Source: Pseudomonadota bacterium
GTDB lineage: Bacteria; Pseudomonadota; Gammaproteobacteria; Burkholderiales; REEB80
Reading direction: 5' to 3'
DNA: 41,903 nucleotides
Assembly: GCA_028873515.1 (NCBI GenBank)
Contig: JAGWIG010000019.1
Coordinates: 1 to 41,903, forward strand
Shown: piece after piece, positions 1-41,903 of the stretch
Layout: every line of letters starts with the position of its first letter
How positions within the stretch are numbered: position 1 is the first letter of the stretch
Notes under the pieces: generated by a model
Database searches by the model: none
Told to the model about the DNA's origin: nothing
What the model saw: the letters and a program-made list of their open reading frames with translations, nothing else
Translations under genes and position numbers: made by a program

Positions 1-842
1 GGTTGCATCAGCAGCCAGGCCAGAGCAATCTGAGCAATGGATATCTGACGTTTTTCGGCCATGGGGCGCATGATATCAATACAGTTAAAAACCCGAGATC
101 TGTCTACCACAGGAAAATCCAAATTGCTGCGCCGACTATCTGGGGGGCCTTTTCCATCAGGACTGAATTTTCCAGTAAGCAACCCTCCGGCCAGAGGACT
201 CCAGATCATCAGGCCAAGATGCTGATCCTTGAGTAACGGGATCATTTCCCGTTCTATGTCCCTTCCCGCAATCGTGTAATAGGCCTGAACACTGGAAATA
301 CGCGGCCAATGGTTATGTTCGGAAATAGAGAGGATTTTCATGACTTGCCATGCAGCCATATTGCATACCCCAATATATCGAACCTTGCCGGAACGCACCA
401 GGTCGTTCAGGCAGGCCATGGATTCTTCAAGGGGGGTGAGAGGATCGAATCCATGAAGCTGGTAGAGATCAATGTGGTCAAGTTGCAGGCGGCAAAGGCT
501 GGCATCGACTTCGTTCATCAGGTGATAACGGGATTGCCCCCGGCCATTTGGGAGCTCGTTCATGATGCCGGTGGCCTTGGTAGCCACGACCAGTTCTTCG
601 CGGGGCAGCCCCAGTTCCTTGATTGCCTGGCCAATATGTATCTCTGATTTTCCGAGAGAATAGACATTGGCGGTATCAATAAAATTAATGCCTGCATCAA
701 AGGCAAATTTTATGAGTTCATTGACAGCTTGTTGTCCCAGTCCTCCCATAACTTTCCAGAAACCTTCATTGCCATAAGTCATGCCACCAAGGCACATTTC
801 GGATACATAAAGACCTGTGTGGCCCAATAAACGATATTTCAT
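1..842 (-). CDS. Aldo/keto reductase (partial, C-terminus beyond the window)
   Basis: Reading the minus strand from ATG at 842 gives an open frame of 280 codons that runs off the left edge of the window. The product starts MKYRLLGHTGLYVSEMCLGG, the typical N-terminus of the aldo/keto reductase superfamily. It continues with the FIDTANVYSLGKSE stretch that carries the catalytic Asp and Tyr, a DLYQLHGFDP segment that supplies the active-site His, and near the edge IAQIALAWLLMQ, the usual last helix before the NADP-binding C-terminus. These cytosolic TIM-barrel enzymes reduce aldehydes or ketones with NADPH; the substrate cannot be inferred. An AGGA ribosome site lies about 9 nt before the start. 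Roughly 40-60 C-terminal residues should be missing. Confidence 0.9.
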   Translation of the reverse strand, partial: MKYRLLGHTGLYVSEMCLGGMTYGNEGFWKVMGGLGQQAVNELIKFAFDAGINFIDTANVYSLGKSEIHIGQAIKELGLPREELVVATKATGIMNELPNGRGQSRYHLMNEVDASLCRLQLDHIDLYQLHGFDPLTPLEESMACLNDLVRSGKVRYIGVCNMAAWQVMKILSISEHNHWPRISSVQAYYTIAGRDIEREMIPLLKDQHLGLMIWSPLAGGLLTGKFSPDGKGPPDSRRSNLDFPVVDRSRVFNCIDIMRPMAEKRQISIAQIALAWLLMQ

Positions 843-989
843 GGCGTTTTCCTAACAGATTAATGAAAAAGAACCGGAGTAAACACTGGGTAATGGCTAT
901 GAAGAAATGGCAATACCGGGTGTCCAATTTAATTGGTGGGTTCAGTAAGCTCCTGGTATCAGGCAGGGCACGAGCTGGTTGATCCCAGG

Positions 990-1391
990 TTATCGATTGC
1001 GTTTGATAATGAAGCCATTATCAATTCTATCAAAACCAATCCTGGGGTAGTAGCCTATTGCCTCAGGAGAGGAGATAAGGATAAGCGCGACTTCTTCACC
1101 AATGACTGTTTTGATACGGTCAATAAGTTCACTTCCGATACCCTGGTTTTGATAGGACTTGACGACGGCGAGATCAGATAGATAGCAGCAGTAACTAAAA
1201 TCAGTTAAGGCACGGGCCAGTCCAATGAGGCGGCCTTCATGCCAGGCCGACCAGGTCAGGTTGGCATTGGCGAGCATGTGTTCGATTCTTGCCAGATCAT
1301 TGGTGGGGCGCCGAATCCCCGAAGCATTAAAAACCTCGGCGACCTCGGCTGCTGAAAGGGGGATGTTCTGGCTGTATTCAATCGTTGTCAT
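990..1391 (-). CDS. GNAT-family N-acetyltransferase
   Basis: This 133-residue protein has the GNAT core: a beta strand LSDLAVVKSYQNQGIGSELI at about residues 72-91 with the acetyl-CoA pyrophosphate loop Q-N-Q-G-I-G, followed by a helix and the C-terminal strand-helix segment ending YYPRIGFDRIDNGF. Length fits a single-domain GNAT enzyme. It probably transfers an acetyl group from acetyl-CoA to a small-molecule or protein amine in the cytosol; the substrate is unknown. The ATG at 1391 is preceded by GGAG at suitable spacing. It lies next to another GNAT gene in the same orientation, but the two are not close relatives. Confidence 0.85.
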   Translation of the reverse strand: MTTIEYSQNIPLSAAEVAEVFNASGIRRPTNDLARIEHMLANANLTWSAWHEGRLIGLARALTDFSYCCYLSDLAVVKSYQNQGIGSELIDRIKTVIGEEVALILISSPEAIGYYPRIGFDRIDNGFIIKRNR

Positions 1392-1469
1392 GCAGGAAAA
1401 CTCCGTTTTTTATGTGCCGCCAAAAAGTAATAAGAATTTTTAATCTGCCCTCTAGTCCAATACCGGATT

Positions 1470-1952
1470 TTATAATGGTATTTTCATTTTTTTACCCCCG
1501 GCAACACTGAAGCCCTGTTTCTCATAGAATGAAAACGTGCGATCAAATTCAGGAAGGGGCGGGGTAGTAACCTCCAGTCGTTTCCACCCTTTATGTTTTC
1601 CATATGCCTTTACCGCATTCACCAGGCGTTTTCCTATGCCCAGGGAACGAAAACCCCCGATAACATAAAGTTCCTGAATAATACCGTATGTCCCTTCTGC
1701 ATAGAGGGACAGGCTTTCGCAAAGCGTGATGAGGCCAACAGCTCTATTGTTGATGCTGGCTTTATAGACAATGTATGAGCCGGAATTGATGAATTGTTCG
1801 CATCGCGCAGTCATTTCTTCAAGATTGATGTTAAAGGAACTGGCTCCTGATGCAGTCATGATCTCGTTAAGCAATGCGATGACGAGGGGCGCCAGCCTGC
1901 TTGACTCTTCAGGGTAGGCCTGTTCGATTTTGATTTCATTTTGATTCTTCAT
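1470..1952 (-). CDS. GNAT-family N-acetyltransferase
   Basis: This 160-residue protein shows the GNAT fold: an N-terminal strand-helix, a central strand ELYVIGGFRSLGIGKRLVNA with the R-x-x-G-I-G acetyl-CoA loop, and a C-terminal FYEKQGFSVAGGKKM segment in which Tyr is the usual general-acid position. It likely acetylates an amine substrate that cannot be named from sequence. It is 78 nt upstream of the other GNAT gene on the same strand, so the two could be co-transcribed. The ribosome site before ATG 1952 is weak. Confidence 0.85.
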   Translation of the reverse strand: MKNQNEIKIEQAYPEESSRLAPLVIALLNEIMTASGASSFNINLEEMTARCEQFINSGSYIVYKASINNRAVGLITLCESLSLYAEGTYGIIQELYVIGGFRSLGIGKRLVNAVKAYGKHKGWKRLEVTTPPLPEFDRTFSFYEKQGFSVAGGKKMKIPL

Positions 1953-2193
1953 GGCTGTCTATTCCAGGCGAGATGATTTTTTGGTTTAAATGGATTGGCA
2001 TGATAGTTCCATATGTTTTTCCTGTTGAAGTAGTAGTGCAGCGAACTCAAGTTTCAGGACCTGAAGAGCGGGTACTGAATCAGGATAGGGAAACCAAATC
2101 GAACCGCAAAAACCTTAAACCCTTAAACGGCATAATGTCCTGTCTTGCTACCTTGTTCAATACCTCTTGAAAACCATGTTTTTTTCTCCCCGT

Positions 2194-3075
2194 CTAGGGA
2201 ATGAGTGCTGAATCCTTTGCAGCGAGGCTTCCAATGGCTGACCAGTCCATGTGCTCCTTTCCCTGTGCTGCCAGAGTGGTAAACCGTTCACGTAAAATAC
2301 AGGCGATGGGAAGGGGGACGTTCAGCTCTTCTGCTGCAGCCAGGGCCAGTTTTATATCTTTTCGTCCTAATTTGGCTGCAAAACCAGCCGGTTCAAAATG
2401 GCGATCAGCAATCAGGGTTCCATAGTTCCGGTAGACCGGGATATTGAAAAGGCTAGATGTAAGAAGATCAAGATACTGATGTCTGTTTATCCCACCCTTT
2501 TCAACCAGGGCCATGGCCTCGCCAAGAGATTCTATGACTGAAGCAAGTAAAAAATTCCCACTCAATTTCACCAGATTTGCCTGCTCAGGGCTTTCTGACA
2601 TAATGAATGTCCGTTGTCCCAGAACGTCAAACAGGGGCTGGATTTTTTCTACCAGGGGGAGTTTTCCTGCCACAATCATGAATAGTTTACCCGAGCCGGC
2701 TGCGTCAGGCCTTCCGAATACCGGAGCAGAAACATAGCCTTGGTGTTTTTGTGTATGGGCCTGGAATAGCTGTGCAGACAAGGAAACGCTTATGGTACTG
2801 CAGGAGACATGAATGGCGTTGGGTTTGAGAGATTCCAGAACACCGTTTTGACCCAGTACTACATCTTCAACCGCTTCGTCATTGGCCAACATGGTAAAAA
2901 CGACGTCTGCATTGCACACGTCGGCGATATTTTTGGCATCTTTGGCTCCTGAAGCTATCAAGGGTTGCAGCCGCTCCCTTGAACGATTGTAGACAGTCAG
3001 GTTAAAACCTGACTGGCACAGACGCGTAGCCATATTCGTTCCCATTTTTCCAAGCCCGATAAATCCTAGTTCCAT
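2194..3075 (-). CDS. NAD(P)-dependent beta-hydroxyacid dehydrogenase family oxidoreductase (3-hydroxyisobutyrate dehydrogenase-like)
   Basis: The 293-residue product begins with a Rossmann fingerprint, GFIGLGKMGTNMA (G7-x-G9-x-x-G12). It has the family's substrate-loop variant VSAPVFGRPDAAGSGKL and the catalytic helix KLSGNFLLASVIESLGEA, where the Lys is the catalytic base of 3-hydroxyisobutyrate/6-phosphogluconate-type dehydrogenases. The FGRPDAA form departs from the canonical PVSGG motif and is seen in a subgroup of unassigned substrate, so no precise function is claimed. AGGAGA lies 8 nt before the ATG. The gene starts 25 nt after the alcohol dehydrogenase gene in the same orientation, so a two-gene redox operon is likely. 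Confidence 0.88.
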   Translation of the reverse strand: MELGFIGLGKMGTNMATRLCQSGFNLTVYNRSRERLQPLIASGAKDAKNIADVCNADVVFTMLANDEAVEDVVLGQNGVLESLKPNAIHVSCSTISVSLSAQLFQAHTQKHQGYVSAPVFGRPDAAGSGKLFMIVAGKLPLVEKIQPLFDVLGQRTFIMSESPEQANLVKLSGNFLLASVIESLGEAMALVEKGGINRHQYLDLLTSSLFNIPVYRNYGTLIADRHFEPAGFAAKLGRKDIKLALAAAEELNVPLPIACILRERFTTLAAQGKEHMDWSAIGSLAAKDSALIP

Positions 3076-3100
3076 TTTATTTCTCCTGAAATCAGGGTGT

Positions 3101-4150
3101 TTACTGAAAATTGGCCATATCGATGACGAAACGGTATTTTACGTCGCTTCTGAGCATCCGCTCATAGGCTGTATTGATGTAATCCATGCGAATGAGTTCA
3201 ATATCCGAGACCAGATTATGATGAGCACAAAAGTCGAGCATTTCCTGTGTTTCGCGAATTCCGCCAATGAGTGAGCCGGCTAATTGCCGGCGTCTGAAAA
3301 TAAGATTAAATACTTCCGGAGACGGATGCGGTTCTGCCGGAGCGCCTATCAAGGTCATGGTTCCATCAAGTTTGAGAAGCTGAAGAAAGGGATCCAGATT
3401 GTGAGGGGCTGCGACAGTATTCAGGATAAAGTCGAGTTTGCTGGCATAAGCCTCCATCTGCCTGGTATCCGAGGAGATACATACTTCATCGGCACCGAGT
3501 CTTTTGCCATCATCAATCTTGCTGGGGGAGGAGGTAAATAACACTACGTGAGCTCCCATGGCATGGGCAATTTTGACACCCATATGCCCAAGACCTCCAA
3601 GACCTACTATGCCCACTTTTTTTCCAGGTCCCGTTTTCCAGTGTCGTAAAGGTGAATAGGTAGTGATTCCTGCACAAAGGAGGGGAGCGACGTTCGCCAG
3701 ATCTTTTTCATCATGTTTAATCCGCAGAACAAAGGATTCTTTGACGACTATGGTCTGGGAGTAGCCGCCATAGGTATTTTCACCTCCAAACACTGGGCCG
3801 TTATAGGTGCCCGTAAAACCTTTTTCGCAATATTGCTCTTCTCCTTCATGGCAAGGCTTGCAATGCCCGCAGCTATCAATCATGCAGCCGACCCCTGCCA
3901 GATCGCCGACTTTTATATTCCGTACTTTATTTCCCGCGGCGACAACCCGGCCAACAATTTCGTGACCTGGAACAGAAGGATAGAGCGTGTTTTTCCATTC
4001 GTTTCGTGCTGTATGCAGATCGGAATGACAGACTCCGCAATAGAGAATACTGATTTGCACGTCTTCCGGGCCGGGATCACGGCGATGGATTTCAAAAGGG
4101 GCCAGTGGACTTGTGGAACTTTGTGCTGCATAGGCTTTACTTTTAATCAT
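3101..4150 (-). CDS. Zinc-dependent NAD(P)-dependent alcohol dehydrogenase (YahK/cinnamyl alcohol dehydrogenase-like)
   Basis: A full-length 349-residue medium-chain dehydrogenase. Visible features are the catalytic-zinc segment GVCHSDLH, the GHE motif (PGHEIVGRVV), a structural-zinc loop SCGHCKPCHEGEEQYC with four cysteines, and the nucleotide-binding GLGGLGHMGVKIAHAMGA. This arrangement matches the YahK/AdhA-type aldehyde reductases, which are usually NADPH-preferring and reduce various aldehydes to alcohols in the cytosol. GGAGA precedes ATG 4150. It is the first gene of a likely operon with the downstream beta-hydroxyacid dehydrogenase. The physiological substrate is not inferable. Confidence 0.92.
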   Translation of the reverse strand: MIKSKAYAAQSSTSPLAPFEIHRRDPGPEDVQISILYCGVCHSDLHTARNEWKNTLYPSVPGHEIVGRVVAAGNKVRNIKVGDLAGVGCMIDSCGHCKPCHEGEEQYCEKGFTGTYNGPVFGGENTYGGYSQTIVVKESFVLRIKHDEKDLANVAPLLCAGITTYSPLRHWKTGPGKKVGIVGLGGLGHMGVKIAHAMGAHVVLFTSSPSKIDDGKRLGADEVCISSDTRQMEAYASKLDFILNTVAAPHNLDPFLQLLKLDGTMTLIGAPAEPHPSPEVFNLIFRRRQLAGSLIGGIRETQEMLDFCAHHNLVSDIELIRMDYINTAYERMLRSDVKYRFVIDMANFQ

Positions 4151-4909
4151 GATATATTCTCCAGTTTGAAAGTCCTGGGCAGGGAAGATGCCAATGTTGA
4201 ATGCCCGGTAATTGTTTTTTCAGTCGAGTGATAAGAAGGTTAATCGGGTCATGCCAATAGAAGATTGACTACAGTTATGGCCCACTCAGGGATGGGTGGT
4301 TTCCCCAAGAATCCGTAACCCCATTATGCTCGACATCGGGAAAGCGGAGAGAGACGGTATTTTTCAGTTTGAGCTTCGCATTAGCTTGGGTCTATCGAGC
4401 ATACACCGGAACTGGACCTCGATCGCGACGGGACAAAATATTACCCGATATTATGCTACCTTGTTCGTTCTGGCAGAATAGATCGATTGCATCTGATTAG
4501 AAACCAGAGGTGTCTACCATCCTGCCAATCCAATTTGCCTGGTTAACCAGGCGGGTTGCAAACGTCATCAGGCGGTGAGGCTCGCCGGATTGTACTGTTC
4601 AATTGCTGTCACACTTGTTCCCCCGAACCGCATTCAGGTAAAGGAAGAAACAGTTTCTGGAGTTGTATGCAGCATAGTGTTATCCAGAATTCAGTTCTGT
4701 GCCACTGACAGGGCGGCCATGCTGCTTGTGTAAAACCATTTGGGCCCCTGGAAGGCATGCATATTTTTTTTCCAGTGCAGTCTGCTGTTCGAACCTAACG
4801 GGTTTTTCCCCATTTGAGACCATCAGGGTATAAGTTGATTCTATCATTATTGGCAGTTCGTTCAATATTTCTGAAAATGAATGTTCCGCTTGAGGAGGGT
4901 TCCAGTTTT
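4151..4909. other. Intergenic region without a convincing gene
   Basis: About 760 bases between the alcohol dehydrogenase start and the DUF202 gene end. Only short frames are present. One on the minus strand (4680-4865, TTG start, 61 codons) has fairly natural composition but no recognisable motif or ribosome site. The only clear structure is the 16-bp palindrome at 4537-4552. Promoters for the alcohol dehydrogenase operon must lie in the left part, but no strong sigma-70 match stands out. Confidence 0.5.
4537..4552. repeat. Perfect 16-bp palindrome (candidate operator)
   Basis: GCCTGGTTAACCAGGC reads the same on both strands. It lies in a gene-poor stretch, about 390 bp upstream of the alcohol dehydrogenase start. 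A perfect palindrome of this length without a loop is typical of a dimeric regulator site, but no regulator gene lies nearby, so the role is inference only. Confidence 0.4.
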
Positions 4910-5302
4910 TTATATTTTCGTTGAAGCCAGCTGCATGTAGGTGATCATTAGCGCGGAAAGGGCTACAACTGCAAAAGTTACGATGAAAACAAGCCCTCGG
5001 CTAGGCCGGACTTCGCCTCGTTCAATGGCCATATTGACAATATGGTAATGCCATGCGGCCAGTATTGAGAGGATACCTCCGAACGCCATCATGGTTTCTC
5101 CCATAGGCAGCGACATGCCTATGCTATGGATCTGTATGTTCGGATCCAGACGGATTGCTATCTCGCGTAACCATACCCCGAACTTTGCTATGACAAACCC
5201 AAGGGTGATGATGGCAATGCTTGTTCGAATCCACGCCAGGAAAGTCCGTTCGGCAGCCATGTATTCCGTGGCAAGTTTGTCTGCAGGCAATTTCGTTTGC
5301 AT
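4910..5302 (-). CDS. DUF202 (YidH-like) inner-membrane protein
   Basis: A 130-residue protein with the DUF202 signature: AAERTFLAWIRTSIAIITLGFVI at residues 17-39, where the AERTxLAWxRT stretch is diagnostic, followed by a second hydrophobic segment around MAFGGILSILAAWHYHIV and a third near the C-terminus (GLVFIVTFAVVALSALMITYM). Three membrane spans and this length fit the family well. The function of DUF202 proteins is not established. It is read divergently from hpnM, separated by about 440 bp. Confidence 0.9.
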   Translation of the reverse strand: MQTKLPADKLATEYMAAERTFLAWIRTSIAIITLGFVIAKFGVWLREIAIRLDPNIQIHSIGMSLPMGETMMAFGGILSILAAWHYHIVNMAIERGEVRPSRGLVFIVTFAVVALSALMITYMQLASTKI

Positions 5303-5741
5303 GAGTGGTGAAATTTATTGGGATTATGGAAAAGGATAGCATTTTTTTAGCAGGTGACCCGAATTTTGTTACCATGAAATTTTTACTGGTGGAATTTCAT
5401 TTTATAAATCCGGCTAAATTTTTAGATCTAGCGCTCTGGATGTCGCAAGAGTTTAATGGTGTTTCCATGGTTAGTGTTTTTCTTGAGTTGCCATATTTGT
5501 TTCGACATCATGCTGCGGCCTCTTTTCCATGGCTTGTTTGGGCATTGCTGGAAAGCCTTGCAGGCATGATTCAATATCGGTAGACCTGGGTAAACCACCA
5601 AGGTGGAGTGTCAAATGTTCGGGAAGGCAAACTGGATAATTTCCCACCCATGTTTTGCAGGGGTAGGGTTTGAAGAGAAAGGTTGCTAACCTGGTTCAGG
5701 CAATGGAAAATACCCGTAGGGATTCATGGTTAAAGGAGTTC
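5303..5741. other. Divergent intergenic region upstream of hpnM
   Basis: About 440 bases between the divergent DUF202 and hpnM genes. A plus-strand frame (5305-5583) exists, but its product has no recognisable features and no ribosome site. The region should hold the promoters of both genes; I see no confident consensus match. A strong ribosome site (AAAGGAG, 5732-5738) ends the region and sets the hpnM start. Confidence 0.4.
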
Positions 5742-6404
5742 ATGATGAAAAAAATTCTGGGTGTTTCAGTTTTGCTGGCAGGGATGGCTTTGTTGTGGGC
5801 TACTTCCAAGCCTGTACTGGCCGAAGAGCTGGCTGCCACGCCACAGCCCCCGGTTAAATCGCTTTCATCTGGCCCACGGCAGGCAATTGAACATCTGGAC
5901 GAAGCTTTGCTTGCTTCCATGAAATCTGCCAAAAAAATTGGCTACAAAGGGCGCTACAGGCAGCTTGCCCCGGTAGTCGACAGGGTGTTTGACTTTTCTT
6001 CCATTGCCACGGTGTCCATGGGAACCTACTGGACGAAACTTGATCCTGCCCAGCAGTCGGAACTTGTCACTACCCTGCGTGACTATACTATTGCTACTTA
6101 TGCCTTTCGTTTTGATAATTATTCCGGTGAGCAGTTCAGCATCAAGTCCGTTCAGCACCTTGAGCCGAATGTGGAGGTGGTGTACTGTACTTTTACCGAA
6201 GCGAGTGGTGAAGTGCACACTTTTGACTACATGATGAGATCCAGGGCCGGAAGCTGGCGTATTATTAATGTTGTGGCTGATGGGGTAAGTGATCTTGCTC
6301 TCAAGCAGGCAGAATTTACGCACCTGATGAAACTCAAGGGTTTTGGCAGTCTAATCGATAATCTGAAAAACCGTATTACCTACATGGCGAATACGGGTCA
6401 ATGA
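5742..6404 (+). CDS. hpnM: Hopanoid-associated periplasmic MlaC/Ttg2D-like protein HpnM
   Basis: The protein starts with a signal peptide (MKK, hydrophobic core, cleavage likely after the VLA before EELAAT) and then has an MlaC/Ttg2D-type fold. Landmarks are YRQLAPVVDRVFDFSSIATVS, the FDNYSGEQFSI segment, a WRIINVVADGVSDL strand and the C-terminal helix ending GFGSLIDNLKNRI. HpnM proteins are MlaC relatives thought to ferry lipids, presumably hopanoids, across the periplasm. AAAGGAG at 5732-5738 favours ATG 5742 or 5745 over the longer frame beginning at 5670; the signal peptide also fits only the shorter form. It is followed 14 nt later by mlaA, an outer-membrane partner of MlaC in the Mla pathway. 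Confidence 0.9.
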   Translation: MMKKILGVSVLLAGMALLWATSKPVLAEELAATPQPPVKSLSSGPRQAIEHLDEALLASMKSAKKIGYKGRYRQLAPVVDRVFDFSSIATVSMGTYWTKLDPAQQSELVTTLRDYTIATYAFRFDNYSGEQFSIKSVQHLEPNVEVVYCTFTEASGEVHTFDYMMRSRAGSWRIINVVADGVSDLALKQAEFTHLMKLKGFGSLIDNLKNRITYMANTGQ

Positions 6405-6418
6405 ATGAGGAATGATCA

Positions 6419-7213
6419 ATGAGGGGGATGCGTCTGTTTCTGGTTTTGGTGCTTGTATCCATGCAAGGTTGTGCAACCATGGGCCATGGATCTAAATCGG
6501 GCTTGAATTCCAGTAATGAAACGGTCTCCGACCCATTGGAGTCCATGAACCAGAAGGTATTTAGCTTCAATATGGGGCTTTATGATTACGTCCTTGAGCC
6601 GGTTGCAAAAGGATATGAAGCAGTCACGCCGCAGACTTTTCGTACCGGGGTGGCCAATTTTTTTAATAATGCTACTTACCCTTATGTTTTTATGAATGAT
6701 TTTCTCCAGGGAAGAACCGATCAGGGACTGACAGATTTCAGTCGTTTTCTGGCTAATACTGTAATAGGGATAGGAGGGTTGTTCGATGTGGCAAGTCATA
6801 TGCAATTGCCCCCTCATCAAAATAGTTTTGGTGTGACTCTGGGGGTATGGGGAGTACCTCAAGGTGCCTATCTGGTGCTGCCTTTCCTTGGGCCCGCTTC
6901 TGTTCGCAGCCTTCCTGGCATTCCTATTGAAATTCTATCCAGTCCGTTCTATTACATTACCAATCCTACGGCTCAATGGAGTATAACTGCCATGGGAATC
7001 GTGAATACGGGATACACTAAACGCGGAGAAATCCAGTTGGTGAAGCAGTCCCTGTTTCCCTATTATTTTGCGCGTAGCGCCTGGGAGCAGCATGAGCAGT
7101 ACCTCATTCGTGGAAGCAAGCTTAACCACAGGCGGATTCTTGAGAAGCTTGGTCCTGATGAAGAAGATATGCCTGAAAAAGAAACCCTACCCTTTGCGGC
7201 TCCCAAACCATGA
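6419..7213 (+). CDS. mlaA: MlaA/VacJ-family outer-membrane lipoprotein
   Basis: A 264-residue protein with a lipoprotein signal peptide ending in the lipobox S-M-Q-G-C18, followed by the VacJ/MlaA core: DPLESMNQKVFSFN, a TFRTGVANFFNN segment, DFSRFLANTVIGIGGLFDVA and TLGVWGVPQGAYLVLPFLGP. MlaA removes mislocalised phospholipids from the outer leaflet of the outer membrane and passes them to periplasmic MlaC. Here the neighbouring MlaC-like protein is HpnM, so the pair may handle hopanoids or maintain lipid asymmetry; that link is inference. GAGG lies 8 nt before ATG 6419. No mlaB/D/E/F genes occur in the window. Confidence 0.93.
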   Translation: MRGMRLFLVLVLVSMQGCATMGHGSKSGLNSSNETVSDPLESMNQKVFSFNMGLYDYVLEPVAKGYEAVTPQTFRTGVANFFNNATYPYVFMNDFLQGRTDQGLTDFSRFLANTVIGIGGLFDVASHMQLPPHQNSFGVTLGVWGVPQGAYLVLPFLGPASVRSLPGIPIEILSSPFYYITNPTAQWSITAMGIVNTGYTKRGEIQLVKQSLFPYYFARSAWEQHEQYLIRGSKLNHRRILEKLGPDEEDMPEKETLPFAAPKP

Positions 7214-7559
7214 TTTGGGCTCTTTTATATCGCTTGTAAAGGAAAGATTGATCCAGGTTTTTTCTTGTTTTTTGGTCTTTTGGGTTAGGGTATTTTTGTT
7301 ACAGCTGTTTTTTTTGGGTCTTATCAGAAAATCTTGCCTGTTCCAGTGGCTGGAATAGATGCTGGATGCGATTTTTTGAAGCAGTATGGGAAATCCGGGT
7401 GATAGTCATAGGCATCTTCAGTTTTGGCAGCTTTGATAAAGCCAGCCCAGGGTTTTTCAGTAAAATGCTGTCTGCCTTATGAAGTGACAGTGGTCAGGAT
7501 AAGTCATTAAGGTGGGAAAATGTGGTCCATGGGACTCAGTAGATACGGGAGAAATGAGA
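7214..7559 (+). other. Intergenic region between mlaA and ispG
   Basis: About 350 bases, with T-rich tracts around 7257-7316 and a short hairpin TTCCAG-TGG-CTGGAA near 7340-7355 about 16 nt before a run of six T at 7371-7376. This could end the hpnM-mlaA transcript but is weak. The open frame of ispG extends back to a GTG at 7512, but the better ribosome site and homology place the start at 7560. Confidence 0.35.
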
Positions 7560-8792
7560 ATGAATTGTCCTAAGCCAGGCTTTCCGCGATCACGGGTTAA
7601 AGTACGGGTAGGGACCGTGGCCTTGGGTGGGGGTTCACCTGTCGTGATCCAGTCCATGACCAATACGGATACGGCAGATATACAGGGTACGGTTGCGCAG
7701 GTAGCAGCATTGGCCCGGGCAGGTTCGGAACTGGTAAGGGTAACTGTCAATACGGCTGAGGCGGCAGGGGCGATAGCCCATATCCGGGAGGGTCTGGACA
7801 GGTTGGGAGTCAATGTCCCTCTGGTTGGTGATTTCCATTTTAACGGACACAAACTGCTCACCCAGTTTCCTGAATGTGCAGAGGCCCTGGCAAAATACCG
7901 TATCAACCCCGGTAACGTGGGACGTGGCAGCAAGCGGGACAGCCAGTTTGCCACCCTGATTGAGATCGCTTGCCGCTATGAGAAGCCCGTACGAATTGGA
8001 GTAAACTGGGGTAGCCTCGATCCCGTGCTGCTTGCTCAGATGATGGATGAGAATGGGCGGTTACCTGAGCCACTTGAAGCTGGAGAGGTGCTGCGTAACG
8101 CCATGATTTGCTCGGCCCTTGAAAGTGCCAGGCAGGCTGAATATTTTGGTTTGCCACATGATGCTATTGTCCTATCGTGCAAAACGAGTGGTGTTCAGGA
8201 TCTGATTGCTGTCTACCGGTCGCTTGCCATGCAGTGTGATTACCCGCTTCATCTTGGCCTTACCGAAGCTGGAATGGGCAGTAAAGCCATTGTGTCCTCT
8301 ACTGCTGCCTTGGCGATTCTGCTTCAGGAGGGGATCGGGGACACAATAAGGATTTCCCTTACCCCGGAGCCTCGAGGTGATCGCACGCAGGAAGTGCTGA
8401 TTGCGCAGCAGATCCTGCAGGCATTGGGGTTGCGCATGTTTACTCCTGCAGTCATAGCCTGCCCGGGTTGTGGGCGTACTACCAGTACAGTTTTCCAGGA
8501 ACTGGCGCAAAAAATCCAGGACTATATTCTGGAACAGATGCCTCTTTGGCGAAAAAAGTATTCTGGGGTAGAGAAAATGACTGTTGCAGTTATGGGTTGT
8601 GTGGTGAATGGACCTGGTGAAAGCAAACATGCCAACATTGGAATCAGTCTGCCAGGAACCGGGGAGTCTCCTGTTGCGCCAGTCTATATTGATGGGCAAA
8701 AGGGAGTCACCCTGAAAGGCGATCACATTGCTGAGGAATTCCAGGAAATCGTGCAAAGATATGTCACAGAGCATTACACCCTGGCTCCCTGA
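7560..8792 (+). CDS. ispG: 4-hydroxy-3-methylbut-2-enyl-diphosphate synthase (IspG/GcpE)
   Basis: IspG converts methylerythritol cyclodiphosphate to HMBPP, the penultimate MEP-pathway step, using a [4Fe-4S] cluster. From ATG 7560 the protein is about 410 residues. It has the N-terminal TIM-barrel stretch [20 protein letters not shown] and [14 protein letters not shown]. The cluster ligands are Cys301 and Cys304 (CPGCGRTTS), Cys347 ([10 protein letters not shown]) and Glu354. GGGAGA sits about 7 nt before 7560; a GTG at 7512 and ATG at 7554 are alternative starts in the same frame. It is convergent with hpnB and lies within an isoprenoid/hopanoid supercluster together with ispH and dxs. Confidence 0.95.
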
Positions 8793-8825
8793 GTGTTTGC
8801 TTTAAGTCAGGCTGGGTGGACAGGA

Positions 8826-9965
8826 TCAAGGATTATAGAGATTCTGGTCCAGATCATGCGCATAGCGCCTGCCTTTCCAAAGCGATACATTGCCCAGCCA
8901 GTTGTTTAAGGCAGAGGTTAGGGTCATGAGTAGATAAAGTACTCCAATACAGGGTAATCCTATAACCCATATAGGAGATAGGCGATAGTAATTCAGTGTC
9001 GGTATATAGCTTGTCCCCATTCCAATAAAGGCGATAATGCCCAGGATCCTGGGGACTCCCGGATAAGTGAGGGTAAGCAGGGGAACCACAAAAGCCAGAA
9101 GCAGGGTCAGGGTGGTTCCGATGAGTATAGCAACCGAGTATCGCAGTTGTGTGAATGCAGTGCGGGCAACCATATTCCAGATGGATCCTAGCCCCTGGTG
9201 GCGCAGGCTTGTCGCTGAGTGGGACAACCCTATCCATGTGCTAAAGCCTGCTTTTTTGATGCGTCTTGCCAGGGCGCAGTCATCGATAAGTTCATCACGT
9301 AAGGATGCGAAGCTTCCAATGGCTTTCAGGGAAGTTGCCTGCATCAGTATGCAGCCCCCAGCCGCTGCTGCAACAAAGCTGCGAGGACGGTTTGATAAAG
9401 CGAAGGGGTAGAGGAGCTTGAAAAAATAGTTGAAAGCTGGCATAAGCAGCCGTTCCCAGAAGCTCGCCAGATGCGGGGCTGCCATGAGTGAAACGAGTTG
9501 TACCTGCTGGCGTGTCATGGTCTGGTGCAGTGCCCTGATGGTGCCAGGTGCGAGGTGTATATCTGCGTCCAGAAGCAGTAGATAGGGAGTGTCAATCAAT
9601 CCTGATCCCTGTTCCAGAGCCCAGAGCTTGCCAGTCCAGCCGGTTGGCAAGGCACTGCCTTTGATAACCCTGAGTCCTGGTAATCCAGAATCACTTGCTA
9701 TCTTGGCAGTTTCATCTTCGGATTCATCATCGATAACCACAACCTTGATGTTACGGCCCTGTTTAGCGAGAGCCTGCAGAACAGTACCAAGGGTTCCGGC
9801 TTCATTGCGTGCAGGTATCAGCACCGTAGTCCCTGATAAATCCTCTTCTGGTGTTCCTGTCAAGGAATCGAGAGATTCACGGCAGCGCCAGGGTTGCCAT
9901 GGGACGGATAACAACAGCCACCATAGCATGGCTGCACTTATGGCGAAGATCAGCATGAAGTTCAC
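8826..9965 (-). CDS. hpnB: Hopanoid-associated glycosyltransferase HpnB
   Basis: A 379-residue family-2 glycosyltransferase with an N-terminal membrane anchor (residues 3-21), the GT2 start TTVLIPARNEAGTLGTVLQA, VVVIDDESEDET, and the metal-binding LLLLDADIHL (D-x-D). The acceptor-side segment is LRDELIDDCALARRIKKAG, and three or four C-terminal hydrophobic spans follow. This layout matches the hopene-associated HpnB family. The precise sugar and acceptor are not established. The first codon appears to be GTG at 9965, with GGGAA 5-6 nt upstream; ATG 9956 is an in-frame alternative. It is the last gene of an ispH-hpnH-hpnB unit, 68 nt after hpnH. Confidence 0.9.
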   Translation of the reverse strand: MNFMLIFAISAAMLWWLLLSVPWQPWRCRESLDSLTGTPEEDLSGTTVLIPARNEAGTLGTVLQALAKQGRNIKVVVIDDESEDETAKIASDSGLPGLRVIKGSALPTGWTGKLWALEQGSGLIDTPYLLLLDADIHLAPGTIRALHQTMTRQQVQLVSLMAAPHLASFWERLLMPAFNYFFKLLYPFALSNRPRSFVAAAAGGCILMQATSLKAIGSFASLRDELIDDCALARRIKKAGFSTWIGLSHSATSLRHQGLGSIWNMVARTAFTQLRYSVAILIGTTLTLLLAFVVPLLTLTYPGVPRILGIIAFIGMGTSYIPTLNYYRLSPIWVIGLPCIGVLYLLMTLTSALNNWLGNVSLWKGRRYAHDLDQNLYNP

Positions 9966-10033
9966 ACGGGTTCCCGGGATCTATTGGTCCGGTATTCTGA
10001 AACTGTGCAGCAGGTCATGGAATTGACATGAGC

Positions 10034-11146
10034 TTAATGGGTTTCAGGGCGGTTACCCGGATTGATTGCAATCGGGGTTACTTCGTGGTTTTGGTAATGT
10101 TTTATCGGTTCGGGAACCATTTCACCTTCCGTACGTGGGCCGTACAGATGAACTTTCAAGGCCTTGAGTGGGTGCGTTACAGCATCTTCTACCGCACTGC
10201 CTTCGTAGCCACAGTGAGCCATGCAGTTATCACAAGCTGGATGATGGCCAGTTCCATAACGGCTCCAGTCGGTTTCTTCCATCAATGAGGTGAAGCTTGT
10301 GGCGTAATCACCTTCGGCAAGAAGGTAACAGGGGCGTTGCCAGCCGAAAATGTTACGGGTGGGATTGCTCCAGGGCGTACATTGATAGTTCTGGTTTCCG
10401 GCAAGAAAATCAAGGAACAGGCTTGAGTGATTAAGGGGCCAGTTCCGCCCCGGATCTTTTCTGCGTCTGAAGATTTCACGAAAAAGGTTTTTACTTTGGC
10501 GGCGCTGGAGAAATACATCCTGTCGAGGCGCACGTTCATAACTATACCCTGGAGAGACAGTAATGCCTTCTACTTTCAGGGTGGTGCAAAAATCAAAGAA
10601 GTCTGCAACCTCATCGGGGTTTTCACCCTGGAACAGCGTGCAATTGATATTGACACGGAAACCGCGTCGGCGCGCTTCCCGAATTGCATCTACGGCCGTG
10701 TCAAAGACTCCTTCGCGGCAGACTGATGCATCATGGCGATCGCTTAATCCGTCAAGATGCACGGAAAAGGTGAGATAGGGTGAAGGGGTGTATTCTTGCA
10801 TCTTTTTCTTGAGTAGCAGGGCATTGGTACACAGGTAGACAAATTTCTTGCGTTCCACGATACCCTGGACAATTTTCGGCATCTCCTTGTGTATCAAGGG
10901 CTCGCCACCTGGAATTGAGACAACAGGTGCGCCGCATTCATCCACCGCTGCAAGACATTCTTCCAGGCTAAGGCGTTTGTGCAGGATATGATCAGGATAA
11001 TCAATCTTGCCACAACCCGCGCAGGCAAGATTGCATTGAAACAGAGGTTCGAGCATCAGAACCAGGGGGTAGCGGGATCGGCCACGAAGCTTCTGAAAGA
11101 GGATATAGCTTGCTATGCGGTATTGCTGTTTGAAAGAGATGCCCAT
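10034..11146 (-). CDS. hpnH: Adenosylhopane synthase, radical SAM protein HpnH
   Basis: HpnH adds a 5'-deoxyadenosyl group to diploptene to make adenosylhopane, the first committed step of the extended C35 hopanoid side chain. The 370-residue protein carries the radical SAM cluster motif Cys38-x3-Cys42-x2-Cys45 (CNLACAGC), then VSIPGGEPL (the GGE SAM-binding motif). A C-terminal region contains further cysteines (CDNCMAHCGYEG) typical of HpnH. It is encoded 22 nt downstream of ispH in the same orientation, so the two iron-sulfur enzymes are likely co-expressed. Confidence 0.95.
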   Translation of the reverse strand: MGISFKQQYRIASYILFQKLRGRSRYPLVLMLEPLFQCNLACAGCGKIDYPDHILHKRLSLEECLAAVDECGAPVVSIPGGEPLIHKEMPKIVQGIVERKKFVYLCTNALLLKKKMQEYTPSPYLTFSVHLDGLSDRHDASVCREGVFDTAVDAIREARRRGFRVNINCTLFQGENPDEVADFFDFCTTLKVEGITVSPGYSYERAPRQDVFLQRRQSKNLFREIFRRRKDPGRNWPLNHSSLFLDFLAGNQNYQCTPWSNPTRNIFGWQRPCYLLAEGDYATSFTSLMEETDWSRYGTGHHPACDNCMAHCGYEGSAVEDAVTHPLKALKVHLYGPRTEGEMVPEPIKHYQNHEVTPIAINPGNRPETH

Positions 11147-11168
11147 GAATAGTTTAATAATTCCTTGA

Positions 11169-12116
11169 TCAATGAGAGGTGCTTTGTATCTGTTTGGTTA
11201 ATAGTGTAATTGGGAGTCGGAAGGTTACGTCTTCTGCATCTGCTTCCAGTTCGTGGATTTTGATATCCTCGATTTGGGCAAGCCTGTGTATGACTTCCTG
11301 TACCAGGCGCTCGGGAGTTGAAGCGCCAGCAGTTATGCCTACACGTATGCCCGGAGAAAACCAGGACATATCCAGTTCGCTGGCATCTTGGACGAGATGG
11401 GCACGCAACCCTGCCTGCTCGCCAACTTCACGCAGCCGGTTGGAATTTGAACTGTTTCTTGCTCCGACGACAAGAAGAAGTTCTGTATCTTTAACCAGTT
11501 TTCGTACTGCATTCTGGCGGTTTTGTGTCGCATAACAGATGCCATCCAGTTCGCGGCCGCGAATATTGGGAAAGCGTTGCTGCAGTGCTAGGATGACATC
11601 GCGGGTATCATCGACGCTCAAGGTAGTCTGTGTCACATAAGCCACATGCTCCGGGCCGGTCACATTCAGTTGCCACACATCCTCAACTTTGGATACGACA
11701 TGCACGGGTCCGGGAATGCGGCCGCGGGTACCTTCCACTTCAGGGTGTCCCGGATGACCCACAATGACCACTTCCAATCCTTCTTGACTGTATTTTTGTG
11801 CCTGCAGGTGAATTTTGGCTACAAGTGGGCAGGTGGCATCAATAATATCAAGCTGTCTTGAACGGGCCTCTTCAACCCGGGCAGCCGAGACTCCATGTGC
11901 GCTGAAAATGGTGACTGCCCCAGAAGGAATGTCAGAGAGATCCTCAGTGAAGATCGCCCCACGTCTACGAAGGTCTGCGACCACATGCTGGTTGTGTACA
12001 ATCTCATGAAGTACGTAGATAGGGGGACCATAAATCTCCAGGGCCTGTTCGACGATTTCGATTGCGCGTACCACCCCAGCACAGAAACCTCGAGGCTGGG
12101 CGAGGATGATCTCCAT
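11169..12116 (-). CDS. ispH: 4-hydroxy-3-methylbut-2-enyl diphosphate reductase (IspH/LytB)
   Basis: IspH carries out the last MEP step, reducing HMBPP to IPP and DMAPP. The 315-residue sequence has the three [4Fe-4S] ligands Cys12 (RGFCAGV), Cys96 (DATCPLV) and Cys194 (DGICYATQNRQ). The substrate-binding histidines lie in YVLHEIVHN and FSAHGVS, and the TQTTLS motif is present. Length and spacing match E. coli IspH closely. AAGGAG lies 6 nt before ATG 12116. It is divergent from dxs across a 170-280 bp region and heads the ispH-hpnH-hpnB unit. Confidence 0.96.
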   Translation of the reverse strand: MEIILAQPRGFCAGVVRAIEIVEQALEIYGPPIYVLHEIVHNQHVVADLRRRGAIFTEDLSDIPSGAVTIFSAHGVSAARVEEARSRQLDIIDATCPLVAKIHLQAQKYSQEGLEVVIVGHPGHPEVEGTRGRIPGPVHVVSKVEDVWQLNVTGPEHVAYVTQTTLSVDDTRDVILALQQRFPNIRGRELDGICYATQNRQNAVRKLVKDTELLLVVGARNSSNSNRLREVGEQAGLRAHLVQDASELDMSWFSPGIRVGITAGASTPERLVQEVIHRLAQIEDIKIHELEADAEDVTFRLPITLLTKQIQSTSH

Positions 12117-12169
12117 TTTTTCTCCTTATTGGGCAGAATGCCATTCTCTGATAGATAAGCAGAGTGGAT

Positions 12170-12198
12170 TTGACTTACCCATGCCGCAAATCTAGCAT
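12170..12198 (+). promoter_or_regulatory. Candidate sigma-70 promoter for the dxs-hopanoid operon
   Basis: In the divergent ispH/dxs region, TTGACT (12170-12175) is followed 17 nt later by TAGCAT (12193-12198), a 5/6 and 4/6 match to the sigma-70 boxes at ideal spacing. Another AT-rich element, CATAAT at 12196-12201, overlaps. Transcription would start near 12205, giving a leader of about 190 nt before the likely dxs start. The promoter for ispH on the other strand must share this region. No riboswitch fold was recognised. Confidence 0.4.
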
Positions 12199-12401
12199 AA
12201 TATAGCGATAAGATCACTTCGGTCGTGTAATGTTATATAGCATATGTAAGACCAGGAGTGAATATTGATCCCGCGCTGTAATTTGTTCCGATGATGGATG
12301 GGCGAAATGGCATGGGGATGTCAGGTTTTGACTGTCAGGCACTCTATACGAGACCAGACGAGACCAGGGCTTTGATAAAAACCGAATCTGGGGTAATGGC
12401 G

Positions 12402-14351
12402 ATGCAGCATCAGGATTCTTCCATGGATGGTAGGAGCAGTGATGGGCTTTCCTTTTTATTGCTGGAGGGGATAAGGTCACCTCTGGACTTGCGAAAAATG
12501 CCCCGTTCCGTACTCAATGCGGTTACGCACGAACTCAGGCAATACCTGATACATACTGTTTCGAACAGCGGTGGACATTTTGCCTCTGGACTGGGGACAG
12601 TCGAACTTGCCGTGGCGCTGCATTATGTTTTTGATACTCCCGAGGACCGGTTAGTATGGGACATCGGACACCAGGCTTATCCACACAAGATCCTTACCGG
12701 TCGTTTTGCACGTATGCCAAGTATCCGGACGGAGTGGGGGCTTTCAGGATTTTTGCGACGATCTGAAAGTTCTTATGATCATTTTGGCGCAGGACATGCG
12801 GGTACTTCTATTGGAGCTGCGTTGGGTATGGCATTGGCGGCCCGCCAGATGTCCCACCCCCGAAAAGTCGTGGCTGTCATAGGGGATGGTGCAATGACTG
12901 CGGGTATGGCCTTTGAGGCCCTGAATCATGCAGGTGACATCAAGGCCGATCTGCTGGTGGTCCTGAATGATAATGAAATGTCCATTTCTCCAAATGTTGG
13001 CGCCCTGTCCACTTATCTGACCCGTCTTCTTTCTAGCCATTTGCTGCAGTCAGTAAAAGAAGATGGAAAATGGCTGCTGAATCATGTTCCACCTGCTCGA
13101 AATCTCGCTCACTGGGCAGAAGAACAGATCAAGGGCATGCTTTCGCCAGGTACTTTTTTTGATGAATTGGGTTTTGATTATTATGGTCCGATTGATGGTC
13201 ATGATGTGGGCGCTCTTGTGGAAACGTTTGAAAATCTCAAGGAACGGTCAGGGCCGCGGCTGCTTCATGTGGTGACCCGAAAAGGTAAAGGCTATGCGCC
13301 AGCTGAAAGTGATCCGGTGTCCTATCATGGTGTAGGCTGCTTTGATCCGAAGTTGGGGTTGACTAAGAAAGAAGAAAAACAGGCCTGTCCCACCTATACC
13401 CAGGTATTTGGGCAGTGGCTTTGTGACATGGCTGAGCGCGATCCAAGGCTTGTAGCCATTACACCGGCGATGCGTGAGGGTTCCGGGTTGATGCCCTTTG
13501 CTGATCGTTATCCTGAACGTTATTATGATACTGGTATTGCCGAACAGCATGCAGTAACCTTGGCGGCCGGACTGGCCTGCGAGGGTTTAAAACCTGTGGT
13601 GGCGATTTATTCCACTTTTTTGCAGCGAGCCTATGATCAGCTTATTCATGATGTGGCAATTCAGGGGCTGCCAATTCTTTTTGCCATTGACAGGGCAGGA
13701 CTGGTGGGGCCGGACGGACCTACCCATGCCGGAAGTTTTGATCTCAGCTTCCTGCGCTGCATACCGGCCTTAACCATTATGACCCCGGCCGATGAAAATG
13801 AATGCCGCCAGATGCTCTATACCGGCTTCATGCTTGACGGCCCTGCAGCGGTGCGCTATCCCAAGGACAAGGGCCAGGGTGTCCCTGTTAGTAAGAATAT
13901 GAGTGAACTGCCATTTGGATGCGCCGAGATTCGCCGGCATGGTCATCATGTTGCTCTGCTGGCATTCGGTGTATTGCTGGCGCCAGCGCTGGAGGTAGGA
14001 GAGGCACTGGATGCGACGGTAGTAAACATGCGTTTTGTCAAACCCCTGGATGAAACCATGGTCAGCGAGTTGGCTCGCAATCATGATCTTCTCGTGACCC
14101 TGGAGGATAATGCGGTGATGGGAGGCGCCGGCAGTGAGGTAAATGAGTGTCTGGCCAGGTTGGGCCTTCATCCTGGCGTGCTTAACTTGGGCTTGCCGGA
14201 TCGGTTTCTGGAACATGCTGCCCGCAAAGATCTTTTGATTTCCTGTGGACTGGATACAAAGGGTATCCTTGCTGCAGTAAAAAACTGGAGACAGCAGGCC
14301 ATGCCTAAAACCTTAGCGTTAAAGTCTAAAGAGTGCAAGTGGCGAATATGA
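12402..14351 (+). CDS. dxs: 1-deoxy-D-xylulose-5-phosphate synthase (Dxs)
   Basis: Dxs condenses pyruvate and glyceraldehyde-3-phosphate with thiamine diphosphate in the first, often rate-limiting, MEP step. Family landmarks include [36 protein letters not shown], the ThDP-binding [18 protein letters not shown] with LNDNEMSIS, the catalytic-Glu segment [15 protein letters not shown], and the C-terminal [10 protein letters not shown]. The open frame reaches back to 12291 (686 codons), but homology begins around [23 protein letters not shown] 12402 (GGGG about 9 nt upstream) gives about 649 residues, closer to the usual 620-640. ATG 12291 or 12423 cannot be excluded. It is the first gene of the plus-strand hopanoid unit. 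Confidence 0.93.
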
Positions 14352-14477
14352 AAGTGGTTTTTGTGCTTTCCCCGGGGCCTGTAACCCGGCAAAGGGTTTA
14401 GGAAACCTTTATTTGAATTTATCGATATTGTTTTAATCAAGGATTGTTTTCCATGGATGTTCCTGTTGAGAGTTTTT

Positions 14478-15521
14478 ATGTCCAGTAATCTGTTTTTGGC
14501 TGACGATGATCTTTTTCAGAAAGGTTTGCTCGCAGGCGTTTCCCGTACTTTCGCCCTGACCATCCCAGAGCTTCCAGGGCCCCTGGTTGGAGTGGTGGGC
14601 AATGCATATCTGCTGTGCCGAATTGTCGATACCATTGAAGATGAAACCATTTTGCAGGTGGACGGCAAGCGTGAGTTTTATGGGCGTTTTGTCCAGGCTT
14701 TGGAAGATAGGGAAGATCCCCAGCGTTGGGCAGACGACTTGAGGCCGCTGCTGTCAGAATCGGCTTCGATCCATGAGCGCGAGCTGGTTAATGCGATCCC
14801 GAGGGTAATTCGGATCATGCATGGATTTAGGCCTGCGCAGCGCGACGCCATTTCAGAATGCCTGCGAATTATGACTTCTGGCATGGCAGAGTTTCAGGAA
14901 CGTAAGACTCTGTCAGGGTTGAAGGATCTGGCTGAACATGAGCGCTACTGTTATTACGTGGCAGGTGTGGTAGGTGAAATGCTGACCCGGTTGTTCTGCG
15001 AGTATTCCGCTGATATTGCCCGTAATGGAGAAGCGTTGATGGCTCATGCTGTTGCTTTCGGCCAGGGCCTGCAGATGACCAATATCCTTAAGGATATCTG
15101 GGAAGACCGGCATAAAGGAGCCTGCTGGCTGCCCCGTGATGTTTTCATTGCATACCAATGTGAGCTTGCTGATCTCGAGTCTGGAAGGTACCCTTCGGGT
15201 TTTAGCGAGGGTCTCAACCGGTTGATTGCTGAAGCCCTTGTCTGTCTTAAAGGGGCGCTGGAATATACCTTGCTTATTCCTCGCGAAGAGGAGGGTATCC
15301 GCAATTTTTGTTTTTGGGCTATCGGCATGGCTGTGCTCACTCTGCGCAAGCTTCACAGACATCCAGACTTCAGTAGTGGAAGCCAGGTCAAGATTACGCG
15401 TCGAAGCGTGGCGGCAACGATTGCTCTTACCCGTTTTACAGCTCGACGGGATCGGTGGCTGCGGCAGCTTTTTGTTATTTTGAATCTGGGGTTGCCACGA
15501 CCAGAACATAAATCTCCCTGA
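14478..15521 (+). CDS. sqs: Squalene synthase, eukaryote-like single-enzyme type
   Basis: Squalene synthase joins two farnesyl diphosphates through presqualene diphosphate to squalene, with NADPH. The first aspartate-rich motif is D51-T-I-E-D55 within YLLCRIVDTIEDE, and the second is NILKDIWED with Asp206 and Asp210. The segment YCYYVAGVVGEMLTRLF resembles the YCHYVAGLVG stretch of eukaryotic squalene synthases rather than HpnC or HpnD, and no HpnC/D/E genes occur in the window. A squalene synthase of this type is known in Methylococcus-like bacteria. The protein is about 347 residues and lacks an obvious C-terminal membrane anchor. ATG 14457 is an alternative start. It lies between dxs and shc. 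Confidence 0.9.
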   Translation: MSSNLFLADDDLFQKGLLAGVSRTFALTIPELPGPLVGVVGNAYLLCRIVDTIEDETILQVDGKREFYGRFVQALEDREDPQRWADDLRPLLSESASIHERELVNAIPRVIRIMHGFRPAQRDAISECLRIMTSGMAEFQERKTLSGLKDLAEHERYCYYVAGVVGEMLTRLFCEYSADIARNGEALMAHAVAFGQGLQMTNILKDIWEDRHKGACWLPRDVFIAYQCELADLESGRYPSGFSEGLNRLIAEALVCLKGALEYTLLIPREEEGIRNFCFWAIGMAVLTLRKLHRHPDFSSGSQVKITRRSVAATIALTRFTARRDRWLRQLFVILNLGLPRPEHKSP

Positions 15522-15564
15522 ATTTGAGCAGTATTTTTTTAGCCCCCATGAAAGGTTAGTCGAC

Positions 15565-17487
15565 ATGTCGGCAAAACCGATAATCACTTCCAGGAGCCTG
15601 GAGCAATTCCTAGATACAGGCATCACTCTTGCCCGTGAAGTTTTGCTTGCACATCAGCATGAGAATGGTCATTGGTGTTTCGAATTTGAAGCGGACTGTA
15701 CCATCCCTTCTGAATATATTCTGATGATGCATTACATGGATGAGATTGATGTTGAACTTGAAGCAAAGCTGGCAAGTTATATCCGTGCACATCAGAACGA
15801 AGGGGGTGGCTGGTCTTTGTACTTTGGTGGGGAGAGTGATATCAGCTGTACTGTAAAGGCTTATTACGCCCTGAAACTCGCGGGTGATGAGCCAGGGATG
15901 CTGCATATGAGCCGTGCCCGGGAAGTAATCCTGGCTCTTGGCGGCGTGGAACGTTCCAATGTTTTCACGCGTATTACCCTGGCACTTTTTGGCCAGGTTC
16001 CCTGGGGAGCGGTACCCTTTATTCCTGCAGAAATCATGTTGTTGCCACGCTGGTTTTTTTTCCACATCTACAAAGTGGCATCCTGGTCACGTACCGTGAT
16101 GGTACCCCTCTTTATTCTTTGCACGCTGAAGCCTCACGCCAGGAATCCCCGCAAGATTGATGTACGTGAGCTCTTTCAGGGCGATCCTACGGTTCTGTCG
16201 AGTTATTTTGACAGAAACGTCAAAAGATCCCCGCTGGCAAGAGTTTTTCTGCTTCTGGAGCGTTGTGGGCGAATTATTGAGCCCATGATTCCACAAAGGG
16301 TTCGAGGTTATGCCATCGCCAAGGCCGAACAGTGGTTTATTGCCCGCCTGAACGGTGAGAATGGACTTAATGGAATTTTTCCCGCCATGGTTAATGCCTA
16401 TGAGGCTCTTGAAGCCCTGGGTTATTCCAGGGATCATCCTTATCGGCGCCAGGCGTTGGCAGCTCTGAGAGGGTTTGTAATTGAGCGTGAGGAAGATGCC
16501 TATTGCCAGCCCTGTGTTTCTCCTGTCTGGGATACCTGTCTTGCGGTTCATGCACTTGTGGAAGCTGGAGGGCCTGCGTGTAAGCCGGTTCTTTCTGCCA
16601 TCGAGTGGCTTAAGAAATGCCAGATTGTGGCCGCTCCCGGGGACTGGCAGGTTAATCATAAGGGAGTCTGTGCTGGTGGCTGGGCCTTTCAGTACAGCAA
16701 TGACTATTATCCTGATCTGGACGATACAGCAGCAGTGGCATGGGCCATTGCCCGTGAGGGTCGGGAAGAAGACCGATCTGTGCTCAATCGTGCTGCTGAT
16801 TGGCTTGTGGCCATGCAATCAAGAAATGGGGGGTTTGCTGCCTACGATGCGGATAACACACGCCATTATCTTAATGAAATCCCTTTTGCAGATCATAAAG
16901 CTCTGCTGGATCCTCCCACTGCCGATGTAACCGGACGAGTGGTCAGTTTTCTTGCCTGCCTTAACCGCTCGCAGGATTGTGGTGTGTTAAGAGATGCCGT
17001 GCGTTTTCTTTTAGCCGAGCAGGAAGAAAGCGGAGCCTGGTTTGGTCGTTGGGGAACCAATTATATTTATGGAACCTGGTCCGTTCTGATGGCTTTTGAA
17101 CTCCTCAAGGAGCCATCGCTTCAACCAGCAATCCTTAAGGCAGCAGCCTGGCTCAAGTCGACGCAGCAGGTTGATGGAGGCTGGGGTGAGAGTAATGATA
17201 GTTATGCCCATCCTGATTTGGCTGGCCGGGGGCAGCCTTCTGTGGCAACTCAAACGGCCTGGGCAACCCTTGGCCTGATGGCAGCTGGCGAGGCGCAGAG
17301 CCGGGCGGTGCAAAGGGGTATACGCTGGCTGCTAGAACATCAGACTGAAGGAAGCTGGCACGATGCTTATTTCAATGCTCCGGGTTTTCCACGAGTTTTT
17401 TATCTTATCTATCATGGTTATCGCTATTACTTTCCCTTATGGGCGCTGGCCCGCTATCGTCGTGCCATGAAGAGGGAAGAGCAGTGA
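15565..17487 (+). CDS. shc: Squalene-hopene cyclase (Shc/HpnF)
   Basis: This monotopic membrane enzyme cyclises squalene to hop-22(29)-ene and hopanol, the scaffold of all hopanoids. The 640-residue protein has the catalytic Asp-rich motif Asp384-Leu-Asp-Asp (YYPDLDDTAAVAWA), several QW repeats (HQNEGGGWSLYFGG, MQSRNGGFAAYDADN, TQQVDGGWGESNDSY, HQTEGSWHDAYFNAPG), the RWGTNYIYGTW segment and the FPRVFYLIYHGYRYYFPLWAL C-terminus. All are conserved in bacterial squalene-hopene cyclases of this length. AAAGG lies 9 nt before ATG 15565. Its stop overlaps the GTG start of hpnG. Confidence 0.97.
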   Translation: MSAKPIITSRSLEQFLDTGITLAREVLLAHQHENGHWCFEFEADCTIPSEYILMMHYMDEIDVELEAKLASYIRAHQNEGGGWSLYFGGESDISCTVKAYYALKLAGDEPGMLHMSRAREVILALGGVERSNVFTRITLALFGQVPWGAVPFIPAEIMLLPRWFFFHIYKVASWSRTVMVPLFILCTLKPHARNPRKIDVRELFQGDPTVLSSYFDRNVKRSPLARVFLLLERCGRIIEPMIPQRVRGYAIAKAEQWFIARLNGENGLNGIFPAMVNAYEALEALGYSRDHPYRRQALAALRGFVIEREEDAYCQPCVSPVWDTCLAVHALVEAGGPACKPVLSAIEWLKKCQIVAAPGDWQVNHKGVCAGGWAFQYSNDYYPDLDDTAAVAWAIAREGREEDRSVLNRAADWLVAMQSRNGGFAAYDADNTRHYLNEIPFADHKALLDPPTADVTGRVVSFLACLNRSQDCGVLRDAVRFLLAEQEESGAWFGRWGTNYIYGTWSVLMAFELLKEPSLQPAILKAAAWLKSTQQVDGGWGESNDSYAHPDLAGRGQPSVATQTAWATLGLMAAGEAQSRAVQRGIRWLLEHQTEGSWHDAYFNAPGFPRVFYLIYHGYRYYFPLWALARYRRAMKREEQ

Positions 17488-18191
17488 AAATAGGCATCGT
17501 CATGGCATTGAAAGAGGAAGCAAGAACTTTGTTGCCTGGGAAAGCATTACGCAGTAACTTAACCATACATCTTGGTGAAACTCTGGCATTGCGTATCTGT
17601 GGCATGGGGCCAGCTAGTGCTGAGAAGGCAGCCTGTATTCTTCTGTCTGAAGGGGCTTTGGGCCTGGTGAGCTACGGTCTGGCAGGGGGATTGCTTCCTG
17701 GCCTGGCGCCGGGCACCCTGCTTTTGCCGAAAGGAGTCCTGTTTCTTGAAAAGACTCATTTTACCGACGTCGCATGGAGGGCCCGGATTCTGCAGCGACT
17801 CGCTCCACAAATGAATCCTGTAGAGGAGCTCTTGCTGACCCTGATGAAACCTGTGTCTTCGGTACAGGATAAGGCTTATCTGCATCGAGAGACAGGGGCT
17901 GTGGCTGTGGACATGGAAAGTGGTGCCGTGCTGGCAGTAGCAGCTACAGCTGGAGTGCCAGGGCTGGTATTGCGCTCGGTGGTAGATCCGGCTGAAATGT
18001 CATTGCCACGGGCGGTGCTGGGACGTGTTGACAGACAGGGTCAACCACGCCTCTCGGCTGTCATTCAATCCTTGCTGTTACGCCCGTGGGAAGTGACTGA
18101 GCTTTCCCGCCTGCGTATCCATTTCATTAGTGCGGTAGAGAGTCTGCGACAGGCATGGTTACATCTTGGCCCGGAAGGGCTGATGCCATGA
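17484..18191 (+). CDS. hpnG: Hopanoid-associated nucleoside phosphorylase HpnG
   Basis: HpnG removes adenine from adenosylhopane, the HpnH product, to give ribosylhopane or its phosphate. The 235-residue protein starts KIGIVMALKEEARTLLPG, as purine nucleoside phosphorylase/MTA nucleosidase relatives do. It has the GPASAEKAA and SYGLAGGL loops and the substrate-binding VAVDMESGAVLAVAATAGVPGL with the ME pair that contacts ribose. The open frame extends upstream to 17439, but GTG 17484 overlaps the shc stop (GTGA) and begins exactly where family homology starts, so translational coupling to shc is likely. Confidence 0.92.
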   Translation: MKIGIVMALKEEARTLLPGKALRSNLTIHLGETLALRICGMGPASAEKAACILLSEGALGLVSYGLAGGLLPGLAPGTLLLPKGVLFLEKTHFTDVAWRARILQRLAPQMNPVEELLLTLMKPVSSVQDKAYLHRETGAVAVDMESGAVLAVAATAGVPGLVLRSVVDPAEMSLPRAVLGRVDRQGQPRLSAVIQSLLLRPWEVTELSRLRIHFISAVESLRQAWLHLGPEGLMP

Positions 18192-19195
18192 AGGTATTAC
18201 TGACTGGAGCAACCGGGTTTGTCGGGGCGGCAGTCCTGCGCCGCTTGCTGGCAGAAGGTATCGATGTCCGGATTCTGGTTCGCAAAGGAATGGTAGCCCC
18301 CATCCGGAAAGGGTTGCCCATTGAAGTCATGGCTGGTGAACTGCTGGATCCGGTTGACATGAAACAAGCCGTATCAGGGTGCAGGGCACTGTTTCATGTG
18401 GCTGCAGATTACCGTCTCTGGGTACCTGACCCACAGACCATGTATGCCATCAATGTTAAAGGAACCTTAACCCTTATGCAGGCTGCACTGGATGCCGGGT
18501 TGGAACGGATAGTCTATACCAGCAGTGTTGCCGTACTGGGTTTACGTCCCGATGGACAGGCTGCTGATGAAGAAACGCCATCTATGCTTGAAGATATGGT
18601 CGGTCATTACAAGCGCTCCAAGTTCATGGCTGAAGAAGAGATTCATCGTTTATGCCGGGAAGCGGGGCTACCAGCTATCATTGTTAACCCTTCCACTCCG
18701 ATTGGTCCGGGGGATTCCAAGCCAACCCCTACCGGTCGAATGGTGCGGGATGCGATTGCTGGAAAAATTCCTGCCTACGTGGATACTGGACTTAATATCG
18801 TTCATGTGGACGATGTCGCGCAGGGGCATTGGTTAGCTTTCAAACATGGAAAAATCGGGGAGCGCTATATCCTGGGTGGACAAAACCTGAGCCTTAAGTT
18901 TATCCTCACCCGTCTTGCACAGATTGCGGGTCGTTCCCCTCCCATGCTGTGCCTGCCAAGGTTTGTCCTGTATCCTCTGGCAGCTGGTGCGCAAGCGTGG
19001 ATCCATCTGCGTGGCAGAGGGGTACCCCGGGTCACCCTGGATGAGTTGCGCATGACAGCAAAGAAGATGTATTTTAGTTCCGCCAAAGCAGAGCGTGAGC
19101 TTGGCTATAACCATCGACCTGCAGAACACGCGTTTGTTGATGCCGTGCAATGGTTTCAGGAGAACCCTTGCCCAAGGGGTGTGACAGGGAAATGA
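18188..19195 (+). CDS. hpnA: Hopanoid-associated NAD(P)-dependent sugar epimerase/reductase HpnA
   Basis: A 335-residue extended short-chain dehydrogenase. The N-terminus MKVLLTGATGFVGAAVLRRL carries the G7-x-x-G10-x-x-G13 nucleotide motif, and the catalytic Tyr141-x3-Lys145 lies in GHYKRSKFMAEE. The NPSTPIGPGDSKPTPTGR segment is typical of HpnA. Family members accompany hopanoid genes but their reaction is not firmly established; a role in reducing ribosylhopane to bacteriohopanetetrol has been suggested. ATG 18188 overlaps the hpnG stop as ATGA, which sets the start rather than the longer frame from 18155. Confidence 0.93.
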   Translation: MKVLLTGATGFVGAAVLRRLLAEGIDVRILVRKGMVAPIRKGLPIEVMAGELLDPVDMKQAVSGCRALFHVAADYRLWVPDPQTMYAINVKGTLTLMQAALDAGLERIVYTSSVAVLGLRPDGQAADEETPSMLEDMVGHYKRSKFMAEEEIHRLCREAGLPAIIVNPSTPIGPGDSKPTPTGRMVRDAIAGKIPAYVDTGLNIVHVDDVAQGHWLAFKHGKIGERYILGGQNLSLKFILTRLAQIAGRSPPMLCLPRFVLYPLAAGAQAWIHLRGRGVPRVTLDELRMTAKKMYFSSAKAERELGYNHRPAEHAFVDAVQWFQENPCPRGVTGK

Positions 19196-20325
19196 ACATT
19201 CCGGTAGTAGTGTGGGTGCTATCCTTGTTAATCTGGCTATCCATACTTTACGAAATAGCGGTGATTGTTGCTTTTTATAGATGGCGACGAAATAGGGCTG
19301 CGCAGGCCACTATAACTTTGCCAGTTACCGTTCTTAAACCTTTGCATGGATTGGAAACGGAGCTTTACGAGAACCTGCGCAGTTTCTGTGTACAGGATTA
19401 TCCACAGTTCCAGATTGTTTTCGGGGCACAGGATGAAAGTGATCCGGCTATTGCGGTGGTGCGTCGTCTCCAGAAGGAGTTTCCTGAGGCTGATTTGAAA
19501 CTGGTGATAAATGGATATAGCATCGGCGTGAATCGCAAGGTGTGTAATCTGCATAATATGCTCATTAAAGCCCGTCATGACACCCTGGTGCTGAGTGATG
19601 CAGATGTCCGGGTCAGGCCAGACTACCTTCGCGTCGTGGTTGATCCTCTGCAGGATCCAGATGTAGGGGTAGTAACCTGCCCCTATCGCGGCTTGGCATG
19701 TTCAGGTATATGGTCCAGCCTGCTTGCACTGCAGATTAACGAGGGTTTTTTCCCTTCTGTTCTGGTGGCGAAGATATTTGGATCCTCGCTCTACTCCAGC
19801 GGTGTGACGCTTGCCCTTAGACGGCAGTCACTGGATGCCATGGGCGGCTTTCCCGTACTGGCAGATCGTCTGGCTGATGATTACTGGCTGGCAGCCCTTA
19901 TCCGGGCTCAAGGATTAAAAACGGTTCTTATTCCTTACCTTGTTGATACCGTGGTGAAGGAAGAAAGTTTTACGATTTTTTATCATCATGCACTACGCTG
20001 GTCCCGTACTATCCGTTCCGTGCAGCCACTCGGCCATGCTTTTTCTTTTCTGACCTATCCTGTTCCCCTTGTTTTGCTATTCATTTTCGCAGGCGGTAGC
20101 CCGGGATCGGCTTCCCTTTGGCTGGCCCTTGCCCTGCGTCTTATAGTCCACTATGATGTGTCAAACCTGATGCATCGCTCGAAAAATGGAAATGGAAGAC
20201 AGCTTTTTTGGGTGGCAGATTTTTTAGGGTTTGTCATCTGGCTGCATTCTTTTTGGGGAAGAAGGATTCGGTGGCAGCAGGAGAGTTTCTCCGTGCGTCC
20301 TGATGGACGGATGGTAAATAGATAA
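19192..20325 (+). CDS. hpnI: Hopanoid glycosyltransferase HpnI
   Basis: HpnI is a ceramide-glucosyltransferase-like GT2/GT21 enzyme that adds N-acetylglucosamine to bacteriohopanetetrol, as shown for the Burkholderia enzyme. The 377-residue protein has an N-terminal membrane span, TVLKPLHGLETELYENLRSF, the metal-binding Asp136-Ala-Asp138 (LVLSDADVRV), the catalytic LADDYWLAALI, and the HALRWSRTIR form of the (Q/R)xxRW motif, followed by two hydrophobic spans. ATG 19192 overlaps the hpnA stop as ATGA, which favours it over the longer frame from 19150. It works upstream of HpnK and HpnJ, both encoded next. Confidence 0.93.
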   Translation: MNIPVVVWVLSLLIWLSILYEIAVIVAFYRWRRNRAAQATITLPVTVLKPLHGLETELYENLRSFCVQDYPQFQIVFGAQDESDPAIAVVRRLQKEFPEADLKLVINGYSIGVNRKVCNLHNMLIKARHDTLVLSDADVRVRPDYLRVVVDPLQDPDVGVVTCPYRGLACSGIWSSLLALQINEGFFPSVLVAKIFGSSLYSSGVTLALRRQSLDAMGGFPVLADRLADDYWLAALIRAQGLKTVLIPYLVDTVVKEESFTIFYHHALRWSRTIRSVQPLGHAFSFLTYPVPLVLLFIFAGGSPGSASLWLALALRLIVHYDVSNLMHRSKNGNGRQLFWVADFLGFVIWLHSFWGRRIRWQQESFSVRPDGRMVNR

Positions 20326-20340
20326 CGGAGCTTTGCAATC

Positions 20341-21762
20341 ATGAAGACTCTATTTTTACAGGCACCTTCTTTCAATGGCTTTGATGGTGGCGCGGGTGCC
20401 CGTTATCAGGCGAAGCGGGAGATTCGCTCCTTCTGGTTTCCTACCTGGCTTGCCCAACCCGCAGCTTTGGTACCGGGTAGCCGGCTGGTGGATGCTCCTG
20501 CATCCGGGATCGATCTGGAGGAAACGTTACGTATTGCCCAAGGTTTTGATTTATGCGTTCTCCATACCAGCACCCCTTCCTTTTCTTCCGATATCCTTGT
20601 GGCTGAGGCCCTCAAGCAAACCTATCCCAGGATGATGATAGGTATGGTGGGTGCCAAGGTCGCTGTGGAACCGGAGTCATCACTTCAGGCTTCCAGTGCT
20701 ATCGATTTTGTTACCCGAGAAGAGTTTGATTTTACGTTGAAAGAGGTTGCAGAAGGGCGCCCACTGGCTGAGATTAATGGCCTGTGCTTTCGCGACCAGT
20801 CAGGAAGCATCGTTCATACGCCTTCCCGTGAACTTCTGGTAGACATGGACCAATTGCCCTTTGTTTCAGAAGTCTATAAACGGGATCTGCATGTGGAAGA
20901 TTATTTTATCGGCTACCTTAAACATCCCTATGTTTCTTTTTATACAGGCCGGGGATGCCACTCCCGCTGCACTTTCTGCTTATGGCCACAGACAGTGGGC
21001 GGGCACCTTTACCGCGTGCGATCTCCCGAACATGTGCTGGAAGAAGTACGCTATATCCAGAGAGCCTTCCCGCAAGTAAAAGAAATTTTTTTTGATGATG
21101 ATACCTTTACTGACAACCGTGCACGTGCAGAAGTTATTGCGCGCGGCCTCGGGGCGCTTGGTGTAACCTGGTCATGCAATGCGAAGGCAAATGTACCGTA
21201 CGAAACGCTCAAGATCATGAAGGAGAACGGTTTGCGTCTGCTTCTGGTTGGTTATGAATCAGGTAACCAGAAGATTCTTAATGCCATCAAAAAAGGCCTT
21301 AAGGTAGAACAGGCACGGGAATTTACCAAAAACTGCCATAAGCTGGGCATTACCATACATGGTACCTTTATACTCGGCCTGCCTGAAGAAACCCGGGAAA
21401 CTATCCTGGAGACCATCCGTTTTGCCAAGGAAATCAATCCGCATACCATACAGGTTTCTATCGCAGCCCCATACCCTGGAACTTATCTCTATAACCAGGC
21501 AAGGAAGGAAGGCTGGCTGAAGGAAGACCTGGAAAGTCAGTTAGTCAATGATCGTGGAATTCAGATTAGCCCCTTGAGCTACCCACATTTGAACCATACC
21601 GAAATCTTTGATTCTGTGGAAACATTCTATAAGCGTTTTTATTTTCGCGCGGGCAAGATTGCCGAAATCACTGGTGAAATGCTGCGTAGTACTCAGATGA
21701 TGAAGAGACGGTTACGGGAAGGAGTTGAATTCATGCGCTTTCTGCGTGAACGTCGTGGATGA
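20341..21762 (+). CDS. hpnJ: Radical SAM cyclitol-ether forming protein HpnJ
   Basis: HpnJ converts glucosaminyl-bacteriohopanetetrol to the cyclitol ether by a radical SAM ring contraction. The 473-residue protein has an N-terminal cobalamin-binding-like region (residues about 1-150; residues 73-103 resemble the B12 fold without a clear DxHxxG). The radical SAM cluster follows at Cys206-x3-Cys210-x2-Cys213 (CHSRCTFCLWPQ), then the EIFFDDDTFTDNR strand characteristic of this B12-radical SAM group and the LLLVGYESGNQKILNAIKKG segment. GGAG lies about 10 nt upstream of ATG 20341. It is followed by hpnK in the same unit. Confidence 0.93.
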   Translation: MKTLFLQAPSFNGFDGGAGARYQAKREIRSFWFPTWLAQPAALVPGSRLVDAPASGIDLEETLRIAQGFDLCVLHTSTPSFSSDILVAEALKQTYPRMMIGMVGAKVAVEPESSLQASSAIDFVTREEFDFTLKEVAEGRPLAEINGLCFRDQSGSIVHTPSRELLVDMDQLPFVSEVYKRDLHVEDYFIGYLKHPYVSFYTGRGCHSRCTFCLWPQTVGGHLYRVRSPEHVLEEVRYIQRAFPQVKEIFFDDDTFTDNRARAEVIARGLGALGVTWSCNAKANVPYETLKIMKENGLRLLLVGYESGNQKILNAIKKGLKVEQAREFTKNCHKLGITIHGTFILGLPEETRETILETIRFAKEINPHTIQVSIAAPYPGTYLYNQARKEGWLKEDLESQLVNDRGIQISPLSYPHLNHTEIFDSVETFYKRFYFRAGKIAEITGEMLRSTQMMKRRLREGVEFMRFLRERRG

Positions 21763-21816
21763 ACAGCGTGGTAACGGGTTTAGCCAGGCCAAATTAACCT
21801 GAGAGTATTACTTATA

Positions 21817-22680
21817 TTGAAGCGTTTCATTATCACTGCCGATGATTTTGGCCTGGATACGGCAGTCAATGATGCTGTAGAACAAGCATGCCAGGGCGGC
21901 ATCCTGAATACGGCAAGCCTGATGGTGGGGGCGCCCGCCGTTGATGATGCAGTAGCCAGGGCGAAACGGCTTCCCCAGTTACATGTTGGCCTGCATCTTA
22001 CCTTGGTTGACGGTTGTCCTGTATCAGCACCCGATGATGTGCCCGATCTGATAGAACCGGATGGAGAGTTTGGCACAGATCTTTTTTGTCGAGGTGTGCG
22101 TTTTTTTTTCCTACCCCGTGTTCGCAAACAGCTCGCAATGGAGATTCGTGCCCAGTATGAAGCTTTTCATGCAACGGGGCTTTTTCTTGATCATGTGAAT
22201 ACCCACAAACATCTCCATATGCATCCTACTGTTTTGACGCTGATTCTGGACATTGGCCAGGATTATGGTATCAGGGCCATGCGGCTACCTTATGAACCCT
22301 TGAGAATTTCACAGGGCCCATGGAAAGGGTTTGCATCGAAACTTGTTTGGTCCGTTTTTCTTGCTCCATGGCTTGCGCTGATGCGTTATCGTCTGCACCG
22401 TTGCGGTATTCGTCACAATGATTACCTGTTTGGCTTGGCGCACACTGGTTCGATGGACGAAGCAACACTGCTAGGATTACTGGACTGTCTGCCGGAGGGC
22501 ATAAGCGAACTTTATTTTCATCCGGCGACAATCCGTACGGTAGAACTGGAGCAACGCATGCCTTCATATCACCATGATAAGGAACTTGCAGCATTATTAA
22601 GCCCTGTTGCCAGAATGTATATGAACGATCCACAGTATCAAAGGATCAGCTTTAGCGATCTCAGAGAGGCGAAAGTTTGA
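21817..22680 (+). CDS. hpnK: YdjC/ChbG-like deacetylase HpnK
   Basis: HpnK removes the acetyl group from N-acetylglucosaminyl-bacteriohopanetetrol so that HpnJ can act. The 287-residue protein belongs to the YdjC/ChbG carbohydrate deacetylase family: the catalytic and metal-binding FIITADDFGLD (Asp9, Asp10) and the DHVNTHKHLHMHP cluster (Asp125, His126, His130, His132, His134, His136) are intact. Translation appears to start at TTG 21817, about 10 nt after a weak GAGAG ribosome site; no ATG fits the conserved N-terminus. The gene follows hpnJ by 54 nt. Confidence 0.9.
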   Translation: MKRFIITADDFGLDTAVNDAVEQACQGGILNTASLMVGAPAVDDAVARAKRLPQLHVGLHLTLVDGCPVSAPDDVPDLIEPDGEFGTDLFCRGVRFFFLPRVRKQLAMEIRAQYEAFHATGLFLDHVNTHKHLHMHPTVLTLILDIGQDYGIRAMRLPYEPLRISQGPWKGFASKLVWSVFLAPWLALMRYRLHRCGIRHNDYLFGLAHTGSMDEATLLGLLDCLPEGISELYFHPATIRTVELEQRMPSYHHDKELAALLSPVARMYMNDPQYQRISFSDLREAKV

Positions 22681-22711
22681 TCATTATCTTTGGTAACAGG
22701 GGTAGCGGTTC

Positions 22712-25372
22712 ATGAAACAGCTTATTTGGCTGGTAGAGGCCTGTTGCCGACATGCCCGTTCCGTGCTTGTTCTGACGCTTATCGTGACTTTTGCAGCCTT
22801 ATACTATACCACCACGCATTTCAGCATGGATACGGATACCAGTGGTATTCTTTCAGACAATCTTCCATTTCAGCGGCTTGAACATTCCTATCATCAGGCC
22901 TTTCCCCAGACCAGGGATACCCTTGTTGTGGTTATCAATGGAGATACCTCAGCTCTGACGGCACAGGCCTTAAAGCAGTTGGAAGTCTGGGTAAATAGCC
23001 ATCCTGATGAATTTACTGGATCTTATTCGCCTGGGAATGATGAGTTTTTTCATCGTAATGGCCTACTTTTTCTCGATCCTGATGCTTTGCAGAAACTGTC
23101 CTCCCGCATCATCATGGCTCAACCCCTTATTGCCAGGCTGGGTCTGGATCCGACACTACATGGCCTGTTTAACCTGCTGGATACTGCCATCCAGCAGGGG
23201 CAAGCCGGTGGGCAACAGATTATGGGGCTTACGAATCTCTTCAATCAACTGACCGAAACGGTACAGGCCCAGGAGCAAGGGCGCTTTCAGGATGTCCGTT
23301 GGGGAGCAATCATAGGGGGGGAAAGCGTATCTTCATCTTCACAGGATCGCCAGCAGTTCCTTATCCTTAATCCCAGGCTCAACCATCATTCCATGCAGCC
23401 GGCAGCGGGTCCCATTCATGATCTGCGTGTGGAAATCGGCCGTCTGCACCTGGATGCTGCACATGGGGTTCAGATAGGCCTTACAGGAGGAGCGCTGCTG
23501 GATTCCGAACAGATAGAAACAGTTTCAAAGGGAGCGGCGATGGCCTTGACCCTGACTCTTGGGTTTGAAGTGCTTTTGTTGCTTTTTGCCCTTCGATCGA
23601 TACGTCTGGTTATCAGTGTATTAGCCAGCCTTCTGTCAGGCATGATCCTGACTACAGCCCTGGCCCTGATCTTCATCGGACCCTTCAATTTACTCTCTAT
23701 CGCCTTTGCCATTCTGTTTATTGGGTTGGGTGTGGATCTCGGTATCCAGTTCTGCCTGCGCTACAAGGAAGAACTGCATAAAGGAGTAGCTTATCATTTG
23801 GCATTGAGGCGGGTAGCAGCGGGTCTTGGCGGGGCTCTAAGCCTGGCTACAGTTGCAGCTGCAATTAGTTTTTTTTCTTTCGTGCCGACAAAATATGCAG
23901 GCATGATTGATTTGGGTATGATTTCTGGTACAAGCATGTTTATTGCCCTGCTTGCCACGTTCACGATTTTACCTGCACTGTTGACTCTTTGGCCCCTGAA
24001 AGGCAGGCCCGCCCAGCAGGGGGTCATCCGGATGCATAGCAGTTTGCCAATTGAACGGCACCCCATTCACCTGTATGGCCGATGGATACTGGGCGTTTCA
24101 TTTATATTATGTCTTGCTGGCATTCCTCTCGCAGCCCACGTGCGTTTCGATTTTAATCCCCTGAATATGATAAGCCCTGATTCTGAAGGGGTCAGGGTTT
24201 TTCATCAGCTGCTGAGTGAGCGCAATACCACTCCCTATCGGATTGAAGCTGTTACCTCCAGCCTGTCTTCAGCAAAACAGATGGCTTCGAGGCTTGAGCG
24301 AATTCCGGAAGTGTCCCAGGCAATTACCTTGGCGAGTTTTGTTCCTGCCAGGCAACAGGAAAAGCTTGCTGTAATGCAAAACCTGCGACTTCTGGTCCCC
24401 CCCTTTTTTCTGGGGGCGCAGGCCAGTACCCCTGCTTCGGGCGCCGACCAGGCTTCTGCCATGATGCAGTTTGAATCCCGGTTGCGTGATCTTGTATCGG
24501 AAAAGGGAGTCGATCCTGAGCTGCGGCATAGCGCGACTTCATTAATGGTGGCACTACATCACTTTCAGGTTCGGTTCAAGGGTCGCCCTCAAAGTTTTAT
24601 TGAACTTCAGCGACGTATCATGGGTGGACTAAAAGTGGAATTGGAAAATCTGAATGCTGCCCTTAATGCGGGACCGGTGACATTAGCCAGTTTGCCTGAG
24701 TCATTGCGTAGCCGTTATATTTCTCCAGATGGGCAGGCACGTGTGGAAGTCTTTCCCAGGGAAAATATGGGCAGTGAGTCTGCGATGCGACGTTTTGTCA
24801 CTGCAGTGCAGGCAGTAGCGCCCGAGGCAGTAGGCACTCCCGTAATGCTGGTTGAAGGGGGCAAGGCGGTTGCAGATGCTTTTCATGAAGCGACCGTCAT
24901 CGCATTGGCCTTGATTGTTTGCCTGTTGTTAGTGGCACTGCGTCGAGGGATTGATGTGGTTCTCGTTATGGTGCCTTTGTTGCTGGCAAGCGTTTATACT
25001 GTGGCAGCAATGGTACTGTTGGGATGGCCTTTCAATCTCGGCAATATTATTGTTTTACCACTTCTCATTGGTCTGGGTGTTGCCTTTGCAATTTACCTTG
25101 TGGCCCGTTGGCGCCAGGGCGTAACTATTGCGCATCTCCTGCAGACCAGTACCCCTGTTGCGATATTTTTTAGCGGGGTTACTACCTTAAGCTCCTTTGG
25201 CAGCATGGCCATTTCTTCGGATCCGGGTATGGCAAGCCTTGGTAAAACCTTGACTTTGGCACTGTTGATGATTTTGCTCTGTGTTCTGATTGTGTTGCCG
25301 GCATTGCTGATGTTATTCACTCCTTCTCCAAAAGAAGAAATACATGACACTGAAAAACATAATCAGGTCTAA
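22712..25372 (+). CDS. hpnN: Hopanoid transporter HpnN, RND/MMPL superfamily
   Basis: HpnN is an inner-membrane RND-type transporter needed to move hopanoids to the outer membrane in Rhodopseudomonas. The 886-residue protein has two copies of the RND half: a first span (SVLVLTLIVTFAALYYTT), a large periplasmic loop (about residues 40-265), five spans including LLSIAFAILFIGLGVDLGIQFCLRYKEE, a second span near residue 460, a second large loop, and a final five-span block ending VLIVLPALLMLFT. Length and topology match family TIGR03480-type proteins. It is followed by hpnL, which overlaps its end by 29 nt. Confidence 0.93.
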   Translation: MKQLIWLVEACCRHARSVLVLTLIVTFAALYYTTTHFSMDTDTSGILSDNLPFQRLEHSYHQAFPQTRDTLVVVINGDTSALTAQALKQLEVWVNSHPDEFTGSYSPGNDEFFHRNGLLFLDPDALQKLSSRIIMAQPLIARLGLDPTLHGLFNLLDTAIQQGQAGGQQIMGLTNLFNQLTETVQAQEQGRFQDVRWGAIIGGESVSSSSQDRQQFLILNPRLNHHSMQPAAGPIHDLRVEIGRLHLDAAHGVQIGLTGGALLDSEQIETVSKGAAMALTLTLGFEVLLLLFALRSIRLVISVLASLLSGMILTTALALIFIGPFNLLSIAFAILFIGLGVDLGIQFCLRYKEELHKGVAYHLALRRVAAGLGGALSLATVAAAISFFSFVPTKYAGMIDLGMISGTSMFIALLATFTILPALLTLWPLKGRPAQQGVIRMHSSLPIERHPIHLYGRWILGVSFILCLAGIPLAAHVRFDFNPLNMISPDSEGVRVFHQLLSERNTTPYRIEAVTSSLSSAKQMASRLERIPEVSQAITLASFVPARQQEKLAVMQNLRLLVPPFFLGAQASTPASGADQASAMMQFESRLRDLVSEKGVDPELRHSATSLMVALHHFQVRFKGRPQSFIELQRRIMGGLKVELENLNAALNAGPVTLASLPESLRSRYISPDGQARVEVFPRENMGSESAMRRFVTAVQAVAPEAVGTPVMLVEGGKAVADAFHEATVIALALIVCLLLVALRRGIDVVLVMVPLLLASVYTVAAMVLLGWPFNLGNIIVLPLLIGLGVAFAIYLVARWRQGVTIAHLLQTSTPVAIFFSGVTTLSSFGSMAISSDPGMASLGKTLTLALLMILLCVLIVLPALLMLFTPSPKEEIHDTEKHNQV

Positions 25373-26402
25373 GTTTTTTTCGCATATTGGGGTGTATTTT
25401 GCCGGTTTGATCGGTATGGTCTTCATCATCATCCTGGTGCTTCATGAAGGCGCAGGAGGGGTAATGGGCTGTCTGGAAGTTGCCGGTTGGGGGCTGCTCT
25501 GGCTGGTTCCATTCCATTTGTTGCCTATTGGCCTCGATGCAACCGGCTGGCACAGGCTCCTGCGTGATGAACGCCGTGCTACGTTGCCATTTCTGGTCTG
25601 GATCGCAGGGATTCGGGAATCCATTAATGGCTTGCTTCCTGTTGCCAGGATCGGGGGTGAACTGGCTGGAATTCGTTTACTGTTTCGACGTGGCATTCCA
25701 GGTGATATTGCCGGAGCAAGCATAATGGTGGAAGTCACTCTTAACTTGGTGAGTCAATTCATGTTTGCGTTGATGGGTCTTGGGATTATGGTTCATTACG
25801 TGGGTAAAAGCTCCATAATCATTCCCATGTTGCTGGGGTGTCTAATTGCTTTCCCAGGCCTGGTAATTTTTATTTTATTGCAACGCCAATGGGGATTTTT
25901 TCAGCTTCTGAAACGTTTGATAAAGGCGGTTCTGGGTAATCAGAATCCGCTCAAGGGTTTTGTCGATCCTGCTTGTCTGGACGATAGAATCCACGACATG
26001 TATCGATGTCATTCGAGTCTGGGTATTACCTTGTTCTGGCAAATGGCCGGATTGTTCATGGGGGCCGCAGAAGTATGGCTTACTTTTTATCTGCTGGGTG
26101 AACCCATAAAACCATGGATGGCCATGTTGCTGGAAAGCCTGGGCCAGGTTCTACGTAGCGCTTCATTTGTCATGCCTGCCGGTCTCGGTATTCAGGAAGG
26201 TGGATTTGTCTTTTTAGGATCAGCGATTGGTATTGGACCTAACATAGCGTTGGCGTTTTCTTTTGCACGCCGGTTTCGAGAACTGGCATTTGGAATCCCT
26301 TTCCTATTGTCGTGGCAAAGCGCTGAGGGCCATCATTTGCATCGTAACTGGCGGAACAGCTCAAAGAAAATTGGTTCACCCAGCAAAAAAGAAGGGGCGT
26401 GA
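25344..26402 (+). CDS. hpnL: Hopanoid-associated membrane protein HpnL (LPG synthase/flippase-like)
   Basis: A 352-residue integral membrane protein of the lysylphosphatidylglycerol-synthase transmembrane (UPF0104-like) family. It has about seven hydrophobic segments and the family landmarks GIRESINGLLPVARIGGELAG and SASFVMPAGLGIQEGGFVFL. HpnL proteins accompany hopanoid clusters and are thought to act in lipid movement or assembly; the exact role is not settled. The start overlaps the hpnN coding end by 29 nt, implying translational coupling. It ends the recognisable hopanoid unit. The C-terminal tail is rich in Lys and Ser. Confidence 0.88.
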   Translation: MTLKNIIRSKFFSHIGVYFAGLIGMVFIIILVLHEGAGGVMGCLEVAGWGLLWLVPFHLLPIGLDATGWHRLLRDERRATLPFLVWIAGIRESINGLLPVARIGGELAGIRLLFRRGIPGDIAGASIMVEVTLNLVSQFMFALMGLGIMVHYVGKSSIIIPMLLGCLIAFPGLVIFILLQRQWGFFQLLKRLIKAVLGNQNPLKGFVDPACLDDRIHDMYRCHSSLGITLFWQMAGLFMGAAEVWLTFYLLGEPIKPWMAMLLESLGQVLRSASFVMPAGLGIQEGGFVFLGSAIGIGPNIALAFSFARRFRELAFGIPFLLSWQSAEGHHLHRNWRNSSKKIGSPSKKEGA

Positions 26403-26783
26403 ATACGCTGCGCATTTTATCCAATATCTTGTACACAACCCACTCTGGGCAGGAGGAAACCTGTTGGGCAATATAGCGGCCGACAATGATTTCAAGGGCC
26501 GTTCTGCTGCCAAGGGCTACTGGGTAGGTTTTTTTCACATTAAATCATGTTCGTTCCTATCTGCCCCTGCATTTTTCTTAGATCGCATTTAAATCGCTCC
26601 TCCCCAACAATCTCATTTAAGACATAAATATCTAAAGGGAGAGTGTATGGGGCTTCCTGCGTTGATTAAAGCGTATTCCGTCTGCTTGATGTTTCAGCTG
26701 GAACTGAGCGGGCATGCTTTTCTGAATGTTATGGTAAGGTAAGCCATTATCTGAATTTCCAACCAGACGATCGGGAAACCAGA
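26403..26783 (+). other. Region downstream of hpnL with one small-ORF candidate
   Basis: About 380 bases without a substantial gene. A T-run near 26528-26535 could end the hpnL transcript but has no strong stem. A micro-ORF with an excellent ribosome site begins at 26647 and is listed separately. The sequence marks the transition from the conserved hopanoid block to the accessory region. Confidence 0.4.
26647..26742 (+). CDS. Candidate 31-residue micro-ORF
   Basis: ATG 26647 is preceded by AAAGGGAGAG, a near-ideal ribosome site, and the frame runs 31 codons to TAA. The peptide starts MGLPALIKAYSVCLMF and contains one short hydrophobic stretch. No family is recognised. Candidate roles are a leader peptide for the membrane-protein ORF 41 nt downstream or the remnant of a larger gene. 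The call rests only on the ribosome site. Confidence 0.3.
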   Translation: MGLPALIKAYSVCLMFQLELSGHAFLNVMVR

Positions 26784-27125
26784 TTGAGTCCCAGACAAAT
26801 ATTCGTACTTATCGGTTCCGTCGCCACCATGATAGGAGTGTTTACCGTGCTGGTGACGGCTCCTTTCATGGGCAGCGTGAATGCCTTTGATAACGGAAGA
26901 AGTATAGGTTCCGTGATTTTTATTTTGGGAGTGGTTTCACTGGTGTTATTACTGGCCAGGAAATATATCGGACTCTGGTTGGCCGGAGTGAGGGTCTTGG
27001 TGATTACCCTTTACCTGTTCGTTGAGGAGCAGTTACATATTTCCTGCCTCACGGAACAGATTGTCAGGAATATGGATGGAAGCTTTTTCCAGGAGCTGGC
27101 TAACATGGCCGCGAACTCTATTTAG
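26784..27125 (+). CDS. Small hypothetical membrane protein
   Basis: A 113-residue frame starting with TTG. It has two to three hydrophobic segments: residues about 5-29 (IFVLIGSVATMIGVFTVLVTA), 40-58 (IGSVIFILGVVSLVLLLA) and 62-81 around LWLAGVRVLVITLYLFV. A polar, acidic C-terminus follows. Natural amino-acid composition and alternating hydrophobic blocks suggest a real inner-membrane protein, but no family is recognised and the ribosome site is weak. The true start could be internal. Confidence 0.5.
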   Translation: MSPRQIFVLIGSVATMIGVFTVLVTAPFMGSVNAFDNGRSIGSVIFILGVVSLVLLLARKYIGLWLAGVRVLVITLYLFVEEQLHISCLTEQIVRNMDGSFFQELANMAANSI

Positions 27126-27372
27126 TTGGACTGGGATTGGACTGTGTTGCTAGCGGGATGTTTATTTATTCTGGCGTTTTTGTGGCACTTTCTATGACCA
27201 TAAATGACAATAGCCACTAATTACATGCTGTTTGCAACCCATTGAAATTTAATATTTTTTATGTTTTCAAGGGGTTAAAAATAAAACAAACTGGCGGAGG
27301 CTGAGGGATTCAGCCTTTTAACCTATAATTTATATATTTATCAATATGTTATAAACTAACAACAGATGAAGA

Positions 27373-27408
27373 TTGGCACACCAAATTGGCACACCAAATT
27401 GGCACACC
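27373..27408. repeat. Three tandem 13-bp repeats TTGGCACACCAAA
   Basis: TTGGCACACC occurs at 27373-27382, 27386-27395 and 27399-27408 with an exact 13-bp period and AAA spacers. The array abuts the left end of the long direct repeat. A single related copy (TTGGCACGC, from 34349) occurs at the corresponding position of the right repeat. It may be an operator or recombinase-binding array; no function is proven. Confidence 0.7.
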
Positions 27409-27689
27409 TGCTTATTGTCGAATGGGGTTTATTGTCCTTCTTTTTTTGCAGAAATTCAACTGAAAATAGGCCATGAATGCACTTAGTACAGGGAGGGGCA
27501 ATTGTGAGTATGGAGTATGTTATGGTTTTATTTCTTGTCTTGGTTCTTTAATCAAGCTATGTTGTAATGAACAGGGAGCCTGTCCAATCTGGAAATTCGA
27601 CTTTTCCACGAAAGGCCTTATAAGCTCATTCGAGAAATCCTTAGCTTATTTGTGGTTCTGGCCATGGAAATTGACTTAGGCATGGGCAC
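27396..27689. repeat. Left copy of a ~290-bp diverged direct repeat flanking the Hsp70/DUF262 island
   Basis: This segment aligns in the same orientation with 34346-34627. Shared landmarks include TTCTTTTTTT-CAGAAATTCAACTGA, AATTGTGAG, TTAATC-AGCTATGTTGTA, ACGAAAG-CCTTAT and GAAATCCTTAGCTT-TTTGTGG. Similarity is interrupted by small indels, by eye roughly three-quarters identical. The left copy has lost the start codon and frame of the small membrane-protein gene that the right copy retains. Confidence 0.8.
27620..27689 (+). pseudogene. Decayed copy of the 42-residue membrane protein gene
   Basis: Aligned with the intact gene at 34562, this copy has ATA instead of the ATG start, a 2-nt insertion in the fifth codon region (CATTCGAGAAA versus CATTAGAAA) that shifts the frame, and loss of similarity after about 70 bases. 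It can no longer encode the protein. Confidence 0.65.
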
Positions 27690-27691
27690 TC

Positions 27692-27987
27692 TTAACCCAG
27701 ATTAATTTTGCCCATCACAATTAATTCTCTTCGAAGCGATTTGCGTAACAGAGCTCCACAAAGCGCAATTAGTGTAGCCACACCAAATTTTACTTCAGAC
27801 ATGGAGGCAACGAAGGTGCGTAATTGGATGCTGAACTCATTTGTCCGTGGGTCTCTTTGTCGCCAACCAGCTGAACGGCTCTTGCATGGAGATTCTGTTC
27901 GGCAGAGCGGGCTGATTCCTGAAAGGCTGGAGGGATAGGTTTGTTGAGGAGGCGCATTTCTGACCCGAGTCCTTTGTTCACCTCAAT
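27692..27987 (-). pseudogene. Frameshifted remnant of an unrecognised gene
   Basis: On the minus strand one frame reads VNKGLGSEMRLLNKPIPPAF and on through AVQLVGDKETHG. The natural-looking continuation lies in another frame, TNEFSIQLRTFVASMSEVKF and on to LRRELIVMGKINLG, ending at TAA 27692-27694. Joining the frames near 27835-27845 would give a coherent C-terminal protein of about 95 residues, and an in-frame stop lies just upstream of 27987. I do not recognise the family. It sits immediately inside the left repeat and suggests older, eroded mobile DNA. Confidence 0.4.
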
Positions 27988-28056
27988 CCGATAAAGACTA
28001 GGGTTGCAGTCCCCACCACTTAGTTAAATTGTCCAAACTTGACTTGGCCCCTGCGC

Positions 28057-29742
28057 TCATGTCAACTCCCATTTATCTTTGAGCAGTGCCATCAGGTCGG
28101 ATTGCCTCTTTTCGACAACTTTTGGAGTCCATTCTTCAGTACTTAGTACTTGTGTTGTTAGGATGTAGGAAGAAACCCCACTGCGGCCTGCGAAATATGC
28201 CTTCTTCTTGGTACTAAAATCATAATTTTGGGCGGCTGAGTTTCGACGCTGGTTCAGCGGCACTAGGTTAGCAATATGGTGTACCCAACTATATTGTTCG
28301 GCAACAGAAGGCCACCATTCCTCCCACTGCGAACCTGCGGCAACCGTTTGCGGTAGTACATGCTCTATGGTCAATAGTGTAGGGTCATAACTAGCCGCGC
28401 CATCTGAGAGGAAAGAATCTAATCTTAGGATGAGATAGTTCCTGCGGCGTGCCGTCATCATGTAGATGTCACCATTCAGAGCCAGAAGCATTGCATCCTT
28501 TTCACGGTCCGATAACTCTATCTCGGCAATCGGTGATGAAATGAAGTGCGGCATTTCCAAGGCTTGCAGGATACGCGCATAGCGCTCAATTCGCATATTT
28601 ACGTCATAAGCGCATATATGCATGAAAGCCGCCAACCGCTCTAGTTTTTGGAAAAATAAGAGCACATAGTTGGCTTCTGAAGCTTTGTTTGCCAAAAACT
28701 TCATTGCTGAAGGTAGCCAGTCTGAGTTGTCGATACGATTCAGCCAGTGTAGCAATGCGTTGACTTCTGCAGCGTTTGAAGTAGAAATGTATTGGTTCTG
28801 CTTGGCGACAAGATAGGCCTCTGAGTAAGGCTCTATGACTTTAGTCACCAAGTCCTCTGATGAAGAAACCGTGGTGATAACTTTCTCCCTAAACTCATCT
28901 AAAAGTGTGCGACGAGCCTTTTCTTTGGCGTAAATCATGCGGATATGGGTAAATACTTCCGCAAAGCCATCCCGTCCAGTTTCAACTTCCAGTTCTTCCC
29001 AAATTTCCGTGTATTCATTCTGCTTAGCTGGAGCAATGTTGCCAATGACCTCAGACTTGATGATGTCAGTGGGCAATAGGTCGAGGCCTCTGCTGTTGAG
29101 TACAGAAAATATCCGGAAAGCTGACTGTTGGCTCGGCGTGGAAACTGCAACCAGAAAGCAGCGTTGCACCAGAAATGAACCAAACTCAACCAAACGGGGA
29201 GTGTCTTCACCGAAGTTTGTGTTAATACGTTGCATAAAGAGCTGGGCATTTCGCCGAATATTTCGCTGTGACTCGTTATCTACCTGAGCCGGTTCCAAGG
29301 CAAGCATTTCTTTTAGGCGAAGCCCCTGAACATAGTCAGCAAAGAACTGCCGGTCTCGTTCACGCAACGCCAATCTGGGCTTAGGCTTAAGTCCTTGCGA
29401 GGCACGGCCTGGCTCCCGGATATAACTTTCGAAGTCTACTCGTAGCTCGTCGTCGAATTGTGAAGTTATAGCAGCAAGCAATATGGTGAGAGTGGTTAAC
29501 CGTTGCTGGCCATCAATTACCTCGGAATCTGGTTTTCCTTCTTCCTTAATGAGGACAATACTTCCCAAAAAGTAGGTGTCGTCCTTCTCTTTTAAAAAGA
29601 AGTCATATAAATCGGAAAGCAGCTCTCCTGCTTGCACCTCAGTCCAGGCATATGGTCGCTGATAGGAAGGGATGCTGTAGTCGAAATCGGAGCTGAAGAT
29701 TTTCGCAAGTGGATACTCGGCGCCACTAATTTTTTTACTCAT
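28057..29742 (-). CDS. DUF262/DUF1524 protein (GmrSD-like putative nuclease)
   Basis: This 561-residue protein combines an N-terminal DUF262 domain and a C-terminal DUF1524 domain, the architecture of GmrSD type IV restriction enzymes and relatives. DUF262 shows IPSYQRPYAW (residues 24-33), LGSIVLI and the hallmark D77-G-Q-Q-R81 (EVIDGQQRLTTLTIL), the ParB-like NTP-binding motif. It also has FRIFSVLNSRGLDLLPTDIIK. DUF1524 shows the HNH nuclease signature with Glu460-His461 (TIEHVLPQT), HHIANLVPLNQRRNSAAQN and a following Lys-rich YDFSTKKKAYF. Such proteins cut modified phage DNA or act in other defence systems. It is the last gene of the operon, 19 nt after the Hsp70-like gene, which suggests chaperone control; that is inference. 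Confidence 0.9.
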   Translation of the reverse strand: MSKKISGAEYPLAKIFSSDFDYSIPSYQRPYAWTEVQAGELLSDLYDFFLKEKDDTYFLGSIVLIKEEGKPDSEVIDGQQRLTTLTILLAAITSQFDDELRVDFESYIREPGRASQGLKPKPRLALRERDRQFFADYVQGLRLKEMLALEPAQVDNESQRNIRRNAQLFMQRINTNFGEDTPRLVEFGSFLVQRCFLVAVSTPSQQSAFRIFSVLNSRGLDLLPTDIIKSEVIGNIAPAKQNEYTEIWEELEVETGRDGFAEVFTHIRMIYAKEKARRTLLDEFREKVITTVSSSEDLVTKVIEPYSEAYLVAKQNQYISTSNAAEVNALLHWLNRIDNSDWLPSAMKFLANKASEANYVLLFFQKLERLAAFMHICAYDVNMRIERYARILQALEMPHFISSPIAEIELSDREKDAMLLALNGDIYMMTARRRNYLILRLDSFLSDGAASYDPTLLTIEHVLPQTVAAGSQWEEWWPSVAEQYSWVHHIANLVPLNQRRNSAAQNYDFSTKKKAYFAGRSGVSSYILTTQVLSTEEWTPKVVEKRQSDLMALLKDKWELT

Positions 29743-29761
29743 TTAATTTTTTCTATGGTGT

Positions 29762-31612
29762 TTAAGGACTAGGCTCTGCGTTAGAGATATTTAAGTGGTT
29801 TCTACCTACGTTAGAAACGGATTCTTGTTGCTTAGCATCTAATAAACTGGCACAACTACATAATGGGTCATTTGATGGGCGTCCACATATTGAGCAGGGC
29901 GTGTAATAAAGATGTTCATCTACTTGAAATTGAGGGGGATGCCGTCGCAAATCAAAATACATTGGGTTAAAACGGTACAAAACCTCACCAGGAACCAACT
30001 CTAGTTTCTCATGCGCCGCGATGTTTGAACGCATGACCAGACTTCCCGATTCATTTTGAGATTTAGATTTTGCCGTGTCGGGGAATGATTCCTCATCAAG
30101 TAAATCAAGTTTCATAGACGGTAATGCCAGAGCAAACTCAAGGTCGTGAACCTCCGCCTCTGCATAACCACGTTGGTTTAATGAACGCGCTGTAGCCTTG
30201 AATATAAGGTTTTCATCAATAGTAACATCCAAACTTAAACGCTCTTGGAAGGGCGGCGCCTTTTTGTCTACTTGAACGACCAAGTTGGCTAACGGGCGGC
30301 GTATATCGTTTGGAAGGACTTTTGGCCCCGGTTTTCTCGGCGCCATCAATTGAAATTTTCCGTAGCCATCGGTAGGGTCAACGCAGTACAAGCTAAAGTT
30401 GTCACAACGCGTTTCGCCCTCTTGTGGCATTTCCAAATTTGCCGCGAGTAAAGGCATGTAGGAGTTACGCGCCAGAACCAATTCAACATTTTTTGCAAGA
30501 TGAAGTTTTGCGTCATCATGGGCGACCCATGCTGCTCCTTCGGAAATTAATGAAGCAGTATGTTCTGGGATATGCACTCGCTGGGGGCCAAAAAGTTCAT
30601 GAAGTCGGGCTTTGATAGCGGGCATGTTCGCCATACCGCCTGTGACTAGGCACATTGCTACGGATGCGCTGGAATAGTCTTGGCTTTCCAGAAGCTTTTC
30701 AACTCTAGTCATACCTTTGTCTATTAATTTAGCAACCATGGATTCCAGCTCGTCTCGTGGAAGTGGGTAATCAAGGTCCGGGTCATCAAGTCCACGAAAA
30801 AAGTTCGGTACATAAACATTAACCTGGCTGCGTTGGCTCAAGTCAATTTTTGCTCGTTCGCAGGCATGCATAAGCCGAGCACGAGCTTCGGGTTGAGAGT
30901 TCGCATTTTCTGGTATTGATTTTGCCTCCCTAAAGCGCTGCTCTACTTCATTTTTGAGAGTTTCATCAAAAAGGTCTCCTCCAACCTCATCTGTTCCATC
31001 GTTCACAACTTGAACCAACAAGTCATCAACTAGTCGGCACAGAGTCAAGTCTAGCGTCCCGCCACCCCAGTCAAATACCAAGATGAGTTGCCGGTTATAT
31101 TGCCTAAGAGTTGCAGCAAAGTCATTACTGGTACGTAGAAAGCCATATAACGCCGCCAATGGCTCATGAATAAACTGAACAATATTTATTCCCGCCATGC
31201 GGAATGCATCTCTAAGAAGTGCACGTCGGTAGCCCTCCATATTTACTGGAATAGTTACCACAGCTTTGTCAATTGTAAGGTTTTTGACAGTGCGTGTGTC
31301 CATGGCCTGGTTACGTACAAACTCCACCACGTGACGTACAATATCAACAGGGTTACGTTCTACGCCTCCGACAAATACGCTTTCCCGCCCTAGTAAAGTT
31401 TTCGGAGAGAGGACTACATTGCCTTGGACCCCTAGACCGGCTTGTGCCAAACGCTCTCGTGCTTCACGTCCAACAAGAGTCTGCGTTCCCTCATAACAAA
31501 CGACAGAGGGGATAGGTAAGCCTTGGTCATCATATAAGTTAATGACCTTGTCGCCCTGAATAATGGAAATCAAACTGTTTGTCGTGCCGAAATCGAATCC
31601 AATCGCTTCCAT
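29762..31612 (-). CDS. Hsp70-like ATPase with a C-terminal cysteine cluster
   Basis: A 616-residue DnaK-type protein. The actin-like ATPase motifs are intact: phosphate 1 D7-F-G-T-T-N12, a Lys in SPKTLLGR (K71, equivalent to DnaK K70), AVVTIPVNMEGYRRALLRDA, phosphate 2 D181-W-G-G-G-T-L-D, and the adenosine loop VTGGMANMPAIK. A beta-rich substrate-binding-like segment follows (RLSLDVTIDENLIFKATARS). There is no DnaK-type lid. Near the C-terminus is a C-x2-C-x8-C-x-C cluster (Cys573, 576, 585, 587), which may bind zinc. This is not a housekeeping DnaK: no grpE or dnaJ is near, and it lies between a coiled-coil gene (1-nt gap) and a DUF262/DUF1524 nuclease gene. GGGAGA precedes ATG 31612. Confidence 0.9.
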   Translation of the reverse strand: MEAIGFDFGTTNSLISIIQGDKVINLYDDQGLPIPSVVCYEGTQTLVGREARERLAQAGLGVQGNVVLSPKTLLGRESVFVGGVERNPVDIVRHVVEFVRNQAMDTRTVKNLTIDKAVVTIPVNMEGYRRALLRDAFRMAGINIVQFIHEPLAALYGFLRTSNDFAATLRQYNRQLILVFDWGGGTLDLTLCRLVDDLLVQVVNDGTDEVGGDLFDETLKNEVEQRFREAKSIPENANSQPEARARLMHACERAKIDLSQRSQVNVYVPNFFRGLDDPDLDYPLPRDELESMVAKLIDKGMTRVEKLLESQDYSSASVAMCLVTGGMANMPAIKARLHELFGPQRVHIPEHTASLISEGAAWVAHDDAKLHLAKNVELVLARNSYMPLLAANLEMPQEGETRCDNFSLYCVDPTDGYGKFQLMAPRKPGPKVLPNDIRRPLANLVVQVDKKAPPFQERLSLDVTIDENLIFKATARSLNQRGYAEAEVHDLEFALALPSMKLDLLDEESFPDTAKSKSQNESGSLVMRSNIAAHEKLELVPGEVLYRFNPMYFDLRRHPPQFQVDEHLYYTPCSICGRPSNDPLCSCASLLDAKQQESVSNVGRNHLNISNAEPSP

Positions 31613-31613
31613 A

Positions 31614-32873
31614 TTAATCTCCCTGAAGTTGCTTTATTTCTTGGCGCAAGGCATCAGTTACCCGCTCGGCATGGTCTACCATGACGTGAACTTTTGGTTC
31701 TGTCCTGGAGAGTGCCTGTAAGCCCTCCTCAAGCAAATGAACGTCTGATTTCATGCGTCTTAACAATCTAGTTCTTTGAATCTCCATGTCATTGCGTAAA
31801 TTCATAGCTTCCAGCTCATTCTTTGCACGCAAAGAATTAATTTCTGCATAATGTGCTTGCTGCTCCCTTTCCCTGCTCTCTTCAAGCTCTGGTATTCTCA
31901 AGCGAAGCGCCTTAAGGTCAGCTTCTAGCATGTGGACACGGGCCCTAAGAGTTTCCACCTCTCTATTTGCTGATTCACTAACACGAAGCCTCTCATAAGC
32001 TAATCCTCGGTATTCGTCACAAGCGAGACCAACACCTGCAAGTTCTGTGATACCGGAAATAATATCCCGCTTGCTAGCGTCTGACGTCAGCTTTTGTGCC
32101 TTCGGCGCCCATAGCGAAGTGAATAACATATCTGTTAGCGCTGCGACAGTCAGCCCCTTGTTCTCTGAAACCCAGATGGCCATGCAGTAAACGGCATTAG
32201 TCCGCAGTTGCTCGAACTCTGCAGCTTTGAGAGAGCTGTTAAACTCAGGAGGCAAGTCATTTAATTTTGTTGTGGCAATCTGCATTAATACGTCACTAGG
32301 TGCAGGGGCCTCGCTTAAGTTACGAATTGCTGTCTCAATGCCCTTATGAAGAAATATTGGGTGCCTGAGCAAGGTGTTCCGGACGAAATCACGGATGGCT
32401 CCTTGTAGTCCTGGATAACTAGTCACTTGCTGTGCCGCCAGAAGCAGTTGGCGAGGTACAGCAAAAGTAATATCTTTTTTTGAGGCTTCAATAAGACGTT
32501 GATAAGCTTCTTCAGATAGCCTTGGGTCTTGAGCAATTTGCCGCTCAACTTTCGGCTTAAGCGATAATTTCCTTCCTTTCAGTGAATATGCATGGGCAAT
32601 GAATTGCTCCAAAGATGTGATTTTTACTATTTGTTTGGATTTGCTTTGTTTACCCACAGCCCCAGCCTTCTTAGCATCTAAATCAGGCATAGAAGCATTG
32701 CTGGAGGCTTTAGTAGGAACCTCGATTTCATTGGTTCTCATTTGGTTTTCAGTAGGTTTTTTTTGATGTTCGTTAGTAGCCCGTATCTGTGCCTCACTCT
32801 GAGAGATTGGGTCTGAATAGCGAACCCCTTTGGTCTTTGCGTTGGTTGTGTGAACGCGCTTCTCTTTGTTCAT
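31614..32873 (-). CDS. Uncharacterised protein with C-terminal coiled coil
   Basis: About 419 residues. The N-terminal ~85 residues are polar and low-complexity (Lys, Asn, Ser, Thr), probably disordered. Residues about 90-300 form a helical domain without a recognised family (SLEQFIAHAYSLKGRKLSLK onwards). Residues about 310-410 form a heptad-rich coiled coil (REVETLRARVHMLEADLKAL through HVMVDHAERVTDALRQEIKQ). An AAGGA ribosome site 9 nt upstream favours ATG 32873. ATG 32882 overlaps the upstream stop (ATGA) and is also possible, while the longer frame from 32921 is not. It sits between the zinc-finger and Hsp70-like genes and may be a scaffold or sensor for them. Confidence 0.8.
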   Translation of the reverse strand: MNKEKRVHTTNAKTKGVRYSDPISQSEAQIRATNEHQKKPTENQMRTNEIEVPTKASSNASMPDLDAKKAGAVGKQSKSKQIVKITSLEQFIAHAYSLKGRKLSLKPKVERQIAQDPRLSEEAYQRLIEASKKDITFAVPRQLLLAAQQVTSYPGLQGAIRDFVRNTLLRHPIFLHKGIETAIRNLSEAPAPSDVLMQIATTKLNDLPPEFNSSLKAAEFEQLRTNAVYCMAIWVSENKGLTVAALTDMLFTSLWAPKAQKLTSDASKRDIISGITELAGVGLACDEYRGLAYERLRVSESANREVETLRARVHMLEADLKALRLRIPELEESREREQQAHYAEINSLRAKNELEAMNLRNDMEIQRTRLLRRMKSDVHLLEEGLQALSRTEPKVHVMVDHAERVTDALRQEIKQLQGD

Positions 32874-32878
32874 TAGTA

Positions 32879-33985
32879 TCATTCCTTCCCAGGCAGGCGA
32901 ATTAACGAGCGTTCGGCCCAACCAGATGTTTTGGGATTTGTAATCAATTCCCGCGCTATATTCCTGGCCTTTAAGAAATTTCCGTTTGCGGTATAAGCTT
33001 CTGTTAGTAGAATATTTAATTTAAGTCGGTCAAACTCTGTTATATCCCGCTTCACTAGTGCCGAGATGTTACCAGCCTCTGTCGCCAACTCGGATAATGG
33101 TAGCTCAATCCATCTCAAGATGCGGAGCGTTTCGTGGTCGGTGAGCAAGTCTTCAGGCACATTAGACAGTTTCTTGGCGGGTGTGTTTTTTTTATCCCAT
33201 TGCCCCCCCTTTAGGATAGTGTCGAAGCGAATTGCCGCCATATGCAATCGACCTGACGGGGAAAAAATGGAAGCATTTTCGAAATGGTTAAAATGGAAAG
33301 CCACCAAGCTTCGCACTATGTGTGCCAAAGGTCGGTTATAGTCCATTAGTGCATCTGCGGCCTGATTAAATCGCTCTGGGTATTGAGCATATGGAATCCG
33401 TGAGTCAGGCCTCCTTTCTCTGGACATGACGCCGTAAAGGTAGTCACAGATACCGCTGTAATAAGTATCCGCAGTATTGAATGCTTTACATTCCTTGATA
33501 AAGCCTTCAAGAGCCTTAACGGATAATTCCTTTCGGTTGGTAAAGCGCACGAAGCTAGCCTCAACCCCTTTGATATGTTGTTCTTCAGCAATTTTGAACA
33601 CTAGCTCAAATACCGCTGGAGGACCATCATTGGTCAACTTGACAGTCACCCTGTCGTTATTAACCTTTGATAATAGTTTTGGAATCTCCTCAGGCTTGGT
33701 AGGTTTGCCATTGAAGGATGCATTGGTACAGCGTTCCACTACGAATTCTGACGGTTTAGCTAAACGGGTGACCCTAAAGGGTGTCGCACCTAATTCAACA
33801 CCTCTCACGAACAACTGAGGGCGCAGATAGGGATGTGATTCGAAGCGATGCCTGCGGAGGTCATCCATAGAATCAAAATGTAGGTCACAATGTTGACAGT
33901 GATAAATGGGCTGTTGAGACTGATAGGTATAACTCAGGTCTGCTTCGTCATGAAATTCTAAGTATCCCGTATGCCAGAAACCCAT
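32879..33985 (-). CDS. C2H2 zinc-finger protein of unknown family
   Basis: A 368-residue protein with a classical C2H2 zinc finger near the N-terminus: Cys30-x2-Cys33-x12-His46-x4-His51 (HCQHCDLHFDSMDDLRRHRF), including Phe and Leu at core positions. Such fingers are uncommon in bacteria. The middle (residues about 55-150) looks beta-rich and holds FVRGVELGATPFRVTRLAKP. The C-terminal half is helical, and its last 60 residues (LNILLTEAYTANGNFLKARN) resemble a TPR-like repeat. It is the first large gene of the four-gene operon and could recognise DNA or a partner protein; function is unknown. The ribosome site before ATG 33985 is weak. Confidence 0.8.
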   Translation of the reverse strand: MGFWHTGYLEFHDEADLSYTYQSQQPIYHCQHCDLHFDSMDDLRRHRFESHPYLRPQLFVRGVELGATPFRVTRLAKPSEFVVERCTNASFNGKPTKPEEIPKLLSKVNNDRVTVKLTNDGPPAVFELVFKIAEEQHIKGVEASFVRFTNRKELSVKALEGFIKECKAFNTADTYYSGICDYLYGVMSRERRPDSRIPYAQYPERFNQAADALMDYNRPLAHIVRSLVAFHFNHFENASIFSPSGRLHMAAIRFDTILKGGQWDKKNTPAKKLSNVPEDLLTDHETLRILRWIELPLSELATEAGNISALVKRDITEFDRLKLNILLTEAYTANGNFLKARNIARELITNPKTSGWAERSLIRLPGKE

Positions 33986-34020
33986 GCTTCGCTCACTTTC
34001 TTGTTATATTAACTAGGGGA

Positions 34021-34359
34021 CTAACTTCTTGCAGTTCTCTTCTCCACTAGTATCAGATGGTGGTCTTTAATGAGGACACTCTTGAAGACCTTGAACGAAG
34101 CAACGGGTTCAACTTTCTTACCCCTGTCTTTTCCCCATTTGATGTCGAGCTTTGGTGGTTTATTGTGGTGTAGAACCCCGTAGTTTATGAAGGGGCGGAT
34201 GTTAAGGAGCATTCCGTCATTGAGGTTGGTATCCAGACGCACAGGTACGTGTATATGGGAGCCTCTAGATTTTTTTGGTCTAGCTTGTAATAGATTACTA
34301 GGGCCGTAAAGCCGTCCTTGAGACCGCCCCCGACATGCCAAATGCAAATTGGCACGCAT
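34021..34359 (-). CDS. Hypothetical small basic protein upstream of the zinc-finger gene
   Basis: A 112-codon frame. The C-terminal 80 residues (VPVRLDTNLNDGMLLNIRPF through HHLILVEKRTARS) have natural composition and a beta-rich pattern. The first 30 residues overlap the right direct repeat and look unnatural, so the true start is probably internal. It ends 35 nt before the zinc-finger gene and may be an extra operon member. No family is recognised and no good ribosome site was found. Confidence 0.35.
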   Translation of the reverse strand: MRANLHLACRGRSQGRLYGPSNLLQARPKKSRGSHIHVPVRLDTNLNDGMLLNIRPFINYGVLHHNKPPKLDIKWGKDRGKKVEPVASFKVFKSVLIKDHHLILVEKRTARS

Positions 34360-34627
34360 ATTAAATAACGAATAGGTGCATTTTCATTCTTTTTTTACAG
34401 AAATTCAACTGATAGTAGGCAACGGATGTAATGATTATAACTATAAGGGTAATTGTGAGGATGTAGGGTTTTAATTGCTTGCCTTGATTCCTTAATCGAG
34501 CTATGTTGTATTGAACCCGGTACCTTCTCTGTAGAAGCATGACTTTTTCACGAAAGACCTTATGACTTCATTAGAAATCCTTAGCTTGTTTGTGGTCCTG
34601 GCGATAGGAATTGGCTTAGGTGTGGGC
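34346..34627. repeat. Right copy of the ~290-bp direct repeat
   Basis: This is the direct-orientation counterpart of 27396-27689. It lies about 360 bp beyond the start of the zinc-finger gene and includes the start and most of an intact 42-codon membrane-protein gene. The two copies enclose the complete four-gene operon, consistent with insertion or recombination at duplicated DNA. Confidence 0.8.
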
Positions 34628-34690
34628 GCGCTGCTCATTGACCATCACTCGGCCAAACGGGCGCTGCGTGACAGGCTCCTGGACAAGTAG
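34562..34690 (+). CDS. 42-residue single-span membrane microprotein
   Basis: ATG 34562 to TAG 34690 encodes a 42-residue protein. Residues about 4-26 are a continuous membrane helix rich in Leu, Val, Ile and Gly (LEILSLFVVLAIGIGLGVGA), followed by a basic cytosolic tail (HHSAKRALRDRLLDK). A decayed copy exists in the left repeat, so the gene is old and repeated. A perfect terminator hairpin follows 15 nt after the stop, which supports it being a real transcription unit. The ribosome site is weak. Function is unknown; such short, basic-tailed membrane peptides occur both as toxins and as phage or satellite proteins. Confidence 0.55.
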   Translation: MTSLEILSLFVVLAIGIGLGVGALLIDHHSAKRALRDRLLDK

Positions 34691-34705
34691 AGCTGTTTTA
34701 ACCTG

Positions 34706-34739
34706 ACCCCCTTCCCCCCGACCTGGGAGGGAAGGGGGT
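34706..34739. terminator. Bidirectional intrinsic terminator
   Basis: Arms ACCCCCTTCCC (34706-34716) and GGGAAGGGGGT (34729-34739) form a perfect 11-bp stem with a 12-nt loop, followed by TTCTTTCGGG on the plus strand. It sits between the convergent 42-residue membrane-protein gene and the 57-residue minus-strand gene and could serve both. Confidence 0.75.
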
Positions 34740-34748
34740 TCTTTCGGG

Positions 34749-34922
34749 TTATTTAACGGCAATGTAGATAACCGGGTCTTCCAGCTCTTTTCCAGTCCGG
34801 TCTATTTTTCCCGGCACTTTAAACACCTGGCTGATGTCCCGTAGTTCCCCCTCCCTGAAACAGACGACGTTGAGGTGGGGTAGATACAGGCTGAGCTTCT
34901 TGACAAGTTCTCCGATGGTCAT
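34749..34922 (-). CDS. Small conserved-type protein of the replication module
   Basis: A 57-residue protein beginning MTIGELVKKLSLYLPHLNVV and ending DPVIYIAVK. It resembles the very small accessory proteins common in phages and plasmids that start with an (M)T-(V/I)-x-E-L-(V/I)-x-K-L helix followed by a short beta hairpin. AAGGAG 7 nt upstream of ATG 34922 decides this start against the longer frame from 34979. It is read away from the helicase gene. Function is unknown. Confidence 0.65.
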   Translation of the reverse strand: MTIGELVKKLSLYLPHLNVVCFREGELRDISQVFKVPGKIDRTGKELEDPVIYIAVK

Positions 34923-35315
34923 GGCGTGGCTCCTTGTGGATGGGGTGGAAAGGGTGTCCCTCTGTAGCCTGTATAGCAATGACTGGGGGAGCGCCTTCCC
35001 CGGTTGGGGAAGGGTATCTTTTTCAGGGTTTGTTACCCTTGTTACCCCGGTTACCCTGTTTTGAACAAAGACGGGCCAGAAAGGGCCAAGGTAACCGGGT
35101 AGGAAACTTCCCTGTTCTGAATGCCTGGCGGCTACCCCATAAAAAATATTTTCCCTGAAGATTCAGGAAGTCATCCGTCTATGGAGCCTTTTTATTCCCT
35201 GTAGGGCTAAACCCGTGCCTATACGTGGGACAAGAATCCCTCTTGTTCCACGTAGACGCTTTTTCTGGGCCAGACGCCTGCGTGCAGCTTTCCCCTGGCC
35301 CAGGGAGAACGTATC
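34923..35315. other. Divergent control region of the replication module
   Basis: About 390 bases between the 57-residue minus-strand gene and the plus-strand AlpA-like gene. It holds the iteron-like GTTACCC array (35032-35056) and an inverted GGTAACCGGGTAG copy at 35090-35102. No convincing gene is present. Confidence 0.5.
35032..35056 (+). repeat. Three GTTACCC repeats at exact 9-bp spacing (iteron-like)
   Basis: GTTACCC begins at 35032, 35041 and 35050, a regular 9-bp period. An inverted near-copy, GGTAAC, lies at 35090-35095 and continues into ACCGGGTAG, a motif found again in the inverted repeat at 37026-37059. Regular short repeats beside a replication helicase gene suggest an initiator or regulator binding array; this is inference. 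Confidence 0.55.
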
Positions 35316-35516
35316 ATGCACATCCTTGATATCCACGAACTGGCCTGCCTGCTGCAGCGCTCCCCCGAAACCATCAGGAAGGACCTGCGCCGCAATCCCC
35401 TGGCGGTGCCGCCCAGACTTCACATTCCCGGCACCCGGCTATTGCGCTGGCGGGCCTGCGATGTGGAAGCCTGGCTGGCCGGCTATGTGGAGGTGCGCCA
35501 TGGCCACCAAATTTGA
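35316..35516 (+). CDS. AlpA/excisionase-like helix-turn-helix DNA-binding protein
   Basis: A 66-residue protein whose N-terminus, MHILDIHELACLLQRSPETI, then RKDLRRNPLAVPPRLHIPG, matches the winged helix-turn-helix of AlpA/MerR-like excisionase proteins. The RWRACDVEAWLAGY segment is the typical closing helix of that family. CAGGGAG lies 8 nt before ATG 35316. Its end overlaps the helicase gene start by 17 nt, so the two are translationally coupled. In P4-like satellites and integrative plasmids such proteins regulate excision or the replication operon. Confidence 0.85.
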   Translation: MHILDIHELACLLQRSPETIRKDLRRNPLAVPPRLHIPGTRLLRWRACDVEAWLAGYVEVRHGHQI

Positions 35517-36822
35517 TTCCCACCAGTATGCCGTCGAACAGCTTCTCAACCGGAAACTGGCCTACGAGGGCGGCCTGATTTATGCCTGGCAGGACACCCA
35601 CTGGGTTCCGCTGGACGAGGACCAGGGGGAGCGCCAGGCCTATGCCTGGATAGTCCATCGGGACCGCGGCTTTGCCAACCCCATCAATGCCAGGAAAGCC
35701 CATGGCGGACTTCTGGACTGGGCTCCGGCCCTGCCGCCTCCGGCTTCCATGGATATCATTCCCTGCCGCAACGGCTATGTCCATGTCAAGGACAATGAGC
35801 TGCTCCTGAAACCCGCCGACCCTGCCCTGGGTCTGCGTCATGCCCTCAGTTGCGACTACCTGCCGGACTGTGGCCCGCCCCGCCAGTTTGAGCGCTTCCT
35901 TGCGCACATCCTGCCGGATGCCGCAGTGCGGACCCGGGTGCAGGAATACGTCGGCTATACCCTGACGGCGGACGCCCGGTTTCAGCGCGCCCAGCTCTGG
36001 CTTGGAGGGGGTGCTAACGGCAAAGGGGTGCTGGCCAACATCGTGCAGGCCCTGCATGGCCAGGTGGCGGCGGTGAACCTCGATGCCCTGGAAGGCTTCA
36101 GGATGTCGGTGATGATAGGGGCCAGCCTCATCTATGCCGATGAGGTGCCCCGGAGGCCAATCAATGAGCAACTGCTCAAATCCCTCATTGCCGGGGAACG
36201 GGTGCAGGTGGACAGGAAGTACCGCAACCCCCTGAGCATCCATGTCCGGGGAAAATGGCTGGTCCTGGGGAACCACCTGCCCGCCATCACCGACCATTCG
36301 GTCGGATTCTGGCGCCGCTGGGACATTGTTCCCTTCACGGTGACGATACCGGAGCGGGAGCGTAATCCCCTGCTGGCCGAGGACATCATCGGCAAGGAAC
36401 TCTCCGGGGTATTGAACTGGGCACTTAAAGGCCTGATACGCCTGAAGCAGCGTGGCCTGTTCGACCCCATCCTGCCCGAAGCCATGAAGGCGGTCATCCA
36501 GACGGCCAAGACCGAGACCAATTCGGTGCTCGCCTGGGTGGAGGACGGAGAAATCAGGCTGGGCTCCACGATGGATGTGCCCAAGGACAGGGTGTTCCAG
36601 CATTACCGCGCTTGGGGCGAGCGCAATGGCCTGGCGGCGATGGGGTCATCCAAGTTCTGGCCCCGGCTCAAGGACATCCTGCCCTATGAGGAAAGCCGCA
36701 AGCGCCTGGGCGGGGCGTTCGTGCGGGTGTGCAATGTGGCCCTGCCTGGATGGGAAAGCGCTGGGTTGAAACCACCGGAGACCGTGCCCCCGGAGGAAGG
36801 CTTTAACTTTGGTGCCAGGTGA
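35500..36822 (+). CDS. P4/D5-family replicative helicase (superfamily 3), phage/plasmid primase type
   Basis: From ATG 35500 the product is 440 residues. It has a D5_N-like region (about residues 95-160), the Walker A loop G169-G-G-A-N-G-K175-G, a Walker B strand MIGASLIYADEVP, motif C around KWLVLGNHLPAITDHSVGFW (sensor Asn and downstream Arg), and a C-terminal winged-helix region. These are hallmarks of the P4 alpha/D5-type SF3 helicases used to replicate phages, satellites and plasmids. It lacks the long N-terminal primase part of P4 alpha, so a separate primase may be needed. The longer frame back to 35215 is rejected because it overlaps the AlpA-like gene in another frame. The G+C-rich codons differ sharply from neighbouring regions. 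Confidence 0.92.
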   Translation: MATKFDSHQYAVEQLLNRKLAYEGGLIYAWQDTHWVPLDEDQGERQAYAWIVHRDRGFANPINARKAHGGLLDWAPALPPPASMDIIPCRNGYVHVKDNELLLKPADPALGLRHALSCDYLPDCGPPRQFERFLAHILPDAAVRTRVQEYVGYTLTADARFQRAQLWLGGGANGKGVLANIVQALHGQVAAVNLDALEGFRMSVMIGASLIYADEVPRRPINEQLLKSLIAGERVQVDRKYRNPLSIHVRGKWLVLGNHLPAITDHSVGFWRRWDIVPFTVTIPERERNPLLAEDIIGKELSGVLNWALKGLIRLKQRGLFDPILPEAMKAVIQTAKTETNSVLAWVEDGEIRLGSTMDVPKDRVFQHYRAWGERNGLAAMGSSKFWPRLKDILPYEESRKRLGGAFVRVCNVALPGWESAGLKPPETVPPEEGFNFGAR

Positions 36823-37025
36823 TACCAGGTTGAACCAGGTCCAACCCGATGGAAAAGCCCGGCCCATGATGGTTTACCGGGTGAACCGGGCACCTCCAGA
36901 AAGGTTTATCCCTTCCTCCCTTTTCCCCTCACCCTCACCCAGCCTGAACCTTTGTGCGATAGGTTCACATTTAACCCGGCACACCCGGTTCATGCTCTGG
37001 AAACCCCATTCTGTATAGGTTTACC

Positions 37026-37059
37026 ACCTTACCGGGTAGCCAGGGCTACCCGGTAAGGT
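37026..37059. repeat. Perfect inverted repeat, 16-bp arms, 2-nt centre
   Basis: ACCTTACCGGGTAGCC (37026-37041) and GGCTACCCGGTAAGGT (37044-37059) are exact complements separated by AG. The absence of a real loop and T-run argues against a terminator and for a dimeric protein site, cruciform origin or resolution site. The core ACCGGGTAG is shared with 35094-35102 upstream of the helicase operon. Confidence 0.75.
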
Positions 37060-37147
37060 CCTGGTAGTCCCGGTTCACTCCTGTTTTCCTGGACCAAGGG
37101 AAAGCGGGGAGGGACCGTGCCCCTTCAGGGTTCTATCCCTTATAGCT

Positions 37148-37186
37148 AAAGTGCTCAGAATCCTTGCCCTGCAAGGGCAGCACTTT
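37148..37186. repeat. Two-tier hairpin (possible structured RNA or terminator)
   Basis: Outer arms AAAGTGCT (37148-37155) and AGCACTTT (37179-37186) enclose an inner stem TGCCCT-GCA-AGGGCA. It is not followed by a T-run on the plus strand. It could be a small regulatory RNA element of the replicon; no known family is recognised. Confidence 0.35.
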
Positions 37187-37323
37187 GCTTGGCACAGGGG
37201 GTTAAGGGTTGGGAGTATGGGGGGTGAAAGGAGTCAGAAAGGATGCTCCAGGCATACGGCGGGCACGGTGAGTGCAAGGCACAAAGCCAGACAGAGGTTG
37301 TTTAGGCCACTAGCTGGAGAAGA

Positions 37324-38823
37324 TTACTGGCCAGATGCAGGGTGGTGGGCATTCCACCATTGCCTGGCGAGTTCCTGGGCCTGGGCGATTTGTTGGGAGG
37401 TAGTCACATTTTCGACTACATCTAAAATTTTATCCACACCTTTTTTTCCGTTAGCCTTGGCAAGAATGAACCATTTTACGGCTTCTGAGTAGTCTTGTGG
37501 CACACCTCGGCCTTGGCCATACATCACTCCTAGGTAGAATTGGGCATCAGCATAGCCTTGTTCAGCGGCTTTTCTATACCACTTTACTGCCTCGGCGTAG
37601 TCTTGTGGCACGCCCTGGCCATGGTCATACATGATTCCCAGGTTGAATTGGGCATCAGCTTCACCTTGTTCCGCGGCTTTGCGATACCACTTCGCAGCCT
37701 CGGTATAGTCTTGTGGCACGCCTTGGCCATGGGCATACATAATCCCCAGGTTGTTTTGGGCATCAGCAACACCTTGTTCGGCGGCTTTGCTGAACCACTT
37801 TATGGCCATTGAATAATCTTGAGGAACACCTTGTCCTTGTTCATACATCACCCCCAAATTGTTTTGGGCATCAGCAACACCTTGTTCGGCGGCTTTTCTA
37901 TACCATTTTGCTGCTTCGGAGTGGTTTTGGGGCACTCCTTCGCCATGGTCATACGCGACCCCGAGGTTGTATTGGGCATTAGCGTTACCCTGCTCTGCGG
38001 CCTTGGTATACCACTTTATGGCCATTGAATAATCTTGAGGAACACCTTGCCCTTGTTCATACATCACCCCCAGGTTGAATTGGGCATCAGCTTCACCTTG
38101 TTCGGCGGCTTTTCTATACCATTTTGCTGCTTCGGAGTAGTTTTGGGGCATTCCTTCGCCATGGTCATACGCGACCCCGAGGTTGTATTGGGCATCAGCT
38201 TCACCTTGTTCTGCGGCTTTGCGATACCACTTCGCAGCCTCGGTATAGTCTTGTGGCACGCCTTGGCCATGGGCATACATGATTCCCAGGTTGTACTGGG
38301 CACCAGCATAGCCTTGTTTGGCGGCTTTGGTATACCACTGTTCTGCTTTGGCGTAGTTTTGTGGCACACCTTGGCCATGGCCATACATCACCCCCAGATT
38401 GTTTTGGGCGTCAGCAACACCTTGTTCGGCGGCTTTGCGATACCACTTCGCAGCCTCGGTATAGTCTTGTGGCACCCCTTGGTTTTGGTGATACATGAAT
38501 CCAAGGGTGTCTTGGGCATCAGCATCCCCTTGGTTCGCAGCCTTTAAATACCAATATTTGGCATTTACCCAGGATTTTTGAACAGTAGTCTCGGATTTGA
38601 GTGTAGTTGGGTCAAAGAGCGTTCCATACCAGAATTGGGCTGCAGGTATTCCGGATTCTGCTTCCTCTTTCAGCTTGGCGAGTATGGTTGGGTCTGTTGC
38701 CGCTTTATTTGCCAGGGCCATGTAGGTCGCCTCATCACTTGGCGCAGCTACGGCCATATCAGACAGCATGAGGCTGGATACCAAGGCAATGTATAACAGA
38801 AAAGCAGTCTGCTCGCGTCGCAT
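37324..38823 (-). CDS. Secreted Sel1-like repeat (SLR) protein
   Basis: A 499-residue protein with an N-terminal signal peptide (cleavage likely after AVAA, residue about 27). It has one degenerate repeat (AAQFWYGTLF onwards) and ten canonical 36-residue Sel1 repeats of the form DAQxNLGxMYxxGxGVPQDY followed by xEAAKWYRKAAEQGxA. Sel1 repeats form alpha-alpha superhelices that bind proteins; secreted members act in cell-envelope or host- and phage-interaction roles. The repeats are so similar at DNA level (108-nt units) that recent expansion by unequal recombination is likely. The C-terminal 45 residues (ILAKANGKKGVDKILDVVEN onwards) are a family-typical cap. Specific partner unknown. Confidence 0.93.
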   Translation of the reverse strand: MRREQTAFLLYIALVSSLMLSDMAVAAPSDEATYMALANKAATDPTILAKLKEEAESGIPAAQFWYGTLFDPTTLKSETTVQKSWVNAKYWYLKAANQGDADAQDTLGFMYHQNQGVPQDYTEAAKWYRKAAEQGVADAQNNLGVMYGHGQGVPQNYAKAEQWYTKAAKQGYAGAQYNLGIMYAHGQGVPQDYTEAAKWYRKAAEQGEADAQYNLGVAYDHGEGMPQNYSEAAKWYRKAAEQGEADAQFNLGVMYEQGQGVPQDYSMAIKWYTKAAEQGNANAQYNLGVAYDHGEGVPQNHSEAAKWYRKAAEQGVADAQNNLGVMYEQGQGVPQDYSMAIKWFSKAAEQGVADAQNNLGIMYAHGQGVPQDYTEAAKWYRKAAEQGEADAQFNLGIMYDHGQGVPQDYAEAVKWYRKAAEQGYADAQFYLGVMYGQGRGVPQDYSEAVKWFILAKANGKKGVDKILDVVENVTTSQQIAQAQELARQWWNAHHPASGQ

Positions 38824-38952
38824 GATGAATTTCCCCTTTTAATATGCTGGATGGCGGTAAGGCCCACCCTTGTTTTTCCGTCATTATGCTCCTGTAACTG
38901 TTTGATGTTCAATAATCTTCTTGCTGCTCATGTCGTCATGTAAGTGTCGAAT

Positions 38953-38987
38953 AACAAGCCCAAAGCCTGACCGGCTTCGGGCTTGTT
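38953..38987 (-). terminator. Intrinsic terminator
   Basis: On the minus strand AACAAGCCCGAAGCC pairs with GGCTTTGGGCTTGTT across a 5-nt loop, a 15-bp stem with one G-U pair, directly after the stop of the 117-residue gene (38992). It ends that transcript before the Sel1-repeat gene. Confidence 0.75.
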
Positions 38988-38991
38988 TACC

Positions 38992-39345
38992 TCAGGGCAG
39001 GAAAGGAATCATGTCGTGGTGTATCCATGCCTCACCACCCGTTTCCTCGAGCAGTTCCCAGACAGGTTTTGCCGTCGGGGCAAACCGTTCCATCAGCTGC
39101 AAGGGGGTACATCTGATGAATTCAGGTTGTTTGCTCGGTGACGGTTTGCTGATATCAGGATAGTGGATATAGCCATAATGGGGGTCGATTAAACGATAAA
39201 AGATGGCTGCAGCCTTCCATGAGGTGAACTGGGCATAGGCACAGCCTTGAGACAAATCTTCAGAGTGGAGTAAAACCCTGCTCCACTCTTTGTCATTGCG
39301 GTAGAGAATAACGGTATAGCGTTCAGGTGCTGTATTGGATTTCAT
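38992..39345 (-). CDS. Hypothetical protein of a mobile-element type
   Basis: A 117-residue protein starting MKSNTAPERYTVILYRNDKE and ending GGEAWIHHDMIPFLP, rich in aromatic residues, with a compact alpha/beta look. AAGGAAG 6-8 nt before ATG 39345 sets the start; the longer frame back to 39633 is an out-of-frame shadow of the next gene. It lies 22 nt after an 85-residue DNA-binding-like gene and is followed by a terminator, so the two form a small operon. No family is recognised. Confidence 0.7.
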   Translation of the reverse strand: MKSNTAPERYTVILYRNDKEWSRVLLHSEDLSQGCAYAQFTSWKAAAIFYRLIDPHYGYIHYPDISKPSPSKQPEFIRCTPLQLMERFAPTAKPVWELLEETGGEAWIHHDMIPFLP

Positions 39346-39367
39346 GAGGGCTTCCTTTAAGGGTGGG

Positions 39368-39625
39368 TTAGACATTCTCAATCTGTTCGGTGATGACAGC
39401 CTTGAGCCGGTCCAGATTGAAGTTCTGGCGTGTGGCCCGGGCCTGCCGGACTTCCTTGACCAGGGACTGGATAAGGGGAAGGTTCTCCGAGAGCAGGGCG
39501 GTGACAAAGCGGGAGGCAGGAACTTCTGTGGCCACGGCCCAGTCCGACAGGGCCTGGTGGACAGGGGTGGGAAGGTGCAGGTACATCGCTTTGGTCTGGC
39601 TGGGGTAACGCGGTCCTCGAGACAT
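39368..39625 (-). CDS. Small protein resembling ribbon-helix-helix/plasmid-type regulators
   Basis: From ATG 39625 (AAAGGA about 8 nt upstream) the product is 85 residues: a basic N-terminus, then TKAMYLHLPTPVHQALSDWA with a short strand followed by two helices, as in ribbon-helix-helix proteins, and a helical tail (LIQSLVKEVRQARATRQNFN). The resemblance is to MetJ/Arc-like or plasmid accessory proteins, but the family is not certain. It precedes the 117-residue gene in an operon and is divergent from the ORF at 39757. Confidence 0.65.
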   Translation of the reverse strand: MSRGPRYPSQTKAMYLHLPTPVHQALSDWAVATEVPASRFVTALLSENLPLIQSLVKEVRQARATRQNFNLDRLKAVITEQIENV

Positions 39626-39756
39626 GGGCACATCCTTTCTTTCAGGGTTGTTAATCAAAGCATCGTGATGGGTATAGCTACTTTTTTTCTGAAACTTGAA
39701 CATCTGGAACAAAAGCCGGGTGATGCTGAAAATAAATTTCACGGGAAGTCCTTTCC

Positions 39757-40194
39757 TTGAGGGTTAAAAAAAGCATGCTGGTGTGTATAGGCACGCTTTT
39801 CCTGAAAGTTATCCATTGGGGGAAATATTCGGGATTTTTTGAAAATAAATTTTTGTCAGGTCGGAGACGGGCCAGGGAAGCGGTGTTGCAAAAACCTGAG
39901 CAGGGCGCTACTGAGACCATCACCCTCAATCTGGTACAGGAAGGGGTTTATCCAACGATTCCTCTGGACTGGATGGAACGAAGGGTTTTGTCTAGCAACA
40001 CCCGATATAGGCAAAAGCAGTTTGCTATCAGTCTGGATTGGAAAAGCAAAGTACCATCAAACTGGGTCAGAAGCGTATTGGAAGTTTTGCGGTATTCCGC
40101 GATGCCCAAATATGATGCGTTTAAACGCCTGCAGGAGGCCGGGCTGATTGATGGCAACTTTCTGGAACTGGTGCCTCTAAGTTACGGTGATTGA
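39757..40194 (+). CDS. Hypothetical protein
   Basis: A 145-codon frame with TTG at 39757; ATG 39775 is a better start (about 139 residues). The C-terminal 95 residues (GATETITLNLVQEGVYPTIP through GLIDGNFLELVPLSYGD) have natural composition, mixed strands and helices. No family is recognised. It is divergent from the 85/117-residue operon and is followed by a hairpin at 40317-40333. Confidence 0.5.
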   Translation: MRVKKSMLVCIGTLFLKVIHWGKYSGFFENKFLSGRRRAREAVLQKPEQGATETITLNLVQEGVYPTIPLDWMERRVLSSNTRYRQKQFAISLDWKSKVPSNWVRSVLEVLRYSAMPKYDAFKRLQEAGLIDGNFLELVPLSYGD

Positions 40195-40316
40195 GTTGAG
40201 GAAGGTTGATGAAGGGTAAGGGGTGAGCTAGTTATGCCTTAATTAGATGATTATTTTGGATTTGGAGAATTGTATGGCCGTCTGAACTTTTTTAAGTAGA
40301 CTAAGATGTAGTACAT

Positions 40317-40333
40317 CCCTTGAATTTCAAGGG
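40317..40333. terminator. Short hairpin, possible bidirectional terminator
   Basis: CCCTTGAA-T-TTCAAGGG is followed by TAGTGTTTT on the plus strand. It lies between the convergent ORFs ending at 40194 and 40352. The stem is short, so confidence is modest. Confidence 0.4.
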
Positions 40334-40351
40334 TAGTGTTTTAATGTAGTA

Positions 40352-40894
40352 TTAGCCATCATTTAGGCGCGTAAGGGACTGACTTCGAATGATGATGCCA
40401 TGTTCTTGCAGTTCTGATTTCCAGAAAGTGAGTGCTTCGTGAGTGAAAGCATATAACTCGAAACGCTGGCCATCCGACAAAGTTACAGCAATATCGTTAC
40501 CTAGTATTTCGACAAATTTTATATCTCCAGTTGAATTTTCGTAGATGTCGATAAACTTGCTTTTCTTAAGACCGACGTGCTTTGTTTCAATTGATTTGAG
40601 CTGATGAGCCTTGGGTTCTTGAAGGCGGAAATGTTTAAATGAATTGGCTATTTCACCAACTGTATGGAGAAGCGGCATTGCAGACCAGAGATTATGAAAG
40701 GCTTCCTTTTCTTGGGCTGTTACTTTTCCAAGGTGTTCTAAAATATAGTCACGCAGACTGTGTGCGGTAACGCAAAAATTGAAAAAGTGGTCAGCTTTAT
40801 GGATTTTACTGTGCGCGTGATATGCACAATAACTTTCACGCTCAAGTTTCCAGAACAGTGATTTTATAGATGTTAAGGTTGGTGTAAGTGTCAA
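40352..40894 (-). CDS. Hypothetical helical protein
   Basis: A 180-residue protein, A+T-rich in codon use. The N-terminal two-thirds is helical (FFNFCVTAHSLRDYILEHLG, SAMPLLHTVGEIANSFKHFR). The pattern is mildly reminiscent of HEPN-type helical bundles but lacks a clear R-x4-6-H motif. The C-terminal third is beta-rich (VEILGNDIAVTLSDGQRFEL). No family is recognised. Such proteins are common in bacterial accessory islands. Confidence 0.7.
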   Translation of the reverse strand: MTLTPTLTSIKSLFWKLERESYCAYHAHSKIHKADHFFNFCVTAHSLRDYILEHLGKVTAQEKEAFHNLWSAMPLLHTVGEIANSFKHFRLQEPKAHQLKSIETKHVGLKKSKFIDIYENSTGDIKFVEILGNDIAVTLSDGQRFELYAFTHEALTFWKSELQEHGIIIRSQSLTRLNDG

Positions 40895-41154
40895 TTTAGG
40901 TACCTGAAATTCTAAGAAAAATAGAACCTTGCTCTAATAATTAGGAAGCATAATACGGAAGTTGCTTAACCCTTTTATTTAAGTGATTGAAGTAATGTGC
41001 TACTAAATCGATTGAGAAATTTTGGACAGGTCTTGCAAAATGTTGAGATTCGCCAAGTAGAGAGTGTATAGTTTTGTGAGTCTTAGTAAGTTTAGCCATT
41101 GAAACGCTGATATTATCCATTCGTTATTTTCATTTCTTTTCTTTGTCTCCCTCA
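40895..41154. other. Intergenic region, nothing recognised
   Basis: A+T-rich 260 bases between two minus-strand genes. No ORF, hairpin or repeat of note was seen. Confidence 0.5.
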
Positions 41155-41715
41155 TTATTTTGGTAAAAAGCTAGATGGACATGGGAAGGATGTGTAATTA
41201 GGGAAATAAATTACACCATCAACTATAACTTCAGGGAAAGCATTTGGACTCATTATTCCGTTCCAATATTTATGGGAACATTGTTCCCATTCATTTTGAT
41301 GGCAATTAAGCCATTCTGTATCAGCTTTATGAGTATTTGAACCAACTAGTATTCTGCATTCATGGACATTTCTTGGGTCATTTTCAAACCAATCTTTAAG
41401 CGCTCTTTCAACCAAAGCATAATCATCAAATAGGTATATAGTTTTTAGTCTGGAAGGAAGCGCGGGATATTTATCTTGTCGCACTTTTTCAAATAACTTT
41501 TCTTTTTCATCATTTATCTTTGCATATGAATAATGAGTTTGGGCATTTTCTAAATGTGGCTCTGCTTTGATTAAGGCAGAAATTGTAGGCATAACACCTT
41601 TATATACCCTGATATTTTGATAAAAAGTCAGACCAGCAGAGGGTTGAGTTGATACAAGATGCCAGTATGGTTTCTCATGGATTTTACGTCGGCCCCAACA
41701 GGTATCAATAGTCAT
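41155..41715 (-). CDS. Hypothetical protein (possibly DUF2441-like)
   Basis: A 186-residue A+T-rich gene. The central segment (LFEKVRQDKYPALPSRLKTI, YLFDDYALVERALKDWF) resembles DUF2441-type proteins, in which an E-x2-R-x3-(Y/F)P-x2-PSR stretch precedes a (Y/F)-x-FD motif; this is recalled by pattern, not verified. The sequence continues with VHECRILVGSNTHKADTEWL and an aromatic C-terminus. The start codon at 41715 lies at the edge of a CATAAGT tandem repeat. Confidence 0.65.
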   Translation of the reverse strand: MTIDTCWGRRKIHEKPYWHLVSTQPSAGLTFYQNIRVYKGVMPTISALIKAEPHLENAQTHYSYAKINDEKEKLFEKVRQDKYPALPSRLKTIYLFDDYALVERALKDWFENDPRNVHECRILVGSNTHKADTEWLNCHQNEWEQCSHKYWNGIMSPNAFPEVIVDGVIYFPNYTSFPCPSSFLPK

Positions 41716-41733
41716 AAGTCATAAGTCATAAGT
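41713..41733. repeat. Three tandem 7-bp repeats (CATAAGT) at a start codon
   Basis: CATAAGT is repeated exactly three times. On the minus strand each unit contains an ATG, so copies place possible starts in three different frames just upstream of the 186-residue gene. Confidence 0.7.
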
Positions 41734-41856
41734 GTATATTTTATTTAATTAGTTACACGGATTCAAGCATGAAGTGCAATTTTGAATAATGCTGATCAGG
41801 GGGGCAGGATGCGGTAGCATTTGTGCTTTTTTGACCAGCCAGTCGAAATTGCATCC

Positions 41857-41903
41857 ATGAACTACACACACCTTACCCAGGAAGAAAGATACCAGATTTA
41901 CGC
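41857..41903 (+). mobile_element. IS30-family transposase, N-terminal fragment at the window edge
   Basis: ATG 41857 opens MNYTHLTQEERYQIYA, the conserved start of IS30-family transposases (helix-turn-helix preceding the DDE domain). Only 15 complete codons are inside the window. The left inverted repeat should lie within roughly the 60 bases upstream (around 41800-41850), but its exact end cannot be set without the right end. Confidence 0.85.

Follow-up and report, generated by a model that had tools for sequence, protein, structure and literature searches.

A conserved zinc-finger, coiled-coil and Hsp70 gene trio in a BREX remnant is a candidate auxiliary defence module

A compact operon that places an Hsp70-family ATPase beside a restriction-type nuclease raises the question whether the two belong to one dedicated defence system. 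The operon lies in the window (the whole stretch of DNA analysed here, 41,903 nucleotides) and comprises four genes:

33985-32879, minus strand: ZF protein, 368 aa, intact ORF with an N-terminal C2H2 finger
32873-31614, minus strand: CC protein, 419 aa from the conserved ATG, intact ORF with a coiled coil
31612-29762, minus strand: HSP, Hsp70-family ATPase (PF00012), 616 aa, intact ORF
29742-28057, minus strand: DUF262/DUF1524 (GmrSD-like) nuclease (PF03235 and PF07510), 561 aa, intact ORF

All four reading frames are real and intact, and the gaps of 1 nt (CC-HSP) and 19 nt (HSP-nuclease) are as given in the initial annotation, whose gene identities (C2H2 finger, coiled coil, Hsp70, DUF262/DUF1524 nuclease) are likewise borne out by profiles and alignments. 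The mechanical start of CC is a TTG at 32921, which overlaps ZF; the conserved start is the ATG at 32873, 5 nt past the ZF stop (M3, invariant in 58 aligned rows). Rfam gave no match in 26000-41903, and promoter-like sites are scarcer than in shuffled sequence (6 observed, 12.5 in shuffles).

The surroundings of the operon, which the initial annotation missed, indicate its origin. It is flanked by fragments of two BREX genes, beyond which lie direct repeats of ~300 bp:

34343-34030, minus strand: PglX C-terminus fragment in two frames, 64-71% identical to residues 950-990 and 1038-1109 of PglX from the related locus L010
28047-27695, minus strand: BrxL fragment in two frames, 66-73% identical to residues 502-618 of L010 BrxL
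27395..27692, no strand assigned: left imperfect direct repeat, abutting the BrxL fragment
34345..34632, no strand assigned: right imperfect direct repeat, abutting the PglX fragment

The repeats are 74% identical overall (77-83% across ungapped blocks), and at E <= 0.001 their matches in the genome are limited to these two copies. The window thus reads PglX fragment, ZF, CC, HSP, nuclease, BrxL fragment. In L010, an intact relative, the order is BrxC-PglX-ZF-CC-HSP-nuclease-PglZ-BrxL, so that the two fragments stand in the order of a BREX system with a type B PglZ. Unlike such a system, the window has no BrxC, PglZ, intact PglX or intact BrxL, and a single PglZ query, taken from L010, found no match in the window's genome. 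On the evidence of sequence, the window operon is the remnant of a BREX island and not a free-standing four-gene system. A solitary chaperone operon is ruled out by the BREX fragments together with the restriction neighbours described below. The left flank of the window has no match in the same-genus genome G305. In plasmid records, L010-like BREX systems with a type B PglZ are labelled BREX-1.

Which of the four genes belong together can be read from the relatives of the operon. We compared 62 family loci, several of them close kin, which with the window make 63 trios of ZF, CC and HSP. CC is present in 62/62 and ZF in 61/62 of the family loci, and order and strand are kept in 61, the remaining locus being cut by a contig end. 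Neither ZF nor CC was found at any of 20 generic Hsp70 loci that served as controls. Evolutionary distances of the three proteins co-vary (n = 57; HSP-ZF r 0.93, HSP-CC 0.93, ZF-CC 0.91). Between the window and its closest relative, L011, dN/dS is 0.05-0.19, with dS near saturation. The L011 genome has a BrxL elsewhere, so this constraint is not strictly one in a BREX-free setting.

The nuclease accompanies seven of the 63 trios, with an intact BREX in five cases and a decayed one in two. It was not seen at the other 56 (62 loci and the window; eight loci are shorter than 15 kb), L011 included. Because so few trios carry it, the nuclease falls outside the conserved unit, which, judging from gene content and order, is three genes and not four; a conserved four-gene system is thereby ruled out. 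The four genes do recur together at six other loci (L010, L012, L019, L034, L051, L053), and the grouping in the initial annotation is for this reason not overturned outright, although most trios are without the nuclease.

The nuclease carries PF03235 (9e-38) and PF07510 (1.1e-24), both past cut-off and in a single chain, the domain combination of GmrSD/BrxU-like type IV nucleases. Its best PADLOC model is Orf5 PDLC02686 (2.8e-165), followed by HEC-06 (1.1e-63). Its matches among solved structures are named DUF262 proteins (9jfl, 5.5e-15) and SspE, and none is named BrxU. Like the GmrSD enzymes described in PMC12839542, the window nuclease is linked to BREX. We describe it as a BREX-linked companion outside the conserved trio and a putative GmrSD-type enzyme. 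Relatives of the nuclease without the trio occur on 96 plasmid records, with 38-61% identity among the matches listed; type III-like and type I R-M genes lie nearby at two of the four plasmid contexts examined. A viral scan with the nuclease as query returned no relative.

HSP matches the Hsp70 family (PF00012) at 9.8e-47. Its DFGTTNS and DWGGGT motifs, K71 and E150, which are catalytic residues of Hsp70, are invariant in 58 sequences. We aligned it with L002 and L003, the DnaK-like and HscA-like proteins of the same genome (named by eye). HSP shares with them the nucleotide-binding domain, including D7, K71, E150, D181 and T186, residues whose roles we presume to be those known from Hsp70s in general. 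An SBD-beta-like region is present, and profile similarity to DnaK structures extends into it. In contrast to DnaK and HscA, the canonical VLLLD linker and the helical SBD-alpha lid have no counterpart in the alignment, and the C-terminus of HSP is instead a four-cysteine zinc ribbon (C573, C576, C585, C587). No J-protein or GrpE was recognised in the cassette. The idea that CC is a GrpE-like exchange factor gains no support from fold comparison, in which helices match in part and Z reaches 7.0 at best.

Neither ZF nor CC scores usably against any family in Pfam, PADLOC or NCBIfam, which is why annotation with these resources misses the cassette. The finger ligands of ZF (C30, C33, H46, H51) are invariant in 59/59 aligned rows and follow the C-x2-C and H-x(3-5)-H pattern of C2H2 fingers. 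Taken alone, the single finger scores under the Pfam cut-off; the family profile matches the C2H2 structures 2i13 (2.9e-16, six stretches) and 1mey (7.1e-8). The finger at the N-terminus is followed by a beta-rich domain (~57-130) and a TPR-resembling helical array (~135-368). This array bears a weak likeness to TPR folds (Z at most 8.0, with an rmsd of 6.2 across 208 residues), and Foldseek gave no match for it at E <= 0.001. CC consists of an N-terminal helical domain, a helix of ~110 residues that forms the coiled coil, and a C-terminal helix. No catalytic effector domain was recognised in the trio.

Restriction genes recur beside the trio, in line with the defence association proposed in the initial annotation. 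PglZ and BrxL occur in 11/62 loci, and in 10 of these 11 the trio sits between PglX and PglZ. One relative with an intact BREX is L033, from Deefgea chitinilytica. It also lies inside one Hma operon (L017) and two type I R-M operons (L062, L063), and 27 bp past a type III Res gene at L042. DISARM genes are found near it at L038 and, on the opposite strand, at L035; Septu-like and Druantia-like genes stand beside it in single loci. PADLOC names BrxC, PglX, PglZ and BrxL at L010, and HmaA, HmaB, HmaC, type III Mod/Res, HsdM, HsdR, HsdS, DrmA and DrmB beside other trios. Run on nine further neighbours, PADLOC identified Septu (at L011), Druantia-like genes and candidate families, and gave no name at L029, L031, L060, L089 or L025. 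Two genes of L018 likewise drew no name.

Fourteen restriction query proteins, picked because they had already been seen beside the trio, matched in 29/62 family loci and in none of the 20 controls, a smaller set of shorter loci from different taxa. Without the five loci that supplied queries, 24/57 still match (p 1.7e-4), and 20/57 when the generic helicase query is also left out (p 9.8e-4). None of the 14 queries matched at 33/62 loci; L011, with its Septu call, is nonetheless among these. A wider query set matched 32 loci, with a dynamin-like query as the sole match at L013, L021 and L023 and the helicase HmaA as the sole match at L014, L024, L032 and L052. At three loci the trio stands beside fragments of a host system, namely BREX in the window and L051 and HmaA in L024. 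Its presence at these decayed loci suggests an independent role for the cassette.

The reading we favour, at somewhat short of even confidence, is that ZF, CC and HSP form a self-contained auxiliary defence module, mobile by horizontal transfer, that resides in or beside restriction operons and that in the window, together with the nuclease, has outlasted a deleted BREX core. As part of the same reading, and held just as provisionally, BREX, Hma and type I R-M operons would offer the trio an accessory slot. Its observed basis is the constant three-gene core, its co-inheritance, the recurrent nesting, the intact Hsp70 site and the fragments of lost hosts alongside. Going further, and with noticeably less confidence, the trio could be a single molecular machine, with ZF as adaptor and CC as partner of the lid-less Hsp70, that serves as a general-purpose guard or remodelling module across BREX, Hma, type I and III R-M, DISARM, Septu and Druantia, that is, an uncharacterised chaperone-driven immune switch able to outlive its host system.

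We infer that the trio functions as an ATP-driven sensor or switch. In such a mechanism, ZF and CC, which diverge fast, would use the finger and the beta domain to detect a target that comes from a phage or from the restriction complex, and the helical array and coiled coil would dock this target to the slowly evolving Hsp70. The Hsp70 cycle might then release or remodel a client, either an adjacent effector nuclease, if there is one, or the host restriction complex. The outcome would be a second layer that acts once restriction is blocked, as with PrrC and PARIS. PrrC backs up restriction systems. The trio presumably resembles PrrC, PARIS and the Hma-embedded candidate modules in being optional and in occupying a variable slot inside restriction operons; it differs in that its core is a chaperone-type ATPase and not a nuclease or an OLD-TOPRIM pair. 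To our knowledge, the accessory modules described within restriction operons are for the most part nucleases or toxins. A back-up role of PARIS is described in the portion of PMC12839542 available to us, in which hsp, dnak, chaperone and dynamin each occur 0 times. If our reading is correct, bacterial immunity has adapted a chaperone cycle as one of its components, and the trio offers a handle on how restriction complexes are regulated, rescued and backed up under phage blockade. As the initial annotation surmised, no named system has the composition of the operon: PADLOC matches the nuclease only, and the papers searched contain none. Nor was a description of the trio found in this literature, from which subscription papers and bioRxiv were mostly absent.

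The strongest competing explanation, which we consider unlikely, is that the trio provides no separate defence layer and is a dedicated chaperone for the assembly, maintenance or restriction alleviation of restriction complexes. ZF and CC would hand HSP the subunits (methylase, helicase or nuclease) that it assembles or takes apart. The nesting among core genes of BREX, Hma and type I R-M, the proximity to type III Res and DISARM genes, and the lack of an effector domain in the trio all fit this idea. However, a single chaperone would need to serve unrelated complexes, and the trio is retained in the window, where BREX is broken and PglZ unmatched. Moreover, BrxL is unmatched in 18/27 trio genomes searched (MAGs among them may be incomplete), and neither of the 2 plasmid records that carry the trio Hsp70 is one of the 8 on which a related PglZ occurs.

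The initial annotation had proposed that the Hsp70 regulates or assembles the nuclease, and that ZF and CC supply the sensor and the scaffold. This now appears improbable. The nuclease does follow HSP immediately in six loci, their distances co-vary (r 0.93, n = 7), and both decayed BREX loci, the window and L051, keep trio and nuclease together and intact. Yet co-variation likewise links HSP to BrxL (0.86) and PglZ (0.79) across 11 loci, and adjacency alone could explain the joint retention. The trios without the nuclease, and the plasmid-borne nuclease relatives without the trio, speak against a four-gene dedication.

Slightly less probable still is a reading of the trio as cargo, neutral or selfish, of mobile elements bearing defence islands. 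Its distribution is patchy: among 399 genomes of the window's order only the window's own carries it. The trio Hsp70 is found on 2/72,556 plasmid records. Both are conjugative Paenarthrobacter plasmids on which an IS3 splits ZF, and direct repeats bracket the unit in the window. Phage records gave no HSP match at 1e-30, and the HSP gene of L062 has no DNA match in E. coli genomes. Against mere cargo stand the low dN/dS between the window and L011, the invariant active site, and the recurrence of the in-operon placement across several bacterial groups.

A CoCoNuT-type RNA-targeting system with HSP as CnuD is very improbable and was ruled out by the DUF2357 search: the pairing of a defence-linked Hsp70-like protein with coiled coils, in the company of BREX and type I R-M, is common to both as far as the available part of PMC11090510 describes CoCoNuTs, but DUF2357 (CnuC/McrC) is unmatched in 29/30 trio genomes or records (covering 30/62 loci, with the window's genome outside the list), the sole match lies on a different contig from the trio, ZF and CC are separate genes, and the HSP motifs are invariant, whereas that source sets CnuD apart by a degenerate Walker A-like motif and expects it to be poor at ATP hydrolysis.

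Actinobacterial loci carry a further gene after HSP. Neither Pfam nor PADLOC matches its L037 copy, and a 12-row profile (A8) yields only coiled-coil-type matches among solved structures.

The operon occupies 33985-28057 of the minus strand and comprises four intact ORFs, and the layout proposed in the initial annotation, with gaps of 1 nt between the coiled-coil gene (CC) and the Hsp70-like gene (HSP) and 19 nt between HSP and the nuclease, is borne out by the ORF coordinates. Judged by sequence, CC most likely starts at ATG 32873, 5 nt past the stop codon of the C2H2-finger gene (ZF); the resulting N-terminal methionine is invariant in a 58-row alignment. The identities of the last two genes were likewise confirmed, as PF00012 matches HSP (9.8e-47) and PF03235 and PF07510 both match the nuclease. 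The PADLOC model Orf5 PDLC02686 covers nearly the whole nuclease (2.8e-165; second, HEC-06, 1.1e-63), whose closest relatives of solved structure are DUF262 proteins and SspE. There was no useful PADLOC match for ZF, CC or HSP, and no usable Pfam or NCBIfam match for ZF or CC.

The conserved unit is the three genes ZF-CC-HSP. Scanning the Hsp70 alignment A1 against genome contigs and viral contigs delimited one subfamily of 61 loci (L010-L067 and L088-L090; 38-85% identity), after which identity falls to at most 32% in the generic Hsp70s L068-L087. The fourth viral contig, L091, was excluded, as its match spans 34 residues only. Together with the plasmid locus L007 this gave a family set of 62 loci, some of them close kin. 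Across the family the gene order is ZF-CC-HSP on a single strand; ZF is present in 61/62 loci (the exception, L066, is cut off by a contig end) and CC in 62/62 (partial in L066), and both are absent from all 20 generic Hsp70 loci. The pairwise distances of the three proteins co-vary (r 0.93, 0.93 and 0.91; n=57). Relative to the window proteins, HSP changes slowly (38-85% identity), ZF (19-70%) and CC (12-66%) fast. By record title, the hosts include Burkholderiales, Gammaproteobacteria, Actinobacteria, Acidobacteriota, Gemmatimonadetes, Nitrospirales, Binatia, Cyanobacteria and Latescibacterota. The family is rare: it occurs in 1/399 genomes of the window's order, namely the window's own, and a single ZF protein as query matched 3/299 genomes of the phylum, one marginally. 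An IS3 element interrupts ZF in L007, a Paenarthrobacter ureafaciens plasmid; in this and a second Paenarthrobacter plasmid (L008), IS3 has inserted at differing sites of the same trio region, splitting ZF.

In HSP, DFGTTNS, K71, E150, DWGGGT and GG325-326 are invariant among 58 sequences and align with the DnaK-like and HscA-like proteins of the window's genome; we take these residues to have catalytic roles. The same alignment revealed no HSP counterpart of the VLLLD-type linker or the helical lid. The C-terminus carries four conserved cysteines, of which C573 and C576 are invariant and C585 and C587 conserved in at least 90%. The ZF structure model (pLDDT 87.6) consists of a finger, a beta domain and helices; it had no Foldseek match at 0.001, and its C-terminal helices resemble TPR arrays in the model, with a best Z of 8.0, a range the comparison tool terms common. 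CC is modelled as a helical N-terminal domain followed by a helix of 110 residues and one more helix at the C-terminus; no convincing fold match was found for it.

The nuclease is separate from the trio. The initial annotation had treated all four genes as the unit, whereas only ZF-CC-HSP is constant and the nuclease accompanies 7/63 trios (62 loci plus the window). The four genes do recur together at six further loci: L010, L012, L019, L034 and L053, each with a PglZ + BrxL BREX system, and L051, like the window a decayed BREX locus, in which 48 PglZ residues remain 3' of the nuclease. The other trios show no such nuclease in the locus DNA searched. L007 has two DUF262-annotated genes on the opposite strand, one of which resembles the nuclease of the window along just 74 residues. 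Nuclease relatives occur on 96 plasmid records (E <= 1e-60, >80% coverage), with 38-61% identity among the 25 matches listed. An Acinetobacter plasmid has a match in two pieces adjoining type III-like methylase and helicase genes, on an Enterobacter plasmid the relative precedes a type I R-M operon, and on Gluconobacter and Rhizobium plasmids it lies without a clear system; no Hsp70 is listed near the nuclease in these four stretches, whose gene table is incomplete.

The trio is nested in restriction operons and also found next to remnants of host systems that have been lost. PADLOC scans of chosen neighbour genes named BrxC, PglX, PglZ and BrxL in L010. By the same scans, L017 has HmaA and HmaB, one on each side of the trio, and HmaC; L042 has type III Mod and Res genes that stop 27 bp ahead of the trio; and L038 carries DrmA and DrmB on its upstream side. 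In L011, the closest relative, PtuA (Septu) stands two genes ahead, and L052 has a DruE-like helicase 205 bp past HSP. In L062, HsdM and HsdR surround the trio and HsdS immediately precedes ZF (PADLOC), an order shared by L063 (BLAST). PglZ and BrxL are present in 11/62 loci, ten of which have the arrangement PglX-trio-PglZ (L050 has an interrupted PglX, and in L053 the contig ends before PglX is complete). In L015 the trio is placed after BrxL and a dynamin-like gene.

Several further genes lie beside the trio. L062 carries a PDC-S15 candidate defence gene (11820-13118) in the interval from HSP to HsdR, and the profile of this family matches the end of HsdR too. A ~970-aa protein adjoins ZF upstream in L013, L014 (4648-7572), L015, L020, L021 and L023, and precedes PglX in L012 (partial) and L019. 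The L014 copy has a dynamin-type GTPase N-terminus and an MIT_C/PLD-like C-terminus, the latter matching the C-terminal portion of a BrxL model as well; this protein is possibly a further trio-linked effector. In Actinobacteria, a ~447-aa gene with a coiled-coil-like middle (L037:11760-13103 and 11 relatives, alignment A8) lies immediately 3' of HSP and is present in 14 family loci. The L037 copy has no match in Pfam or PADLOC, and the gene is a possible fourth partner.

With 16 query proteins from trio neighbours (threshold 1e-10), matches were found in 32/62 family loci vs 0/20 control loci. Removing the dynamin-like and PLD-helicase queries, which are mere neighbours, left 29/62; removing the five query-source loci as well left 24/57 (Fisher p 1.7e-4), and removing the generic helicase query HmaA in addition 20/57 (p 9.8e-4). 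The test is biased towards the family because the queries were proteins already known as trio neighbours. In addition, the control set is smaller (306 kb vs 1.22 Mb) and its loci are shorter. The 14 restriction queries had no match in 33/62 loci, among them L011, which yet adjoins a Septu ATPase.

The position between PglX and PglZ is a cargo slot, since BREX loci that share this PglZ type but lack the trio hold other genes there. Eight plasmid records carry a related PglZ, none among the two Paenarthrobacter records bearing the trio Hsp70, and three were opened. In Deinococcus, genes for an HNH protein and a DarT-family protein, together with an IS3 element and two more genes, lie between an N-6 methylase and PglZ; in Pseudomonas veronii, two unnamed genes separate PglZ from a 1174-aa CDS (putative PglX, by position). 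In the Polaromonas stretch, no methylase was seen ahead of PglZ.

A tblastn search with proteins of six related loci located BREX remnants in the window:

34343-34030, PglX C-terminal pieces directly upstream of ZF (64-71% identity; L010 residues 950-990 and 1038-1109)
28047-27695, BrxL pieces directly downstream of the nuclease (L010 residues 502-618)

Each fragment is split over two frames. Because they flank the operon as in the intact order of L010, a Burkholderiales MAG (BrxC-(134 aa)-PglX-ZF-CC-HSP-nuclease-PglZ-BrxL), the window reads as a BREX locus that has kept its cargo and lost PglZ along with the larger part of both PglX and BrxL. PglZ had no match in the window's genome with one query (L010), an empty answer that is uninformative without a positive genome. 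Just beyond the BREX fragments lies an imperfect direct repeat of ~300 bp (left copy 27395-27692, right copy 34345-34632), which is matched twice in the genome; its copies may be ends of mobile elements. Read by eye, the left copy contains AAATTGGCACACC-like units in tandem, and the right one continues into a short ORF that looks membrane-spanning.

In a quick HSP tree the window pairs with L011, followed by L010, within a Burkholderiales-rich clade where BREX and dynamin-like partners are abundant. Explaining the labels on this tree takes 9 changes in the case of BREX and 6 in that of the nuclease; partners were therefore repeatedly gained or lost. Between the window and L011, dN/dS is 0.09 (ZF), 0.19 (CC) and 0.05 (HSP), with dS of 1.2-1.9 and thus near saturation. 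L011 has no BREX genes in the locus DNA searched, and BrxL lies elsewhere in its genome. L024, too, seems to have lost its host system, which makes three such loci: a short HmaA fragment (7062-7499; 146 residues, 79% identity) lies ~330 bp upstream of the trio. BREX seems dispensable for trio persistence, because 18/27 trio genomes searched (covering 27 of 62 loci) have no BrxL match. Inside BREX, the trio has mostly co-travelled with its host system, as HSP distances track BrxL (r 0.86) and PglZ (r 0.79) across the 11 BREX loci.

The Hsp70 core is constant, its ATPase site intact, and the finger and coiled-coil partners are co-inherited. ZF and CC could pick a target and pass it to HSP, whose ATP cycle would switch or remodel a client and provide restriction with a backup layer; candidate clients are phage proteins, subunits of the restriction system or a nuclease encoded next to the trio. 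A chaperone role in phage sensing has a precedent, by its title, in DnaJ and bNACHT25 (PMC12169576). The excerpted text of PMC11090510 describes CoCoNuTs, known defence systems with Hsp70 parts. The Hsp70 part is common to both, whereas the McrC-type DUF2357 partner had no match in 29/30 trio genomes or records, the sole match lying on another contig than the trio. In excerpt, the 2026 BREX survey (PMC12839542) lists numerous auxiliary effectors, and hsp, dnak, chaperone and dynamin have 0 occurrences in its text. Literature searches found no description of a ZF-CC-HSP cassette. We group the trio with restriction-embedded accessory modules, among which its Hsp70 core is the unusual part. The PADLOC and literature results agree with the initial annotation, to which no described defence system of this composition was known.

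Adjoining the operon, a GC-rich ORF (35215-36822) has a DUF5906 match and weak D5-like matches, which suggests an integrated plasmid or satellite element. Further on, 37324-38823 encodes a Sel1-repeat protein; at the DNA level, ten repeats follow one another at a regular 108-bp spacing, with 63-86% identity to the reference copy.
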